Shown: positions 1 through 64,000 of the stretch, one piece after another
Position numbering within the stretch: the stretch's first letter is position 1
How the letters are laid out: each line of letters begins with the position of its first letter
NCBI RefSeq assembly: GCF_038446955.1
Contig: NZ_CP151803.1
Coordinates: 5,642,001 to 5,706,000, forward strand
Origin: Pedobacter sp. FW305-3-2-15-E-R2A2
GTDB lineage: Bacteria; Bacteroidota; Bacteroidia; Sphingobacteriales; Sphingobacteriaceae
Length of the DNA stretch: 64,000 bases
Direction of reading: 5' to 3'
Made by a program: the position numbers and the translations under genes
Notes under the pieces: generated by a model
What the model saw: the letters and a program-made list of their open reading frames with translations, nothing else
Database searches by the model: none
What the model was told of the DNA's origin: nothing

Positions 1-408
1 TGGCCTTCCATTTACTTTGCCTGTATTGCCAACTATTGTACAGATCTGGGATTCAAGGTGCTCCTTACCGGCAGTCAGCATGAATTGCATCTAGCCCGGC
101 ATGTGGCAGATCTGATGAAAACAAAACCAATAATTTGCGCGGGGAAAACGACACTGGGCTCATTGGCGTTATTGATCAGGCAGGCCGCTGCAGTCATTTC
201 CAGTGCGACCGAAATCGCTCAGATCGCTACTGCATTCAAGACCCCAAGTATGATGATCAGTATGGATAACGAGCCTTTCCGCTGGGGCAGATCAGACCAG
301 CAGTTGAACCGGATTATAGATTGGGGCAGTAATCCGGATTTCCGGATCGTTCATCAGGAAGTCGTATCTTTATTCGGGCAGCTGCAGTTATTTCACAAAT
401 CCGTTTAA
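1..408 (+). CDS. Glycosyltransferase family 9 (heptosyltransferase-like), C-terminal part
   Basis: Reading frame 1 is open from the first base to the stop at 408, so the start lies outside the window. The visible 135 residues resemble the C-terminal nucleotide-sugar-binding half of GT9 enzymes such as ADP-heptose:LPS heptosyltransferases. A strand near VLLTGSQHE is followed by an alpha/beta segment with AGKTTLGSLALLIRQAAAVIS and then SSATEIAQIATAFKTP, where GT9 proteins usually read D(T/S)GPxHLAAA. Here the SSATEIAQIA motif lacks the usual GP..H, so donor binding may differ. Its likely role is cytoplasmic assembly of lipopolysaccharide or another surface glycan. The 3' end overlaps the convergent response regulator by 21 bp. 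Family is fairly sure; substrate is unknown. Confidence 0.75.
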   Translation, partial: WPSIYFACIANYCTDLGFKVLLTGSQHELHLARHVADLMKTKPIICAGKTTLGSLALLIRQAAAVISSATEIAQIATAFKTPSMMISMDNEPFRWGRSDQQLNRIIDWGSNPDFRIVHQEVVSLFGQLQLFHKSV

Positions 409-1044
409 CACCGCATATCGAATGAGCGCTGCAGTATTCCGGACGCCTGTTTTTTCGATCAATGCCTGGCGATGTCCCTCTACCGTCCTTCTGCTGAGGA
501 AAAGCTGATCAGAAATTTCGTTATTGGTGAGCCCTTCAGCAATCAGGTTCAGCACTTCGATTTCCCTGGAAGAAAGCTCCACCAGCGGAGCCTGTCCGGC
601 TGAAACCCCAACCTGACGCTGCATCACGTCCTCCATATATTTAAAAGATAATTCTGAGCAAAGGTACCTTTGTCCCATGCTTGCCTGGCGAATGGCAAAG
701 ACCAGCTCCTCTAATCCTATGTTTTTCAACAAATAGCCAAGGGCTCCCTCTGAAAAAGCTTCCACAACATATTTTTGCTGATCAAGCATAGACAAAATCA
801 CCACTTTTATATCGGGTTGGGTGGATTTTAAGGCTTTAATTAGAGACATCCCATCCATTCCAGGCATATTGATATCCGCAAGGACTACCTCTGCTTCCAA
901 TCCATTCCGCAACATTTCCAGGACTTCAGTTCCATTCGTTGCTTCGCCAACAACATGGATACTTTCCACCCTTTCCAGCAAAAGTCTGATTCCATCTCTC
1001 ACAATCAGGTGATCTTCAGCCAATATTACCTTCAAAGCCTTCAT
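388..1044 (-). CDS. LuxR/NarL-type response regulator
   Basis: The 218-residue protein has a receiver domain (about residues 4-122) and a LuxR-type helix-turn-helix (about 155-215), the normal length for the NarL/FixJ class. The acidic pair E10-D11, phospho-acceptor D57 in VLADINMPGMDG, switch residue S85 and K107 in YLLKN are all present, so it should be phosphorylated normally. The DNA-binding part shows LSSREIEVLNLIAEGLTNNE and LSRRTVEGHR. No partner kinase is adjacent, so it is an orphan here. It overlaps the convergent glycosyltransferase by 21 bp. The 244-bp gap to the divergent cold-shock gene must hold both promoters and includes a small palindrome, CCTGAT-A-ATCAGG, at 1174-1186. Confidence 0.93.
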   Translation of the reverse strand: MKALKVILAEDHLIVRDGIRLLLERVESIHVVGEATNGTEVLEMLRNGLEAEVVLADINMPGMDGMSLIKALKSTQPDIKVVILSMLDQQKYVVEAFSEGALGYLLKNIGLEELVFAIRQASMGQRYLCSELSFKYMEDVMQRQVGVSAGQAPLVELSSREIEVLNLIAEGLTNNEISDQLFLSRRTVEGHRQALIEKTGVRNTAALIRYAVLNGFVK

Positions 1045-1288
1045 ATCTATTTAAATTTCAATTAAATTAACAAAAATAGCCCCCGGAAGTTCGAATATTT
1101 CAATAGAACTGCCATAAACGCGTGTAAATACTGTATTCTATACACATATACGCATTGAAGCACCGGATTAACACCTGATAATCAGGCATAATATACCTAA
1201 AATAGATTACTCTTACCAGATTGCAGAAACAATTTCCGATACTGCATGTTCCGCAAGTATTCAGTAAAAAAATAAATGATCAAACACC

Positions 1289-1483
1289 ATGCAAAAAGGA
1301 ACAGTAAAATTTTTCAATGAAGCCAAGGGTTTTGGCTTTATTGTACCGCAAAGTGGCGGGCCGGAAATATTCGTACATTCTACGGGGCTCAAGGAGCAAA
1401 TCCGCGAACACGATGCAGTAAGTTTTGAAGTGGAAAGAGGGAAGAAAGGTTTAAGCGCTATAAACGTCAAAAAAAGCTATTAA
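1289..1483 (+). CDS. Cold-shock domain protein
   Basis: A 64-residue single cold-shock domain (OB fold) of the CspA family. RNP1 is seen as KGFGFI (residues 13-18) and RNP2 as IFVHST (27-32), the surfaces that bind single-stranded RNA and DNA. Such proteins act in the cytoplasm as RNA chaperones or antiterminators. Length and start (ATG followed by QKGTVKFFN) match the family exactly. It is monocistronic: a perfect hairpin follows 14 bp after the stop. It is divergent from the LuxR-type regulator. Whether it is cold-induced cannot be told from sequence. Confidence 0.95.
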   Translation: MQKGTVKFFNEAKGFGFIVPQSGGPEIFVHSTGLKEQIREHDAVSFEVERGKKGLSAINVKKSY

Positions 1484-1497
1484 CAACTCCACATTCG

Positions 1498-1528
1498 ATC
1501 TGACAATAGGTTATACTTATTGTCAGAT
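1498..1528 (+). terminator. Hairpin behind the cold-shock gene
   Basis: Perfect 11-bp arms ATCTGACAATA and TATTGTCAGAT surround a 9-base loop. It lies 14 bp after the cold-shock stop codon. No clear T-run follows, so termination may be weak or the hairpin may protect the mRNA 3' end. Confidence 0.6.
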
Positions 1529-1608
1529 ACTTGTCCCTACATTAAACACCTATTTCCATTTAAATAAAATACCGTATTAATCCCGAAAAAATCAGGTATT
1601 TAACTTCA

Positions 1609-2175
1609 GTGAGCAGCAAGAATTTTCCCTTATTATTGCTGATGATTCAGACATCAGCTCAGGGAATTATTCAAAAAGGACGTCAAACCACACAAATGCT
1701 CGATACCATTCAAATTATCATACATGCAGCAAGGGTAGGAAATGCGGCCATTTTGAAGGAAATGATTCGTTTTGGAAACGCAGTAAATTGCCGGAATATG
1801 AAAGGTTATACGCCCTTGATTATTGCGGGTTACCATAATCAGCTGGAAATCGCCGAAATCCTTGTAGCGGCAGGTGCAGATATTGATGCTCAGGACAATG
1901 GAGGCCACACTTCACTGATGGGTGCCGCCCACGAAGGTCATAAAACGATGGCTGAATTCCTGATCCGCCATGGAGCAGACCTGAACCTGCAGCATGAAAA
2001 CGGAGCTACTGCATTAATGTTTGCTGTTATGTTCGACCAGAATGAACTTTTAAAATTATTACTACAACACGGTGCCGATCCGTTGATCAGGAACGCATGG
2101 GGTCGTTCAGCGTTGGATATTGCGTTACTACAAGACAATCAGGAAGCAATTGACTTGTTAAAACCAATGGGATAA
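1609..2175 (+). CDS. Ankyrin-repeat protein
   Basis: Up to 188 residues, most of it four to five ankyrin repeats of 33 residues between about residues 35 and 187. Repeat signatures include NMKGYTPLIIAGYHNQLEIA, NGGHTSLMGAAHEGHKTMA, ENGATALMFAVMFDQNELL and AWGRSALDIALLQDNQEAI. Ankyrin repeats mediate protein-protein contacts; the partner is unknown. The longest frame starts with GTG at 1609, but the ankyrin fold begins near residue 35, and ATG codons at 1642 and 1696 are in frame. The ATG at 1696 gives a compact protein beginning MLDTIQIIIHAARVGN, which I think is a likely real start. The stop is 3 bp from the end of the convergent receiver gene. Confidence 0.85.
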   Translation: MSSKNFPLLLLMIQTSAQGIIQKGRQTTQMLDTIQIIIHAARVGNAAILKEMIRFGNAVNCRNMKGYTPLIIAGYHNQLEIAEILVAAGADIDAQDNGGHTSLMGAAHEGHKTMAEFLIRHGADLNLQHENGATALMFAVMFDQNELLKLLLQHGADPLIRNAWGRSALDIALLQDNQEAIDLLKPMG

Positions 2176-2178
2176 GCC

Positions 2179-2613
2179 TCAATTGCATCCGGATGAAACC
2201 AGGGTATTTTCGGTTCTTTTCTTATCGCTCCAATACCGCATTAAAAAAACGTCGATCCTTCTCATCAGATCAGTCAGTTCAAAAGGCTTGGCAATAAAAC
2301 AATCATGACCATATGCGCCTAATGAGAGTATCTGGTGAGGGAATGTAGAGTAAATGACTACAGGAATATGTTGTATCAGCTTATTCTCTTTGATCTGGAT
2401 GCATAGCTCTCCTCCATTTACAATTGGCGATAAGTACTCCAATAAGACCAGGTCGGGCTGGAAATCAAGTACCAGAGGGACGATATTGTCTATACCCGAA
2501 TAGATCCTGTAATCGAACCCTGATTTATTAAAACACAAGGAAAGTTTTTTATATAAGCGCCGGTCAGATTCGACCACGAGAATTTTAAATGGTTTTACAA
2601 ACAAATTTTCCAT
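2179..2613 (-). CDS. Stand-alone receiver-domain protein with Glu at the phosphorylation site
   Basis: The 144-residue protein is one CheY-like receiver domain (about residues 9-128) with no output domain. The fold is plain: ILVVESD, QPDLVLLEYLSP, HIPVVIYST and the conserved KP at 109-110 in FIAKPFEL. The position that is normally the phospho-acceptor Asp is Glu59 (LLEYLSP), and the acidic pair is E15-S16 rather than two acids, followed by D17. These changes predict that it cannot take a phosphoryl group in the normal way and may sit in an active-like state. Its partners are unknown and no kinase gene is adjacent. A 22-bp perfect palindrome lies 6 bp before the start codon. Confidence 0.88.
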   Translation of the reverse strand: MENLFVKPFKILVVESDRRLYKKLSLCFNKSGFDYRIYSGIDNIVPLVLDFQPDLVLLEYLSPIVNGGELCIQIKENKLIQHIPVVIYSTFPHQILSLGAYGHDCFIAKPFELTDLMRRIDVFLMRYWSDKKRTENTLVSSGCN

Positions 2614-2619
2614 AAGAGC

Positions 2620-2641
2620 TATAAGAGATTAATCTCTTATA
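2620..2641. promoter_or_regulatory. 22-bp perfect palindrome before the receiver gene
   Basis: Arms TATAAGAGATT and AATCTCTTATA are perfectly complementary with no loop. It sits 6 bp upstream of the ATG at 2613, on the 5' side of the receiver gene. The motif ATAAGAG occurs a further time at 2612-2618. The position suits an operator for a dimeric regulator or a 5' leader hairpin; which one is not decided. Confidence 0.5.
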
Positions 2642-2787
2642 AAATTATCGAATATATTATCCGGAATACTCCGTTTTTATACGGGTATTGACAGGAGGAA
2701 ATACGTATTTTTAAGGTTACCGAAGACAAATGAATTGCCTGTTCTGTCCAAGATGAAATTCAGTTTGGGTTTCTTTAGCCTGATTTT

Positions 2788-4500
2788 TTAGGGCTTATAC
2801 TGGTAATCCAATACGATGCCATCAACAGAAAGTTGTTTATTTTTAACCTTGCTCTTTTTTCCCGCAGGCACACAAACCAGCACCACCGATTGCAGAGGAG
2901 GAATCTGTACTTTGGTTCCTGAGCTTACATTTTTGGCAATAAAACGTTGGCTGATCAGGTCATAGACATCTGATTTTCCTTTTGCGGGTGTTTTAAAATT
3001 AATGGTTTTACCGGTCCCGTAAGGATTATAGAACAACCAGGTTGGATAAGCCCTTTGGCGATAAAAATCAGTCGCCAGCAAGTCAAGGCCCAGGATACCT
3101 TTGATTTCCGTTTCTTTGACAATGCCACCGAAAATCCCTGCATGTCCGCTTCCATAAACGCTGAATTGTGAGACTTCAGGGTTCTGTCCCGGTACCCATT
3201 TAGGGCCATCACCCTGTGCTACAGGAGCTTTTAAAGATTGATACAAGGTATCAAAAGTAGAAGATTTTGCAAAACCTTCATAAGCAATCACCCCTTTGGT
3301 CACTTCTGCGAAGTCAGGCAAGGTCTGATGTTCTTCCGGCATATACTGAGGGTAAAAAAACCTGGAGGCATTCACCGCATTTAACATCCATTTCCCGATT
3401 GCATTTGCATATTTGGGCTGGTACCTCACCAAAGGTACCAATGGCCATGCCGCATCAAAAGTATTCATTAAAAAGGCATAACCTCCATGATCCACTGTGC
3501 TTCCAACCGTTCCGGAAATGTCGAAACCATTCCAGTTGCCCACTAAAAAGCCCCATCCTTCCCGGCAAACTGCAGTTCCGTCGAAAGTCCAGTTTAACAT
3601 TTTCTGGATGTCAAAAGCAGTTCCCTGCTCTGCATTCATTCTTGCGGCCAGGTAAGCCCCGAAAGGCATCAGCAGTTCGTAAGTAGGATTGATCTTTTGA
3701 CTTTCTAAAGCTTTCATTGCTGATATGGCTCCTTTCAGATAACGGGGATCACCAAACTTTTTATAGGCCGCATACAAGACATACGCATGTCCTGCAGCGG
3801 CATCCGGTTGTGCACAGATTTGCGTACTCATGGGTTTCATTTTCCCATAATCAAAATAGGAATAATTGTAATTGCCATTTAAAATGGAGTCCGCTTTATA
3901 GAACTTCTCGGCAATGCTTCTGGCCATCATTTCAAAGTCAGGCGCAGCGGGGTATTTATCGTAAATCGCATAAAACAAGACATTCGGGTAAACATCGTAC
4001 CACCAGTCTCTTCCATATCCTCCACCTAACAATGCAACTTCCGGAGCGGTATTGTTCATCATGATGTCCCATCCGGTATCTTTATTAAAATAGTTTTTCA
4101 ACATACCGACATAGTTCAGGCCCTGCTGATTGCTTTTATCCAGCCCAACCAGGGTAGCACCCAAGACCGAGCCCATATTGGCCAGTGCCTCATGAAACAT
4201 GCCCTTATTGTGCGCTGCACCCTGTCTCACATCCCCTACTGCGGTATACATGCCCATCACCGGCTGTTTAAAATTCTTGCCCGTGCTGTCCATCCAAACC
4301 ATTGGCCAATATTTGCCTTTTGCATTAAAATCGTAAATCGTCCGGTCAAAATTCAGGGCCATTGCTTTCCAGTCGATGATCTGCAATGGTTTGGGCAGAT
4401 CCGCCATTTGGTTTATCCGGTCAATTTTAACCTGTTTAACCTGGGCATGGGAAAGTGCGGCAATAAATAAGGAAAGGAAGGTCAGTTTAAGTTTCATCAT
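2788..4500 (-). CDS. Large secreted PUL1 protein, function unassigned
   Basis: A 570-residue protein with a clear signal peptide (KLKLTFLSLFIAALSHAQ), so it is exported to the periplasm or beyond. I do not recognise the family. It is rich in aromatic residues and long helices (for example GGGYGRDWWYDVYPNVLFYA), which suggests an alpha-helical toroid such as the (alpha/alpha)6 barrels of glycosidases and lyases. The last 80 residues look like a beta-sandwich (KGKSDVYDLISQRF, IPPLQSVVLVCVP), as is common behind such barrels. It is the last gene of the PUL1 operon, 56 bp behind the MFS transporter gene. Context argues for a glycan-active enzyme. That is inference; no catalytic pair is identified. 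Confidence 0.7.
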   Translation of the reverse strand: MMKLKLTFLSLFIAALSHAQVKQVKIDRINQMADLPKPLQIIDWKAMALNFDRTIYDFNAKGKYWPMVWMDSTGKNFKQPVMGMYTAVGDVRQGAAHNKGMFHEALANMGSVLGATLVGLDKSNQQGLNYVGMLKNYFNKDTGWDIMMNNTAPEVALLGGGYGRDWWYDVYPNVLFYAIYDKYPAAPDFEMMARSIAEKFYKADSILNGNYNYSYFDYGKMKPMSTQICAQPDAAAGHAYVLYAAYKKFGDPRYLKGAISAMKALESQKINPTYELLMPFGAYLAARMNAEQGTAFDIQKMLNWTFDGTAVCREGWGFLVGNWNGFDISGTVGSTVDHGGYAFLMNTFDAAWPLVPLVRYQPKYANAIGKWMLNAVNASRFFYPQYMPEEHQTLPDFAEVTKGVIAYEGFAKSSTFDTLYQSLKAPVAQGDGPKWVPGQNPEVSQFSVYGSGHAGIFGGIVKETEIKGILGLDLLATDFYRQRAYPTWLFYNPYGTGKTINFKTPAKGKSDVYDLISQRFIAKNVSSGTKVQIPPLQSVVLVCVPAGKKSKVKNKQLSVDGIVLDYQYKP

Positions 4501-4556
4501 TGAGGTTCATCTAATATATTAAAAAAATTCTGCTGGTCTCTGGCTGCTGTTCCGGT

Positions 4557-5846
4557 TTAAACAGCAGCAGGAATAATAACTTTAGCCAGGCTTTCTTCTT
4601 CCAGCTGCAGCTCTTCATTCATTATTTTACCTCGTTTAAGGATTCCTTTAGCTACCCAGTAAGAGCTCAGCTGCAAGACCGCAACAATAATAATGGCATA
4701 ACGAAGGGCCACCTCATTTGAAAAATAATAAGCCAGCAGCAGGAAGGTGCCGGCACCGGTAAGACGGCCCACATACAAACCTGCTTCATGGTTCAGGATA
4801 TAGGCGAACTCACTTCTTTTTTCCTTCTTTGTCAGGATATCGATCACACTAAACTGAATCGGGAAATAAGCAAGATCCAGTAGCGGTTTCGCCAGTAGGA
4901 GGAACAACATAAACAAGATCACGCCGGTTTCGTTAAAGAGGATTCCGTTAATCAGTGCTGCAATGGTAAATAAGACCAGGCCTGTTCCGAACACGTAAAT
5001 CCGATGTTCCGGTCCGGTTTTACGGCCAATGATGTACATCAGCACTGCGGCAAAGATTGCCCCCACCGACTGTGCCGTTCCCAGCGCACCTTCTTTTCCA
5101 AGCAACAGCATGATCAGCATGGCTGGCGCTGTTACCAAAAATCCCTGCACCAGACCTTTCAAAACGGCCAGGGACATCAACCTGTACCAATAAGTATGAA
5201 ATTTAAAATAGATAAACTTCTTCCCAATGGGATTGGTAAACTTGCCCTTAAAACACATGATCGATGCGCCTATCGTAACGATAAACACCATACCAGTCAC
5301 AATTTTATATGCCATTTTCGCATCGCCTGAGCTCGCATAAGACTCTATAAACCAGCCAATGATCACCGGAATAACAACGGCGATGATGGTATAAAAAAAC
5401 GTTTCCAGGCCATAATAATAATTGCGGTTGCTGTCGTTGGTCGTTGCCAGGGCCAGAAAATCACGGTTTGCCCAGTAAAAGCCAAAGGACATGCCCATCA
5501 CAATTCCTGCAATTCCAATCCCGGTAATGTCCAATGTGGTCAGCGACATCATGATCATCATGGAGATCGCACTGAGGACCATTCCGAAGGAATAGAGCAC
5601 TTTAATTGGAAAGCGGTTTAACAACCAGCCATTGATCAGAAAAGTTAAGGGGATTCCGGTATAAATGGTCAGCTGATACACGACTACCTTTACCGGGTCA
5701 TTCGAGCTCCGCATCACATAGGCTGCCACAAAAATATCGATCACCGGCAATACGATGCTATAGATCAGATTGGTTAAAGTCAGCACTTTAAAATTATGGG
5801 ACTGCGCTTTGAAATGCGCGATTTCAGACTTTAGTTTATTAATCAT
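4557..5846 (-). CDS. MFS transporter of PUL1, probable oligosaccharide importer
   Basis: A 429-residue polytopic membrane protein with about 12 hydrophobic segments, the usual size for the major facilitator superfamily. It starts inside the end of the GH130 gene (8-bp overlap), which points to translational coupling. In Bacteroidota mannan loci, GH130 phosphorylases are commonly paired with an inner-membrane symporter that brings in the disaccharide to be phosphorolysed. That pairing is the basis for proposing import of a mannosyl disaccharide or short oligosaccharide here. The substrate cannot be read from the sequence. Confidence 0.85.
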   Translation of the reverse strand: MINKLKSEIAHFKAQSHNFKVLTLTNLIYSIVLPVIDIFVAAYVMRSSNDPVKVVVYQLTIYTGIPLTFLINGWLLNRFPIKVLYSFGMVLSAISMMIMMSLTTLDITGIGIAGIVMGMSFGFYWANRDFLALATTNDSNRNYYYGLETFFYTIIAVVIPVIIGWFIESYASSGDAKMAYKIVTGMVFIVTIGASIMCFKGKFTNPIGKKFIYFKFHTYWYRLMSLAVLKGLVQGFLVTAPAMLIMLLLGKEGALGTAQSVGAIFAAVLMYIIGRKTGPEHRIYVFGTGLVLFTIAALINGILFNETGVILFMLFLLLAKPLLDLAYFPIQFSVIDILTKKEKRSEFAYILNHEAGLYVGRLTGAGTFLLLAYYFSNEVALRYAIIIVAVLQLSSYWVAKGILKRGKIMNEELQLEEESLAKVIIPAAV

Positions 5847-6894
5847 GCTCGTAGGATAAGGAGTTTAAGATTTCAGCAATGGAAAATTTAGCCCCGCAAA
5901 CAAACTCGTCGGCAGCACCATAATAAATGGTCAGCTCATCCGCCTTAACCACATGGCCATTGGTAAATACCACATGTCCGAAGAAGCCGCTCAGCTCATA
6001 GGTTGTGGCGGGGGTCATGATTGGGTTTTCTGATCTCGCAATAACGATGGAAGGATCGTTGAGATCGAGCAGAAAAGCACCGAGACAGTACTGATGGGCT
6101 GCATTTGCCCCATGATAGATCTCCAGCCAGCCTTTTTCTGTTTTAATCGGTGCTGCACCTGCACCTACCCTTGCACTATCCCAGCTTCCTTTGCGGGTGG
6201 TAATGATGCATTTGTGTTTACCCCAGTGGATGCCATCCGGAGATTCCGCAATCCAGATGTAGTTCCCGCCGATATCGACACTGCTGGGACGGTGTAAGGC
6301 ATAAAACTTTCCATTGATCTTTTCTTCAAAAATGGCGCAATCCTTATTGTGCGGAGGAATGATCATTCCTTCAGATTCGAAATTTTTCCAGTCTTTGGTT
6401 TTGCGCATACCTACTCCTACGCCCTGTTCTGAAACAGCGGTATAGGTCAGGTAATAGGTCCCCTCCAATAGTGTCACCCTGCAATCTTCTATGCCAAAGG
6501 CTTCCTGAAGGGTTTCGCCCTGCAGGATCGGATAACCTTCCGGCTCATAAAAACGGATGCCATCGTCGCTGCGCAGTAAGCGCAGGTGAGAAAGTGTCGT
6601 TAAATAGTCGATTCCTTTATAGCGGATCACCCTTGGATCATCGGCATTCAACTCCGGATCGTCCGCAGGAATTTCTATAATTTCAATCCCATCGTCCTTT
6701 AGGACCGGAAAAGAAATGATGCCTTCCTGCTGTGCCGGCCTTTCTGCTACGCGAACCAGGAGCCAGGTCTTTCCTTCAAAAGTAAAGACCCCTGGGTTTA
6801 AGAGGCAGCTGATCTCCAGTCCGGCTCTGCTCGGTTTCAAATCTGCCGGCGATAACAATGGGTTTTCTATAAATCGTTGTGCTTGATCTTTCAT
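5839..6894 (-). CDS. GH130 family enzyme (beta-mannoside phosphorylase-like)
   Basis: The 351-residue protein has no signal peptide, so it is cytoplasmic. It fits the five-bladed propeller family GH130, whose members are inverting phosphorylases or hydrolases of beta-mannosides. Motifs include GIEDCRVTLLEGTYYLTYTA (families usually read GxEDPR, so Cys replaces Pro here), HRPSSVD, GAGAAPIKTEKGWLEIYHG and the C-terminal YYGAADEFVCGA. It lies 6 bp behind susD and overlaps the MFS gene by 8 bp. The likely role is phosphorolysis of an imported beta-mannosyl disaccharide into mannose-1-phosphate plus a sugar. The subfamily, and so phosphorylase versus hydrolase, is not settled. Confidence 0.88.
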   Translation of the reverse strand: MKDQAQRFIENPLLSPADLKPSRAGLEISCLLNPGVFTFEGKTWLLVRVAERPAQQEGIISFPVLKDDGIEIIEIPADDPELNADDPRVIRYKGIDYLTTLSHLRLLRSDDGIRFYEPEGYPILQGETLQEAFGIEDCRVTLLEGTYYLTYTAVSEQGVGVGMRKTKDWKNFESEGMIIPPHNKDCAIFEEKINGKFYALHRPSSVDIGGNYIWIAESPDGIHWGKHKCIITTRKGSWDSARVGAGAAPIKTEKGWLEIYHGANAAHQYCLGAFLLDLNDPSIVIARSENPIMTPATTYELSGFFGHVVFTNGHVVKADELTIYYGAADEFVCGAKFSIAEILNSLSYEHD

Positions 6895-6900
6895 AAATAT

Positions 6901-8388
6901 TTAGTAACCTGAGTTTTGGACAATTGCTTTACCTGATTTGTCTACTTCACCTTGTGGTACGGGATATAGATAATTGTGGTCCTGAAAATTTTTGCCCAGT
7001 GCTGTCAACACTGTCTTTGCTGTTTTCCAGCGTTTAAGGTCATTGAGGCGTTGTGCTTCAAAGCCCAACTCCACTCTTCGTTCCTGCATCAGCCAGTTTT
7101 TGATCTGCACTTTATCCGTCACAGCGACCGAACGATCCGGCAGAGTACCTGCCGGCGCAGTGCCTCCAGCAGCTGTTGGCGAGGTTCTGGCGCGTCTTCT
7201 GATGTCGTTGATTAAAGCAATGGCATTGGGATAAGCGTTGGTTTCGTTATAGGCTTCTGCTTTCCAAAGCAAGACATCCGCCATCCGGATCATGATTTTA
7301 TTGCTTGGCCCGTCGTCATTTCCTTTATTGGCGCCGTTAAGGGATCCCAGTAATTTATTGACATTTTTATCCGTCACATTCACCGTATAGGCCAGCCTTG
7401 GGTCGTTCGCTTCAAAAGCATTCAGAAAATCCGGACTTGGTGCGAAAAAGCCCCAATCTAACAAGGCACTGATGCCATTGCCTTTGCGAACAGTTTGACC
7501 AGAGATATGGTCATAGGCAAAGATCACCTCATTGTCGCTGAACTCCTTGGCGACATTGAAACTGTCAAAATAATTGGCATTCAGGCTGTACAAACCTGTT
7601 CCTTCCAGCTCCGTTACCAGACTGATGACATCCGTCCACCGTTGGTTATACAAAGCCACTTTTGCCTGCAATGCAACGACTGCACCTTTTGAAACCCGCC
7701 ATTTATCGGTGGTACTGGAGAATTTAGTTGCCGGAAGTGCGGATTTCGCTTTGCTCAGGTCATCGTTGATCAATGCCCAGGCCTGTGCCTGAGGAACAGT
7801 TCTCGCCACTTCATAAGCCTCGTTAAAGGTTTTCAGTGGTTTGGTGATGATGGGCACATCTCCAAAATTGTTGACCAGATCAAAGTAATAGTAGGCCCTG
7901 AGGAAGTAAGCTTCCCCAAGCAGGCGGCTTCTTAGTGTGGCATCCATCCCTATTTTGGCCACCAATGCATCATCTGTCAGATAGCTCAGGGCCAGATTGG
8001 CTTTCGAGATCCCTTGGTAATTAAAGGCCCAGATGCCATTGAAGCCTCCGTTTTCGGAAGTGAACCGGAAACCGGCAATGTCGTCCATCCAGGGTTGATC
8101 ACCATCAGGGTTCCATTTTTTCAAGACATCACCTCCGGCAATATCCTGCAGGATGACATCCGGGCGGATCACTTTACCCCCAGCCCAATCCCAGTTGCCC
8201 ATCAGGTTTAAAGTATAGGACAACATTCTGTAGGAGGCATCTACAGAGGAAACTACCGTATTTAAGGTCGGATCTGTGCTCACCTGTTCCGGGGTGATCA
8301 ATCCGATCGGATCTTTATACAGTTCTTTTTTACAACCCGCGGTAAACATTAAGGTTACGGCGAATAAGGAGATATATAATCGTTTCAT
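6901..8388 (-). CDS. SusD/RagB family outer-membrane lipoprotein (PUL1)
   Basis: The 495-residue protein begins with a lipoprotein signal peptide ending at a lipobox cysteine (MFTAGC, C19), so it should be anchored at the outer membrane. The body shows the SusD pattern: helical TPR-like segments around AEAYNETNAYPNAIALINDIRRRA and a C-terminal EERRVELGFEAQRLNDLKRW-like stretch (read here as QERRVELGFEAQRLNDLKRW), ending in YLYPVPQGEVDKSG. SusD proteins form the lid over the SusC transporter and bind glycan. It lies 11 bp behind its susC partner and 6 bp before the GH130 gene. Confidence 0.95.
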   Translation of the reverse strand: MKRLYISLFAVTLMFTAGCKKELYKDPIGLITPEQVSTDPTLNTVVSSVDASYRMLSYTLNLMGNWDWAGGKVIRPDVILQDIAGGDVLKKWNPDGDQPWMDDIAGFRFTSENGGFNGIWAFNYQGISKANLALSYLTDDALVAKIGMDATLRSRLLGEAYFLRAYYYFDLVNNFGDVPIITKPLKTFNEAYEVARTVPQAQAWALINDDLSKAKSALPATKFSSTTDKWRVSKGAVVALQAKVALYNQRWTDVISLVTELEGTGLYSLNANYFDSFNVAKEFSDNEVIFAYDHISGQTVRKGNGISALLDWGFFAPSPDFLNAFEANDPRLAYTVNVTDKNVNKLLGSLNGANKGNDDGPSNKIMIRMADVLLWKAEAYNETNAYPNAIALINDIRRRARTSPTAAGGTAPAGTLPDRSVAVTDKVQIKNWLMQERRVELGFEAQRLNDLKRWKTAKTVLTALGKNFQDHNYLYPVPQGEVDKSGKAIVQNSGY

Positions 8389-8399
8389 CTGAATATCTT

Positions 8400-11300
8400 T
8401 TAAAATTTAACATTTACACCAAACAGGAATGCGCGGGATTGTGGATAGGTTCCCATGTCTACCTGATCAATAGATTCCGGGTCCAGGCCGCTATACTTCG
8501 TGCTCGTATACAGGTTCTGACCCGATACATACAGTCGCACATCTTTTACCCCCAGTTTCGTTTTCTGCAACAGGTTGCTGAAAGAATAACCCAGCTCCAC
8601 GTTTTTAATTCTGAAATAGGAAGCATCTTCAACATATAAGCTCGATACCCGGCTTACCCCGGTATCTGTGGTGCTGACTCTCGGCATGGTGTTCGATGTT
8701 CCCGGTCCATTCCAGCTTTGCAGCACTGCTGTAGAAGAGTTAAATGGCCTGCTGTCGAAATCAGTGATCTTCTTCGCATCATTGTATTTGTCTACTCCCT
8801 GAACTCCCTGCATAAAGACAGAAAGGTCAAATCCCTTATAGCCGCCGGAAAGGTTGATGCCATAAGAAAATTTAGGGATTGGATTTCCGAGGAAGGTTCT
8901 GTCGTTATCGTTGATCTGTCCATTTCCATCCAGATCTGCAAACCTGATGTCGCCGGGCAGTTGTGAAGGGTTGGTTGTTCCGGAAAGGTGTTGCGTGATC
9001 TCCGCTTGCGTCTGGTAAATACCTTCCATTTTATAGCCATAGAATGCATTTAATGGTTGTCCGGGAACAGTTCTTGTGAATGGTCCGCTTAGGGTCGGTA
9101 CATTTGGATGCAATTGGATCACCTCATTAGTTAAGGTCGCCATGTTTCCACTCAGCGCGTAGTTAAAATCACCAATTGCATTGCGGTAACTGGCAGAAAG
9201 TTCAAATCCTTTATTTCTCACTTTACCCGCATTCACATACGTTGGGCCTACCGAACCCACCATTTCCGGTAAGCTTAATTGTAAGAGGATATCGGAAGTC
9301 GTTTTCACAAAATAATCAGCAGAAATGGCTAGTTTATTACTGAACAGATTAAAGTCCAGCCCGATGTTCTGTTGTGAAGTCGTTTCCCATTTCAGGTCCG
9401 GATTTCCATAACGGTTCAGGGAATAACCCTCCCCATCTTTCAGCATGGTGCTCAGGTAAGCATAATTCGGGATCTGCTGATTGCCCAGTTTCCCTGTACT
9501 TGCCCTTAATTTTAAGTTCGAAATCCATTTGATATCTTTCATAAAAGATTCTTCCGAGATTGCCCATCCTGCAGAAACAGAAGGGAAATAGCCCCATTGT
9601 TTGTTCTCTCCAAATCTGGAAGAAGCATCTGCGCGGAGGTTGGCCGTCAGCATATAACGGGAATCATACACATAAGTTCCGGAAGCAAAGACCGAGAACA
9701 AAGCCCATTCACTTGCATTTCCGCCATTCCAAAGGTCTCTGGCAGAAGATCCGAAGTCTATGTACTGGAAACTGTTGGTCGTATAATCATATCGTTTTCT
9801 GGAAGCAGAGAGTCCGGATGCCGTATTTTTGATATACTCTGTTCCCACAAGCCCATTGATGGCATGTTTGTTAATTGTTTTGATGTAGTTCAAGGTATTG
9901 TTCCAGGTAAGGTTCAGTTCCTCTCCTCTTTCCTCATTCAATCCGTTTGGCCTGTTTTGCCGGCCTGCCCCCGGATCAACTTCATTGGGATCATTGTTGT
10001 CGTCATCTCCAAAGTTTTGCAAAAATGCTTTATTGTGGAGGAAGTTCAGGTCGACACCCAGGTTTGTTCTTAAAGTCAGTGATTTATCTCCCAGAAAAGC
10101 ATATTCTGCATAGGCATTTCCAAAAGTTTTCACATTATTTCTTTTGTCGTTGGCAAAATAAGCGAGTGCGATTGGGTTGGACGTTCTTTCATAATTAGGG
10201 TCCCAACCACCATTGCTGTTGTTGAATTTATAAAAAGGCAGGTCCGTAAAAGGGTTATCCGCTTTATAGCCTGGGTCTGAAGGATTTTTATACACACCCA
10301 GTACCGGTGGCCTTAACAATGCATGGCGAATAATGCCGGGTGCATCACCTTTAGAAGACAGCCAGTCTTGTTTTGCCGAAGAAAGCTGCAGATTCGTTCC
10401 TATTTTAAAGCGGTCGGTCAGCTTTGCATTGACGTTGGCCCTGAAATTAAAGCGTTCATATTGGTCATGGTTGTAGACCACGATTCCATTTTGTTTGTAA
10501 TAAGCCCCAGACAAGAGGTATTGCACCTGATCGCTTCCGCCGCTTGCGCTTAATTGTGCACTTTGGGACCTTCCGGTTTCAAACAGCTCATCCAGCCAAT
10601 TGGTATCCGACAAATCAGTTCTGCTTTTGGCTGCGGTATAAGGATTTGGATCAGGTTTACCTCCATTTTTCCAGGCTTGTTCCTGTTTACTCAGGTATTG
10701 AGCAGTATTTAACAGTTTAGGCAAATTAGTGACCTGCTGAATTCCGTTAAAATAATTCAGCTCAAGTGAAGAACGGTTGGCCGTTCCCTGTTTGGTGGTA
10801 ATCTGAACCACCCCTCCTGCCGCACGTGCCCCATAGATCGCTGCGGATGCCGCATCTTTCATCACCGATAAGCTTTTAATATCCGAAGGATTTAAAAAAG
10901 AAATGTCCAAAGTAGGCGTTCCATCCACGATATACAAGGGACTGTTAAAGCCGATGGTATTTTCTCCGCGAATGCGGATATTGATCGGATCGCCAGGTGC
11001 GCCGGTACTTTGAGTGACCTGTACGCCTGAGACCTGGCCTTGCAGCATTTGCGCGACGTCAGGAACCCTTCGTTTCTCCCCATCGCCAACATTCAGGTTT
11101 CCCATTGCGCCGGAAATCGTACTCTTACGCAAACTGGTATACCCTACCACCACGACTTCATTCAAATCTGAAATACTGGGTTTCATAGAGAGATTCAGGA
11201 CTGCATTCCCAGTGTAAGGGAGTGTTACCGGAAGATAACCTACATAATTAAATACGAGAGATTTTGGGCCGTCCGGGAGCAGGGTGATCACATACGCTCC

Positions 11301-11477
11301 GTTGGCATCGGTTGCCGTTTTATTTGGTGTATTGAGTTGCTGAACAACAACCCCGGGAAAGGGCTGCTGATTTTCATCAGTCACTTTTCCACTTAGTTTG
11401 ACCTGGGCCAGAGCGGTGAGCCCTGATAGTACTATTAACAGTGACAAGCCCAGAGAGAAGAGTAGATTTCTTTTCAT
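8400..11477 (-). CDS. SusC/RagA family TonB-dependent transporter (PUL1)
   Basis: The 1025-residue outer-membrane receptor has, in order, a signal peptide, a carboxypeptidase-regulatory-like domain (about residues 28-105, VKLSGKVTDENQQPFPGVVV), a plug (about 110-230, with NIRIRGENT and PLYIVDGTPTLD) and a 22-strand barrel ending in ...AFLFGVNVKF, whose final aromatic residue suits barrel insertion. It imports oligosaccharides together with the SusD protein encoded 11 bp downstream. It is the first gene of the PUL1 operon. A -7 element and a direct repeat that may bind the HTCS lie upstream. Confidence 0.96.
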   Translation of the reverse strand: MKRNLLFSLGLSLLIVLSGLTALAQVKLSGKVTDENQQPFPGVVVQQLNTPNKTATDANGAYVITLLPDGPKSLVFNYVGYLPVTLPYTGNAVLNLSMKPSISDLNEVVVVGYTSLRKSTISGAMGNLNVGDGEKRRVPDVAQMLQGQVSGVQVTQSTGAPGDPINIRIRGENTIGFNSPLYIVDGTPTLDISFLNPSDIKSLSVMKDAASAAIYGARAAGGVVQITTKQGTANRSSLELNYFNGIQQVTNLPKLLNTAQYLSKQEQAWKNGGKPDPNPYTAAKSRTDLSDTNWLDELFETGRSQSAQLSASGGSDQVQYLLSGAYYKQNGIVVYNHDQYERFNFRANVNAKLTDRFKIGTNLQLSSAKQDWLSSKGDAPGIIRHALLRPPVLGVYKNPSDPGYKADNPFTDLPFYKFNNSNGGWDPNYERTSNPIALAYFANDKRNNVKTFGNAYAEYAFLGDKSLTLRTNLGVDLNFLHNKAFLQNFGDDDNNDPNEVDPGAGRQNRPNGLNEERGEELNLTWNNTLNYIKTINKHAINGLVGTEYIKNTASGLSASRKRYDYTTNSFQYIDFGSSARDLWNGGNASEWALFSVFASGTYVYDSRYMLTANLRADASSRFGENKQWGYFPSVSAGWAISEESFMKDIKWISNLKLRASTGKLGNQQIPNYAYLSTMLKDGEGYSLNRYGNPDLKWETTSQQNIGLDFNLFSNKLAISADYFVKTTSDILLQLSLPEMVGSVGPTYVNAGKVRNKGFELSASYRNAIGDFNYALSGNMATLTNEVIQLHPNVPTLSGPFTRTVPGQPLNAFYGYKMEGIYQTQAEITQHLSGTTNPSQLPGDIRFADLDGNGQINDNDRTFLGNPIPKFSYGINLSGGYKGFDLSVFMQGVQGVDKYNDAKKITDFDSRPFNSSTAVLQSWNGPGTSNTMPRVSTTDTGVSRVSSLYVEDASYFRIKNVELGYSFSNLLQKTKLGVKDVRLYVSGQNLYTSTKYSGLDPESIDQVDMGTYPQSRAFLFGVNVKF

Positions 11478-11498
11478 CTGTGATATATTTGGTTAGAA

Positions 11499-11506
11499 CA
11501 AATTTA
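11499..11506 (-). promoter_or_regulatory. Candidate -7 element of the PUL1 susC promoter
   Basis: On the minus strand this reads TAAATTTG, an exact fit to the Bacteroidota -7 consensus TAnnTTTG, 21 bp before the susC start codon. No TTG is found at the usual -33 spacing, which suits a promoter that depends on an activator. Confidence 0.5.
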
Positions 11507-11530
11507 TAGGAGTAGCCCTCCGAAGGAGTG

Positions 11531-11564
11531 CACTATAGTTACATTTTAGTTCACTATAGTTACA
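11531..11564 (-). promoter_or_regulatory. Perfect direct repeat, probable HTCS operator
   Basis: CACTATAGTTACA occurs at 11531-11543 and again at 11552-11564, 13 of 13 bases identical and 21 bp apart start to start, which is two helical turns. The pair sits just upstream of the candidate -7 element of susC, and the second copy covers the HTCS stop codon. AraC-type output domains of HTCS proteins bind direct repeats of this kind, so this is the best candidate for the site through which the neighbouring HTCS activates PUL1. Confidence 0.6.
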
Positions 11565-14500
11565 AAGGGGCTATATTTTCTTCATATTGCTGCTGGCGGT
11601 ACTCGTTTGGCGCGCAATGGTAAATCTTTTTAAACTCTCTGAAGAAGTAAGATTTGTTGTTGAATCCGGTGCGGTAAAATATTTCAGATACGGTGTATTG
11701 AGAATTAACCAGCATGTCTGCGGCATGTTTCAGGCGAATTCTTTTAATGAACTCCGCAGGTGTCATCCCGGCGAGTGATTTCAGTCTTCTGTACAATTGC
11801 ATTTTGCTAATGGAAAGCGCATCTTCCAGTGTCGCGGCATTGAGTTCCGGTTCATTCAGATTTTTCTCGATCACCTTCAGCAGTTCTTCCAGAAATTTCT
11901 TGTCCGTATCTGCAATATCAGCATCCATAAACTGGTTGGTAATGTGCTGATCCTTGATCAGGTGCTCCATCCGGAGCTGATCGTCCAGGAGCTTGCGAAT
12001 CCTGACCTGGAGGTAATTGATCTGGAAAGGTTTAGGGATATAGGCATCAGCTCCCTGTTCATATCCTTCCGTCTTATGATCTTCAGATCCTCTGGCCGAT
12101 AAAATGACAAAGGGAATCCGTGCCATAGCGGGCGTTTGTTTTACCGTCCGGCATAATTCCAGTCCGTTCATATCCGGCATCATCACATCGCTGATGATCA
12201 GACTTGGAATGGTTTTATGTAAAAAGGCCATTGCTTCCAATCCCGTTCCCGCTTCATAGACCACATAATGATCTTTCAACACGTTCCTGATCAGGAAACG
12301 AAGTTCAGGTTCGTCCTCCACCAATAAGATGCTTAATTTTTCGGTTTGCTGAAGGCCATCAATCAGGCTGTTTTTATTTCCCTCTTCCACGGAAACCATT
12401 TCAGGCTGGTCATAAACCTCCACCAATGATTCATATAAAGCAGAAGGTGCAGAGGTGATCACTTTGGTTTCGGCAGTGCCTTTTACTTCCGTCAGCTGTA
12501 TTTTTATCCTGAAATCTATCCAGTCATTCTGCAGGCTCACCTGAATATCAGCCCCCATCAGGGTGATCAGTTCTTTCGTAAAAGCCAGGCCAATCCCGGT
12601 ACTGAATTTTTCTGTTTGCTGCTCATTGCTCACATAGAAGCGGTTGAAGATTTGTTCCAGGTGCTGTGTTTTTAAGGTACAGCCTGAGTTGGAAACGCTC
12701 AGTTCCAACACCTGATCATTGGGATGATACCAGACTTTAAAAGCCACGGTTTCGCCTCTTCCGGAATGCTTGAAGGCATTAGACAAGAGGTTATATAAAA
12801 TCTTTTCGAACTTATCCTTATCGATGGAGCCCGCCAGGCCCTGGGGAATGCTCCTCAGGTATTCCTGTCCGTTCTTTTCACTGGTAGGGATAAACAACTC
12901 AGAGAGGCTATCCAGCATTTTACTGATGTCCAGGTAATCCTCATTCTTTTTCAGGTAACCAGCCTCTGCTTTTCTGAATTCCAGCAATTGCTGCACCAAA
13001 TAGGTTAACCTCGCGGTATGTTGATGCACCATAGAAACGAAGTAATTGTTTTCTTTCTTTCTAAGGTGTTCTACTGAACCCATAATCATCGTCAAAGGTG
13101 TCTGTATCTCGTGTGCGATATTGGTAAAGAAATTCAGGCGTTGCTGATGTTCTTCTTCATCTTTCTGCCGGAGCAGGTGTTCCATCTGCAATTGGTATTT
13201 CATCCGGAGTTTATTTTTCCGGTACACATGAAAGGCATAGCCCGATGCGATCAGGATCAGAACATAGGCAAAAAGCGCATAATACGTTAACCAAAAATAT
13301 TGCGTTACATGGAGTTTAAACACCTTGATTTCTGTGGTCCACAGGCCTTCCCCATTGCTCCACCTTACTTTGAGGATATAATCTCCCGGAGGAACGTTGT
13401 TATAAATGATATTTCCGATAGCGCCTGCATAGTTCCAGTTCTTATCCAGTCCTTCCAGTTTGTAGGTAAATTCATTTTTAGCCTCATTTAAAAAGCTCAT
13501 AGATCTCAGGCTCACCTGGAAGAAATTATTTTTACGCGCCAAAGTGTATTCTGGAATTGGGGCCTGAACAGATTTCAGCACCTGCAACCGGTTTTCATCC
13601 AGGTTTTTTCCGCCCATCTGAATATTGGAGACCAATACATTAGGCTGAAGCTTGTTGGCGGTAATTCGTTCCGGAGCGAAATAATTAAATCCATAAATTC
13701 CTCCAAAATACAGCAGCCCATCTGTCGACTTCCAAACGGCACCATCACTAAACTCATTGCTCTGAAGCCCGTCGCCGGACCTGAAATTAGCGACTGCCCC
13801 ATTTTCCGGGTTCAATCTGGCCAGTCCTTTATTCGTACTGACCCAGATGCTGCCCGAGTTCGCCCCTGCAATGGCATGAATGGTATTGTTTGGCAAGCCT
13901 TCATTCATCGTGAACTTTTTAAAGGAAGGCCTATCCTTAAGGGATTCGGAATGACTGAGCATGTTTAAGCCATAGCTTGTCCCGATCCATAACCTTTTCC
14001 GGGGATCCAGATAAAGAGAAAGTACATCATTATTGGAAAGGTCGTTTGGCGCAGAAAAGGCTTTAAAAGTTTTAAACTTCCCAATTTTCTTCTGCAAGAC
14101 ACTCAATCCTCCATACCTGCAGGCAATCCAGAGCCGGTCGTCCTCATCATTACTCAAAGCATAGATGATGTCGTTTGCCGGCCCGTTTGCTCCGCCGGAA
14201 AGGTATTGTTTAAAATAGCTGATGCTTAAAAGACCTGCGCTGGTTTTACTGAGTTTCAGGTGAATCAGTCCGCTGCCACTTGTTCCCAGCCAAAGGGAGC
14301 TGTCTTTATCCTGCAAAATAGCATAAACCGAACCAAATGAAGGTAATTTCGCCGTTCCGGAAAGGTCAAGCCAGCTGATGCTTTGTTTTTTATTTAAATC
14401 ATAGATTCCGAGTCCTTTACCGTCTGTTCCGATATAGATATAAGGAGAGATGCCTTTTTTCAAGGCATAGACCGAATTGTTTTCCAGGCCATTGCTGGTA

Positions 14501-15666
14501 TTGAGTTCGCTTTTTTGAGAATTAAAGGGAGATTTGGACCAGAAGTCATTTAAAATCACAATTCCTTTTCCTTTAGTTCCTACCCATAAATTTCCATCTA
14601 CCTCTGCAAAGGCGCGAACAGGTTTGTTTAAATCTACAATATTGCTCTTATTGACCAAGCCGAAATAATTGATCTTTGGATAGATCTTGATCAATCCATC
14701 GCCATCGGTACCGATCCACAAGACATGGTCTTTAGCGACTTCAATACTCGTTACCCTGATATTGGCCAGCTGCCGAACTTCCTGCTGCATGAAAGAAGAA
14801 GGTTGGAAATCCTTGTCGAACACCGCTATCCCCTGACCATCCCGGGCCAGGATATAATTTGAATGGTAATACCTGATCGATTTAATACTTCCGGAAATGC
14901 TGTTTATTTTCTGAGGCTTCGATTGCGAATCCAGCAGCCATAAGCTGTTGCTGATGTCTGTAAACAAAACCCGGTTGTTGACGAGAAAAAAATTACTGAT
15001 CTGCTTCTGAGGCTTGATTATTTGGATCTGTCTTAACCCTGATCTACTGACTTTACAGCTTAGTAATGTCCCATCATTTTGCAGGAACCACATCAGGCCG
15101 TTCCCTCCTTTTTCCATTTTCAACAGCTTTTTAATACCTGCCGGTAATGAAATCGGCTTAAACTGATTCTCGGTTAAATCAAACCAGCTCAATCCATAGG
15201 TTTTACTGTAACAGAAGACCGTTCCATCTTCTGCTATTTCCAGCTCATATTCCTTTTCAGCGATGCTTCTTTTTGTCGCCTGGTTATAAAAATAATGATA
15301 GAATTTTCCCTCAGGTTTTTCAAACCGGGTAATTCCGCCGATGGTACTGATCCAGATGTTGTATTTTTTATCTTCCTTGATGTCCTGAATGACATTGTTC
15401 CCGATACTGCCGCTTTTGTTTTCACTATTGTAATTGAAGACCCTGAAGTCGGTGCCATCATACCTGTTTAATCCATCCCAGGTACCTACCCATAACAACT
15501 GGTCTTTATCCTGAAAAACAACATTTACGGCACTGTTTGACAATCCATTTCGGTTATCAAATTGCTGAAAATAGAACTGACCGGGATCCTGACCTATCGC
15601 TGCAAGCGTAAGTTTGGTCATCGCAATCAGCACGACCGTGAAATAAAATTTAAAGAAGCCCCTCAT
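11560..15666 (-). CDS. Hybrid two-component system sensor-regulator (HTCS) of PUL1
   Basis: The start chosen is the ATG at 15666, which leads straight into a signal peptide (RGFFKFYFTVVLIAMTKL); the frame is open to an ATG at 15717. The 1368-residue protein has periplasmic two-bladed Reg_prop propellers (repeats such as LLWVGTWDGLNRYD and LWIGTSGSGLIHL), a Y_Y_Y domain, a membrane helix (WLTYYALFAYVLILIASGYA), a His-kinase dimerisation motif (FFTNIAHEIQTPL), an ATPase domain with N-box NLLSNAFKHS, a receiver with D in LIISDVMMPDMNG, and a C-terminal AraC HTH (about the last 100 residues). The G1 box is degenerate (VSNSGCTL instead of DxGxG). It should sense a PUL1 breakdown product in the periplasm and activate the adjacent operon. 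Confidence 0.95.
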   Translation of the reverse strand: MRGFFKFYFTVVLIAMTKLTLAAIGQDPGQFYFQQFDNRNGLSNSAVNVVFQDKDQLLWVGTWDGLNRYDGTDFRVFNYNSENKSGSIGNNVIQDIKEDKKYNIWISTIGGITRFEKPEGKFYHYFYNQATKRSIAEKEYELEIAEDGTVFCYSKTYGLSWFDLTENQFKPISLPAGIKKLLKMEKGGNGLMWFLQNDGTLLSCKVSRSGLRQIQIIKPQKQISNFFLVNNRVLFTDISNSLWLLDSQSKPQKINSISGSIKSIRYYHSNYILARDGQGIAVFDKDFQPSSFMQQEVRQLANIRVTSIEVAKDHVLWIGTDGDGLIKIYPKINYFGLVNKSNIVDLNKPVRAFAEVDGNLWVGTKGKGIVILNDFWSKSPFNSQKSELNTSNGLENNSVYALKKGISPYIYIGTDGKGLGIYDLNKKQSISWLDLSGTAKLPSFGSVYAILQDKDSSLWLGTSGSGLIHLKLSKTSAGLLSISYFKQYLSGGANGPANDIIYALSNDEDDRLWIACRYGGLSVLQKKIGKFKTFKAFSAPNDLSNNDVLSLYLDPRKRLWIGTSYGLNMLSHSESLKDRPSFKKFTMNEGLPNNTIHAIAGANSGSIWVSTNKGLARLNPENGAVANFRSGDGLQSNEFSDGAVWKSTDGLLYFGGIYGFNYFAPERITANKLQPNVLVSNIQMGGKNLDENRLQVLKSVQAPIPEYTLARKNNFFQVSLRSMSFLNEAKNEFTYKLEGLDKNWNYAGAIGNIIYNNVPPGDYILKVRWSNGEGLWTTEIKVFKLHVTQYFWLTYYALFAYVLILIASGYAFHVYRKNKLRMKYQLQMEHLLRQKDEEEHQQRLNFFTNIAHEIQTPLTMIMGSVEHLRKKENNYFVSMVHQHTARLTYLVQQLLEFRKAEAGYLKKNEDYLDISKMLDSLSELFIPTSEKNGQEYLRSIPQGLAGSIDKDKFEKILYNLLSNAFKHSGRGETVAFKVWYHPNDQVLELSVSNSGCTLKTQHLEQIFNRFYVSNEQQTEKFSTGIGLAFTKELITLMGADIQVSLQNDWIDFRIKIQLTEVKGTAETKVITSAPSALYESLVEVYDQPEMVSVEEGNKNSLIDGLQQTEKLSILLVEDEPELRFLIRNVLKDHYVVYEAGTGLEAMAFLHKTIPSLIISDVMMPDMNGLELCRTVKQTPAMARIPFVILSARGSEDHKTEGYEQGADAYIPKPFQINYLQVRIRKLLDDQLRMEHLIKDQHITNQFMDADIADTDKKFLEELLKVIEKNLNEPELNAATLEDALSISKMQLYRRLKSLAGMTPAEFIKRIRLKHAADMLVNSQYTVSEIFYRTGFNNKSYFFREFKKIYHCAPNEYRQQQYEENIAPL

Positions 15667-15800
15667 TGATAAAGTATTGGTATCCCAGGATATCGCATCC
15701 AAGATACAATAAATCACAAGGATTCAAGCAGATGCAAATCAGGCAAAAATGAAACGATCCTGATACATTCACCTCTAGACATCTTGATGTATAGGTATCA

Positions 15801-15829
15801 AAAAGCCCCGGATTTGGTCCGGGGCTTTT
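15801..15829 (-). terminator. Terminator behind the thioredoxin-like gene
   Basis: Perfect 12-bp arms AAAAGCCCCGGA and TCCGGGGCTTTT surround a 5-base loop. On the minus strand the hairpin ends in a T-run, 26 bp after the thioredoxin-like gene stops, so it separates that gene from the HTCS. Confidence 0.9.
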
Positions 15830-15855
15830 CCATTATCCTATAATAGGATGTTTAT

Positions 15856-17091
15856 CTATTTTTTATCCCAGGTTTTCTCTCCCTTTTCCATTTTGTCAAG
15901 GGTAGCCTGGTAAGTTGGCTTGTCTGCTTCCGGAACAATGGCGATTGCTTTCTTTTGCATGGCGATTGCTTCATCTTTCTTTCCCATTTTGTAGAGCAGA
16001 TTGGCATAGGTATCCAGGAAAGCAGGCTCCTTGCTTTGCGTGTCCTCTACACTTTTCTTGCTCCATGCCATGGCAGAAGCCACACATTCTGCGTCATGAC
16101 AGTTTTCGAATACTGTCCAGGCAAAACTATTTAACATGGAACCATCTACTTCTGTTCCGTATTTTTTCATATACGCCAATACTGAGGATTGAAACTTCGG
16201 CCAGTTTTTCATGTTTTGATAAAACTGAACCTGCAACATTTCAGTGGCTTTGTTCAGGTCGACTGTAGGGTATTTTGATTTTGCAACAGTAATCAATGAA
16301 TCCAGATTAGCAGAAGGCTTTCTCAAATGGGGATAAATTTCTTCCTGAAGGATTACCCCGGTCAGGACTTTGTTTGACTGCCCTTTGCCCAGTACGGCAT
16401 CTACTTTTCCAGGTTCTTTCAGCATCAGCTGAAATCCTTTGCTTTTGCTGCTTTGTGTAAACTTCCCTAAAAACTCCAGGTTGTCTTTAGTGTACAAGTC
16501 AGTTTGTGTTTCCAGGTAAGCGGCGGCTATTTTGCCTGCATTTTCCTGATCATAGGCTTCCTCGGCAACAGATGCCAATTGCTTTAAAGTTTCCGGAGCA
16601 GCATTACCCGCTTCATATTTTTTTAGCAGGGTATAATATTGCGTTTCCGGATTCAACGCTTTTTCAGCTTTGGCAATAAATCCATCTGCATCACCGCCAC
16701 CCACAATCCGGTGAACCAGTTCACCCTTTGGAGAGAAGATCAGAAAGGTAGGATAAGCCTGAATTTTATACGCTTTATTGATCGCATCGGCATCCGCGTA
16801 CCAGCTTTTCACTTCTTCATTGTCGTCTTTGGTTTTATCGAACTGGACCTTTACATTCACAAAATTTTTATTGAAAAATGCACTCATTTTTTCCTGAGGG
16901 AAGATGGTGCTGCTCATGTATTTGCAAGGGCCGCACCAGGTGGTAAAGCAGTCGACAAAAAGGTATTTATTTTCCTTCATTGCTTTTTCGCGAACCTGTG
17001 CCCAGGTCAGTCCATGCTCAAAATGTGTTCCTTTATCCTGTGCAATTCCCATGAAAGGGATCAGGAGAAATAATAAAATTAACTTCTTCAT
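15856..17091 (-). CDS. Secreted thioredoxin-fold protein with helical C-terminal domain
   Basis: The 411-residue protein has a signal peptide (KKLILLFLLIPFMGIAQ) and so works in the periplasm. The thioredoxin fold covers about residues 22-150, with the active-site CxxC in TTWCGPCKYM and the cis-proline in QAYPTFLIF. The remaining 250 residues are helical and TPR-like, ending with TYANLLYKMGKKDEAIAMQKKA. The likely role is disulfide reduction or isomerisation of exported proteins; the helical part may bind the client. It is transcribed alone, with a strong terminator behind it and more than 500 bp of non-coding DNA upstream. Confidence 0.9.
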   Translation of the reverse strand: MKKLILLFLLIPFMGIAQDKGTHFEHGLTWAQVREKAMKENKYLFVDCFTTWCGPCKYMSSTIFPQEKMSAFFNKNFVNVKVQFDKTKDDNEEVKSWYADADAINKAYKIQAYPTFLIFSPKGELVHRIVGGGDADGFIAKAEKALNPETQYYTLLKKYEAGNAAPETLKQLASVAEEAYDQENAGKIAAAYLETQTDLYTKDNLEFLGKFTQSSKSKGFQLMLKEPGKVDAVLGKGQSNKVLTGVILQEEIYPHLRKPSANLDSLITVAKSKYPTVDLNKATEMLQVQFYQNMKNWPKFQSSVLAYMKKYGTEVDGSMLNSFAWTVFENCHDAECVASAMAWSKKSVEDTQSKEPAFLDTYANLLYKMGKKDEAIAMQKKAIAIVPEADKPTYQATLDKMEKGEKTWDKK

Positions 17092-17628
17092 TTGATTGTT
17101 TTTTTATGATATGCCAGATTGGTTTTTTATAATATACAAGATAACAACTCTCTATCATATAACGACATACCTTTTAAACATTTAACGAAAATATTCAACA
17201 TATCCCCCTTCTCCTCCCCCTTCTTATGATTTATTAATGGCCCTTTGTACCGGGATTCCAAATTTGTAACGCTTTCCGTCAGGATCATAACAGCTCCCGG
17301 GAATACGCATTTTAAGCGCGTTTTATACAAACTGCCTACCCGCCTTTAACACGCTTCCAAGCGGGTCTCCACCGAGTATAGAGCGTGTATAGAGCCTGGC
17401 TAGAACGAGCTGATCCGCAAGCTGCCCGGAAGCAATCTGGCAGATGACATTTACGCGCCTTCTCGTTTTTAATAGCCAAGCCATAAAAAAACAAAAAGTA
17501 TCTTAAATAAATATAAAATTATTAATTAGTAAAATAAAAAGAACAGATGATCTGGATTTACAAGATATATTATTCAACATTGCATTAGATAACCATTTAT
17601 ACAATACGGCAGGAAATACCAAAAGTAA
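17092..17628. other. Gene-poor region before the DUF1016 gene
   Basis: No supported gene lies in these 537 bp. The stretch at about 17330-17470 is richer in G and C than the AT-rich DNA on both sides and contains two 9-bp copies of GTATAGAGC at 17376-17384 and 17387-17395. I could not fold it into a tRNA. The part next to 17629 is very AT-rich and should hold the nuclease gene promoter. Confidence 0.5.
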
Positions 17629-18723
17629 ATGAAGCAACCCAATAATCCAATCAAGCCAAGCTCGTTAAGAGACAATTTCTTGCCTCTGCTTAAAAATATT
17701 AAGGCCGTTATATCGGAGACCCAGAATCAGGTCGTCCGGAGTATTAATTCAGCAATCATTTTAGCTTATTTTCAAATAGGCCGAATGATTCTTGAAGATG
17801 AGCAAGCCGGGACTCAACGTGCGGAATATGCAAAAGAAACCATTCTCCGTTTGAGTAAAGAATTAACTACCGAGTTTGGAAAAGGCTATTCTGCAGACAA
17901 CCTGGAAAGGTTCAGAAAATTTTATATTATTTACCAGCACAGGATTTCCGCATCAGTGATGCGGAAATCTTCCAGTCGCTCAAAATCTGCCTCAGCGATT
18001 CAGAAACCAGGGATTAGTGATGGAGTTGAATTTCAATTCTATTTAAGTTGGACTCACTATATTCAACTCTTAAAAGTCAAAAATGAAGATGAACGGAGGT
18101 TCTATGAAATTGAAGCTGCAGAAAATAACTGGTCAGTAAGAGAGTTGCAGCGACAATATAATTCGGCACTATTTGAACGGTTGACGTTAAGCAAGGACAA
18201 GAAAAGCGTACAGAAATTGATTAAAAAGGGACAGATTATTGAAAAAGCAACTGACGTTCTAAAAAGTCATTATGTACTGGAGTTTCTTGGACTAAAAGAA
18301 GATTCCGAATATTCTGAGAATGATCTGGAAACTGCTATTATCGACAAGTTAGCGCATTTCATGTCTGAATTAGGAAAGGGATTTTTGTTTGAAGGCAGAC
18401 AGCGAAGATTCACATTTGAAGGAGACAGCTTTTATGTTGATCTGGTTTTCTATAACAGGCTGTTAAAGTGTTTCGTCCTTTTTGACCTCAAAATTGGCAG
18501 ATTAACCCATCAGGATATCGGCCAAATGCAGATGTATGTAAACTATTATGACAGAAAAATAAAGACTTCTGAAGAAAATCCTACGATAGGCATCATTCTA
18601 TGTAAAGAAGAAAACAGAACAATTGTAGAATTCACCCTGCCAGAAGATAATAAGCAGATTTTTGCAAAAGAGTATAAGGCCGTTTTACCGAGTAAAGAAT
18701 CCTTAAAAAAACAATTACTGTAA
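17629..18723 (+). CDS. DUF1016/YhcG-type PD-(D/E)XK nuclease
   Basis: The 364-residue protein matches the YhcG family. The N-terminal DUF1016 helical domain (about residues 15-170) includes YFQIGRMILEDEQAG, YAKETILRLSKELTTEFGKGYS and LERFRKFYIIYQ. The C-terminal nuclease (about 190-345) has FYVDLVFYNRLLKCFVLFDLK, where D270 and the DLK at 286-288 stand for the catalytic D...(D/E)xK, then GQMQMYVNYYDR. Members are found near restriction systems and as lone mobile genes; cellular role is poorly known. Between residues about 105 and 126 there is extra, low-similarity sequence (ISASVMRKSS...SASAIQKPG) encoded by a palindrome that recurs downstream. No restriction-modification gene is nearby. Confidence 0.88.
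   Translation: MKQPNNPIKPSSLRDNFLPLLKNIKAVISETQNQVVRSINSAIILAYFQIGRMILEDEQAGTQRAEYAKETILRLSKELTTEFGKGYSADNLERFRKFYIIYQHRISASVMRKSSSRSKSASAIQKPGISDGVEFQFYLSWTHYIQLLKVKNEDERRFYEIEAAENNWSVRELQRQYNSALFERLTLSKDKKSVQKLIKKGQIIEKATDVLKSHYVLEFLGLKEDSEYSENDLETAIIDKLAHFMSELGKGFLFEGRQRRFTFEGDSFYVDLVFYNRLLKCFVLFDLKIGRLTHQDIGQMQMYVNYYDRKIKTSEENPTIGIILCKEENRTIVEFTLPEDNKQIFAKEYKAVLPSKESLKKQLL
17943..17969. repeat. 27-bp palindrome inside the DUF1016 coding region
   Basis: Arms GATTTCCGCATCA and TGATGCGGAAATC are perfectly complementary around a central G. It codes for about residues 105-114 of the nuclease, at the junction between its conserved FYIIYQ and YLSWTHY blocks. The same 27 bases occur at 18792-18818. 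Confidence 0.9.
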
Positions 18724-18780
18724 TACCTGGTGTACTCAGATGGTTATAGCATTGAAGTTCTGATCCTGATATCGCAACAA

Positions 18781-18829
18781 AAAGGCCTTAAGATTTCCGC
18801 ATCAGTGATGCGGAAATCTTAAGGCCTTT
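18781..18829. terminator. 49-bp perfect palindrome between convergent genes, sharing the DUF1016 repeat
   Basis: Two 24-bp arms surround a single central G; the inner 27 bp (18792-18818) are identical to the palindrome inside the upstream nuclease gene. The outer arm AAAGGCCTTAA extends the stem. On the minus strand it is followed by a T-run (CCTTTTTGTTG), so it should end the metal-efflux operon, and it may also end the nuclease transcript. Confidence 0.85.
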
Positions 18830-18843
18830 CAAATTGATGAGTT

Positions 18844-19989
18844 TTACGCTCCTTCTTCTCCTCCGTTTTTCATTTTCATCAGGATCGCATAGGCGTTCTT
18901 CATGACAATATTCTTTGCTGGCAGTGGCGATTTGATCTCTGTAAAACCCTCACTTAAAATACCAGGCTCCACGCCGATCATTTTGTACTGATGGTTTCCT
19001 TCGTCGGTAAACACATAAAACTTGTTCTCCCATTTTACGACCGCTTCGTCAGGAACCGCAGTAACACTGGCATGGTTCAGCTTTACCGCAGCGTTCAGGT
19101 ACGTTCCCGGTAATAACTCTTTGCCGTAGTTTTCCAGGTCACAATGTACGCTGATACTTCTGTCGTCTCCAATAGCAGGACTGATCAGGTGAATGGTGGC
19201 CAGGTACTTTTTATCCGGGTTTCTATTCGTGGTACATACAATTTTCTGTCCTTCTTTAAGGCTGGACGCATCATTCTCTAAAACGGTCAGGTTTACATGA
19301 AGTTTTTTCGGATTGATGAGTTCAAACAAAACATCCGTTGCATTTACATATTTGCCTGTATTCACATTTACTTTGGTTACATGACCATCAATAGGGGAAT
19401 AAATCTGAATCCTGCGGGAAATATTACCTGCCGTTAAAGTAAGCGGGTTTAAGCCGATCAGTTGTAACTGCTCCGCTAATGATTTAACCATGATCTTTTG
19501 CTGGTTGAAATCACTCTCTGTTTGCTGGAAAAGCTTATCACTCGTTGCTTTTGTGGCATTCAGTCCTTTTTGTCTGATGTAGTCTGATTCTGCAAACTTC
19601 AGTTTATTTTTTGCCATCAGGTAATCCTGCTGCAACTGTACATATTGCTGGTCTTCGATCGTTGCCAGGACTGCCCCTTTGCGAACCATCATTCCCGGAA
19701 TAAGGTTCGTTTTTCTGATATAGCCTCCTAATGGAATGCTGATAGAAAAGACATTTTCTGGTGGTACCTCTACCAACCCATTTACGTTGAGCACGCTGCT
19801 CATTCCTCTTTTTTCAGGCAGACCTGTCGTAATTCCTGCAATTTTTGTCTGCTCAGCAGTAAATTGAACCAGGTGAGTTTCCTGTTTAACTGCGGGATTC
19901 GGTGTTTCTTTGGCCGCTTCTTTTTCTGCGTTTGTACAGGACATAAAAAGGAGGAAAAGAGAGAGGCTTAATAGGATGTTTGTCTTCAT
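18844..19989 (-). CDS. czcB: RND efflux periplasmic adaptor (CzcB-like lipoprotein)
   Basis: The start chosen is the ATG at 19989, which gives a lipoprotein signal with lipobox LLFMSC, 13 bp behind the permease gene; the frame is open further upstream but that part overlaps the permease gene. The 381-residue protein has the membrane-fusion-protein order: beta-barrel/lipoyl halves (NVFSISIPLGGYIRKTNLIPG and IYSPIDGHVTKVNVNTGKYV) around a helical hairpin (QQDYLMAKNKLKFAESDYIR), then a second barrel domain. It should link the inner-membrane CzcA-like pump to its outer-membrane channel. It is the last gene of the efflux operon. Confidence 0.93.
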   Translation of the reverse strand: MKTNILLSLSLFLLFMSCTNAEKEAAKETPNPAVKQETHLVQFTAEQTKIAGITTGLPEKRGMSSVLNVNGLVEVPPENVFSISIPLGGYIRKTNLIPGMMVRKGAVLATIEDQQYVQLQQDYLMAKNKLKFAESDYIRQKGLNATKATSDKLFQQTESDFNQQKIMVKSLAEQLQLIGLNPLTLTAGNISRRIQIYSPIDGHVTKVNVNTGKYVNATDVLFELINPKKLHVNLTVLENDASSLKEGQKIVCTTNRNPDKKYLATIHLISPAIGDDRSISVHCDLENYGKELLPGTYLNAAVKLNHASVTAVPDEAVVKWENKFYVFTDEGNHQYKMIGVEPGILSEGFTEIKSPLPAKNIVMKNAYAILMKMKNGGEEGA

Positions 19990-20002
19990 GATGATGTTCT
20001 TT

Positions 20003-23000
20003 TTATTTGCTGGCACTGATTCTTTCGATTTCAAAAGCAGCTTCGTTGAACTGCTGAACAGTATTAAAATATTCACTGCGGATCTGGATACTCTGGTTTA
20101 CAAGCAAGGCCCAATCCAGGTATCCTATTTCCCCTGCATTGAGTTTCTGCGTAGAAGTACTGATGATGACTCTTGCATTTGGCAATAGTTTATCCTGATA
20201 GGACCTGATGAGCTTCTTTTGCTGCTCATACTGCTGATGGGCTTCCTCCAGTTCCATACTCAATTGCTGAGCTGCCAGTTCCAGCTCCTGTTGCTTTTGA
20301 AGGATCAGTACGTTGGAAGCCTTTATTCTGGATTTTTGTGCCCCGAAAAAGAGTGGAATTCCAAGTCCAAGACTGACGGAAGAGAAGCGTTTGCTTGCTC
20401 CATAATACTGTTCCGCGCCCATCGCATTGCTTTGCCAGCCGATGATGCTCGCATTGTTGTAACCAAAGCTAAGGGAAGGCAATAGCTTGCTCTTTTCCAA
20501 CTGCATTTGTTGCCGCGACAACAGCAGCTCCTGTTCTTTTAAGCGGAACAAAGGATTTCCATTTACTTCCGCAGCGGAGGACATCAGGCTATAAACTGCG
20601 GCTTCCGGAGCAGGTTGCAGCTTTACAGAACCATTCAATAAGATGTTGAACCGGTTTAACAGTAAGCGGTAGTCTTTTTTTAACATCTCCAGCTGATTGC
20701 TGATCTGAAGCTTCTGGTTTTCAGCCATATTCAGCTCCAGGACATCCACATCCCCTGCCTGATAGCGTTGTTTTGACTTCTCCAGAAACTCAGTATACAC
20801 CCGATCTGCCTCCAGCAGGAGTTTTTCTTTTTCCTGAAGGACCAGCAAGCCATAATAACTCAGCTTCACACTTGTTTTCAGCTCCAGTATTTGTTGTTGG
20901 AATGCGAGCTCACTGAGCTGCACATGGGTTTTAAGTACTGCTGATTGCCGCGTATATACTGCAGGAAATTCCAGGTTCTGGGAGATGGAGAACTTATGGT
21001 CATTTGCCAGGCTGTTAAATTTGCCATATTCAACGCCAAGGTTTGTTTTCTCCAGATCAAAGCTGCTTTTCTTTAAAGCCTGATGATAGCTGATCTCCGA
21101 AGCTGAAACACGTAATGAGCGGTTATTTTTGGCTGCGGTATCGAGTGCAGCAGCCAGGGAAATCCGCTCCTGCGCCTGTACATTTCCAAAAACACTACCG
21201 ATCAGTACCACCGCAGTGATCATTCTTTTTCCCGGTTTAAAATAGCCGAAACCTTTTTCAAAAACAATATAAAGCATAGGTAAAACAAATAAAGTTAACA
21301 TCGTAGAAATGATTAAGCCTCCGATTACCACGGTAGCCAATGGCTTTTGTACCGCACCTCCTGCCCCCGTGCTGATGGCCATAGGAATGAATCCCAGGGA
21401 AGGAACCAGCGCCGTCATCAGTACCGCACGCAATTTAGATTTGGTCCCATGGACCACAATACGTTTCACATCATCCCAGCCTTCCTTTTTCAGGCGGTTA
21501 AATTCTGAGACCAGCAAAATTCCATTCAACACCGCTACGCCAAACAAAGCGATAAAACCCACCCCGGCAGAGATGCTAAAAGGAAGATCTCTCATCCAGA
21601 GCGCAAAGATTCCGCCGATGGCGGAAAGTGGAATGGCCGTATAGATTAATAATCCCTGTTTTACAGAATTAAAAGCAAAGTATAACAACAGAAAAATAAG
21701 GAAGAGTGCGATGGGAACCACGATGCTCAACCTAGATTTCGCAGCCGTCATGTTCTCAAAAGATCCGCCATAGGCGATGGTATATCCCTTTGACAGGTTG
21801 AGCTCCTTAGCTGCTTTTCCCTGAAGCTCCTGAACGATCGACTGAACATCGCGGTCTTTCACGTTAAAGCCGACAATGATTCTGCGTTTCGTATCCTCCC
21901 GCTGAATCTGGTTTACGCCCTCCACTTCTTCAATTGAAGCCACCATGCTCAACGGAATCTGCGTTCCATTACCGGTAGAGACCATCAGGTTTTTGATATC
22001 TTCGACATTCTTACGGGCATTTTCCGACAACCGGACCACCATATCAAAGCGTTTCTCCCCTTCATAAACCTGGCCTGCAACCTGTCCGGCAAAAGCCGTA
22101 TTGACCACCCGGTTTATTTCGCCCACGTTCAGTCCATATTTCGCCATTCCATCACGGTCATATTTGACCACCACCTGCGGCATCCCTGTCACCTGTTCTT
22201 CATAAACGTTTACCGCACCTTTTACGGTTCCGATGATTTCACCCAGGCGATGTGCATAAGCTGCAAGAGAATCCAGGTCCTCTCCAAAAATCTTACAGAC
22301 CACATCCTGTCTGGCCCCCGTCATCAGTTCATTGAAACGCATCTGAACAGGGAATTGAAAGCCCACCGTAATGCCTGGAACTGCTTCCAATGCTTTCGTC
22401 ATCTTCTCACTTAGTTCCGGAAAAGATTTGGCAGAGGTCCATTCCTTTTTATCCTTTAAAATCACCATCATGTCTCCTGCTTCGAAAGGCATCGGATCGG
22501 TAGGAACTTCTGCACTTCCGATTTTGGTGACCACCTTTTGGACTTCAGGGAAATCTCTGAGCAGTATTTTAGCCGCCTGCTGTGTCGTCTGAATCGTATT
22601 GTTCAGGTTACTTCCGGTCAGCAAACGGGTTTCTACCGCAAAATCTCCTTCTTCGAGCTGAGGAATAAACTCCCCTCCCATTTTACTCAGGACCAATAAA
22701 GAAAGTCCAAATAAGGAGATGGTCACTAATAAAATGGTTTTAGGAAAACGAAGCAATGCGCCGAGTAAAGGCTGATATTTTCTTTCCAGCCAAATGATCA
22801 GTTTATCCGTCAGGTTTTTCTTATGCTGCAGTTTCTTATTCAGGAATAAGGCCGACATCATCGGGACATAGGTAATGGAAAGTATAAATGCACCGAGGAT
22901 GGCAAAAGCAATCGTGAAGGCCATTGGTTTAAACATTTTTCCTTCAATCCCTTCCAGCGACAAAATAGGCAGGTAAACAATCAGAATGATGATCTGACTA

Positions 23001-24367
23001 AACACCGCGGACTTGATCATCGATCCCGTGGATTTGCTCACCTCGGTATCCATCTCTTCCTGATTGATCCGATCCAGTTTCCTGAAATGTTTGGAATGGG
23101 AGAAGCGGTGTAAGATCGCTTCGACCACGATCACAGAGCCATCCACAATAAGACCGAAATCTATCGCTCCCAATGACATCAGGTTTCCGCCCACGCCAAA
23201 CTTGTTCATCAGAATGATGGCAAAAAGCATGGATAAGGGAATCACTGAAGACACGATCAATCCCGCCCTAAGGTTCCCCAGAAAGAAAACCAGGACAAAA
23301 ATCACAATCAATGCACCTTCCAATAAATTGGTTTCTACCGTTTGAATGGCATTGTCCACCATTTTTGTACGATCCAGAAAGGGTTCTATGACTACACCTT
23401 CGGGAAGCATTTTCTGAATTTCTACGATCTTCTCTTTTACGCGTTTTACGACCACAGAAGAGTTTTCACCTTTAAGCATCATCACCACTGCTCCTGCCAC
23501 CTCGCCCTGATCGTTATAGGTCATGGCTCCGTATCTGATGGCAGAACCCAATTGTACTGTAGCCACCTGACTCATCAGCACCGGCATGCCATTGTTTAAC
23601 TTTTTAACAACTATTTTCTGGATATCTTCCGGAGTTTTCGTGAGTCCTTCACTGCGGATATACAATACGGTAGGCCCCTTCTCGATATAAGCACCCCCGG
23701 TATTTTCATTGTTTTGCTCTAAAGCATCAAAAACATCGGTGATGGTCAGGTTGTAAGCTTTCAGTTGTTCCTGTTTAACCGCAATTTCGTACTGTTTTAA
23801 TTTTCCACCAAAGCTGGACACCTCAGCCACACCCGGTGTTCCGAGCAGCTGACGGCGAACGATCCAATCCTGCATGGTACGGAGCTCCTGCTCGTCATAT
23901 TTACCTTCATATCCTTTGAGTGGTCTGACCACATATTGATAAATTTCGCCCAGACCTGTAGATACAGGTGCCATCTGAGGTGCACCTATCCCCTGGGGGA
24001 TCTCCTGCTGTACCTGCTGCAACCGTTCGCTAATCTGTTGCCGCGCCCAGTAAACATCTGTTTCTTCGTCAAAAACGATGGTGACCAGCGAGAGTCCAAA
24101 ACGGGAGAAACTCCGGATTTGTTTCAGGCCTGAAATACTACTACAGGCTTGTTCTATGGGAAAGGTAATGAGCCTTTCAATGTCCGGTGCACCAAGGGAA
24201 GGTGAAACGGTAATCACCTGAACCTGATTGTCAGTAATATCAGGAAGGGCATCTATGGGTAATTTTGTAACCTCGTAAGTACCCCATCCCATCAGGGCGA
24301 GTACAAACAAGCCAATAATCAGCTTATTCTTTACAGAAAAGCCAATGATTTTATTTAGCATAATCAT
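20003..24367 (-). CDS. czcA: CzcA-type heavy-metal RND permease fused to a TolC-like domain
   Basis: At 1454 residues this is about 400 longer than a normal CzcA/CusA. Residues 1 to about 1040 are an RND permease with 12 membrane helices and two periplasmic loops; the motif DFGLIVDGSVIVVE in helix 4 is the form found in divalent-cation (Zn/Co/Cd/Ni) pumps and unlike the CusA copper form. From about residue 1060 the sequence becomes a TolC-family helical protein (LAAALDTAAKNNRSLRVSAS, YRLLLNRFNILLNGS). A short signal-like stretch, MITAVVLIGSVFGNVQAQ, sits at the junction. Such CzcA-TolC fusions are known in Bacteroidota. It is flanked by the small operon leader gene and the adaptor. Confidence 0.93.
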   Translation of the reverse strand: MIMLNKIIGFSVKNKLIIGLFVLALMGWGTYEVTKLPIDALPDITDNQVQVITVSPSLGAPDIERLITFPIEQACSSISGLKQIRSFSRFGLSLVTIVFDEETDVYWARQQISERLQQVQQEIPQGIGAPQMAPVSTGLGEIYQYVVRPLKGYEGKYDEQELRTMQDWIVRRQLLGTPGVAEVSSFGGKLKQYEIAVKQEQLKAYNLTITDVFDALEQNNENTGGAYIEKGPTVLYIRSEGLTKTPEDIQKIVVKKLNNGMPVLMSQVATVQLGSAIRYGAMTYNDQGEVAGAVVMMLKGENSSVVVKRVKEKIVEIQKMLPEGVVIEPFLDRTKMVDNAIQTVETNLLEGALIVIFVLVFFLGNLRAGLIVSSVIPLSMLFAIILMNKFGVGGNLMSLGAIDFGLIVDGSVIVVEAILHRFSHSKHFRKLDRINQEEMDTEVSKSTGSMIKSAVFSQIIILIVYLPILSLEGIEGKMFKPMAFTIAFAILGAFILSITYVPMMSALFLNKKLQHKKNLTDKLIIWLERKYQPLLGALLRFPKTILLVTISLFGLSLLVLSKMGGEFIPQLEEGDFAVETRLLTGSNLNNTIQTTQQAAKILLRDFPEVQKVVTKIGSAEVPTDPMPFEAGDMMVILKDKKEWTSAKSFPELSEKMTKALEAVPGITVGFQFPVQMRFNELMTGARQDVVCKIFGEDLDSLAAYAHRLGEIIGTVKGAVNVYEEQVTGMPQVVVKYDRDGMAKYGLNVGEINRVVNTAFAGQVAGQVYEGEKRFDMVVRLSENARKNVEDIKNLMVSTGNGTQIPLSMVASIEEVEGVNQIQREDTKRRIIVGFNVKDRDVQSIVQELQGKAAKELNLSKGYTIAYGGSFENMTAAKSRLSIVVPIALFLIFLLLYFAFNSVKQGLLIYTAIPLSAIGGIFALWMRDLPFSISAGVGFIALFGVAVLNGILLVSEFNRLKKEGWDDVKRIVVHGTKSKLRAVLMTALVPSLGFIPMAISTGAGGAVQKPLATVVIGGLIISTMLTLFVLPMLYIVFEKGFGYFKPGKRMITAVVLIGSVFGNVQAQERISLAAALDTAAKNNRSLRVSASEISYHQALKKSSFDLEKTNLGVEYGKFNSLANDHKFSISQNLEFPAVYTRQSAVLKTHVQLSELAFQQQILELKTSVKLSYYGLLVLQEKEKLLLEADRVYTEFLEKSKQRYQAGDVDVLELNMAENQKLQISNQLEMLKKDYRLLLNRFNILLNGSVKLQPAPEAAVYSLMSSAAEVNGNPLFRLKEQELLLSRQQMQLEKSKLLPSLSFGYNNASIIGWQSNAMGAEQYYGASKRFSSVSLGLGIPLFFGAQKSRIKASNVLILQKQQELELAAQQLSMELEEAHQQYEQQKKLIRSYQDKLLPNARVIISTSTQKLNAGEIGYLDWALLVNQSIQIRSEYFNTVQQFNEAAFEIERISASK

Positions 24368-24457
24368 GGTGTATTAATGAAACCGATAATATAAACCCTG
24401 TCTGATCAGGAGGAAAAATCCTGCAAACCATGGGAAAAAGAAAAAATTAATCTCGGT

Positions 24458-24832
24458 TTATGCCCTTGGCGGCTTAAAGAAAGCGCCCTGTTCGGGATTG
24501 GAATGGAGGTATTTTGGAATGCTCCAATTTTGATTTGCAATCAAAACTGAGCTTGCTTTTTGAATGGTGATTTTTCCTGCCGGAATTGCCAGGTGGATGA
24601 TGGTGGGACATTCTAATTTCTTAAAGGGAAGCTCCATATCCTCTTTTTGGTCATCATCATCAATGTCCTGTCCGAGGTAATGCATGGCGATAAAATCCAG
24701 CACTCCGATCCGCTGATCCAGCTCATGGTGTCTTAAAAAATGAGATACCAGTTTTGGCATTTTAAATACTTCGATGAAAGAAGCATTTAAGATGAGCATA
24801 GGAAATAAGATGAATAAGCAAGCCTTTTTCAC
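24458..24832 (-). CDS. Small protein leading the metal-efflux operon
   Basis: The 124-residue protein, read from a GTG at 24832, has a hydrophobic N-terminus (KKACLFILFPMLILNASFIE) that may be a signal peptide. The middle is charged, with HFLRHHELDQ and an acidic run DIDDDDQKEDME, either of which could bind metal. I do not know a function. Similar small proteins are often seen ahead of CzcA genes in this group of bacteria, which is a memory-based statement. It lies 90 bp before the permease gene. A consensus promoter ends only 4 bp before the GTG, so the mRNA may be leaderless or the start may be the ATG at 24760 (MPKLVSHFLRHHE). Confidence 0.65.
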   Translation of the reverse strand: MKKACLFILFPMLILNASFIEVFKMPKLVSHFLRHHELDQRIGVLDFIAMHYLGQDIDDDDQKEDMELPFKKLECPTIIHLAIPAGKITIQKASSVLIANQNWSIPKYLHSNPEQGAFFKPPRA

Positions 24833-24836
24833 AGGG

Positions 24837-24866
24837 CAAATATAATGCTAGCGATTTAAAAAGCAA
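24837..24866 (-). promoter_or_regulatory. Consensus promoter of the metal-efflux operon
   Basis: On the minus strand TTG (24866-24864) is followed by exactly 19 bases and TATATTTG (24844-24837), a perfect match to the Bacteroidota consensus TTG-N19-TAnnTTTG. The downstream GTG of the first gene begins 4 bp after the -7 element. Confidence 0.7.
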
Positions 24867-24888
24867 GACTCGGCCTGCCTCATTCCTG

Positions 24889-26502
24889 TTATTTTTTTAG
24901 TTCAAATACCGTCATCAATGCGGCATGATCTGAAGGAAACATGACCGGATGATAGTCAATGACCCTGGATTCGATAGGGTTAAGTCCTTTCCCTTTATAA
25001 TAAATGAAATCAATTCTATCCCTTAGTCCATATAAGTCCGTTGTTGGTGCCGCCCTTACTCCCCAGGTCAGTCCTGGGTTTGATAAGGGATTGACATGGA
25101 GCTTTCGATAACTATCTGTAAATCCTGCTTTGAGCATTTCCAGACTTTCAGGCCATTCCACGACCAGTCCGTAGTGAAGGGACTTGGTTTCTTCCGTCCA
25201 GTCCAGGTGAGATCCCATATTGAAATCACCGGCCATGATGACCGGTAAATGGTCGGTGTTTTTTAGATAGGGATCAATCTTTTTCAGGATCTCTTTTATT
25301 TCTGCATGCCGGGTTGGCCCCTCTTCTTTGATCAGGGCCTGCGCATTTTTTTTCTCTTGTCTGATGCTGGCATCTACATCCGGTAAGTAATCCAGCCAGG
25401 TATTCAAATAGATCAGCTTTTTGTCCGGACTCAATTTTAAAACTACCCCACCAAAATTGGAGGGACGGAACTCCCTGATCGTTTCCTCGATCGGATAACG
25501 GCTCATGATGGAAAGATTGGCACTGATCAGGTAAAAATAATAACCCAGCGAATCGGCAATCACTGCTCCTGAGCCATACGTTTCTATGAGTCCTACGATA
25601 TCAGGATTTGTGGATTTGATCGTTTCAATCAGGCGTTCCAATCCTACGGCCTGTCCATACCGGTGGCCGCCATGCCAGATGTTCCAGGAAAAGACTTTCA
25701 GATGAGTGGGAGCAGCTGTTTCTTCTTTGATCACATTTGGAAAGAATTGTAAATATTGCCTTTGCACTTCGGCAGAAGAGAGGGCACGGTTCCAGACTTT
25801 TACTTCATCTATAAACCCGTTAAAAGCATTCCATTGGGCATTCGATCCGTATTCCCATTTCTCATCCGAGCCCCCAATGACTGTGGAGTATTTGCTTTCC
25901 AAACTACCAAGGCCCGGTGTATTGTAGATGGCGATATTTTTTCCGTCCAGGTAGATCCAGGCTTCATGCGTTTCTCTTTTGACTGTAAAGAGGAGCTGAT
26001 GCCAGTTGCCATCATTGATCCTCTGCCTTTCCGCAGTTGGTTTATAGTCATAACGTTGTTTTCCGTCATTTAACAGCAGTGCCCAGGCTCCGTTTTCCTG
26101 CGTATAAATCTGCCAGCCTATCGTAGCTCCGTCCTCTGCGATCTTATTTCCCATGATTGGCGTTCCCATCTTTGCATTTGCTATGGTTTTTACCCAGATC
26201 TGCACCGAGAAGGAGGCCTTTTCTGTGAATTCAGGCAAGGTTCCTTTGTCCAGCTTAACAGGCCTTCTCAACATCGCATTTGCAGAAAGGTCCAAGGCTC
26301 TTCCGCTCAAGCCTTTCGCATATTGTGATTGCTGCAAATCAACCGCATAATAGGCACTGTCTTTAGGAGTAATGTGTTCCTTAAAACTAAAATTATCAAA
26401 GTTCAATTGATACCCGGGTTCCTGCGCGTTTGCCTCCGTCTGCCCAAGGATTAAGGCGAGGATCAATACCATCTTTAGTTTAATAAAGTTTTTGAATGCC
26501 AT
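24889..26502 (-). CDS. Secreted LamG-endonuclease/exonuclease/phosphatase protein
   Basis: Start taken at the ATG at 26502, which gives a signal peptide (KNFIKLKMVLILALILGQTEANAQ) and no overlap with the gene before it. The 537-residue protein joins an N-terminal LamG/concanavalin-like lectin domain (about residues 40-255; GLSGRALDLSA, FSVQIWVKT, FNGFIDEVKVWNRALSSAEV) to an endonuclease/exonuclease/phosphatase domain (about 270-537). Catalytic signatures are SWNIWHGG, GLIET, VIMAGDFNMG and FPSDHAALM. This superfamily cleaves phosphodiesters in nucleic acids, sphingomyelin and inositol phosphates. It is last in the phosphonate cluster, so a phosphonate ester is a possible substrate; that is inference. 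Confidence 0.88.
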   Translation of the reverse strand: MAFKNFIKLKMVLILALILGQTEANAQEPGYQLNFDNFSFKEHITPKDSAYYAVDLQQSQYAKGLSGRALDLSANAMLRRPVKLDKGTLPEFTEKASFSVQIWVKTIANAKMGTPIMGNKIAEDGATIGWQIYTQENGAWALLLNDGKQRYDYKPTAERQRINDGNWHQLLFTVKRETHEAWIYLDGKNIAIYNTPGLGSLESKYSTVIGGSDEKWEYGSNAQWNAFNGFIDEVKVWNRALSSAEVQRQYLQFFPNVIKEETAAPTHLKVFSWNIWHGGHRYGQAVGLERLIETIKSTNPDIVGLIETYGSGAVIADSLGYYFYLISANLSIMSRYPIEETIREFRPSNFGGVVLKLSPDKKLIYLNTWLDYLPDVDASIRQEKKNAQALIKEEGPTRHAEIKEILKKIDPYLKNTDHLPVIMAGDFNMGSHLDWTEETKSLHYGLVVEWPESLEMLKAGFTDSYRKLHVNPLSNPGLTWGVRAAPTTDLYGLRDRIDFIYYKGKGLNPIESRVIDYHPVMFPSDHAALMTVFELKK

Positions 26503-26509
26503 TATCCCT

Positions 26510-27595
26510 TTATTTAAGTACACTTTCAATTGCTGCTCCGATCGGGTTCACAGAACTGAATTCAAATCCAAGCAATTTTACCATTGTTTTTGCCAGCTGA
26601 TCCTGATAAATCTGTCCCTCATTTTTCATTTCTCCTTTGGGCTTAATTCCTGGCCCCATTGCAATCAACCAGGTATCATTGGCATGTGGAATGCGGGCTC
26701 CATGGCTGGTCCATTGCTGACCTTCTCCTCTGCCATGATCCGGCATAATCATTAAGGTTGTTTTGCCTTTGTAAAATGGATCGCTTTGCAGGTAATTCCA
26801 TAAGCTGCCTATCATGGCATCCACATTTCTGGCAGCATCAAGGTAAAAATCATATTTATCTTCGTGTCCGTACTCATCAGTATCTGCAAGATCCAGGTAC
26901 AATATTTTAGGATGTCTGGCTTTGAGGTAAGATTTCGCCAATGCATAAGTTGTGGCATCCAGGCGTTCTTCATGGCCCCATATTTCAGGTTCATAATGCT
27001 GGATTTCATTGGCCAGACTTTCTCCCTCACTGAGATTTTTCCCGCTGAGGTTCTCTCCCGGGAGATTCACCAGCAAGCCATTACGGTTTCTGTTGATGAT
27101 CCTGCCAACAGCACCCCAGGAGGCAAAACTGACCACTTTACCTTTATATCCTTTCTGCTCATCCATAAATTCCAGGATGTTCCTGTTCTCATTGTCCGGA
27201 TGTCCGTTCGACTTCACTTTAGGATCCGCATAACCGGTCAGGTTTTCACTGCGACCAGGATAGGAGATCCAGTAAGGATTTTTAACATTTACTTTATTTC
27301 CCAAATCCCTGTTTCCATAAATCTGTCCGTTCTTTACAATAGTCGTCCATAAGAAGGGCATTAAACTCGTTCTTCTTTGCTGCAGATCATCAGACCAGTA
27401 CTTTTTAAACCGTGCTGCGGAATCCTGAGTATTGAATTTTTTATCGAGCAACAATTCTATTTCTGCGCCCTGGAAGACCTCTCTCCACCTTAAGCCATCG
27501 ATGGAGATAATGATCATGTTCCCATCGGGAGCCTTACTTTGTGCAAAAGTTCCCTTTACGCAGAGGAGTAACAGGAAGAATAGTATATTTTTCAT
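26510..27595 (-). CDS. Secreted alkaline-phosphatase-superfamily protein
   Basis: The 361-residue protein has a signal peptide (KNILFFLLLLCVKGTFAQ). It shows the metal sites of the alkaline phosphatase / nucleotide pyrophosphatase-phosphodiesterase superfamily: MIIISIDGLRW near the N-terminus, the middle D-x-x-x-H in LADTDEYGHED, and the C-terminal MIMPDHGRGEG...SHGARIPH. The usual Ser/Thr nucleophile is probably in WISYPGRSE. It should hydrolyse a phosphate or phosphonate ester in the periplasm or at the surface. It lies 6 bp behind the DUF5690 gene and 7 bp before the LamG-phosphodiesterase gene, so the two exported hydrolases are likely co-translated. Confidence 0.85.
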   Translation of the reverse strand: MKNILFFLLLLCVKGTFAQSKAPDGNMIIISIDGLRWREVFQGAEIELLLDKKFNTQDSAARFKKYWSDDLQQRRTSLMPFLWTTIVKNGQIYGNRDLGNKVNVKNPYWISYPGRSENLTGYADPKVKSNGHPDNENRNILEFMDEQKGYKGKVVSFASWGAVGRIINRNRNGLLVNLPGENLSGKNLSEGESLANEIQHYEPEIWGHEERLDATTYALAKSYLKARHPKILYLDLADTDEYGHEDKYDFYLDAARNVDAMIGSLWNYLQSDPFYKGKTTLMIMPDHGRGEGQQWTSHGARIPHANDTWLIAMGPGIKPKGEMKNEGQIYQDQLAKTMVKLLGFEFSSVNPIGAAIESVLK

Positions 27596-27601
27596 ATCTA
27601 A

Positions 27602-28912
27602 TTATTTATTTAATGGTATCCGGTCCAGGATCCCGGTAATTGGTCCCTTAACCCCTATTTTCCGGTTAAAGAAGATGGCAGATAAAATGAGGAGCAGCAT
27701 ACAGATTACGGTGAGGAAATAGCTGAACTGCATGAGTACCTTTGCCCAGCTTAAATCCTTCATAAAAAACTCCTTGTAAAGCAACAGGCCAACACTGCCC
27801 AGGTAACCGGCAGAATCGCACATGTACACAAAGAACCCCGCATTGGCCTTGATCTTAAATAAAGCGATCATCCGTTCGAACAGCACTACCTGAATCGGTG
27901 TGTAGGCTAAAAACAAACCCATTCCCACCAGGAGCATCCAAAAAAAGGGGCTCAATAGCTGAAGGTGAAAAAGCAAGGTACTTCCGCCACTGATCATCAG
28001 CCCTAATGCCACCAGATATTGGGTTCCCCAAAAGCCTTTGATGTTGTTTCGAATTAGCGAAAGGCATCCTATGGCAATCAATACGATCACTCCGCTAATG
28101 GCTTCGGTGAGCGAAAAGACGGTTTTATCCCAATGTGGGGCAATCTCATTCCAGATCTCTACGGAGAAATTATCCCGAAAGTCCCGCATCGTGGTCAACA
28201 TGGTATAGACCAATCCAATTCCCAATATCGCCGGACCGTATTCTTTTAAAGCCATGCGTTTATCTTCGGCCGTCATAGGAAGGCGTTCTACCCTCAATAA
28301 TTTATCCGTCTCATCAGGTTCGGGAATCACGGATAACATCCATACAAATAAGAGGAAGGCGGGTAAAAAGAGCAGGCCCATGACACAAGGCATCCAGAAT
28401 TCATTAATGAAGGGGAGCCATTCATGTACCATAAAATAAATGGTTTTGATGATTCCTGAAGAGACAATAAGACTGATGCTCATTCCCATGGCCAGCATCT
28501 CGGTGAAACGTCTTCCTTCGAGGTAGCTAAAAATAATGCCCCAGACCATACCTAAAGGCAAACCGTTCAGAAACAAGAAGAAAAAGTTATAAGGGTAAGG
28601 TACCAGACCGAAGAGCAGCAGGGAAACTTCTGAAAAGAGGATCAGGCAGATGATGAGCTTTTTTCTTCCCGAGGCTTTGAGCTCAGAGATCACTTTGATG
28701 CCTAAAAATTTAGAGACCATATACCCAAATACCTGGGCAATGATTAATACGGCCTTATAATCCAGATCCCAAAGGCTCATTCCAGCATAGGTCCCACTGG
28801 TAAAAGGCTTCCTGAAGGCATACATGCAGAAATAAGTGCCAAAGGCAGCAATCATACACCAGAACACAAAGAATACTTTGGAATGGCTCAGCAAATGTTT
28901 AAGTCGGTTCAT
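27602..28912 (-). CDS. DUF5690-type MFS transporter
   Basis: A 436-residue membrane protein with about 12 helices. It begins with a short basic stretch and FWCMIAAFGTYFCMYAFRKP, a start I associate with the DUF5690 branch of MFS transporters, which resembles organophosphate antiporters of the GlpT/UhpT kind (the MYAFRKPF signature is close to their YxxRxN-type first helix). It is within the phosphonate cluster, 15 bp behind the FAD oxidase gene and 6 bp before the phosphatase gene. It is therefore the best candidate for bringing the aminophosphonate across the inner membrane. Family assignment is from memory; substrate is inferred from context. Confidence 0.8.
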   Translation of the reverse strand: MNRLKHLLSHSKVFFVFWCMIAAFGTYFCMYAFRKPFTSGTYAGMSLWDLDYKAVLIIAQVFGYMVSKFLGIKVISELKASGRKKLIICLILFSEVSLLLFGLVPYPYNFFFLFLNGLPLGMVWGIIFSYLEGRRFTEMLAMGMSISLIVSSGIIKTIYFMVHEWLPFINEFWMPCVMGLLFLPAFLLFVWMLSVIPEPDETDKLLRVERLPMTAEDKRMALKEYGPAILGIGLVYTMLTTMRDFRDNFSVEIWNEIAPHWDKTVFSLTEAISGVIVLIAIGCLSLIRNNIKGFWGTQYLVALGLMISGGSTLLFHLQLLSPFFWMLLVGMGLFLAYTPIQVVLFERMIALFKIKANAGFFVYMCDSAGYLGSVGLLLYKEFFMKDLSWAKVLMQFSYFLTVICMLLLILSAIFFNRKIGVKGPITGILDRIPLNK

Positions 28913-28927
28913 TCTGATGGTTTAAAT

Positions 28928-30166
28928 TTAGCCACTTACTTTTGTTGATCTTGCACGCGCACATCTTTCCAGCCATTCGGGACTGAAGGGATCGACTTCA
29001 CCAAAGCGCTGAAGGTCAAAAGCAGAAAAGTCATAAGGGTTTGCCTTTCCTGCTGCAAGTTCGGCAAATGCCAGTCCTACTCCCCCGCTCACGGAGATTC
29101 CTGCACCCACACATCCGGTGGCCATCAACAAGTGATTTACACCGGGAGCCACGCCCATAGACAGGTTATTATCCGGCGTATATCCGGAAAATCCAGCTAC
29201 ATAATACTTCATCCCGATATCGTAAACCTTTGGAAAGAAACGGGCGAGCCTGTCGATCACTTCTGAAAGATCCTGAACTCCTTTATCCGGGCTAAAAGAA
29301 AAATCATTGACATTCCGGGGAATCAGATCAGCAGAAACACTCAAGGAGTTTCGTTCTCTGATGCCAAACAGCAGACTTCCACCTTCCGGGCGTGCATAGG
29401 CCTGGGCATCCGGCAACAAGACAATAGGTGAATTGACCGGAAAAATATCATTTTTTTCTGTGATCCAATATTGACTTCTGGTAGGCGCCATTGGCAAACT
29501 TACGCCAGCTTCACGCGCAAATTTTGGTGCCCATGCACCGGAGGCTACGATGGTAGTTCCTGCAATGATGTTTCCTTCTTTGGTATGAACACCAAGGACA
29601 TCATTCCCCTCCATAATTAAATTTAAGGCCTCCAGACCCTGGATAAATTCTGCCCCCTGTAATTTTGCGCATCTGGAGAAGAAGGTTCCCAACAGATAGG
29701 GATCACAATAAGCTTCATCAGGCATATAGCCAATGCGCAATGCCTCATCTGTCTTTAGCCATGGCGACATTTTATGCGCTTCCTCCGGAGAGATATAATG
29801 AGCCGGCTGATTAAATTCAGCCGCAATTTCCATCAATTCTTTCAGTTCTTTTTCCCTCGCTTCGGATGCTGCCAGGTGAATCACACCGCTGAATTTCATG
29901 TCCATAGATTCGCCCAGGATTTTCTCCATTTCGGCAACCACCTGATAAGTTTCCAGAGAAAGCGGGATAAAAGGTTTTTTAGCCCTGATTTTGGTGACCA
30001 ATGCTGCAGCATGACTCGTTGCAGCATTGCAAAGTTCATTTCGGTCGAGAACGATAATTTTCTTTCCCGGGTTGTTCCGGGTATAATAATAGGCGATGGC
30101 ACAACCAAAGACACCTCCCCCAATGATCACCGCATCGGCGCTCTTATATTGTTTGTTCATACTCAA
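28928..30166 (-). CDS. FAD-dependent amine oxidoreductase (DAO family)
   Basis: The 412-residue cytoplasmic protein has an N-terminal Rossmann FAD site (AVIIGGGVFGCAIAYY, then IIVLDRNELCNAATSHAA) and a C-terminal segment typical of the DAO family (GFSGYTPDNNLSMGVAPG, then LMATGCVGAGISVSGGVGLAFAE). DAO relatives oxidise secondary or primary amines such as sarcosine, dimethylglycine or glycine. It sits 24 bp behind another FAD oxidase gene in the phosphonate cluster. A role in oxidising or N-demethylating an aminoethylphosphonate is plausible but not shown by any residue I can point to. Confidence 0.87.
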   Translation of the reverse strand: MSMNKQYKSADAVIIGGGVFGCAIAYYYTRNNPGKKIIVLDRNELCNAATSHAAALVTKIRAKKPFIPLSLETYQVVAEMEKILGESMDMKFSGVIHLAASEAREKELKELMEIAAEFNQPAHYISPEEAHKMSPWLKTDEALRIGYMPDEAYCDPYLLGTFFSRCAKLQGAEFIQGLEALNLIMEGNDVLGVHTKEGNIIAGTTIVASGAWAPKFAREAGVSLPMAPTRSQYWITEKNDIFPVNSPIVLLPDAQAYARPEGGSLLFGIRERNSLSVSADLIPRNVNDFSFSPDKGVQDLSEVIDRLARFFPKVYDIGMKYYVAGFSGYTPDNNLSMGVAPGVNHLLMATGCVGAGISVSGGVGLAFAELAAGKANPYDFSAFDLQRFGEVDPFSPEWLERCARARSTKVSG

Positions 30167-30190
30167 TTTGGTTTTAAAGGTCTTGTTGGT

Positions 30191-31351
30191 TTACTGGTAT
30201 ATCTTTTTAATGCTGGCTTCGGCATATCCCGCAGCGGAGGTCATTCCCTTGCCGCCTATGGCCGTTCGGATATGTATCCGCTCGTCTATATCGTATTCAA
30301 CGATTGGCTTCGTCTTGTGCTGGGGATAAAATCCCGCCCAGGACGCTGAAATTTTATGCACCTCAAAATTCACGATGCGCTGTGCTTCATGGATCATGAG
30401 TTCATTGACCTGATGGTTGATTTTGAAGCCCAGATCATCCGTATGGTTGACTTCCGCATATTCATGCGAATCTCCAATAATGATAGATCCGTCTGTTCCT
30501 TTTTTGAACAGGATATGAATGCCCCATTTCCTCAGCTCTTCCTGATCTTCCGGATTCGAAAGCTTTTTAAAGGAAAGACATTCCTGAAAAGATTCGTACC
30601 TCCTGATGGATAGACCAGTCAGGATATTTCCTTCCAGCTGTACTTCCGGCATAGGGATGGTTTTCATCATTTGCAGCTTACAAAGGGTAATTCCACTTTC
30701 TTTAAACAGGTCGGCAAAGAGTAGTTTAAATTCTCCTCCGTTGCAGATCACCACTTTCTCTGCATGGATGGCTTCTCCCGCAGCACTTACTATTCTGACC
30801 TGATCAGCGACCACCTGACACTCCACAATTGCAGTGGCAGGTTTATAGCTGAGGTTGGGGTATTTTCCCAAGGCCCAGGCAATCAGCCGGTGAATCATCT
30901 GATCCGGCTCCACACTGACTTCCTGCGGGAAGAAAAGTCCTCCTTTACAGTATTCCTTATTAAGAGCTGGATATTTGGCAATACAATCTCCGGCAGATAA
31001 CAACACAGATGCATAATCCGCCTGATCCATTTTTGTTTTTAATTCCAGGATCAGTTGCAATTCCTCTTTATCTGAAGGGACATAGAGTGTACCGTTATTG
31101 CGGACACTGATGTCAAACTCCTGCTGAATTTCTTTATACAGTTCAGTTGCGCGCAAAGCGTAAGGAAACCAGTCGGAGGCCATTCCGGAAGGCACCACCT
31201 GACCAAAATTTCTGACGGTAGCGTTTACCGGATATTGGTCTTTTTCCGTCAGCAATACCTTCTTCCCCATCCGGGCAGCATGTATCGCATGAAAGGTTCC
31301 GAGTACCCCGGAGCCGACCACTATTAAATCATACATCGGTGTTTTCATCAT
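30191..31351 (-). CDS. TIGR03364-type FAD-dependent oxidoreductase, phosphonate-associated
   Basis: The 386-residue DAO-fold protein begins MYDLIVVGSGVLGTFHAIHAARMGKKVLLTE-like sequence: FAD motif GSGVLG, then TVRNFGQVVPSG, which is characteristic of the TIGR03364 group. That group is known for lying next to phosphonatase-type genes. The C-terminal IRTAIGGKGMTSAAGYAEA closes the FAD site. The expected chemistry is oxidation of the amino carbon of a 2-aminoethylphosphonate, possibly N-methylated, to phosphonoacetaldehyde, which would replace the missing transaminase PhnW. It is 6 bp behind phnY, so the order of genes follows the order of the pathway in reverse. Confidence 0.85.
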   Translation of the reverse strand: MMKTPMYDLIVVGSGVLGTFHAIHAARMGKKVLLTEKDQYPVNATVRNFGQVVPSGMASDWFPYALRATELYKEIQQEFDISVRNNGTLYVPSDKEELQLILELKTKMDQADYASVLLSAGDCIAKYPALNKEYCKGGLFFPQEVSVEPDQMIHRLIAWALGKYPNLSYKPATAIVECQVVADQVRIVSAAGEAIHAEKVVICNGGEFKLLFADLFKESGITLCKLQMMKTIPMPEVQLEGNILTGLSIRRYESFQECLSFKKLSNPEDQEELRKWGIHILFKKGTDGSIIIGDSHEYAEVNHTDDLGFKINHQVNELMIHEAQRIVNFEVHKISASWAGFYPQHKTKPIVEYDIDERIHIRTAIGGKGMTSAAGYAEASIKKIYQ

Positions 31352-31357
31352 TTTATT

Positions 31358-32803
31358 TTACCAGGGCATAGAAAATGTTTTCACATAAGAGAAGCATTTG
31401 ATCGCTTCCACCACTCCTTCTTTGATGCCAAGTCCGGAATCTTTGATCCCTCCAAAGGGAGAATTTTCTATCCGGTATCCTGGCACTTCATTGATGTTTA
31501 CTGTTCCCACTTTCAGTTCTTTCACAAAGCGGATGGCATGGTCCATATTATTCGTGACCACGCCGGAGGACAGGCCAAAAGCAGTAGAATTAGATAAGGC
31601 GATGGCATCATCGATGTCGGTGAAAGTCAGGATTGGCGCTAAGGGCCCAAAGGACTCCTGCACGACCATTTGTGCATCTCTGGGCACATTCACAATAACC
31701 GCAGGTTCCAGCAAAGCGCCATTGCGTTTGCCACCGAACAGTACTTTTGCACCCTGGGCTACTGCCATGGCCAGCACCTTTTCCAAATAAATGGCGGAGG
31801 CTTCATCGATGACCGTACCTACCCTGGTTTCCGGATCTGCAGGATCACCGCAGATGTATTCTTTTGTTTTTTCAATGAATCGTCTGGTAAACTCATCTGC
31901 GATACTTTCATGAACCAGAATTCTTTTTACGGCTGTACAGCGTTGTCCGGAATTCCGGTAAGCCCCTTCGGCAGCCAGACCAACTGCAAGATCAAGATCT
32001 GCATCTTCCAGAACAATCAGGGGATCATTACCACCAAGTTCCAGGATTACTTTTTTATAGCCCGCAGTAGCTGCGATTTTTTTTCCTACCGCTACACTTC
32101 CCGTAAAGGAGACCAAATCGACTTCCGGAGCCTGGATCAAGACTTCGGCCACTTCTTTTGTCTCCCCAAGCAATACGCTCAGCATGTATTCCGGTAAGCC
32201 CGCTTCGTACAATAACTCCACGAAACGGATTGCCGTTAGCGGTGTTTTTTCTGAAGGCTTCAGGATCACGGGAGTTCCGGCCGCCAATGCCGGTGCGATT
32301 TTATGTGCCACCTGATTTAGCGGATGATTGAAGGGCGTGATGGCTACTGCAAGTTTTAAGGGCTCGCGAAGGGTAAATATTTTACGTTGTTTTCCATTGG
32401 GGGAGATGTCACAGGAATAGATTTGCCCGTCGTCTTTCAGGCATTCAATTGACGCAAACAGCAACACATCGTGTGCTCTTCCAATTTCATAATTCGCTTC
32501 CCTGATGCACAAACCGGATTCCGCAGTAATCAGTTGAGCGAATTCTTCTTTCCTAAGCAAGAGCAAAGCCCTGGCTTTGTCCAGAATGCTATACCTTTCG
32601 TAACGGCTTAGAACGGCCCCTCCTTTCAGCGCAATGGCGATTGCATGTTGGGTATCCGATTGACCGGCCATTTCTACAGTGCCTACCAACCGTCCATCGT
32701 AGGGGCTATTTACCGCTAACTGTTTTCCGGAAGAAACGGGTTGGGCAGCAACAAGGGAAGCTAATCTAATGATATTATCAGTGGCGGTTAATTCTTCTTT
32801 CAT
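31358..32803 (-). CDS. phnY: Phosphonoacetaldehyde dehydrogenase
   Basis: The 481-residue aldehyde dehydrogenase has the family glutamate in ILELGGNDPLIVLEDADLDL and the catalytic cysteine in NSGQRCTAVKRILVHE; the GQRCTAVKR form is the one found in phosphonoacetaldehyde dehydrogenases. The N-term NAD site (TPFNHPLNQVAHKIAPALAAG) is complete. The reaction is phosphonoacetaldehyde plus NAD to phosphonoacetate. It lies between the phosphonoacetate hydrolase gene (53 bp) and the TIGR03364 oxidase (6 bp). Assignment from sequence alone would be only moderate; the adjacent phnA makes it strong. Confidence 0.9.
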   Translation of the reverse strand: MKEELTATDNIIRLASLVAAQPVSSGKQLAVNSPYDGRLVGTVEMAGQSDTQHAIAIALKGGAVLSRYERYSILDKARALLLLRKEEFAQLITAESGLCIREANYEIGRAHDVLLFASIECLKDDGQIYSCDISPNGKQRKIFTLREPLKLAVAITPFNHPLNQVAHKIAPALAAGTPVILKPSEKTPLTAIRFVELLYEAGLPEYMLSVLLGETKEVAEVLIQAPEVDLVSFTGSVAVGKKIAATAGYKKVILELGGNDPLIVLEDADLDLAVGLAAEGAYRNSGQRCTAVKRILVHESIADEFTRRFIEKTKEYICGDPADPETRVGTVIDEASAIYLEKVLAMAVAQGAKVLFGGKRNGALLEPAVIVNVPRDAQMVVQESFGPLAPILTFTDIDDAIALSNSTAFGLSSGVVTNNMDHAIRFVKELKVGTVNINEVPGYRIENSPFGGIKDSGLGIKEGVVEAIKCFSYVKTFSMPW

Positions 32804-32856
32804 ATACTTAATTTAAATTGGATGCAGATCCCCCCTGCAATGGTGTCTGCTAAATA

Positions 32857-34098
32857 TTAATGAGTACCATTTACGGTAAAGTCAAATACATCGAAATTGC
32901 GGGGATCTCCCTGTGCCTTCATTTTGTAGGTTGCATTGAGGGCATGAGAAACCACTAAAGGAACCATTTCTTCATACCTTCCACCATGGGAACGGAGTGT
33001 TCCATCGAGGGCTTTCAGGTCATGATCAGCAGGCGTTTTTCCGACTACCACATCCCTTGCGGATAACACAAAAAGATCGCCCGTTCGATCTGCAGGTTGT
33101 TCCAGCAGACGGCAACCTTTTTCTTTATTATACACCTCTGTAATGCCTGGTTGTGCCGCCAGCCATTGTTCTACTTCATTGATATCTGAATTGTTATTTA
33201 CATAGACCAGCACATAAGATCCGAGTGCACCATGATGTTTCACATAGGGATCGGTAATCGGGCAAATCACCCGGAAGCCTGCACCAAATTTTTCGGTCAG
33301 CATGGTTTCGATAAACAAGACGTTTGGAGCGCCATCGGCCTTCACTTTTGCATTCATACCATGATCTGCTGTAGCGCCGATAATGGCTCCCATTTCCAGC
33401 ATTTTACCTATTTCCACATCCTGAGCTTCATAAAAAGCAAGGGACTCTTCCGTATCCGGAGCATAGGTATGCTGCATATAATCTGTTAGGGAGAGGTATA
33501 AGAAATCGGCCATGCCGTTTTTAATCAATGCCACACCTGCACGCAATACAAACAGGCTGGCTTCGGCACTATAGATGGCCGGAGTTTTATGACCGATCAC
33601 CGTTTCTGCATTTTCGATGCCATGGGTCTCCAATGTTGCCTGATCTGCTTTTTCTGCGGAGAAAGCAATGCCTTTCAACTGATAAGAAAGGATGTCGCGC
33701 AATTTCTCCTTTGCAGTCACCACAGCCACCTTACGACCAGCGTTTGCTGCGGCAGCCAATAAAGTTTCTGCCCTAAGGTATTCAGAGGAGTTCATCATCA
33801 CTTCCTGATCTTTTTTAACATCATAAAAGAAATTACCACAAATGCCATGAACGGCCGGACTAACCCCGGTAACGATCGAAGAGTTGTTGACATTGGTAAA
33901 AGAAGGCAAAGCACCACGGACCATCCCTCTATAACCCTGCAACACCATTTTTTTAAGGTTCGGCATCCTGTCATGCGCCATGGTCATATCCAGATATTCA
34001 TCTGCAGAACCATCCATGCAAATCACGACGATTGGTTTTGCAGGTGGGTTGTAATCTATGCCGTTGACTGAAAAAGGGGTTGTTGAGATATTGTTCAT
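32857..34098 (-). CDS. phnA: Phosphonoacetate hydrolase
   Basis: The 413-residue cytoplasmic enzyme has the length and motifs of PhnA, a zinc-dependent member of the alkaline phosphatase superfamily that splits phosphonoacetate into acetate and phosphate. Metal and nucleophile signatures are VVICMDGSADEYL, the Thr in LPSFTNVNNSSIVTG, LSLTDYMQHTYAPDTEES, GATADHGMNAK and TLRSHGGRYEEMVPL. It has no signal peptide. It is first of the enzyme genes behind susCD, separated from susD by 113 bp that include a hairpin with a T-run. Confidence 0.93.
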   Translation of the reverse strand: MNNISTTPFSVNGIDYNPPAKPIVVICMDGSADEYLDMTMAHDRMPNLKKMVLQGYRGMVRGALPSFTNVNNSSIVTGVSPAVHGICGNFFYDVKKDQEVMMNSSEYLRAETLLAAAANAGRKVAVVTAKEKLRDILSYQLKGIAFSAEKADQATLETHGIENAETVIGHKTPAIYSAEASLFVLRAGVALIKNGMADFLYLSLTDYMQHTYAPDTEESLAFYEAQDVEIGKMLEMGAIIGATADHGMNAKVKADGAPNVLFIETMLTEKFGAGFRVICPITDPYVKHHGALGSYVLVYVNNNSDINEVEQWLAAQPGITEVYNKEKGCRLLEQPADRTGDLFVLSARDVVVGKTPADHDLKALDGTLRSHGGRYEEMVPLVVSHALNATYKMKAQGDPRNFDVFDFTVNGTH

Positions 34099-34163
34099 TT
34101 CTGTTTTATTTTATACTGATGATTATATTTTAATTTACGATTATGTTTTCATTAAAAAGGGAA

Positions 34164-34183
34164 GGACCGTGACCAAACGGTCC
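34164..34183 (-). terminator. Hairpin with T-run between susD and phnA, possible attenuator
   Basis: Arms GGACCGT and ACGGTCC surround a 6-base loop. On the minus strand the stem is followed by TTCCCTTTTT, so it looks like an intrinsic terminator placed inside the cluster. Partial termination here would make more SusCD than enzymes. Confidence 0.6.
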
Positions 34184-34211
34184 AAACCCAACGTACTAAC
34201 CTAACTTCTTT

Positions 34212-35708
34212 TTATTTTAACAGCCACATGACCTGGTCTCTATCGTCTATTTCTGTTCCAAACTGAGCGCGTAATGCTGCCCTGTAATTTTCTGTATTGT
34301 CTGTATTTTCAGCGGATGGATATGCCCACCTAACCGGAAGTTTAGTGACACTGTTTACCCCTGAAAACTTAAATTCAGGGATTCCGGTACGACGGTTCTG
34401 GAACCAGGCTTCCGCTCCTGAATTTTCGGCCAGCGACAGGTACATTTGCTCATGAATAAGTTTTAAGCCATCGGGACCTCCGACATAAGGGGCTTTGACC
34501 GTCAGGTAATCTCCAATTGGCGCATTATAGAAAGCCATAGAAGCGCTGACACCATTGTCATAATGTGTCTTTGCATGCTCGGTAATCCAACCTCTGTTTG
34601 CCGCTTCTGCAATGTTTAATTCCTGCTCAGAGTAACCCAGCAAAATGGAAGGTTGTCCAACGAAATTCCAGAACCTTTTTTCGTTTGGTTTAGAAAGTTC
34701 TCCATTATTTTTCCTTTGGTTATTGGCAATGGCCGTAACTGCTGCGCTTGCTCCGGTATAAGAAGCAAAATCAGCTCTTACCGCAGTTTCATTTGTTGGG
34801 TTGGCTGCCAGTGCTTTCGGTGTAGGATCGGCCACCACCTGCAACCTTGGATCCAGGTATTTTTTAAGCAGATCGATATAAGTGTCCACATACAAAACCC
34901 CTTCCCTTAAGATACCGGTATTCGGGTTATAAGTCCCTCTAAAACCATCTTCATCTCTATGGTTGAGCTGCATGTTGTCGGCCAGACTGCTAAACAAGGG
35001 ATATTTCGCCGGGTTTTGAACGATATTTTGAAAGCGGCCTTTTACATTCAGCTCTGCATCCCCTTCTTTTTTACTCAAAAGGATAAGCATTCTGATCGTA
35101 TAGGCATTGATGGCTTTTTGCCATTTCTTAAGGTCTCCGTTAAAATAAATATCTCCGTCAACGGAAGCACCCGGATTGGCCAAGATGAAAGCTCCCAGTT
35201 CGTTGTTCGATTCGTCCAGCCATTTTAAACACTGAATGAATACCGACTTTTGAGTATCATATTTAGGCTTTGGAAATTTTTCACCCTGTAAAGCTTCTGA
35301 TAGTGGAATGTCTCCCATCTGCCTCGTCATGAGGCTATAATAGTAGGCTTTTAAAAATTTAGAAAGAATGACATATACAGGTGTGTTTGCCTTTTCTGCT
35401 TCCTGAATCATTTTTTGTATATTTCTCAAAGTACTATTCGCTGCCGAAGATGCCCCAAAATAAAAGGTTCCTCCTCCATATTTATAGCTTAACGGCCCCG
35501 AATCTGCGGTAGCGAAAGTATGGTATTGCGGATCCTGATAAGCATCTGAAAAGGCGCTGACCGGACCTGGTGTCACTGCAGTAAACAATAAACTCGGAGG
35601 CACAGAAGCCGGATTATTTGGATTTTCTCTTAACTCATCATATTTTAAACAACTGCTTGTCGTTACCACCAGTAAGCATAAACCAAGCATTCTATATATA
35701 GTTTTCAT
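34212..35708 (-). CDS. SusD-like outer-membrane lipoprotein of the phosphonate cluster
   Basis: The 498-residue protein has a lipoprotein signal ending at C20 (LLVVTTSSC) followed by LKYDELRENPNNPASVPPSLL, the start typical of the SusD-like_2 branch of SusD/RagB proteins. Helical repeat segments and a C-terminal NRRTGIPEFKFSGV stretch also fit. SusD proteins bind ligand at the cell surface as the lid of the SusC channel. It lies 5 bp behind susC. The branch differs from the SusD proteins of PUL1 and PUL2, as does its susC partner, which suits a different ligand. Confidence 0.93.
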   Translation of the reverse strand: MKTIYRMLGLCLLVVTTSSCLKYDELRENPNNPASVPPSLLFTAVTPGPVSAFSDAYQDPQYHTFATADSGPLSYKYGGGTFYFGASSAANSTLRNIQKMIQEAEKANTPVYVILSKFLKAYYYSLMTRQMGDIPLSEALQGEKFPKPKYDTQKSVFIQCLKWLDESNNELGAFILANPGASVDGDIYFNGDLKKWQKAINAYTIRMLILLSKKEGDAELNVKGRFQNIVQNPAKYPLFSSLADNMQLNHRDEDGFRGTYNPNTGILREGVLYVDTYIDLLKKYLDPRLQVVADPTPKALAANPTNETAVRADFASYTGASAAVTAIANNQRKNNGELSKPNEKRFWNFVGQPSILLGYSEQELNIAEAANRGWITEHAKTHYDNGVSASMAFYNAPIGDYLTVKAPYVGGPDGLKLIHEQMYLSLAENSGAEAWFQNRRTGIPEFKFSGVNSVTKLPVRWAYPSAENTDNTENYRAALRAQFGTEIDDRDQVMWLLK

Positions 35709-35713
35709 TCGTA

Positions 35714-38700
35714 TTAAAATTTAAGATTGATATTGAAACCGTATGTTCTTTGTGCAGGTTGCTGCAGATCCGTATCTCCGGTACTCATGCTGTAAGTATC
35801 GAGGTCGCCGAAAGTTTTGTCTTTAGTCCAGTAATATAAATTCCGGCCAACAAAGGACAGAGAAGCCCCCTTTAAAAACTTGTTTTTCAGGACTGCGGCT
35901 GGTACATTATAGGTCAGTACGACCTCTCTCAGCTTGATAAAAGTCTTATCAATCACATTGTTTTGCCATGCCGCCATGTATTGTTTTGCCCAGGTCTGAT
36001 AATCTACTTTATAATCATTTGGCGCAAAGACCCTGGTATCTGAAAGCATTTTTCCATCCGGATCATACTTTGCCTCTCCGCTTACAATTTTTACCCCGGG
36101 GATGAGCATTGTTCTGGGATCAGTGCCATTTGCATAAGCAATGTTCGAGAGTTCTCTTTCGGGCGCAATGGCATCAGGATGAGAGCCTGATCTCCAAAGG
36201 TCCCGTTCAAATCTATCGTAGGTAATTCCACCAAATCTACCATCCACTAAAAAGGAAAGAGAGATATTTTTATAGCTGAATGTATTGTTCATACTCACAG
36301 AGAAACTTGTTTTTTGATTTCCGATATTCACATCATAGTCGGTAATCCTCGGCAATCCGTCCGCATTCATAATGAGCTTTCCATCCGGAGATTTTTCCCA
36401 ATCCGAATACCAATAATCATCCAGTCGCCCGCCAACAGGCGTTCTTCCTTCTTTTAGCTGCGGACTTCCATCTGCAAGCGCTGGCAAAGATTTCAGGTAA
36501 TCTTTCCCCCCATCGACATTGATCAGGGCTATCCAGGAGAAATCATCGGTTCTAACCGGAGTGGCATTGAAAGAGAAATCAAAACCTCTTCTTTGTGTGG
36601 TCCTTCCATTCAACCTGATTCCCGTATATCCGGAGGTTTGAGAAAAAATCTGCCTAAAGATCTGAGGCCCATAATTATTACTATAATAAGAGAAGTCAAA
36701 GCCCAATCTATCGTTCAGGAATCTTGCTTCTACTCCATATTCATAAGTCGTATTAAACTCTGGTTTCAGGTTTGGATTATCGATAATACCCGGATAATAC
36801 GCCACAGGAAGATTTCTGTTTCTACTACCGGTAGTATAAGAATTCCGGGCATTATATACATCGTTATCTTCTCCAATTTTGTCACTACCTACTTTCGCAT
36901 AAGCAGCTCTCAGTTTTAAGAAACTAACCGCCTTTGGTAAATGAAGCATATCGCTAACCACTGCACTTAAAGATAAGGAAGGGTAAAAGAAGGTAGAATT
37001 TTTTGCAGGCAAGGTAGATGATTTATCCACCCTTCCGGTCATGCCCAGGAAGATCTGATTTTTGTAGGCCAGGTCAATAGAGGAATAAGCACTGTAAATT
37101 CCTTTTTCATCTTTATAGCTCGTAGGCAAAACTTTATCTGTCGAGTTGTCCAGTTTAAAGATCCCCGGAACAATCAGTTTAGTGGTAGCAGCATGTGCTT
37201 CTCTGTTGCTTTTATAGAGTTGATTTCCACCGAGGGTAGCGTTCACATTAAAATTATCATTGAAAAAGTTATCATGATATTTAAGGAGGAAGTCCGTATT
37301 TGACTCCAGCATTCCAAATTCATTATGCCTGTATCTACCCCCACGATCAGAGATGTCATAGTCATAGATATCCATAGAAATCTCTTCATCCTTGGTCAAG
37401 GAATAGGTATTTAAACTCGTCCTGACATGAGCATCAAATTTATCACTGATTTTGTAGTTCAATTTCAGGAAACCCAGGACATCGTTTTTAGTATATGGCC
37501 TTTTCCACTCATTGGCCAGCATATATGGATTATTGTACCTCCAGTTCTCCACAAAGCGTTGTTTAATGCCTTCTTTACCCGGAACCCAATAATCTTTAAA
37601 ATCTCTGATGTCAAAATGAGCTCCACCCCAGATACTCAGGTTATAAATGGGTGAATGTGGTCCATAATTATTTCTCGGCAGATTACTGGCATACTCGTAA
37701 GTATGTTGTAATGATCCATCTACAGACAGTTTATCTGATAAGTTTAAATTTCCATTTAAGCGGAAAGTATTGATATTTAGTTTAGCGCCGGGTACCGATG
37801 CTTTTGAATATTTATAGGTATCGGAAAGGGTAACACCACCGCTTTCACCTCTGCTTTGCAGGGAGAAATTATTTGAGGTCACCAGTCCGGTTTCCATAAA
37901 GTTCCCCAGGTTATCTTCTCCTCTGGAAAGCCATGGTGTAGGGATTCTTTTTCCTGTCGCCGCATCGATTGGTGAATCATATTGCGGCAATAGCCGGCCA
38001 TCAAATTTGGGCCCCCATATGGAATAATCGAAGTCATTTATTCCTCCGCCTCCGGGACCTCCGGTACCAAACGCATACTCACCTGCATCACCGGGACCAT
38101 ATTGTGTTTGTGCCTTAGGGATCCTGATGAATCCACCCTGAAAGGTGGTAGAAGAATTGAACGACATACTCGTTCCTTTAGCGGCGTTACTGCTGTTTTT
38201 AAGACTGATCTGTACGGCACCATTCAATCCTAAGGAGCCATATAAAGCAGAAGCTGCAGCTCCTTTTAAAACGGAAATGTTTTCAATATCATCAGAACTG
38301 ATGTTCCACATATCTGTGGTGGTACTTGGCACACCATCAATTACGATTAAGGGTTTTTTACCTCTTAAATACAATTTAGGATCAGAAAAGAAATCACTGC
38401 TGTTGGTTACCGTCAGACCGGCGACTTTCCCTGTCAGGGATTCCACCACATTTGGGGAAATGGCTTTCTGCAAAGCGTCTCCTTTCACCTCCTGAACCGC
38501 ATAACCCAATCGCTTTTTCTCTTTTTTAATTCCCAGGGCGGTGACTACCACCTCATTTAAGTTGGCCTGATTGGGTTCAAGTTTCACGTCGATCTGAGCT
38601 TGCGTACCAATTGCAATTTCTTTTGGCTGATAGCCGATAAAACTAAATACTAAAGTTGCATTTGCCGGTACTGCTAAATTAAATTTCCCGTCGGTGTTGG

Positions 38701-38875
38701 TGGTACCACCGTTCTTCCTTCCCTTTACCTTGATGGATACGCCAGGCATCGGTTGATTGTTTTCGTCGGTAACTGTTCCGGTGACCGTACTTTGTGCGTA
38801 AGTCGCGCTTAACGCCAACAGCCAAACTAACATCGTCAGCAGGCAGGCTCTTTTTGCTGTGTAGAAAGATTTCAT
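35714..38875 (-). CDS. SusC/RagA TonB-dependent transporter of the phosphonate cluster
   Basis: The 1053-residue receptor has a signal peptide, a carboxypeptidase-regulatory-like domain (about residues 28-105, VTGTVTDENNQPMPGVSIKV), a plug with LYLRGKKPLIVIDGVPS and a barrel ending in YGFNINLKF. It is the first gene of the phosphonate cluster. No HTCS, ECF sigma or anti-sigma gene is adjacent, unlike PUL1 and PUL2. A near-consensus promoter lies 46 bp upstream. With its SusD partner it should import the intact or partly digested phosphonate-bearing compound into the periplasm. Confidence 0.95.
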   Translation of the reverse strand: MKSFYTAKRACLLTMLVWLLALSATYAQSTVTGTVTDENNQPMPGVSIKVKGRKNGGTTNTDGKFNLAVPANATLVFSFIGYQPKEIAIGTQAQIDVKLEPNQANLNEVVVTALGIKKEKKRLGYAVQEVKGDALQKAISPNVVESLTGKVAGLTVTNSSDFFSDPKLYLRGKKPLIVIDGVPSTTTDMWNISSDDIENISVLKGAAASALYGSLGLNGAVQISLKNSSNAAKGTSMSFNSSTTFQGGFIRIPKAQTQYGPGDAGEYAFGTGGPGGGGINDFDYSIWGPKFDGRLLPQYDSPIDAATGKRIPTPWLSRGEDNLGNFMETGLVTSNNFSLQSRGESGGVTLSDTYKYSKASVPGAKLNINTFRLNGNLNLSDKLSVDGSLQHTYEYASNLPRNNYGPHSPIYNLSIWGGAHFDIRDFKDYWVPGKEGIKQRFVENWRYNNPYMLANEWKRPYTKNDVLGFLKLNYKISDKFDAHVRTSLNTYSLTKDEEISMDIYDYDISDRGGRYRHNEFGMLESNTDFLLKYHDNFFNDNFNVNATLGGNQLYKSNREAHAATTKLIVPGIFKLDNSTDKVLPTSYKDEKGIYSAYSSIDLAYKNQIFLGMTGRVDKSSTLPAKNSTFFYPSLSLSAVVSDMLHLPKAVSFLKLRAAYAKVGSDKIGEDNDVYNARNSYTTGSRNRNLPVAYYPGIIDNPNLKPEFNTTYEYGVEARFLNDRLGFDFSYYSNNYGPQIFRQIFSQTSGYTGIRLNGRTTQRRGFDFSFNATPVRTDDFSWIALINVDGGKDYLKSLPALADGSPQLKEGRTPVGGRLDDYWYSDWEKSPDGKLIMNADGLPRITDYDVNIGNQKTSFSVSMNNTFSYKNISLSFLVDGRFGGITYDRFERDLWRSGSHPDAIAPERELSNIAYANGTDPRTMLIPGVKIVSGEAKYDPDGKMLSDTRVFAPNDYKVDYQTWAKQYMAAWQNNVIDKTFIKLREVVLTYNVPAAVLKNKFLKGASLSFVGRNLYYWTKDKTFGDLDTYSMSTGDTDLQQPAQRTYGFNINLKF

Positions 38876-38907
38876 ATGTTCAAAAGTTTAATTTGGCTAG
38901 ACTTATG

Positions 38908-39101
38908 TTTAGTATTTATACAAATATAGAATAGTATTTGTAAAAACAATGTTAAGTAATGCTAAACTTTTAAAATATAATCTCAAGAAAGGATTTAACC
39001 AAAAATCACATAACTAATTGTACAATAATTAACTACACCAATAATTCAGAATAAAATGGATTAACACAAATTAAACACACATCGTTTATTTAGTATTTAT
39101 A
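38908..39101. repeat. Pair of 13-bp direct repeats in the susC upstream region
   Basis: TTTAGTATTTATA occurs at 38908-38920 and 39089-39101. The first copy touches the -7 element of the susC promoter. The DNA is very AT-rich, so chance is a real possibility; otherwise these could be regulator sites for the phosphonate cluster. The 322 bp between susC and the CAP gene (38876-39197) contain only these, the promoter and the terminator hairpin. Confidence 0.35.
38921..38949 (-). promoter_or_regulatory. Promoter of the phosphonate cluster
   Basis: On the minus strand TTG (38949-38947), an 18-base spacer and TATATTTG (38928-38921) give a near-perfect Bacteroidota promoter. The -7 element ends 45 bp before the susC start codon, leaving a short leader. 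There is no second strong -7 match nearby. Confidence 0.6.
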
Positions 39102-39128
39102 AACAACTGAATATTATGTGTATATTAA

Positions 39129-39172
39129 GAAACCTATCCATTTCATCTTCAAAAGATCAATGAATAGGTTTC
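39129..39172 (-). terminator. Terminator hairpin behind the CAP-domain gene
   Basis: Outer arms GAAACCTATCCAT and ATGAATAGGTTTC pair at 12 of 13 positions, and an inner ATCTT/AAGAT stem extends the fold. It lies 25 bp after the CAP gene on the minus strand and is followed there by TTAATATA. Confidence 0.65.
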
Positions 39173-39197
39173 CCTATATACCAGAAAATTGTTGATT

Positions 39198-39719
39198 TTA
39201 TAATTTTGCAGCCAGGTCCATCGTCCAGGAGTTATTTGTCCGGGCAACGCCGATTTCCTTTGCTCTGCTGTCCATGATGTTCTTGCAGTGCCCCTGACTG
39301 GTCAGCCAGTAGGCAACAACACCTTTTTCATCTGTATTGATGATGGCTATATTTTCCGCGTAAAACCTGTAGGTATAACCGGCTGCTTTTATGCGGTCGC
39401 CGGGCGATTTCCCCTCTTTGTTCACATGGTCAAAGAAATTGTTCTTCACCATATCTTCGGAATGTAATTTTGCAGCCAATGCCAGCTGATCGTTCCAGGT
39501 CAATGCAGGAACCGCAGGCATCTTTTCCCCGCTACAATCGCAACCCGTTGCCCTGATTGCATTCACCGCCTGTAACATCAGTGTATTGTTAAGGTTTGTA
39601 GCGACATTGTTGTTCTGCGAATTAGGTTGATCGGTACCCTCAGCGGAAGAATTAGACTTCTTGCAGTTCGAAAGCAGGCAAACCAGTAGAAACAGCGGAA
39701 GGATTAGTAATTTTTTCAT
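39198..39719 (-). CDS. CAP-domain (SCP/PR-1-like) lipoprotein
   Basis: The 173-residue protein has a lipoprotein signal with lipobox LLSNC and then a Ser/Asn-rich linker. Residues about 50-170 form a CAP domain with the expected conserved spots: KLHSEDM (His), FFDHVNKEGKSPGDRI (His), YAENIA (Glu) and TSQGHCKNIMD (His). Bacterial CAP proteins are mostly of unknown function. It lies 8 bp behind the DNA glycosylase gene and so is probably in its operon, a pairing whose meaning is unclear. Confidence 0.9.
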   Translation of the reverse strand: MKKLLILPLFLLVCLLSNCKKSNSSAEGTDQPNSQNNNVATNLNNTLMLQAVNAIRATGCDCSGEKMPAVPALTWNDQLALAAKLHSEDMVKNNFFDHVNKEGKSPGDRIKAAGYTYRFYAENIAIINTDEKGVVAYWLTSQGHCKNIMDSRAKEIGVARTNNSWTMDLAAKL

Positions 39720-39727
39720 TGCCCGGA

Positions 39728-40507
39728 TTAGCTAAAAAGTTCCTGTTCGTCTGTATAATACGTCTTCCTTGCACCTGCTTTTTTAATGATGATCTCCCCT
39801 CCTGTAGGGCTTTTGGTTTGTTTCTGCGTATGTACTTTCAGAAAATCCCTAAACTCTCCTGTAATGCTTCCGGGATGTGCTTTTCTAATCTGCAAGATCG
39901 CATCATTTAAGACTTCTACAATGGCCTGATGTAAATCTTTCAATTTTGCTTCAGGAATCTTTCCCGCAATAGAAAAGGGGGAAATCCCGGCTTTCCATAA
40001 GATCTCATCGGCATATGCATTTCCAATTCCCCGGATCTTGTTCTGATCTAACAGAATGGCCTTTACTGCAGCCTTTTTTCCTTTGAATTCTTTGCTAAAG
40101 AAATCTGAGTTAACACTTTTATCCAGCGCATCGGGGGCATCTGCCGGCGGTGGGTTTAACGTTGGCGTTGCGATCTTCTGAAAATCAGACATCACCAGTC
40201 CTGTTCCACCCTCAAAAAAGAGTTCGATGACGGGAGACTTGATCACATGGCTCTCTTCAAAAAAATGAAGCTGCCCGCGCAACATGAGGTGCAAGGCCAG
40301 TACATCTCCTTTTTCAAAGTTGAAATGTAGCTCCTTACCCGAACGGCTCACTGATTTCAGTTTTTGCCCTGAGAGTGCAGCTCTTAGTTCATCACTGGAA
40401 ACGTTTAACTTTTTATCATTGGGTACTTGTACAGTGTTCAGCTTTTTTCCTGCGAGACGCTCATCAAGATTTGCACTGAAGACTTCTAAATCTGGTAATT
40501 CCGGCAT
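39728..40507 (-). CDS. Fpg/Nei-family DNA glycosylase with a zincless finger
   Basis: The 259-residue protein begins MPELPDLEVF, giving the catalytic Pro2 and Glu3 after Met removal, and has the lysine region RSGKELHFNF with HLMLRGQLHFF. The helix-two-turn-helix region contains LDQNKIRGIGNAYADEILW. The C-terminal hairpin that holds four zinc cysteines in most Fpg proteins is here KSPTGGEIIIKKAGARKTYY with no Cys, so it must fold without zinc. The enzyme should remove oxidised bases and nick the abasic site. It lies 48 bp behind the HxlR regulator gene on the same strand. Confidence 0.9.
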   Translation of the reverse strand: MPELPDLEVFSANLDERLAGKKLNTVQVPNDKKLNVSSDELRAALSGQKLKSVSRSGKELHFNFEKGDVLALHLMLRGQLHFFEESHVIKSPVIELFFEGGTGLVMSDFQKIATPTLNPPPADAPDALDKSVNSDFFSKEFKGKKAAVKAILLDQNKIRGIGNAYADEILWKAGISPFSIAGKIPEAKLKDLHQAIVEVLNDAILQIRKAHPGSITGEFRDFLKVHTQKQTKSPTGGEIIIKKAGARKTYYTDEQELFS

Positions 40508-40555
40508 AGTTTAAGGGTTAATGTGGGAGTAGAACAATTTAAAGGATTTAAAGTT

Positions 40556-40918
40556 TTAATCGTTACCTGCCGTCAGCAGGTCCACCACCAGTTCTTTATT
40601 CTCATCGCCCCATTTTTCCATTAAACGGACTACAGGAAGTAATGATTCTCCAAATTCCGTCAAAAAGTATTCTACTCTCGGCGGCAATTCTGCATATATG
40701 ACGCGACGAACAATCTTATGCTCTTCCAGTTCTTTTAATTGTTGGTTTAGCACTCTTCTACTTGCACTGGGATTGTGCTTTTGTAATTCTCCAGGTCTCC
40801 TCAAGCCATTACTAATGTTATAAATCAGACAGGTTTTCCATTTACCACCGATAACCTCCATGATCACCGATATCCCACAGTCTAATGTTTTCGGAATTTT
40901 TCTCTCATACATAAGCAT
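40556..40918 (-). CDS. HxlR-family transcriptional regulator
   Basis: The 120-residue winged-helix protein matches HxlR: DCGISVIMEVIGGKWKTCLIY, ISNGLRRPGELQKHNPSASRRVLNQQL (recognition helix) and VIYAELPPRVEYFLTEFG (wing). Cys14 is in the place of the redox-sensing cysteine of relatives such as HypR and YodB, so thiol or electrophile sensing is possible. It is divergent from a secreted metallo-hydrolase, and a 12-bp palindrome in the shared region overlaps that gene's -33 element. It may also lead the glycosylase-CAP genes. An alternative ATG is at 40912. Confidence 0.92.
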   Translation of the reverse strand: MLMYERKIPKTLDCGISVIMEVIGGKWKTCLIYNISNGLRRPGELQKHNPSASRRVLNQQLKELEEHKIVRRVIYAELPPRVEYFLTEFGESLLPVVRLMEKWGDENKELVVDLLTAGND

Positions 40919-41004
40919 TCTTTTACCATTTCAAAAATACGAATTATTCCTGCCCCAAGACCTGATCAAGCCAATTGGGGTAAATTTCCCTCTATATGAT
41001 TCGT

Positions 41005-41016
41005 AAGTACGTACTT
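41005..41016. promoter_or_regulatory. Candidate HxlR operator
   Basis: AAGTACGTACTT is a perfect 12-bp palindrome between the divergent HxlR and metallo-hydrolase genes. It covers the -33 TTG of the hydrolase promoter, where a bound dimer would block transcription. Confidence 0.55.
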
Positions 41017-41045
41017 GTAGGGAATCCGGGCCGGGTCTAGTTTTG
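41015..41045 (+). promoter_or_regulatory. Promoter of the metallo-hydrolase gene
   Basis: TTG (41015-41017), a 20-base spacer and TAGTTTTG (41038-41045) fit the Bacteroidota consensus. The -7 element is 47 bp before the start codon. Confidence 0.6.
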
Positions 41046-41092
41046 CAAGGCATTTCTTCCGGAAATGTCTATTTATAATTTACACAAAAAAC

Positions 41093-42034
41093 ATGAAAAA
41101 CTTATTTAAATGCCTGCTCTCTATCCTGCTGTTTAGTCAGCCAATTATCGCTCAAACCGTTAAAAAAGCGGAGAAAGCACAAGCTGGTTATTACCGGATG
41201 AAGTTTGGAGATTATGAGATCATTGCGTTATCAGATGGAACACTTCCGCTTCCCATTAAAGATATCTTGTTGAATACTGCTGAAGGGCAGGTCGAAAAAT
41301 TACTGGCAAAAAATCACATTACTAAACCTGAGGCTTCCATTAATGCCTACCTCATCAATACCGGTTCAAAACTAATCCTTATTGATGCAGGAACCAGCGA
41401 ACTCTATGGCCCATCCTTAGGCTTCCTTCCCAATAGTATCCGGGCTGCAGGTTACCAACCAGAGGATATTGACATGGTCCTGATCACGCACATTCATACC
41501 GATCATACGGGAGGATTAATGGATGGAAACCATATGGTTTTTCCGAACGCCAAGATCTATATCAGCAAGGCTGAGGTTGATTTCTGGCTGGGGAAAGGTC
41601 AGAAAGAAAAAGCAGCCAGGAGATTAGCCCCATTCTTTGATGAAGCCCATCTGAAGGTTGACCCTTATTTAAAAGCGGGTAAGGTGGTTACCTTTAACTA
41701 CGATCAGGAAATATTCCCGGGACTCCTGCCAATAGCAACACCGGGTCATACTCCAGGTCATAGTTTTTTCTCTTTAGAAAACAAGGGAGAAAAGATGATG
41801 TTCTGGGGTGACATTATGCATGTCGCTGAAGTTCAGTTTTCAGATCCGGGGGTAGCCATTCTTTTTGATGTAGATCCGGTAGCTGCAGTATTGCAACGTA
41901 AAAAAGCTTATGCTGAAGCGGCTGAGAAAGGGTACTGGATTGCCAGTGACCACATTTCTTTTCCTGGAATAGGACATATCCGGGCAGAAGGGACAGGCTA
42001 TGTATGGATCCCGATCTCTTATAGCTATCAATGA
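41093..42034 (+). CDS. Secreted metallo-beta-lactamase-fold hydrolase
   Basis: The 313-residue protein has a signal peptide (KNLFKCLLSILLFSQPIIAQ) and so acts in the periplasm or outside. The metal motif HxHxDH is present in LITHIHTDHTGG, with further ligands in TPGHTPGHSFF and MMFWGDIMH. The fold, with a long N-terminal part before the metal motif, resembles lactonase-type members of the superfamily (quorum-quenching or other lactonases). The actual substrate is unknown. It is divergently transcribed from the HxlR regulator, which is its likely controller, and is followed by a 40-bp palindrome. Confidence 0.88.
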   Translation: MKNLFKCLLSILLFSQPIIAQTVKKAEKAQAGYYRMKFGDYEIIALSDGTLPLPIKDILLNTAEGQVEKLLAKNHITKPEASINAYLINTGSKLILIDAGTSELYGPSLGFLPNSIRAAGYQPEDIDMVLITHIHTDHTGGLMDGNHMVFPNAKIYISKAEVDFWLGKGQKEKAARRLAPFFDEAHLKVDPYLKAGKVVTFNYDQEIFPGLLPIATPGHTPGHSFFSLENKGEKMMFWGDIMHVAEVQFSDPGVAILFDVDPVAAVLQRKKAYAEAAEKGYWIASDHISFPGIGHIRAEGTGYVWIPISYSYQ

Positions 42035-42126
42035 TTTTAACCATTAGCTATAAAAAATCAAAAACCTACAGCAGCTGAGCGTTATTGGCGAACGCTTTTC
42101 TGCACTGAAAGGGAAGTAAGTAAGGT

Positions 42127-42166
42127 CATGTTCGATCACAACCGTTAACGGTTGTGATCGAACATG
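42127..42166. terminator. 40-bp perfect palindrome between convergent genes
   Basis: Two 20-bp arms meet without a loop; the centre is CCGTTAACGG and the outer end CATGTTCGATCACA. It lies 92 bp after the metallo-hydrolase stop and 6 bp from the end of the GH2 gene, so it is likely a two-way terminator. T-runs are weak on both sides. Confidence 0.65.
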
Positions 42167-42172
42167 TTACGC

Positions 42173-44245
42173 TTATTTTAAGCTCCACTCTACCCGGTCG
42201 CTGATCTCCTTCTTATTGGCAATTGCTTCGATATTATTCTTTCCTTTTTGAAGTTTAACCTTTTCAAAGACATAATGAACAGCAGTATTGCCTTTTTTAG
42301 CACCCGTTATTTTTTTACCGTTCACCATTAGCTCAGGCATTCCTGTATTGGAGTAAACCGTTACTGTCGTTAAAGCATTAACTCTTTTATTGTTCCTTCT
42401 GCCTGCGATGTATACCATAGGCTCTGGATTCCAATTTGCTTTATACCAATAAAAGGCATCTTTCTTCACTTTTCTATCATAGGTAATCAAGCCTTTCATA
42501 TTTCTTGCCGGCACACCTCCTCCATTTGCAGGAGGCACAGCGAAGTCGAACATATTCCAGACATAGGAAGCTGCGATATAGGGATGTTTTTCAATGATTC
42601 CCCATTGGATTTCATGGAACTTCTGCTGATAAGCTTCCGGCCAGAACTGTCCTGATGGATTACCCGTATCTCTGCTCAGTTCTTCCTGCTGATCAATATT
42701 TGCTTCTACCCCATATTCTGAAAGCACCAGTCTGTTGTCCGGGTATTTCTTCTCCAATCCTGAAACCCATTGTTCCAGATCACCAATATGACCTTCATAC
42801 CAACCATAATAGCGGTTCATTCCCTGAATATCCGCATTCAGATTTGTAGGGCGGTCCATCTCTCCATAACCACTTACACTCACGGTATAACGGTCCGGAT
42901 CTTCCGTTTTTGCGATATCATCCAGATCCCGGGTCAATACTGCGGTATAATCGTCTGGTGTTTTTCCATATACTTCATTGTGAAGCCCCCATACATAGAT
43001 CGAGGGATGGTTATAATTCTGACGGATCAGTTCTCTAAGCTGATGTTGCGCATTTGCGGCTTCTTTTCCCGAAACGGCATTTACAAAAGGGATTTCGGCC
43101 CAGATCACAAAGCCCATGCTATCGCATTTCGAATAAAGATATTCTGATTGCTGATAATGCGCAAAGCGGATGGAAGTAGTGCCCATTTCCCGGATATCCT
43201 TTAAATCAGCCAGATGTTGTTCGTTGGATAAGGCATTTCCCTCATCCTGTTTATCCTGATGGCGACATACGCCAAGCAAGCGGTAAGGCTCATCGTTCAG
43301 AAAAAAACCTTTACCAGGTTTCATTTCAAATTTACGAATCCCTAAAGGCTGACTAACCTCATCCAGCACCTCATTTCCATCCAGAACCCTGGCCACAAGC
43401 TTATAGAGGTAAGGATCTTTAATTCCATTCCATAAATGTGGATTTGTCAGGTTCAGCTGCTGGCTAAAGATTTGTTCTCCCTGTGTAGATACATTGATCG
43501 GGGTATTTTCTTCCTTCAGCAGTTTACCTGCAGCATCATAAATTTTTGCAGATAAGGTTAACGCAGCCGCTTTGTCTGATTTATTCTCCATCTTCACTTT
43601 CAATTGAATATCTGCGGATTTAGCAGAGATATTTTTCTGACTAATGTAGATTCCAGGTGATGCGAAATCAGTTACTGCGATGTTTACTTTATTGGTTACA
43701 ATCAAGGAGACCGGCCGATAGATCCCTCCATAGATTGGGAAAAGGCGGTTATTAATTGGGATGATATCTTCCCGTTCCTGGTTGTTTACCCGGACTTCAA
43801 TTTTATTTTTCTGTCCATATTTCAATGCGTAGGAAATGTCAAAGGCAAAAGCAGCATAAGATCCTTTATGTTCTCCGATAAATCGTTCGTTTACATACAG
43901 GCGGGATTCCGATCCTACCCCTTCAAAACGGATAAATATCCGCTTTCCTTTCCAATTGGTATCGACCTGCAGTTCTTTTCTATAAGTAGCATCTCCGGCA
44001 TAAAAACCATTTCCAGACTGGATATCCTTATCGTTCCAGGTATGAGGAATACTTATATTTTTCCATTTCAAATCTGCCAGGGCCGCATCTCTCCGGTTTG
44101 GATCTTTTTTAAACTGCCAATCGTTATTTATGGCAATAACCTGTCTTGCCGCTTCTTTCACCTTCGTCTGTGACCTGGCTGTGGTATGAAAAAGCATCAT
44201 GGATGCTGCCAATACCAACAGAGATCTCCCGCGTTTTATCATCAT
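42173..44245 (-). CDS. GH2 family glycosidase (beta-galactosidase-like)
   Basis: The 690-residue exported enzyme (signal peptide SLLVLAASMMLFHTTARSQ) has the GH2 order: jelly-roll sugar-binding domain (about residues 35-205), immunoglobulin-like domain (about 210-310), then the TIM barrel (about 315-600) and a short C-terminal beta domain. The acid/base Glu is in YVWGLHNEVYG and the nucleophile Glu in LVLSEYGVEA. GH2 covers beta-galactosidases, glucuronidases and mannosidases, and I cannot choose. It is last in the PUL2 operon, 14 bp behind the GH29 gene, and should trim oligosaccharides in the periplasm. Confidence 0.92.
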   Translation of the reverse strand: MMIKRGRSLLVLAASMMLFHTTARSQTKVKEAARQVIAINNDWQFKKDPNRRDAALADLKWKNISIPHTWNDKDIQSGNGFYAGDATYRKELQVDTNWKGKRIFIRFEGVGSESRLYVNERFIGEHKGSYAAFAFDISYALKYGQKNKIEVRVNNQEREDIIPINNRLFPIYGGIYRPVSLIVTNKVNIAVTDFASPGIYISQKNISAKSADIQLKVKMENKSDKAAALTLSAKIYDAAGKLLKEENTPINVSTQGEQIFSQQLNLTNPHLWNGIKDPYLYKLVARVLDGNEVLDEVSQPLGIRKFEMKPGKGFFLNDEPYRLLGVCRHQDKQDEGNALSNEQHLADLKDIREMGTTSIRFAHYQQSEYLYSKCDSMGFVIWAEIPFVNAVSGKEAANAQHQLRELIRQNYNHPSIYVWGLHNEVYGKTPDDYTAVLTRDLDDIAKTEDPDRYTVSVSGYGEMDRPTNLNADIQGMNRYYGWYEGHIGDLEQWVSGLEKKYPDNRLVLSEYGVEANIDQQEELSRDTGNPSGQFWPEAYQQKFHEIQWGIIEKHPYIAASYVWNMFDFAVPPANGGGVPARNMKGLITYDRKVKKDAFYWYKANWNPEPMVYIAGRRNNKRVNALTTVTVYSNTGMPELMVNGKKITGAKKGNTAVHYVFEKVKLQKGKNNIEAIANKKEISDRVEWSLK

Positions 44246-44259
44246 ATCTGTATCTCGTT

Positions 44260-45699
44260 TTAAATTTTAGCTTTCTCGTATTTAGTACCACTGTCCCGTC
44301 CTGCTTTTAGGGTTTCCAGAACGATCACAAATGGTTTTGTAGGTGTAGTTTTTTTCAGATGCAGGAAATACTCATCGGCACTGATCTCTTCCGGAGCAAA
44401 GCTTTCCTGTGCATCCGCCAGCATATATGCTTTTTTGATGCCCACTTTTTGGGGAGTCTTTATTCTTAAAGCGCCAGATAGCGGCACATTAAACACGACC
44501 ATATAAACCTTATCTGTACCGGTTTTCCTGGTAAAATAACCCCAATCCTGTTTATCGAAGCCTGCATATTCGCAATTGTAGATCGCTTCCTGATTAATTT
44601 TCATCCAATCACCAATCTCCTCTGCCAGTTTGATTTCTTCCTGGCGGATAGCCCCATCTCCTTTGGGGCCGAAGTTGAGCACAAAATTGCCACCCAATGA
44701 AACACACCTGGCCGTCATTTCTATCAGCTCCATCCCGGTTTTAATGTGTCCGTTCCAGGCCGCGTTGTATCCCCATTGATTTTCAGGAACCGTCATCACA
44801 CAATCCCAGTCATTGCCATGGACATCTTCTATTTTGGCGGGTATTTTTCTTTCCCATCCCTGTTCGTAATCGCCCATCAACACGCCATTGGAATCAAAAT
44901 GACGTTTTCCATTCTCGTCTGCCCTGAACCTGCTGCCAATGATGAGACCAGGACGAAGCTGACGCATTTCCGTTTCCAGTTCGTCCGCAAAAGCAGCTTG
45001 TTTCACCCATGATTTATCCCAGGTACCATCAAACCACAGGCCTTTAACCGTCGGATAATTGGTCAGCAATTCGATCAGCTGGTTGCGGGTGAATTTTTTA
45101 AAGCGTTCAAAAGCAATGCTGTCTTCTTTGGTTTTCAGGTCATAACGCCAATCCGGATGGTTCCAGTCCATCACAGAAAAATACAGGATCACATCGATTC
45201 CTTCCTGATCATAAGCATCCACTACGGCCTTTACGATGTCCTTTTTATAAGGGGAATTCTTTATGGTATATTTCGTGTATTTACTTGGCCATAAACAAAA
45301 GCCATCATGGTGTTTGGTGGTAAAAGTCACATATCTTGCCCCCATTTGTTTGGCTGTTTTTGCCCATGCTTTGGCATCAAATGCAGTTGGATTAAAACTA
45401 TAGTTCAGGGAATCATAAGTAGATTTAGGAATTCCATTCCAGGACCTGATCCATTCTGCGGCACCATTGTATTGTTTTCCGTTCCAGGCTCCGCCCGGGA
45501 TCGCGTACAGGCCCCAATGGATAAACTGACCAAGGCCATAGCCCCTCCATTTCTCCATGGTTGCATCCGTTCGTTTTCCTACTCTATGCGTGCCATGCAG
45601 TAAGGTTATTTTTTCGTTTTTGCCGTTCTGCTGTGCAGAGAGTGGCTGTAAATTCATCAGAACTGAAAGTCCAAATGCGGCAATCATCAATCGTTTCAT
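44260..45699 (-). CDS. GH29 alpha-L-fucosidase
   Basis: The 479-residue protein has a signal peptide (LMIAAFGLSVLMNLQPLSAQ) and the GH29 catalytic barrel: FIHWGLYAIPGGAW, then ARYVTFTTKHHDGFCLWPSK, and the nucleophile Asp in VKGLWFDGTWDKSW. A C-terminal beta-sandwich covers about residues 380-470. It should remove alpha-linked fucose by a retaining mechanism in the periplasm. It lies between the heparinase-like gene (30 bp) and GH2 (14 bp), so PUL2 probably acts on a fucose-bearing glycan. Confidence 0.92.
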   Translation of the reverse strand: MKRLMIAAFGLSVLMNLQPLSAQQNGKNEKITLLHGTHRVGKRTDATMEKWRGYGLGQFIHWGLYAIPGGAWNGKQYNGAAEWIRSWNGIPKSTYDSLNYSFNPTAFDAKAWAKTAKQMGARYVTFTTKHHDGFCLWPSKYTKYTIKNSPYKKDIVKAVVDAYDQEGIDVILYFSVMDWNHPDWRYDLKTKEDSIAFERFKKFTRNQLIELLTNYPTVKGLWFDGTWDKSWVKQAAFADELETEMRQLRPGLIIGSRFRADENGKRHFDSNGVLMGDYEQGWERKIPAKIEDVHGNDWDCVMTVPENQWGYNAAWNGHIKTGMELIEMTARCVSLGGNFVLNFGPKGDGAIRQEEIKLAEEIGDWMKINQEAIYNCEYAGFDKQDWGYFTRKTGTDKVYMVVFNVPLSGALRIKTPQKVGIKKAYMLADAQESFAPEEISADEYFLHLKKTTPTKPFVIVLETLKAGRDSGTKYEKAKI

Positions 45700-45729
45700 T
45701 GTTTCTTTGTGTGTTGGTATGGGCTGATA

Positions 45730-47703
45730 TTATTTTTTATAGAATTTAAGGACAACCTGATCCTTTAATGATTTACTTTTTAGCCGGAGTTCCACCCGAT
45801 ATACTTTCTCGCCCCAGCTATTTTTAAGCCGCTGATCATCGAGCAATTTCTCTACGATCTTTACCTCAAATTTCGAGGGGTCGTATTTCAGGGCCAGGCC
45901 TGTTCTGCCGAAAGTCAATTCTCCCGGGCTTTGTTGTACCGGCACTGCGGTCATAAAATTTAAGACCGAAGCTTGCTGGAATTTTTTCAGCTGATAAGAT
46001 TCTGTTAAGGTTAAGCTTTCTTTTGCCGGATAGAAGTCCAGCTTACGTTTCCATTGTTTAACTTCAGCGTTTTCGGGATAAGCCGCAGCCAGATCTAAAT
46101 GCAGGCTTTCCTGGTCCCGTTCATGGGAATAGGTAAAATCTTTAGCTGCATATTTTTTTCCGTCCGACTGTGGAATGCCGTTGATGACCGGGCAGTTGTG
46201 CCATTGAGACTGCAGGTTCCACAGCTCATAACGTTGTTTACTAAATGTCTTGCTGGTATAAGTCCCCACCCCCACATCAATAATTGCAGGCTTTCCATCC
46301 ATGTATATGATAAAATTACCAATATCGTTGTGGTTATGACTTTCGGCATTGTTGCCCCCTTTTATCGCCACAAACATTCCTTTGCTGCTTCCGGTTTCTG
46401 ACCTCATCGTCAGGACCTGCAATTGTGGAAGTAAGGAAACCTTTGGATAAGCTGCAATTGCGGGGATTTTCAATAAGTCAGCATAAATGGCTACCGACTG
46501 CACAAAATCCGTTACATCTCCGGATGGAAGTTCCTGATGTTCCTGTTTAAACTGAAAAGCAGCAAATTGCTTTAAAACCGAATCATTAAACAGCGTTCCA
46601 AATTGATAAATGCTTTCAAAATCCGGGGTAGAACGTGCTGTAGCATCGGCAAAATTCACCATATAATCATCGGCGATGTGCATCTTATAAATGTAATTGC
46701 CCATCTCATGAATCAAGGGTTTATCCTCCCAGTTGAGCTGCCCCTTAGTAGCACTATTCAATAAGGTTAACAATCTGATCAGTTTTCCTCCCGCTTCTCC
46801 CCAATAACCCGGGCCTTCATCACAGCCTCCATCCAGGGGATACTGATTCAGAAAATTATCGGTACTGCGCATAATTTTCTCTGTAAACCTGTTCAGGGAA
46901 TCCGGACTTTGCATCGCCAGTAAAGCGGTATGCATACAATTGGTATTCACCCAGGCATTCCAGTTGTTTACCGCATTACCTTTGAATCCCATCCACCAGA
47001 AATGATTGTATTTCATATAAGGCTGAAAAATTCTTTTGTCCAGTTCAGACAAGATCCGTTTGTTGATCACTTTCGAATAAGCTCCCAGCTCCGGAGCGAG
47101 CAAATGATAAATCATGGCTACCGTTACTGCCGTACGACCGGCATTCAGGTCGATATATCCTTCCTCAGGATTAGGAAGATCTGCACCTTCCTTTTGTACC
47201 ACGATATGTGCCGGAGCAACCCAGGTACTTTCCTCCAATACCAGCCAAAGGCCATTGACCAATTGAGGGATAAAGCGTCCTTTTCTTTCAATCAGCTCCC
47301 CGATGACGAGGTTTGACAACTTCCGTCGCCTTTCCGATTGCAATTGCTCGTAGTTTGTCCTCGTTCCGGTATGTTTATAATCCAGGTAAAGGCTGGCAGG
47401 TAAAGAAGGCCAGACATACGTATTCGCTTGCTCCGCACGTTTTAGGAATGCTGATTTTACCTGCTCCGGCAAGGCATCAATCTTTTGAAAAGTTTGCAAT
47501 TGCTGTTCTTTTCTCCATTCCCCGATCTGATTAAAATCGACGCCTTTGTTAAATTCAGCAATCAGCCAGTTTCGGGAGGTTTCTTTCTGTGCCTGTCCTA
47601 AATGGAAACTCAACATCAGCAGCGCAAATGACATCCATTTCCCGAGCTTTAAACTACTTTTATTCCCTGCTATTGTTTGAGTTTCCATAATTATATCTAT
47701 CAT
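45730..47703 (-). CDS. Heparinase II/III-like polysaccharide lyase
   Basis: The 657-residue exported protein has an N-terminal (alpha/alpha) toroid (about residues 60-390; AVNNWNAWVNTNCMHTALLA, QYPLDGGCDEGPGYWGEAGG) and a C-terminal beta-sandwich of the heparinase II/III type (about 410-650; AESHNHNDIGNFIIYMDGKP). The Asn-His pair in NWNAW...GYW and the SHNHND histidines are the expected lyase residues. Such enzymes cleave uronic-acid polymers by beta-elimination. I cannot name the PL family or substrate. The frame starts at 47703; ATG codons at 47688 and 47634 are alternatives, the last closest to the signal peptide FALLMLSFHLGQAQ. Confidence 0.87.
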   Translation of the reverse strand: MIDIIMETQTIAGNKSSLKLGKWMSFALLMLSFHLGQAQKETSRNWLIAEFNKGVDFNQIGEWRKEQQLQTFQKIDALPEQVKSAFLKRAEQANTYVWPSLPASLYLDYKHTGTRTNYEQLQSERRRKLSNLVIGELIERKGRFIPQLVNGLWLVLEESTWVAPAHIVVQKEGADLPNPEEGYIDLNAGRTAVTVAMIYHLLAPELGAYSKVINKRILSELDKRIFQPYMKYNHFWWMGFKGNAVNNWNAWVNTNCMHTALLAMQSPDSLNRFTEKIMRSTDNFLNQYPLDGGCDEGPGYWGEAGGKLIRLLTLLNSATKGQLNWEDKPLIHEMGNYIYKMHIADDYMVNFADATARSTPDFESIYQFGTLFNDSVLKQFAAFQFKQEHQELPSGDVTDFVQSVAIYADLLKIPAIAAYPKVSLLPQLQVLTMRSETGSSKGMFVAIKGGNNAESHNHNDIGNFIIYMDGKPAIIDVGVGTYTSKTFSKQRYELWNLQSQWHNCPVINGIPQSDGKKYAAKDFTYSHERDQESLHLDLAAAYPENAEVKQWKRKLDFYPAKESLTLTESYQLKKFQQASVLNFMTAVPVQQSPGELTFGRTGLALKYDPSKFEVKIVEKLLDDQRLKNSWGEKVYRVELRLKSKSLKDQVVLKFYKK

Positions 47704-47713
47704 TTTTATACGT

Positions 47714-49456
47714 TTACCACCCTGGGTTTTGAATGAACAAATTGTTTTTATTGATCTCCCTCAGCGGAATCGGATGGTAATACATCTGAGGACTGTTAAA
47801 TATCCTTGTCTCAAATGTGATCCTGTTTCCGGTAAAGGTACCATCCGTTTTTGTCCACCTCATTCCATCCATTGGCCCATTTAGCAGGGTTTCGGCAGTC
47901 TTCCATCTAAAGATATCAAAAAGACGGTGTCCTTCTTCAGCAGCGAACTCAATTCGTCTTTCATGTCGGATTACCGTACGTATTTCTTCTTTACTCATCC
48001 CTCTGTTGATGGCAAAGGGAACCAGACCTGCACGTTTACGGACTGCTTCCACCGCATCATATACTTCTGCCGTTGGCCCCTGAAATTCATTTGTTGCTTC
48101 CGCAAATTCCAACAGGATATCCGCATATCTGGAAACTACCAGTCCGATCTGGCTCGTTACCCCATAGTTGCCTCCGGCATTCTCATTACAGAATCTTCTC
48201 CAAAGGTATCCGGTAACCGTATTATAAGCCGCAGTACCCATCCCATCTCCAGGTGCCAGTGCATAAAGATCTACCGGTTTTTTCGTTAAGCTGGTTCTAT
48301 CCAGCCAAAGCGCCTGGTTATAAATAACCGTATAATAGAACCTCGGATCACGGTTCAAATATGGACTTGTGGCCACATATCCTGATCCCTGTTCAGTGAT
48401 GAGTTTCCCATTGCTCATCGCATAATCGTCTACCAATTGCTGGGTTGGGTTTCCGTAGTTTTGTCCGCCACGGGAAGCAGGTAACAAATACTGTTCGTAA
48501 AAGCGTCCGGTATTCATCATGATCTGGAAGATGTATTCGGAATTTTTACGCTGGATTCCCATGTCATAATATCCATATCCAGGTGCTGTAGCATTGTCTT
48601 CCACCAGTCTGTAAAAACCAAGATTCATCACCTCTTTAGCCGCATCAGCTGCCTTTTTCCAACGGTTTGCATCGTACGCTTCATAACCAAGAAGTGCTTT
48701 AACTGGTCCGGAATTGGGATTACTTTCATTAAAAAGCGGACTTGCAGCGGTCAGCAACAACTTTGCTTTTACGGCTAATGCTGCCCCTTTTGTAGGTCTG
48801 CCAAAATCCTCCGGAAGATGTTCCAAAGGCAATAGGACAGCGACTTCATTGAGTTCTTTCTCTATATAGTCTACGTTTTCAGCAAAGCTGTTTCTCGGCA
48901 ACAGGAAGTCGTCCTTAAGGTTATATTTTTTATCCCCAAGAAGTGGAACACCGCCAAATGTTCTCAGCAGATGAAAATAGGAATAAGCCCTTAAGAATCT
49001 GGATTCAGCTTTTAACCTCGTCTTTTTTGCGGCAGAAAGTGGCGCACGCTCAATGTTATCCAGAAAAACATTTACCCTTCTGATCATCGCATAACAACTG
49101 TTCCAGGTACTTAGACTAAAACTGTTATCCGCCCCTCCTGCCACGTTTGCGCGATTAAATCCTTGAGAAAAGCCACTCGACCAGCGTGCTTCCCCGTCAT
49201 CAGAAGCATCTGAAAAGGCCCAGATTCCGCCTCCGTTATTACCGTTTTGCATGAAATAAGTTCTATGTAGGTCTCCATATACAGAATTCAAAAACTGAAT
49301 ACTCAAAGCACTATCTGCAAAAACGGTTTCTTCATTGATTTGTCCTACATCCGTAGGATCCAGGAAACTTTTATCCGATGCTTTTTTACATCCCGCAGTC
49401 CACACTGCAAGTCCTAAACTTGCAGTGATCATGATATATTTAACTAATTTTTTCAT
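47714..49456 (-). CDS. SusD/RagB family lipoprotein, PUL2 pair B
   Basis: The 580-residue protein has a lipoprotein signal ending at C23 (LAVWTAGC). It is on the long side for SusD. The family pattern is seen in LKAESRFLRAYSYFHLLRTFGGVPLL, ALAVKAKLLLTAASPLFNE, VVSRYADILLEFAEATNE and HERRIEFAAEEGHRLFDIFRW, ending with PIPLREINKN. It is the second susD of the operon, 9 bp behind its susC partner and 10 bp before the lyase gene. The likely role is glycan capture at the cell surface. Confidence 0.95.
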   Translation of the reverse strand: MKKLVKYIMITASLGLAVWTAGCKKASDKSFLDPTDVGQINEETVFADSALSIQFLNSVYGDLHRTYFMQNGNNGGGIWAFSDASDDGEARWSSGFSQGFNRANVAGGADNSFSLSTWNSCYAMIRRVNVFLDNIERAPLSAAKKTRLKAESRFLRAYSYFHLLRTFGGVPLLGDKKYNLKDDFLLPRNSFAENVDYIEKELNEVAVLLPLEHLPEDFGRPTKGAALAVKAKLLLTAASPLFNESNPNSGPVKALLGYEAYDANRWKKAADAAKEVMNLGFYRLVEDNATAPGYGYYDMGIQRKNSEYIFQIMMNTGRFYEQYLLPASRGGQNYGNPTQQLVDDYAMSNGKLITEQGSGYVATSPYLNRDPRFYYTVIYNQALWLDRTSLTKKPVDLYALAPGDGMGTAAYNTVTGYLWRRFCNENAGGNYGVTSQIGLVVSRYADILLEFAEATNEFQGPTAEVYDAVEAVRKRAGLVPFAINRGMSKEEIRTVIRHERRIEFAAEEGHRLFDIFRWKTAETLLNGPMDGMRWTKTDGTFTGNRITFETRIFNSPQMYYHPIPLREINKNNLFIQNPGW

Positions 49457-49465
49457 GGTTTCTTC

Positions 49466-52400
49466 TTAAAAAGTTACTTGTAATCCAAAATTGACAATCT
49501 TCATCTGAGGATAATTCTGATAGGCTTCCACACTTCCTCTTTTAGATTCCGGATCCACATCATAAATTTTCAATTTATTAAAAGTGAGCAGGTTGAGTCC
49601 GTTCGCATAAAATCTAACATCTTTCAACCTCAGTTTCTGTGTAAAAGGCTTCGGCAGGTGATACCCCAACTCCACATTTTTGAGGCGGAGATAATCGGCT
49701 GGTCTCAGCCAAAATGTAGAAGCATCAAAACTTACGCCTCCCAAACGGGGATATTCTGCGGTATCTTTTGTTTCCGGAGTCCAGCGTTTCAAATGGATAG
49801 CGGCGGGTATGCCATTGACATTTCCGATCTGAAGTAAGGTATTGGAACTGATGCTGCTTCTTGCCGCTCCCTGTAAAAGGAAAGAGAAGTCGAAATCCTT
49901 ATAGCTAAATCCAGCGGAGAAACCATAAGTCAGCTCCGGAGTCTCTGGTTTGCCAATGGCAGTAATGTCTTTTCCGTCGATGATTCCATCGCCGTTCACA
50001 TCCTTATATTTCAGGTCGCCCGGCATCACGGTCTTTCCTAACACCTTCGGACTGTTTGTGATATCTGCCTCATCATAATAGAACCCTTCTGAGACATAGC
50101 CGAACAACTGGCCCACAGGACGTCCGGTTTTTTTAAGGTTTGCAGCCACTGCATCAGGTTCATCCCTGAAAAGAATTTTATTTCTTGCAAAGGAAGCATT
50201 GGCACGGATGAAATACTGAAAATGGTCATTTACCGCGTTACGGTGATTGACTTCCAGTTCAAAGCCTTTGTTACTTACCCTGCCCAGGTTCACTGGCGGA
50301 AGGCTTAAACCCGTATATCCGGGTACCGTTTCCCGATTGGTCAGGATATCATATCTCAGGTGGTCAAAATAGTCTGCAGTAATTTCAAGTTTGCTATTGA
50401 ACAACTTCATGTCGACCCCGATATTTGCTTTACGCTCTTTTTCCCATCGCACATCGTTGTTTCCCAATGTTCCCGGCGTTACTCTTGGCTGTCCCGTAGG
50501 GCTTTCTCCAAAATAGTAGCCACCAGAGGCCACGGTATAAACCTCATTGTACAAGTACCTGTTTCCTTCTACCACGTCACTTCCCACCGTACCATAAGAA
50601 CCTCTGATTTTCAGGTAATTGATCAATTTTATATTGTCCCTAAAGAAAGATTCTTCACTGATATTCCATCCTCCGGAGATGGCCGGAAACAAGCCAAAAC
50701 GATTTTTCGCTTTAAAGCGATCTGAACCATTATAGCCTGCATTGAACTCAATTAAATAGCGCGATTTAAAGTTATAGCCCAACCTTGCGGCATAACCCTG
50801 AAAGTTACCCGGTGCATTAGAACCTTTAATGTCACCTGTACGGTTCGTTAACAATAAACCATATACATTATGTTGCCCGAACTGTCTGTTGTAATCCAGA
50901 ATGGCCTGAAAATTCAGCTTTCTGAAAGGGGACTCATATTCTCCATTACTCCGAACCAAGGGTTCAATCCTCAACAATTCAGGATATACCGGATCCAGGG
51001 TCTCTGTTCCCGGAATCAGCGTATACACCGGGAAACGACCGCGGGTAAGCGCTCTGTTGAACTCAGATTTATTCGTGTAAGCCAACACTCCTTTCAGAGA
51101 CAGGCCTTCGGTGATGAAATTCAGTTTATGGGTAGCGCTCAAATTCAGGTTCAGGTCATTGCTGTAATTCCGTTTGTAACCACCATATTCCAGGGCACCA
51201 ACCGGATTCAGTGAACCACCCCTCACTCCACCATAACTTCCGTCGGCATTACGTACCGGATACACCCATGGACCGAGTAGTCCGCTTGAGATTCTACGCC
51301 AGAAAGGAAGTGCTCCCCCTGCCATCGGATCCGGTAAATTAGGCTCATTGATTTCACTGAAACGTGTAGAAAGATCTAATTTCAGGCTTAGGTTTTTGTT
51401 GACATCCAAATCAACGTTAGAACGGATATTGTATCTTTTTAAAAAGTAATTGTTATCAAAATCTTCTTTTCGCTTTACGTCTTTAAGGATCCCGTTTTGA
51501 TAAATAGACCCGGCAGAAATGAAATAACGAAGGCTGTTTGTTCCTCCACTGATGTCAATATTATTACGCAGTTGCACCGCAGTTTTCTTCATCACTTCAT
51601 CATACCAGTTTACATTCGGATACCGGAACGGGTCGTCGCCCAGGCGAAAATGCTCCAGAGCTTCATCGCTTACCAGACCAGGATAGGCGATGTTAGGATC
51701 CTGTCCGGAATTAACCGCCTGTTCTTTCAGCAATTGCAAAGACTGGTAAGAATTCAATGACTTTCTTAAAATGGTAGGCATCTGCACACCAGCTTCTGTC
51801 CTGAAAGTAATGACTGCAGGGCCTTCTTTTCCTCTTCTCGTGGTAATTACAATTACCCCATTGGCCCCCTTGATTCCATAAATCGCCGTTGTAGCTGCAT
51901 CCTTAAGGATGGAAATGCTTTCCACCTCATTCGGATCAATCTGATTCAGCTGGGCATACTGAAATTCCACATCATCAACGATAACCAGTGGCGTACTGCT
52001 ATTTCCCGCAAATGAGCTCACCCCACGGATATAGATATTAGCGGCATCTTTTCCCGGTTGTCCACTGGTTTGTTGCTGGAACAATCCGGGTAATCTTCCG
52101 GCCAATGAGTTCTGGATACTTGCCGCAGGACTCTGACGCAGTTCCTTTCCACTAATTGTCGAAATCGAGCCGGTATTGGTAATTTTCTTTTGTTTGGCAA
52201 AGCCGACTACCACCACTTCATTCATCTGGGAATTGTTATCCAACAGGGTTACGACAATGGAATGTTTACTTCCGATACTGATGATTTGTACTTCATAACC
52301 GATGCTGCTTACTTTAATTTGCCTTCCGGTCATTTTTAGGCTAAAATCACCGTTGTTATTACTGAATGTTCCGTTTTTTTCATTTCCCGCTTCAGTAATT

Positions 52401-52519
52401 GTAGCACCTGGAATAGGCCCGCCATCTTTATCGGTTACCCTGCCGCTCAATACGATCTGTTGCGCAAATGCCACCGTGCCCAGGCATAGCATAAAGCATA
52501 TAAGAATTATTTTTCTCAT
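49466..52519 (-). CDS. SusC/RagA TonB-dependent transporter, PUL2 pair B
   Basis: The 1017-residue receptor has a signal peptide, a carboxypeptidase-regulatory-like domain (about residues 21-95, IVLSGRVTDKDGGPIPGATI), a TonB-box-like stretch MNEVVVVGFAKQKK, a plug (NIYIRGVSSFAG, TPLVIVDDVEFQ, in which DDVE replaces the more usual DGVP) and a barrel ending KIVNFGLQVTF. It lies 24 bp behind the first susD of the operon and 9 bp before its own partner. It should import the same or a related glycan as pair A. Confidence 0.95.
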   Translation of the reverse strand: MRKIILICFMLCLGTVAFAQQIVLSGRVTDKDGGPIPGATITEAGNEKNGTFSNNNGDFSLKMTGRQIKVSSIGYEVQIISIGSKHSIVVTLLDNNSQMNEVVVVGFAKQKKITNTGSISTISGKELRQSPAASIQNSLAGRLPGLFQQQTSGQPGKDAANIYIRGVSSFAGNSSTPLVIVDDVEFQYAQLNQIDPNEVESISILKDAATTAIYGIKGANGVIVITTRRGKEGPAVITFRTEAGVQMPTILRKSLNSYQSLQLLKEQAVNSGQDPNIAYPGLVSDEALEHFRLGDDPFRYPNVNWYDEVMKKTAVQLRNNIDISGGTNSLRYFISAGSIYQNGILKDVKRKEDFDNNYFLKRYNIRSNVDLDVNKNLSLKLDLSTRFSEINEPNLPDPMAGGALPFWRRISSGLLGPWVYPVRNADGSYGGVRGGSLNPVGALEYGGYKRNYSNDLNLNLSATHKLNFITEGLSLKGVLAYTNKSEFNRALTRGRFPVYTLIPGTETLDPVYPELLRIEPLVRSNGEYESPFRKLNFQAILDYNRQFGQHNVYGLLLTNRTGDIKGSNAPGNFQGYAARLGYNFKSRYLIEFNAGYNGSDRFKAKNRFGLFPAISGGWNISEESFFRDNIKLINYLKIRGSYGTVGSDVVEGNRYLYNEVYTVASGGYYFGESPTGQPRVTPGTLGNNDVRWEKERKANIGVDMKLFNSKLEITADYFDHLRYDILTNRETVPGYTGLSLPPVNLGRVSNKGFELEVNHRNAVNDHFQYFIRANASFARNKILFRDEPDAVAANLKKTGRPVGQLFGYVSEGFYYDEADITNSPKVLGKTVMPGDLKYKDVNGDGIIDGKDITAIGKPETPELTYGFSAGFSYKDFDFSFLLQGAARSSISSNTLLQIGNVNGIPAAIHLKRWTPETKDTAEYPRLGGVSFDASTFWLRPADYLRLKNVELGYHLPKPFTQKLRLKDVRFYANGLNLLTFNKLKIYDVDPESKRGSVEAYQNYPQMKIVNFGLQVTF

Positions 52520-52543
52520 TATTTCTGTGTTTGTTTGGAGGAA

Positions 52544-54184
52544 TTAATAAGTGTATCCTGGATTTTGAATCATGTTTGGATTGGTCTGGATTTCCGAATA
52601 AGGAATCGGAAAAAGATAGTTTTTCGAAGCATCGAAAACTGCAGGAGCAATATCCAGGATCGTATAACTAAAAGTCCCGTCTACATTTTTAACAATGTTC
52701 ACTCCTTTTAATGGCGTATTGAGCACCTGCTCTGCAATTTTCCATCTTCTGATGTCCCAGAATCTTTGTTCCTCAAAAGCCATTTCCACACGACGTTCAT
52801 TTCTGATCAGGCTACGCATCTGATCTTTCGAGATCTCTGCAGCAATGCCATACCTCGCATCTGTTCCTGCATTAATTCCTGCTCTTTTTCTAATGGCGGT
52901 GATGGCATTCATCACCTCCGCAACCGGACCGTTGACCTCATTCACTGCCTCTGCATAATTCAATAAGATCTCTGCATAGCGAAACAGCATAACATGATGA
53001 TTCTGGTTGCTATAACTACCCGAACTTTCGAATTTACCCATGAATTTACGCAGGTAATACCCCGTTTTGGTCTGGATCCTGCTTCCTCCCGGGCGGTCTA
53101 ATCCACCATTGAATGTTTCTACAGGCCTGTTCAGCCATTTCGTAGTATTGAACATAATTGTCGCCGCAAATCTGGGATCTCTGCCTGCGTATGGATTTGC
53201 AGCATCGTATGCCGAGCCTGCTTCCATTGGCATTTTGCCATTTTTCATTGGAAAAGCGTCTACCAGATTTTGTGTAGGACTTGTAGTTCCATTACCAACA
53301 GTGTATCCAATCGGCCCATTATTCGTTTCCACATTCTGGCTTTGCCCCTGCTCTTTCATGAAAATGATTTCCGGGTTCTTTACAGCATTAAACAAGGCAA
53401 TAAAATCTGTTCCCAATGAATAATTACCCAATTGCATCAGGTCTTTTGCCGCATCAGCTGCTGCTTGCCAGCGTTGCGGATCTCCATTAGGATTGGAGAG
53501 CGGGCTTGCACGATAGAGTAATATCCTTGATTTTAAGGCCAGCGCAGCCCCCTTGTTTGCTCTTCCGATATTCTGATCGCTGACTGCTGCAGGCAGCAAA
53601 AGGTCTTTTACCGCTTCAATTTCCGAAAGGATATAATCATAACACTCATCCGCTGTATTTCTTTTCAGATTGACATTATCATTGAGGCCAAATATTTTAT
53701 CGCCGATCAGGGGAACTCCTCCCCATCTCTTTACCAGTTCAAAATAAAAGTAAGCACGAAGGAAACGGGCTTCTGCTTTCCACTGGATTTTCAGTTCAGG
53801 GGTAGCCGGTACAATATCGATTTTGCTCAGGAACATATTCGCCCTGCGGATGCCGGTATAATTCCTTGCCCATTGGTTGTCTGGTACATTTTGTCCGGAA
53901 ACCAGTCCTGTCCTGTAGCCCTCCACTAAACTGCCATCTTCTGAAGAGACCGCATCGTCAGTCCCTACCTCCAGAAAATTCCCCAGCACCCTGTTGTATC
54001 CATCAGGTAATTGTAAATAGGTGCCATTGAGAAACTGTTTCGCATAATCTGCATTCTTATCTATATTATCGAAGACCAGGTCTTCTCCGATTCTTTCCAG
54101 CGGTTCTTTTTCCTGGGATTTGGAGCAGGAAACTATGATGGCAAGCAGGCTCAGTCCTGTAATTATATTTTTTATACGCTTCAT
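52544..54184 (-). CDS. SusD/RagB family lipoprotein, PUL2 pair A
   Basis: The 546-residue protein has a lipoprotein signal ending at C20 (LLAIIVSC). SusD signatures are WKAEARFLRAYFYFELVKRWGGVPLI, ALALKSRILLYRASPLSNP, MLFRYAEILLNYAEAVNE and NERRVEMAFEEQRFWDIRRW, then YLFPIPYSEIQTNPNMIQNPG. It resembles the pair B protein, which suggests that the two pairs arose by duplication. It lies 17 bp behind its susC partner. Confidence 0.95.
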   Translation of the reverse strand: MKRIKNIITGLSLLAIIVSCSKSQEKEPLERIGEDLVFDNIDKNADYAKQFLNGTYLQLPDGYNRVLGNFLEVGTDDAVSSEDGSLVEGYRTGLVSGQNVPDNQWARNYTGIRRANMFLSKIDIVPATPELKIQWKAEARFLRAYFYFELVKRWGGVPLIGDKIFGLNDNVNLKRNTADECYDYILSEIEAVKDLLLPAAVSDQNIGRANKGAALALKSRILLYRASPLSNPNGDPQRWQAAADAAKDLMQLGNYSLGTDFIALFNAVKNPEIIFMKEQGQSQNVETNNGPIGYTVGNGTTSPTQNLVDAFPMKNGKMPMEAGSAYDAANPYAGRDPRFAATIMFNTTKWLNRPVETFNGGLDRPGGSRIQTKTGYYLRKFMGKFESSGSYSNQNHHVMLFRYAEILLNYAEAVNEVNGPVAEVMNAITAIRKRAGINAGTDARYGIAAEISKDQMRSLIRNERRVEMAFEEQRFWDIRRWKIAEQVLNTPLKGVNIVKNVDGTFSYTILDIAPAVFDASKNYLFPIPYSEIQTNPNMIQNPGYTY

Positions 54185-54201
54185 TACTTTAAGGTTCAGG
54201 T

Positions 54202-57069
54202 TTAAAATTGTAGGTTGATTCCAAAATTGAATACGCGTTGGTTTGGATAGTCCCAGGCTACGACTTCAGGATCTACTCTTTCCAGCGGGGTAATGGTGAG
54301 CAGGTTGCTGCCATTAACAAAAATTCTCGCACGGTCCAGTTTTACAAAGCTGATCCAGCGCTGCGGTAAAGAATAAGCGAACTCTACATTTTTCAGGCGC
54401 AGATAGCTCCCATTCTTCAACCAGAAAGAAGAATTCCTTTGGTTGTTAATATTGTTTCCTACCGTTAAACGCGGGTAAGTTGCGGTAGCTGCAGTTGCAG
54501 GTGTCCAACGGTCCAGGTGATGGGCAAAAGCTTGTCCGGAACCTCCAATTCCCACAGATTGAAATTCATACGTTCCAGCTCCGTTCACAAAAACATTTCT
54601 ATTGGCTACGCCATTCCATACCATAGAGAACTCAAATCCTTTATAATTAAAACCTGCGGTTAATCCGTAAAAGATCAATGGTTTGGTGCTTCCTATCGCC
54701 TGCTCATCAAAAACATTAATCACCCCATCTCCGTTCAGGTCCTTATACCTGATGTCTCCAGGTACCGCCTTATATCCATCTACTTTGGGACTGTGGTCAA
54801 TTTCTGCCTGATTGTTAAAAAAACCGTCTGCGACCATTCCAAAAGGCTGTCCTACCGGAAGTCCTGTTCTCTTCATCCATTCGTAAGGTCTGATTACCTC
54901 GTCCATATAGTCGACCCTGCTTTTGCTCAGTGAGGCATTTCCATTTACAAACCAGTTCATGTTACCTGTTTTACCATAGTAGCCGGCGGTTAATTCGACT
55001 CCGCTATACGTTCTTTTCCCAATATTTTCATCAGGTCTCAGGTTTCCCAGAACTGTGCTCGCATTCGTACCTCGCTGTTGCAAAAGGCCGCTGTAGGCGT
55101 TGTGGTAGTATTCTGCAGAGAATTGAAGTTTGTGCTGAAATGCAGAAATATCAAGGCCAACATTCAATTTATCGGCCATTTCCCAGGTGATGTTCGGATT
55201 GGCCAAAACAGCTTCTACAATAGAACTGTTACCCGTTGCCGGGCTGCCAAAGTAAACGGTATTGTCGGCTGTATAGAATTGCTGATAAATGAAATTACCA
55301 GCCCCGCTGTTGTCGGCAGTACGTCCATAACTTCCCCTTAATTTAAGGGTGTTTAAAGATTTGAAAGATTTCATAAAATCCTCCTTTGACATGTCCCATC
55401 CTAAACCTGCCGCAGGAAAAAATCCCCACTGATGATTGGTCGGATAGCGATTCATTCCCATATAGGAAGAAGCCAGCTCCAGAAAATATTTTTTACTATA
55501 GTTATACTGAAATCTTGCGGCAAGCGCAGAATTGTCCATGCTCAGATCAGAGCCGTTCACAAAGCTATCCATGTTATAGTTCAGGGAAGTATTCAGCTCA
55601 TGGTTCCCAAATGCCCGGTTATATCCCGCCAGAAACTCGGTATAGATCTGTCTGTTCGTTACATCCTGCGAAGAACCGTTGTTCTGCGAACCGTCTGTAC
55701 CGAATTTAACAATGTCTGCTGTTCCTCCCGGATTGGGTGTATATTGATAAACTGCGAAAGATTTACTCCTATTAATCAATTCAGAGTAATAGGTATTGAA
55801 AGATCCTTTTCCTTGAACATACAGTCCTTCCAGCAATCCGTCCAGCTTCTGTTTCAGGCTCAGATCAACACCCAGGTTACGGTTATAGCTTGGTCTGTAG
55901 CCTGATCCGACCACCTGCCCGTATAAATTATTTACGAACTGCTGATTCCCTCCGAAAGAACCATCCGGATTTAACATCGGATAAGCATTATTTGGCGTTC
56001 TCAGCAAGTTTATGTAAATCAGGTCTGAACCGGTAATACCTGATAAACTGGCATCAATGGCTCCAGGTTCATTTCCATTTCTGATTCTTCCGAAAAGATT
56101 CAGGGAAAGCAATAGATTTTTAGTAAGATCTGCATCTATATTTGTTCTGAAACCATATCGTTTAAAGGAGTTATTTGTTTCGTAGGTATTTCTTTTGGGA
56201 TCAGAAACAAAGAAACCATCCTGATTCAGATAATCCAGATCCACAAAATAGCGGGCTTTTTCGTTTCCTCCCGAGAAGTTCAGGTTATAGCGTTGCAGGC
56301 TGGCCTGCTTTTTTAGAATACTGTTGTACCAGTCCACGTTCGGATACAGGATCGGATCAGCGCCATTGCGGTATTTCTCTATCGCTTCAGCTGTGTATAT
56401 GGGTTGTTTTCCATCATTGGTCAATGCTTCATTAAAAAGTGTCGCATAGTCTCCTGCGTTTAGAAAAGATGGGATATCCAATTGTTTCTGGATTCCGGTT
56501 TGGGCAGTGAAAGAAATTTTCCTCGGTGCAATACCGCCTCTTTTGGTCTCGATCAGGATTGCTCCATTGCCTCCTCTCATTCCATAAACAGCAGTCGCCA
56601 ATGCATCTTTTAAAACGGAAACGGAAGCAATCTGTTCCGGATTAATGCTGTTCAGGTTCCTGGGTACCCCATCCACGACGATCAATGGATTTCGTCCTCT
56701 CAGGGAAATAGATGCTGCATCTTCTCCTGGCTTAGCCGATGGCTGAACCAGGTACAAACCGGCTAGCTTGCCATATAAAGTTGCTTCAATCTGTGCTACA
56801 GGGAAGCTCAGCAGTTCATTTCCACTCACTATTCCCTGAGATTGCAACAGTTGTTCTTTGCGTTGCGTTCCAAACCATACGGGAATTTTGCCAGAGGGCA
56901 ATTGAAAGGAATAAGAACTCCTGACTGCCTTTCTTGCAGAATCGTTCAGTGCTTTCTTATTGAAAGTACTGTCCTGGGATTGGGCATATGCAGCCTGTTG
57001 ACCCAATGCGGTTAAGCAGAGCATCCCCAGTCCCCAATTTCTAAATGAATCGCGTAGTTTTTCTCTCAT
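54202..57069 (-). CDS. SusC/RagA TonB-dependent transporter, PUL2 pair A, without the N-terminal regulatory-like domain
   Basis: The 955-residue receptor is shorter than the other three SusC proteins here. After the signal peptide (LGMLCLTALGQQAAYAQ) there is no carboxypeptidase-regulatory-like domain and no clear TonB box. About 70 residues of unrecognised, charged sequence (SQDSTFNKKALNDSARKAVR...) lead to the plug (SISLRGRNPLIVVDGVPRNL) and the barrel, which ends RVFNFGINLQF. It is the first gene of the PUL2 operon. It may pair differently with TonB than its neighbour. A folded leader lies 43 bp upstream of its start. Confidence 0.93.
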   Translation of the reverse strand: MREKLRDSFRNWGLGMLCLTALGQQAAYAQSQDSTFNKKALNDSARKAVRSSYSFQLPSGKIPVWFGTQRKEQLLQSQGIVSGNELLSFPVAQIEATLYGKLAGLYLVQPSAKPGEDAASISLRGRNPLIVVDGVPRNLNSINPEQIASVSVLKDALATAVYGMRGGNGAILIETKRGGIAPRKISFTAQTGIQKQLDIPSFLNAGDYATLFNEALTNDGKQPIYTAEAIEKYRNGADPILYPNVDWYNSILKKQASLQRYNLNFSGGNEKARYFVDLDYLNQDGFFVSDPKRNTYETNNSFKRYGFRTNIDADLTKNLLLSLNLFGRIRNGNEPGAIDASLSGITGSDLIYINLLRTPNNAYPMLNPDGSFGGNQQFVNNLYGQVVGSGYRPSYNRNLGVDLSLKQKLDGLLEGLYVQGKGSFNTYYSELINRSKSFAVYQYTPNPGGTADIVKFGTDGSQNNGSSQDVTNRQIYTEFLAGYNRAFGNHELNTSLNYNMDSFVNGSDLSMDNSALAARFQYNYSKKYFLELASSYMGMNRYPTNHQWGFFPAAGLGWDMSKEDFMKSFKSLNTLKLRGSYGRTADNSGAGNFIYQQFYTADNTVYFGSPATGNSSIVEAVLANPNITWEMADKLNVGLDISAFQHKLQFSAEYYHNAYSGLLQQRGTNASTVLGNLRPDENIGKRTYSGVELTAGYYGKTGNMNWFVNGNASLSKSRVDYMDEVIRPYEWMKRTGLPVGQPFGMVADGFFNNQAEIDHSPKVDGYKAVPGDIRYKDLNGDGVINVFDEQAIGSTKPLIFYGLTAGFNYKGFEFSMVWNGVANRNVFVNGAGTYEFQSVGIGGSGQAFAHHLDRWTPATAATATYPRLTVGNNINNQRNSSFWLKNGSYLRLKNVEFAYSLPQRWISFVKLDRARIFVNGSNLLTITPLERVDPEVVAWDYPNQRVFNFGINLQF

Positions 57070-57565
57070 ATATCTGGTTTTAAGTTTTGGTTGAGGTCAT
57101 TTGATATTGCCACGGTTAAACCGAGCCCTCCGTTGTTGCGACCAAACAACAATCGAAGGGCATTTCAACCTAACCGTAGTTTTATAATTATTTTTATAGC
57201 AGCACGCTGCTAAAACTGATCTTTAATGAGGTGATCAATAGCTTAGCTGCCAGGTGATTTCCGGAGGCCGCTGGACTTGGGGACGGTGTAATTTTGTGTC
57301 ATGGTTTGGAGGTTTTGGTTGAGTTTGGTTTGGTTAGTTGGTGAATTGAGTTTTCGATCGGAAGATCTAATACTTGTTTTTTGACTGTACCAAAGCTGTA
57401 GGATAATTCTTTTTTAAAAGATGAATATTCTAAAAGAATGGGTAGAAAAATCAAAAAAAAACGCCTTTAAAAACAATTCAACAATATTTTGCAAATAATG
57501 AGAATGAATAATCGGATATTCACGTCTCAGCAAAACCGATATTAACAGCCCTTGGGGGAGCCAGT
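57070..57565. other. Divergent regulatory region between PUL2 and its HTCS
   Basis: This 496-bp gap must carry the PUL2 operon promoter and the HTCS promoter. It holds the nested inverted repeat at 57112-57177, a TAGCAGC-AC-GCTGCTA hairpin at 57197-57212, a cluster of TTGGTT motifs at about 57303-57341, and a 12-bp direct repeat GTTTTGGTTGAG at 57084-57095 and 57312-57323. I find no clean TAnnTTTG element for either gene. Confidence 0.6.
57112..57177. promoter_or_regulatory. Nested inverted repeat in the PUL2 leader
   Basis: Outer arms ACGGTTA (57112-57118) and TAACCGT (57171-57177) enclose GCCCT...AGGGC with TTGTTG...CAACAA (57125-57161). Read on the minus strand it would fold in the 5' leader of the first susC. 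Read on the plus strand the structure is followed by a T-rich stretch (TTTTATAATTATTTTTAT), so it could also end a short antisense RNA. Confidence 0.5.
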
Positions 57566-60500
57566 ATGAAACTTATAAAAAGGAGCTTCGATCTTTCATT
57601 GCTCTTCTTTCTTATTTTATCGCAATTAGCGACTTATGCACAGAAAAGCATCCGTTTCAGCAACCTGACACTGGAGAACGGCCTTTCTCAGAATTCTGTA
57701 ATGGCCATTACCCAGGACCATCAGCAATTTGTGTGGTTTGGTACGAAGCATGGGCTGAACAGGTATGATGGTTATCAGTTTAAGGTTTATAAAAACAACC
57801 CCAATGATCCCAAAAGTATTTCAAGTGATGAAATTACCTCCATCTTAACTGATCGTGAAGGCGTTCTTTGGGTAGGGACAGTGAAAGGGCTAAATAGATA
57901 CGATGCTAAAAAAGATGCCTTTACCCGAATTACCGTCAACCCGAAAGTCAAAAACAGTATTAGCAGCAATGCGATAGAGCACATTTATGAGGATAAAAAA
58001 GGACAGCTTTGGATCAGCACCTTATATGGCAGCAATCTGCTTAGTAACCGGGAAAATAATGAATTCAAAACCTATCTGTTTAAGGATGCCCGTGCCAACA
58101 GAGGTTTAAACAACATTTATGCTACATTGAGAGGTCCTGATGACCACATGTGGTTCGCCACCAGCGACGGCCTGATCCGGATGAACCTGAAAAACGGACA
58201 ATACCAGATTTACCGGCATGAGCAAACTAAAGCGCACAGCATCAGTTCCAACTATATTACCAGCCTGACTGCAGATGCGCAGCAAAACATCTGGATTGGC
58301 ACCGATAACGGATTAAACCTGTTCAACAGCAGCGATGAATCTTTCTCTGTTTACCGGCATAACGATAGCAGCAATTCCATTGTTCATAATGACATTCGTG
58401 AAATCATGCTCGACCGCCAGGGCATGCTTTGGATAGGTACTCAGGAAGGACTGAGTATTTTCGACCCCGCTAACAAGCGCTTTACCAATTATCAGCATAA
58501 TCCGGAATTAAAAGAAAGCCTCAGCCACAATTCTATACATAGCATCTTTCAGGACCGAAACAACTGCACCTGGGTAGGGACCTTTTATGGTGGCGTGAAT
58601 ATCGCTTATCCTTTCCCTACCGAGTTTCGTGCCTATAAGAATAGTAAACTGCGATCGAGCATCAGCAGCAATATTGTCAGCTCCATTGTAGAGGATCAGT
58701 ATCAAAACCTGTGGATAGGTACTGAAGGTGGTGGTCTGAACTATTATGACCGAATTAATCAGCGCTATTCAAATTACAAGATCAGCCTGAACAATAAACA
58801 AGGGCTGACCTCTAACCTGATCAAAACCATTTGTAAAGACAGAAACGGAAATTTATTGATAGGAACCCACCACGGTGGCCTCAACATTTTCAACCCTAAA
58901 GACAAAACATTCAGGTCTGTAATTAATGTAAAAGACACGAATAACAACATCAGCACAGCAGAAATCATCGCCATTTGCGAAGACAGTAACCGCGACACCT
59001 GGATTGGCTCCTATTCCGGTCTCAATCTGATGAAATGGAAAAACGACGGAACTGCCTATACCACAAAGAGCGCTCTGGAGAAAAAGTTAAAGAACAAGCA
59101 CATCCAAGTCCTGTTTGAAGATCGGGACAGGAATCTCTGGATTGGGACGCAGGGAGGTTTATATGCCTGCCATTTAAAGAGCGGGCAACTGTATTCTTTT
59201 TTTAAAGATAAAAACAACCCCCATAAACTTCAATCTGACTACATCAATTGTATCGTACAAACCACTTCAGGAAGCCTATGTATAGGAACTTATTTTGGAG
59301 GACTCAGCATTTATGACCCGGCAACAAAACGGTTCAGAACCTATACCGAGAAAGAAGGTTTATCCAATAACAATGTGCTCGGAGTCATTGAAGATGAGGA
59401 GCACTATTTATGGATCAGCACCGATAATGGCCTGTCAAAATTAAATCCAAAGACCGGAAAATTCAGAACTTACACCAAGAGTGACGGGCTCGCTGGTAAT
59501 GACTTCAATGTAAGGTCTTATTTTAAAGACAGCAAAGGAGAACTCTTTTTTGGTGGTTATAATGGACTGACCTCCTTCTTCGCGAAACAAATAGAAATCA
59601 ACCGATCCCAAAGTCCGATGGTTTTTACCGGATTAAAGCTATTTAATCTTCCCATTGCGGTAAACGGTCCTGATCAGCTGCTGGAAGAAGACATCAGCAG
59701 CAGCAAAAGCATCACCTTTGGTCATGATCAGAATCACTTTACGCTTGGCTTTGCCTTGTTAAACTACATAAAACCTGATAAAAACAGGTATGCTTACCGC
59801 CTGTTGGATTACGACAAAGATTGGAACTATACCACAGAACCGAGTGCAACTTATTCCAATCTTCCATCGGGTAATTACACTTTTATGGTGAAAGGAAGCA
59901 ATAACGACGGCATCTCAGGCGCCGGTATTGCCAGCATAAAAATCAGCATCAAACCACCATTATGGGCAAGCTGGTGGGCCTATTGCCTGTATCTGTTGAT
60001 TTTTGCGGTTATTCTGTTCCTTACTATCCGTTATATCGTAGTGCGGGCATTGTTGAAACGATCTGTAGACTTACAACAGATGAAACTCAGTTTCTTTACC
60101 AATATCTCCCATGAGATCCGAACCCCTTTGACCCTGATTCTTGGGCCCCTGGAAAACCTGATGAAAAGCACTCAGGACAACATTGAGCTCAGCAGACAAG
60201 TGATCCCGATAAAAAACAATGCTGATCGTCTGATGAGGCTCATCACCGAGTTGATGGACTTTAGAAAGGTGGAAGCAGGGCTCATGAAATTAACCGTTAG
60301 TCAGGGGGATATTGTCAGCTTCACCAAAGAGATTTTTCTGGCTTTTGACCATATGGCTTTAAACCGTAACATCCGGTATGTGTTTGAATGCGAACAGGAA
60401 TCCATTCTTCTTTATTTTGACAAGCTTCAACTGGAGAAAGTACTCTTCAATTTGCTGAGCAATGCTTTTAAATTCACCAATGACCAGGGGGAAATCATTC

Positions 60501-61645
60501 TTTCTATTCAGGAATTTTCTACAGGAATAGAAATTAAAGTCAGAGACAACGGCAAGGGGATTCCATACGAAAGCCAGAATAAACTGTTCAGTGATTTTTT
60601 CCAGGTAGACGAACATGGATCCAGTCATATTGGTTCCGGTATCGGCCTGGCACTTTCTAAAAGTATTGTCACTGCGCATCGTGGAAAAATCGAAATAGAG
60701 AGCCATCCGGCGAGCAGTGAAAGTGCCGGCGACACGTGTTTCAGGGTAATCCTTCAAAAAGGGAAAGCGCATTTCAAACCCGCTGAACTGATGGAAACCA
60801 TTGACTACGAATACCATTCTCCCCATCCGGTTAGCTATGAAGAACCGCTTTCGGAAAAGGTAAAAACAGGCAAGCTTCATGAAACCATATTAGTAGTAGA
60901 AGACAACGCTGAGATCAGGCTATTGATTTCAGGGTTGTTAAATAAGCGTTATCAGGTAGTAGAAAGCGAAGATGGATTAAAAGGTTGGGAAACCGCTATT
61001 GAACTTCTTCCTGACCTGATTATCTGCGACATCATGATGCCGGTAATGGATGGACTGGAACTCTGCAGGAAGTTAAAGGGAGATGAACGAACCAGCCATA
61101 TTCCGGTGATCTTATTGACGGCAAGGTCTACGCATATCCATCAGGTTAGCGGACTGGAGACTGGTGCTGATGCTTATGTGACCAAACCTTTCAGTACGGA
61201 ATTATTGGAACTCAATCTCAAAAACCTCCTGAATTCCAGGGCCACCATGCGGGAGAAGTATGGACAACAGGTGACCTTACAACCTCAAAACGTAGTGATC
61301 GGATCAACGGATCAGGCCTTCATGACCAGGGTATTAAAATATATTGAGGAAAACATGGCAGACCAAAGTTTCGCGGTCCCCGACCTGGCCACAGAGGTGG
61401 GCATGAGTCAGCCTGTTTTATACAAGAAGATCAGGGCAATTACAGACCTCTCCGTAAATGATTTTATTAAGTCTATCCGCTTAAAAAAGGCGGCCCAGCT
61501 CCTGGAACAAAATGTATATACCATATCAGAAATCTCTTACCTCGTTGGATTTAATGATCCTAAATATTTCAGCAGGGAGTTTAGAAAACAATATGGAGAA
61601 ACGCCGAGGGGCTTTATCAATCAGCTTAAAGAAAATAAGGCGTAA
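57566..61645 (+). CDS. Hybrid two-component system sensor-regulator (HTCS) of PUL2
   Basis: The 1359-residue protein has a signal peptide (SLLFFLILSQLATYAQ), two Reg_prop propellers with regular blades (FVWFGTKHGLNRYDGYQF, LWVGTVKGLNRYD, LWIGTEGGGLNYYD), a Y_Y_Y domain, a membrane helix (WAYCLYLLIFAVILFLTIRY), a kinase core with FFTNISHEIRTPL, N-box NLLSNAFKFT, intact G1 RDNGKGI and G2 GSGIGLAL, a receiver with D in LIICDIMMPVMDG, and an AraC HTH ending YLVGFNDPKYFSREFRKQYG. All key residues are intact. It is divergent from the PUL2 operon that it should activate. GGGGGAG before the ATG is an unusually strong Shine-Dalgarno for this group. Confidence 0.95.
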   Translation: MKLIKRSFDLSLLFFLILSQLATYAQKSIRFSNLTLENGLSQNSVMAITQDHQQFVWFGTKHGLNRYDGYQFKVYKNNPNDPKSISSDEITSILTDREGVLWVGTVKGLNRYDAKKDAFTRITVNPKVKNSISSNAIEHIYEDKKGQLWISTLYGSNLLSNRENNEFKTYLFKDARANRGLNNIYATLRGPDDHMWFATSDGLIRMNLKNGQYQIYRHEQTKAHSISSNYITSLTADAQQNIWIGTDNGLNLFNSSDESFSVYRHNDSSNSIVHNDIREIMLDRQGMLWIGTQEGLSIFDPANKRFTNYQHNPELKESLSHNSIHSIFQDRNNCTWVGTFYGGVNIAYPFPTEFRAYKNSKLRSSISSNIVSSIVEDQYQNLWIGTEGGGLNYYDRINQRYSNYKISLNNKQGLTSNLIKTICKDRNGNLLIGTHHGGLNIFNPKDKTFRSVINVKDTNNNISTAEIIAICEDSNRDTWIGSYSGLNLMKWKNDGTAYTTKSALEKKLKNKHIQVLFEDRDRNLWIGTQGGLYACHLKSGQLYSFFKDKNNPHKLQSDYINCIVQTTSGSLCIGTYFGGLSIYDPATKRFRTYTEKEGLSNNNVLGVIEDEEHYLWISTDNGLSKLNPKTGKFRTYTKSDGLAGNDFNVRSYFKDSKGELFFGGYNGLTSFFAKQIEINRSQSPMVFTGLKLFNLPIAVNGPDQLLEEDISSSKSITFGHDQNHFTLGFALLNYIKPDKNRYAYRLLDYDKDWNYTTEPSATYSNLPSGNYTFMVKGSNNDGISGAGIASIKISIKPPLWASWWAYCLYLLIFAVILFLTIRYIVVRALLKRSVDLQQMKLSFFTNISHEIRTPLTLILGPLENLMKSTQDNIELSRQVIPIKNNADRLMRLITELMDFRKVEAGLMKLTVSQGDIVSFTKEIFLAFDHMALNRNIRYVFECEQESILLYFDKLQLEKVLFNLLSNAFKFTNDQGEIILSIQEFSTGIEIKVRDNGKGIPYESQNKLFSDFFQVDEHGSSHIGSGIGLALSKSIVTAHRGKIEIESHPASSESAGDTCFRVILQKGKAHFKPAELMETIDYEYHSPHPVSYEEPLSEKVKTGKLHETILVVEDNAEIRLLISGLLNKRYQVVESEDGLKGWETAIELLPDLIICDIMMPVMDGLELCRKLKGDERTSHIPVILLTARSTHIHQVSGLETGADAYVTKPFSTELLELNLKNLLNSRATMREKYGQQVTLQPQNVVIGSTDQAFMTRVLKYIEENMADQSFAVPDLATEVGMSQPVLYKKIRAITDLSVNDFIKSIRLKKAAQLLEQNVYTISEISYLVGFNDPKYFSREFRKQYGETPRGFINQLKENKA

Positions 61646-61686
61646 TGAAGGCTGAAGGAACTTGCTCCTTCAGCCTTCATTACGCC
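61639..61686. terminator. Terminator hairpin that includes the HTCS stop codon
   Basis: Perfect 21-bp arms beginning GGCGTAATGAAGG and ending CCTTCATTACGCC surround a 6-base loop. The TAA of the HTCS lies inside the left arm. It also ends 35 bp before the 3' end of the convergent HD-Pnk gene, so it can serve both. Confidence 0.85.
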
Positions 61687-61721
61687 CGTAGCAGCAGCAA
61701 TCGCCCAACCGGGGGAAAATA

Positions 61722-62840
61722 CTAAGTATAATAACATACACTGTGCGCTTCCCATAATGCCGGAACCTCCAGCTTATTGATCAGTTTTTCCAGTACCTGA
61801 TCCGGCACTATTGCTTCACGTCCTCTGTTTTGGCGACATAAATCGACATAAGGACTTTCTATATACACCACACTGACCTTTGCTTTATAAGTACTAAAGA
61901 GCTCAATCAATTGCATCCGCATCTGACTTGTGGTATTGGTAGCGTTCCAGACAAAGCTCGTTTTCTTGCGCAGTAAGATTCTTGCCCTTTCTTTAGCTTC
62001 CTGTATCACACGTCCGTTTCCGGATTTATCAGTCGGCTTAATTCCCCATTCCTTACGAATATTATCCAAAGAGATGACCTCCATTTCCGGAAAATTCTTT
62101 TTAATATAGGTATCCTTTCCCGCTCCCGGAAGTCCGCTCATCAGGACCACCTCCATTAGGGGCGTATCAAAAGGAATATAATCCGGGTACGCATTTTCCT
62201 TTTGCAGATAATACATCCGGGCATCCTCTGATGCAAAGAGACGCGCCTGTCCCCAACAGCCCTGCTCCCGGCAAAACTCTTCAAAGCAGTCTATCCGGTA
62301 TAACATGGCCTCCTGATCCTCACAAATCCGCCCTAACATATCTGCTCTGGCCAATAAGGCCAGCCATTCCGTATTCAGGTCCATGCTTGCCATAATCAAT
62401 GCCTTCAGTGGATCCGGTTTTTCAAAAAGCCAGATTGGGAGGCCATGATGCCTCACGAGTGCCACAATTTGTTCCCGGATGCAAAAAGGGGCAGCCAGTT
62501 CCCGGTAAAGAAATTGTCTGGCCTTCATTGCTCCTTTTTTAGCGTGCCCCTTTGAACTGATGCTTCCATCCTCTTCAAATACGGTAGTACTGTATTTCTC
62601 TACATCGTGCAGCAAAGCCGATGCCCATAGGATTTCCTTTTCCTGAGCGCCCAGTTGTTGAAATCCGGGTTGATTTTCCAAAGCAGCCAATACCATTTGT
62701 GTATGTATGGCAACATTGCCTTCGGCATGGTAAACCTTGTCCTGAGGGACTTCCTCCATACGTTTTACCCAGTCAAACTCTCTTTCCAGGTTTGACCAGG
62801 ATTTATCTTTACTAATGGTCCACATGGGTACCTCCTTCAT
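61722..62840 (-). CDS. HD-Pnk RNA end-healing enzyme
   Basis: The 372-residue protein joins an N-terminal HD phosphohydrolase (about residues 35-190; HAEGNVAIHTQMV, ALLHDVEKYSTT, VRHHGLPIWL) to a C-terminal P-loop 5'-OH polynucleotide kinase (about 225-365; MSGLPGAGKDTYIKKN, ISLDNIRKEWG, NATNTTSQMRMQL). The architecture is that of HD-Pnk, described in Runella, in which the HD part removes 2',3'-cyclic or 3'-phosphate ends and the kinase adds a 5'-phosphate. The gene overlaps the RNA ligase gene by 29 bp, as expected of a coupled repair pair. An alternative ATG at 62825 (MWTISKDKSW) still overlaps. Confidence 0.9.
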   Translation of the reverse strand: MKEVPMWTISKDKSWSNLEREFDWVKRMEEVPQDKVYHAEGNVAIHTQMVLAALENQPGFQQLGAQEKEILWASALLHDVEKYSTTVFEEDGSISSKGHAKKGAMKARQFLYRELAAPFCIREQIVALVRHHGLPIWLFEKPDPLKALIMASMDLNTEWLALLARADMLGRICEDQEAMLYRIDCFEEFCREQGCWGQARLFASEDARMYYLQKENAYPDYIPFDTPLMEVVLMSGLPGAGKDTYIKKNFPEMEVISLDNIRKEWGIKPTDKSGNGRVIQEAKERARILLRKKTSFVWNATNTTSQMRMQLIELFSTYKAKVSVVYIESPYVDLCRQNRGREAIVPDQVLEKLINKLEVPALWEAHSVCYYT

Positions 62841-63519
62841 TATTCAGACGGGCACGTTTCCAGTTCCGGGTCCAGTGCTGGTCCGTTTTCACATGCCCTT
62901 TTCTTACATATTTAAAAACATTATCGGCGAATCCTGCTACCGGATAGCCTTCTAAATTCCGCGTCACAATTCCTTCCATCGTAACCAGTTCTCCGCTACA
63001 GGCATCATGAGGCTCCAATTGTCCTCTGCCCGATGCCAGCTGTATCACTTGCTTTTCGAACGAAGAGGGATCTGCTAAGGCCTGAAACGTCCCGATCACC
63101 GGAACTGTAGGTAAATCCAGCATTGCCGCGTAAAACCTGGTTTCTTCCCAGCTCAGCCATTGGTCATGCTGCCGGATGCCAAAGACATAAAAATGATGCT
63201 CCAGCGCCCGGTATTCTATGGAATGAACGGCATACAGGTTTTCCAGGAAGATCTCCAGATCTCCCAGATCGTTTCTGATCAGCTGCCAGAACCTCCTGAG
63301 GCTTTCCGTCCAGGGAGAGGTGGTAGGCGTTGCATGGGAACGGGCAAAAACCCCCTTTCTGGAAAGACAATTGTTCTCCCCATCCAGTTTCTCTGTATGT
63401 ATTAAGGCAGGGATTTTTTCTAGTTGCTCCCAGTATTGATGTTGTATTCTGTCGTCACTTGTGGTCCCCGGAGAAAAAGGGTAGTGATAAGTACGACCGT
63501 ATTTTTGTGAAATACTCAT
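62812..63519 (-). CDS. RNA ligase (ATP-dependent nucleotidyltransferase family)
   Basis: The 235-residue protein carries the ligase nucleotidyltransferase motifs: motif I HTEKLDGENNCL with the Lys that takes AMP, motif III-like HHFYVFGIRQHD, motif IV TMEGIVTRN and motif V FKYVRKGHVKTDQHW. It has no C-terminal accessory domain, so it is a minimal ligase. It should seal 3'-OH and 5'-phosphate ends that HD-Pnk has prepared. It is first of the two-gene unit. A bulged hairpin at 63552-63575 lies 32 bp upstream of its start. Confidence 0.88.
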   Translation of the reverse strand: MSISQKYGRTYHYPFSPGTTSDDRIQHQYWEQLEKIPALIHTEKLDGENNCLSRKGVFARSHATPTTSPWTESLRRFWQLIRNDLGDLEIFLENLYAVHSIEYRALEHHFYVFGIRQHDQWLSWEETRFYAAMLDLPTVPVIGTFQALADPSSFEKQVIQLASGRGQLEPHDACSGELVTMEGIVTRNLEGYPVAGFADNVFKYVRKGHVKTDQHWTRNWKRARLNNEGGTHVDH

Positions 63520-63891
63520 GATATAAAATTAAAATAAAAGATAAGACCGACACCTCCGCCATGAAATGGGGAGGTAGATTCCTAGTTTATTTTAATCGTA
63601 TTACATGACAAGGTCTTTTATAGCGTTGTTTTTTGACAAAAGTAGTAAAATTTTCTTCAGTAATTTATTTTCTGTCAGACGTAGGGGTAAAAGCAAATGC
63701 TGTTGTCTTAAAGACAAAGACCCTAACCTGCTATCATGAAAAACAATTCCGGCTAAGTCCTCTCAAACCATCCGTTCGTGGATACATTTCCACAGCTGGT
63801 CAATTTCTTTTCTATCACCGGTAAGTATGGATTAGTTTCGCCATAGTTCATCTTCACCGAAGAATAAAGACGTTTTAAATTAAAAGATCCA
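63520..63891. other. Upstream region of the RNA-repair genes
   Basis: No supported gene lies here. It contains a hairpin at 63552-63575 (ACCTCC-G-CCAT, loop GAA, ATGG-GGAGGT; one bulged G) that would fall in the RNA ligase leader, and a 15-bp palindrome TTGTCTT-A-AAGACAA at 63703-63717 that may be an operator for either divergent gene. Confidence 0.45.
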
Positions 63892-64000
63892 ATGATACGA
63901 TTAAAAATCATGACAATCCTCACCGCAAATCCATATTTCTGGATGCTCAGCATCTTGCTCATTGCAATGGTGTTAATGATTGTTTTAATTGCCTATTTAT
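63892..64000 (+). CDS. Membrane protein, N-terminal fragment at the window end
   Basis: An open frame starts at the ATG at 63892 (or 63910) and runs off the window. The 36 visible residues are a short basic start followed by a hydrophobic helix (WMLSILLIAMVLMIVLIAYL), consistent with an N-terminal membrane anchor. The family cannot be told. Confidence 0.4.
   Translation, partial: MIRLKIMTILTANPYFWMLSILLIAMVLMIVLIAYL

Follow-up and report, generated by a model that had tools for sequence, protein, structure and literature searches.

A predicted SusCD-type organophosphonate utilisation locus in Pedobacter, with related SusCD pairs across Bacteroidota

What is an outer-membrane SusC/SusD pair doing at the head of a set of genes for breaking carbon-phosphorus (C-P) bonds? 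The pair, of a type that normally imports large sugars, belongs to an operon within a 64,000-nucleotide stretch of the soil bacterium Pedobacter sp. FW305-3-2-15-E-R2A2, called the window here. Polysaccharide utilisation loci, with Sus as the archetype, bring SusCD and exported hydrolases together in one operon. The window operon is like them to that extent, tandem SusC-SusD pair included, but it has none of their carbohydrate-active enzymes: its hydrolases are phosphoesterase-type instead of glycoside hydrolases, and its cytoplasmic part would break the C-P bond. To our knowledge, the release and import of ester-linked AEP by bacteria have been little studied. According to the available text of PMC6697681, the predicted products of most putative clusters for phosphonate biosynthesis are cell-wall phosphonoglycans and phosphonolipids. 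Much of the AEP in nature should therefore be in ester linkage.

The nine-gene run and its predicted C-P pathway

The first-pass annotation described a same-strand run of nine genes and proposed checking whether the set is conserved. Nine ORFs do stand in succession on the minus strand at 24889-38875 in the window ORF list, all with family assignments, and the full set recurs in the same order in four further genomes (loci L028-L030 and L262, L029 being from Pedobacter steynii DSM 19110), which argues for conserved gene order and not chance. Spacing is widest at 113 bp, where susD meets phnA; the remaining gaps are at most 53 bp, and the final two genes overlap by 20 bp. Accidental adjacency is ruled out by the order kept in those four genomes together with the reverse search from SusC, which came out above background.

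SusC is a TonB-dependent outer-membrane transporter of 1053 aa (35714..38875, minus strand) scoring 493 bits against TIGR04056, cut-off 368. The SusD-like surface lipoprotein next to it (34212..35708, minus strand; 498 aa) matches PF12771 with 205 bits and has, by eye, a lipobox-like TSSC at the N-terminus. Upstream of susC, a promoter-like TTG-N18-TATATTTG at 38921..38949 (minus strand) was read by eye and may correspond to the Bacteroidota promoter consensus. The consensus scan also gave a terminator-like hairpin in the susD-phnA gap (34164..34183, minus strand), with a 7-pair stem, 5 of the pairs GC, and a T-rich tail; it is a possible attenuator.

PhnA, phosphonoacetate hydrolase (32857..34098, minus strand; 413 aa), scores 495 bits against TIGR02335, equivalog cut-off 408, and aligns over residues 9-410 with the solved PhnA 1ei6 at 389 bits, with the DG, SFTN, TDYxQH, TADHG, and RSHGG stretches common to both. 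PhnY, phosphonoacetaldehyde dehydrogenase (31358..32803, minus strand; 481 aa), scores 675 bits against TIGR03250, equivalog cut-off 636; its best solved match is 4i3t, which we take to be S. meliloti PhnY, at 501 bits, the runner-up lying about 190 bits lower at 310. Both names given at first pass thus hold.

FAD1 (30191..31351, minus strand; 386 aa) was called a TIGR03364 oxidoreductase from the start, rightly so at 362 bits against a cut-off of 285 for what is a hypothetical-equivalog model. A. baumannii PbfD1 is annotated as TIGR03364 in PMC10590968, and FAD1 is likely a PbfD-type aminophosphonate oxidase acting on AEP and N-methyl-AEP. FAD2 (28928..30166, minus strand; 412 aa) is, as first described, a second FAD gene of amine-oxidase type (DAO/PF01266), and that description can now be narrowed to a putative PbfC-type N-methyl-AEP oxidoreductase. 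Over 338 ranked plasmid records, its best match is in Azospirillum sp. B510 (209 bits, 38% identity over 98%), with 174 bits the second-highest score among the 25 matches listed. The B510 gene adjoins PhnW and a PhnX-type HAD match; the PbfC-type call refers to this B510 cluster gene, not to accession WP_012976454 itself. If FAD2 is PbfC-type, N-methyl-AEP is therefore a likely substrate beside AEP.

Profile searches of the window genome found no PhnW, PhnX, or PepM above cut-off, so phosphonoacetaldehyde would have to come from an oxidase, and PhnW/PhnX is ruled out as the route of this genome. A weak PhnX match of 125 bits leads to a second locus there, at which DUF5690 adjoins TIGR03364 and PhnX-like genes. 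The order of steps put forward at first pass, amine oxidation followed by PhnY and PhnA to yield acetate and phosphate, is in keeping with the family assignments, and the likely route runs from AEP or N-methyl-AEP through phosphonoacetaldehyde and phosphonoacetate to acetate and Pi.

PhnA loci and the SusC clade

We followed the operon into other genomes from PhnA and from SusC. For PhnA, 97 relatives of a single query were confirmed and the best 80 kept as the locus set, which so leans to close relatives. Neighbour genes were mostly named by BLAST to representatives, with family models run on single representatives, and "SusCD-free" means free of the 2 counted SusCD clusters, other TonB-type genes possibly being present. 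The window-type SusC/SusD family is found in 32 of these best 80 loci and another pair in 7. The association of SusCD with phosphonate catabolism proposed at first pass is seen repeatedly, in Sphingobacteriaceae and Chitinophagaceae as well as at one Flavobacteriaceae locus.

The other genes of the operon are unevenly spread over the same best 80 of 97 relatives. FAD2 is found in 23 loci, 13 of them with PhnW; LamG-EEP is found in only 4; 33 loci have neither PhnW nor FAD1. Mutual exclusion of PhnW and FAD1 is too strong a statement, since independent pairs on the PhnA tree fall 1.1 the same way and 0.5 the other and their direction does not show it. The independent-pairs tests, which also covered the association of the exported hydrolases with SusCD, had too few pairs to work with, 3 or 4 where only starred branches are counted, and no test reached significance. 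DUF5690 occurs in 43 loci and in 0 of the 6 bearing the alternative MFS c18; where flanks are full, it is in 33/36 SusCD-bearing versus 8/24 SusCD-free loci.

The reverse search began with a SusC-profile set of 19 of the 21 best places outside the window, two places in genome G430 being left out by choice. Among 18 such loci without PhnA (one stretch came up twice, as L056 and L203, and L203 was omitted), 12 have other phosphonate genes (PhnX-like, Phn-HD, PbfD) versus 1 of 20 control SusC loci, and 15 have an esterase of a listed cluster (a listed esterase from here on) versus 0 of 20. Fisher p values are 8e-5 and 5e-8, respectively, for tests that ignore relatedness where 5 of the 18 loci come from one genus. 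All 20 control loci are from the window genome, six being its nearest paralogues. Their sole match, a PhnY at L237, is probably a generic aldehyde dehydrogenase and was kept in the count.

A second sample took 40 of more than 80 listed SusC places, picked over the score range and including the short loci L273, L285, and L294 (7-11 kb); five of the 40 repeat L028-L031 and L038. Core genes accompany SusC in 17/40 and a listed esterase in 16/40, or 12/35 and 11/35 without the repeats, and core genes fall to 10/35 once L265 and L271, linked by DUF5690 only, are also dropped. L265 has SusCD, DUF5690, AlkP2, and LamG-EEP together, with phnA and phnY not found within 19 kb.

SusC trees place 31 of the 32 PhnA-linked rows in a single clade, separate from the 27 paralogues sampled from the window genome, and the window SusC is within a clade of mostly phosphonate-linked SusC at support 99*. 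Of 46 rows of this clade found independently of PhnA, 25 are linked, two of them (L265, L271) through DUF5690 alone. With L263 and L264 dropped as repeats of L031 and L038, the linked rows are 23/44, or 21/44 if L265 and L271 go too. For the other 21 of the 46, no phosphonate gene lies close by. A listed esterase is missing as well in 17 of them, ten of the 17 being in one subclade, and four clade rows have a listed esterase and no phosphonate gene.

An exclusively phosphonate-linked SusCD family is thus too strong a claim. The first-pass annotation had held that SusCD conserved while the phn genes move apart would speak against its proposal, and to a degree that is seen: alongside the 21/46 unlinked SusC rows, both SusCD clusters are missing from 24 of the 60 fully flanked PhnA loci (best 80 of 97 relatives). 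In a phylum sample, 5 of 8 PhnA-bearing genomes gave no SusC match at E 1e-200. The link between SusCD and phosphonate genes is modular, not obligatory.

Exported hydrolases and the candidate substrate

The 3 remaining genes bear on what SusCD carries. The DUF5690 protein (27602..28912, minus strand; 436 aa; PF18943, 525 bits) is a putative inner-membrane (amino)phosphonate transporter. AlkP2 (26510..27595, minus strand; 361 aa; PF01663/PF01676) is an exported esterase of the alkaline-phosphatase superfamily. LamG-EEP (24889..26529, minus strand; 546 aa; PF13385, PF03372) joins a lectin-like domain to a hydrolase of endonuclease/exonuclease/phosphatase fold, its true start probably lying downstream of the TTG. 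Read by eye, the N-termini of AlkP2 and LamG-EEP are signal-peptide-like, and those of PhnA, PhnY, FAD1, and FAD2 are not.

In an alignment of 18 AlkP2 sequences (17 of 21 cluster members and the window), D33, S111, D240, H244, D286, and H287 are invariant, and the nucleophile position reads S-x-P-G-R/Y in most rows. The model (pLDDT 85) scores Z = 27.5 to PafA, 24.0 to ENPP7, 23.3 to ENPP6, and 22.8 to the phosphonate monoester hydrolase 2w8s, with sulfatases about equal to the last; PafA and ENPP score above it, and by this comparison AlkP2 is alike close to phosphatases, nucleotide phosphodiesterases, sulfatases, and phosphonate monoester hydrolases. The GDFN, DRIDF, and SDH stretches of LamG-EEP are invariant in 4 aligned sequences including the window, and its model from 4 sequences has pLDDT 33. 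PDB sequence searches with either protein gave weak matches only.

We regard the operon as probably a SusCD-type organophosphonate utilisation locus, covering surface capture through to acetate and phosphate, though with some reserve. Family membership, gene order, and conservation are seen in the sequence itself; the enzyme activities are read from family membership. A molecule bearing AEP or N-methyl-AEP would be captured at the surface by SusD and SusC and taken through the outer membrane. The two exported enzymes, AlkP2 and LamG-EEP, would cleave the phosphonate ester to give free aminophosphonate, which DUF5690 would move over the inner membrane. FAD1 would then oxidise AEP and N-methyl-AEP, and FAD2 N-methyl-AEP, to phosphonoacetaldehyde, with PhnY predicted to make phosphonoacetate of it and PhnA to split that into acetate and phosphate. 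It is the anatomy of the operon that suggests the transport steps, the substrate of the esterases, and import in esterified form instead of as free AEP. The large or lipid-linked substrate put forward at first pass is a plausible candidate; the two exported hydrolases fit it, although their specificity is not readable from sequence.

For the clade at large, sequence shows related SusCD pairs across Bacteroidota next to varying cassettes, in which the amine step would fall to PbfD or PhnW and the C-P step to PhnY-PhnA or to PhnX-like/Phn-HD genes. We tentatively propose, as a possibility short of a firm expectation, that this SusCD clade is mainly for aminophosphonates in ester linkage, in phosphonolipids or phosphonoglycans. 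Its loci would then be to phosphonates what polysaccharide utilisation loci are to glycans, combining an uptake-and-release part with two or more exchangeable C-P cassettes, PhnY-PhnA and PhnX-like with Phn-HD. A SusCD clade accompanying several C-P pathways is a concrete, testable entry to ester-linked AEP uptake. If the proposal is true, the SusCD model extends to phosphonates, and DUF5690 and many unnamed SusCD pairs gain a functional label.

The strongest competitor is a general phosphate-utilisation locus, in which SusCD and the esterases scavenge ordinary phosphodiesters or monoesters, with the phosphonate cassette carried along as a passenger feeding the same phosphate pool. PusCD is found with phosphomono- and diesterases in the available text of Lidbury 2021 (PMC8115612), the AlkP2 model is nearest to PafA and ENPP, and the four clade rows with an esterase and no phosphonate gene are what such a locus would look like. 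Yet the loci that lack PhnA have in 12 of 18 cases an alternative phosphonate gene, a swap of one phosphonate cassette for another that is unexpected of a passenger, and the control SusC loci, at 0/20 for listed esterases and 1/20 for core matches, also stand against it. We consider it unlikely.

Less probable again is a glycan-borne phosphonate taken in by SusCD as an ordinary glycan importer. LamG is a lectin-like fold, in 5 Mucilaginibacter loci the gene immediately upstream of phnA and co-directional with it is of the GH29 fucosidase family (one representative scanned), and an AEP-modified capsule in Bacteroides fragilis is described in the available text of PMC6697681. The nine genes of the window operon itself, however, matched no glycoside hydrolase or lyase family in Pfam. 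A GH2 gene is present in the window at 42173-44245, beyond a plus-strand gene and three others. Least probable is import of free AEP or N-methyl-AEP by SusCD as a high-affinity scavenger, with the esterases serving other organic phosphorus: 33/39 SusCD-bearing PhnA loci have DUF5690, which could import the free compound, and 5/36 of those with full flanks have no listed esterase, but 31/36 do have one (all among the best 80 of 97 relatives), and SusCD transporters are known for oligomers exceeding porin size, whereas free AEP is expected to pass through porins.

Published relatives of the locus

The first-pass statement that no locus of such make-up has been described was too strong, because both halves are in print. 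In one sentence, Lidbury 2021 (PMC8115612) has PusCD complexes co-localising with phosphonate-degrading enzymes. In plant-associated Flavobacterium, as here, SusCD adjoins phosphoesterases, inner-membrane organophosphorus transporters, and phosphonate-degrading enzymes, the esterase substrates and DUF5690 transport being predictions in our case; low-phosphate induction was measured there. A word search of the main text of PMC8115612 found no phn genes, and its available text did not give the combination of PhnY-PhnA with PbfC and PbfD, the wider distribution, or the exchange of cassettes found here.

The other half is the PbfD-PhnY-PhnA pathway of Zangelmi et al. 2023 (PMC10590968). The fourth AEP pathway of Luteolibacter luteus, PbfD2-PhnY-PhnA, is like the predicted one in that oxidative deamination to phosphonoacetaldehyde precedes PhnY and PhnA, without PhnW; to it, the window operon adds the PbfC-type FAD2, SusCD, exported esterases, and DUF5690. 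Neither "Bacteroid" nor "TonB" came up in a word search of its main text, and PbfC and PbfD are mentioned there in the FCB group. In the available text on Pedobacter glucosidilyticus DD6b (PMC4642753), a complete AEP pathway was not found, a word search gave no "TonB", and the single "sus-" word was "suspended"; PhnA, as here, is reported there for the genus Pedobacter.

The operon and its probable catabolic route

The window comes from a single-contig genome of 7.59 Mb whose closest named relatives by PhnA, among the best 80 of 97 relatives, are Pedobacter sp. KBW06 and P. steynii with 99% PhnA identity. Nine consecutive minus-strand ORFs running from 38875 to 24889 encode SusC, SusD, PhnA, PhnY, the FAD oxidoreductases FAD1 and FAD2, the proposed inner-membrane transporter DUF5690, the exported esterase AlkP2, and LamG-EEP, an exported lectin-like domain with an EEP-fold hydrolase; the first-pass annotation had named these genes, and Pfam and NCBIfam confirm the names. 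The gene set is real and conserved, and reads as a locus of SusCD type for aminophosphonate utilisation. PhnA is patchily distributed: it exceeds its cut-off in 3 of 41 relatives, a figure that counts the window's genome, and in 8 of 395 phylum genomes.

PhnA and PhnY pass their equivalog cut-offs, and the nearest solved structures are the PhnA entries 1ei6 and 3szy for the one and 4i3t for the other. FAD1 passes the TIGR03364 cut-off, the annotation also carried by the characterised PbfD1 in the accessible text of PMC10590968. FAD2 passes no specific NCBIfam cut-off. Its top-ranked match among 72,556 plasmids is an Azospirillum sp. B510 gene (38%, 209 bits; the second-highest among the matches listed has 174 bits) with a PhnW match and a PhnX-type match directly upstream, and PbfC likewise has a PhnW/PhnX context in published work (PMC10590968, accessible text). 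By the same text, PbfC favours N-methyl-AEP about 400-fold over AEP, while PbfD enzymes accept both. Since these families are matched and no PhnW, PhnX or PEP mutase in the window's genome reaches its cut-off, the route would very likely be PbfD, with PbfC, followed by PhnY and PhnA. That PbfD-PhnY-PhnA order is already in print as a fourth AEP pathway (PMC10590968, accessible text).

A terminator-like hairpin with a T-rich tail (34164-34183) lies inside the 113-bp susD-phnA gap, and possibly sets uptake and catabolic genes at different levels. Elsewhere in the window, 20003-24367 is a single ORF of 1454 aa in which a CusA/CzcA-type RND permease is fused to a C-terminal outer-membrane efflux (OEP) domain, followed by a HlyD-type gene (18844-20076), and a DUF1016/YhcG-type PDDEXK nuclease gene occupies 17629-18723 on the plus strand. 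A second phosphonate locus of the genome (G000:C1:5748154-5751328, within locus L244) is found 42 kb past the window end, a one-strand run of a TIGR03364 oxidase (341 bits), DUF5690 and a PhnX-like HAD hydrolase, with no SusCD match within the 19 kb examined.

SusCD genes beside PhnA

PhnA neighbourhoods were compared at 80 loci, the best 80 of 97 relatives. SusC and/or SusD of the window's clusters occur in 32/80, another SusCD pair in 7 and neither in 41. When only the 60 loci flanked by 9.5 kb or more on each side are counted, the figures become 30/60, 6/60 and 24/60. SusC, SusD, PhnA, PhnY, DUF5690 and either PhnW or FAD1 are together in 29/80 loci, the same set plus AlkP2 in 15/80, and all nine genes in 3/80 (L028-L030) as well as in L262, which came from a genus search.

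PhnW is present in 30/80 loci and FAD1 in 20/80, with both in 3 and neither in 33. Their avoidance has an uncorrected Fisher p of 0.018 (0.0014 with full flanks), but four independent pairs on the PhnA tree show no exclusion (1.1 the same way, 0.5 the other), so mutual exclusion was dropped, and we claim only that both amine-removing gene kinds occur with the same partner genes. In 23/80 loci the examined stretch has PhnA and PhnY but lacks PhnW, FAD1 and FAD2; these loci may use phosphonoacetaldehyde or encode the amine step elsewhere.

An XRE-cupin regulator (cluster c3) is found in 44/80 loci, often immediately before susC or phnA; it is missing from the maps of L028-L030, close relatives of the window, and from the scanned genes upstream of the window susC. 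A different SusC/SusD pair lies near phnA in L036, L039, L040 and L042, and on the other strand in L043, L044 and L047. Its SusC representative has an STN domain, FecR or ECF genes are nearby in some loci, and the arrangement would fit a swap of one importer type for another.

Lidbury 2021, in its accessible part, reports that PusCD complexes lie together with enzymes of phosphonate degradation, so the SusCD-phosphonate concept is already in print; a word search of its main text returned no phn gene names. In the literature searched, no paper joins phosphonate, SusD and phosphonoacetate hydrolase, and none mentions DUF5690. The earlier statement that no locus of such make-up is described is too strong as regards the concept; the gene make-up, distribution and cassette exchange did not turn up in the freely accessible main texts searched.

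The SusC lineage and its partners

In a 59-SusC tree, 31 of the 32 rows linked to PhnA fall into a single clade with 99* support, separate from the 27 paralogues sampled from the window's genome. A profile of this clade, run against 395 phylum genomes (E up to 1e-200), matched 53; of the 8 PhnA-bearing genomes, 3 are among these and 5 outside, which counts against tight SusCD-PhnA coupling. Of the 21 best places outside the window we took 19, leaving out two in G430, and added one paralogue. Other phosphonate genes (Phn-HD, PhnX-like, TIGR03364-type FAD1) are present in 12 of the 18 loci without PhnA, part of them with DUF5690, and a listed-cluster esterase in 15 of 18. Representatives exceed their model cut-offs for Phn-HD (3/3) and TIGR03364 (2/2), while three of four PhnX-like ones fall slightly under that of TIGR03351 (200-208 against 219 bits) and one is over (233). 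Twenty further SusC loci from the window's genome served as controls; one has a match to a phosphonate gene, PhnY, that is probably a generic aldehyde dehydrogenase, and none has a listed esterase. The Fisher p values are 8e-5 for phosphonate genes and 5e-8 for esterases, ignoring relatedness, with 5 of the 18 loci from one genus and all controls from a single genome.

Within the genus, the profile matched 68/145 genomes (E up to 1e-300). Of forty hand-picked SusC places, 17 have core genes, two of them linked by DUF5690 alone, and 16 have an esterase; minus five repeats, the counts are 12/35 and 11/35. A 99-row tree was built with FastTree, a program that cautions about long branches. Of the 99 rows, 77 belong to the window's clade: 35 linked to PhnA, 21 to other phosphonate genes, 4 to an esterase only and 17 to neither, and a single subclade holds ten of the 17. 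With these counts, and since 25 of the 46 clade rows found via SusC alone are linked to phosphonate genes and 21 are not, the clade shows strong enrichment next to phosphonate genes and also occurs away from them. L265 has a SusC 79% identical, with SusD, DUF5690, AlkP2 and LamG-EEP, and neither phnA nor phnY in the 19 kb examined; from this we read the uptake-and-release part as able to persist while the C-P cassette changes or leaves the place.

Exported hydrolases and the possible substrate

AlkP2 keeps an AlkP-superfamily metal-site pattern and a Ser in 18 aligned sequences, the window's included. Its model (pLDDT 85) matches PafA at Z = 27.5, ENPP7 sphingomyelinase at 24.0, ENPP6 at 23.3 and the phosphonate monoester hydrolase 2w8s at 22.8, predicted likenesses that do not tell the functions of these neighbours apart. 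LamG-EEP keeps its EEP stretches in 4 aligned sequences and adjoins AlkP2 at every locus where it is found.

Listed esterases occur in 31/36 full-flank PhnA loci with SusCD against 5/24 without (p 5e-7, uncorrected). Comparison on the tree leaves only 3 independent pairs on starred branches, too few for significance; they point the same way (1.6 to 0.0). AlkP2 taken by itself gives a mixed direction (1.3 to 0.9). That the substrate is macromolecular or lipid-linked, as the first-pass annotation had suggested, has about an even chance. In five Mucilaginibacter loci (L033, L039, L040, L041, L042), a GH29 fucosidase-family gene, assigned from one scanned representative, immediately precedes phnA on its strand and hints at a glycan carrier in those loci.
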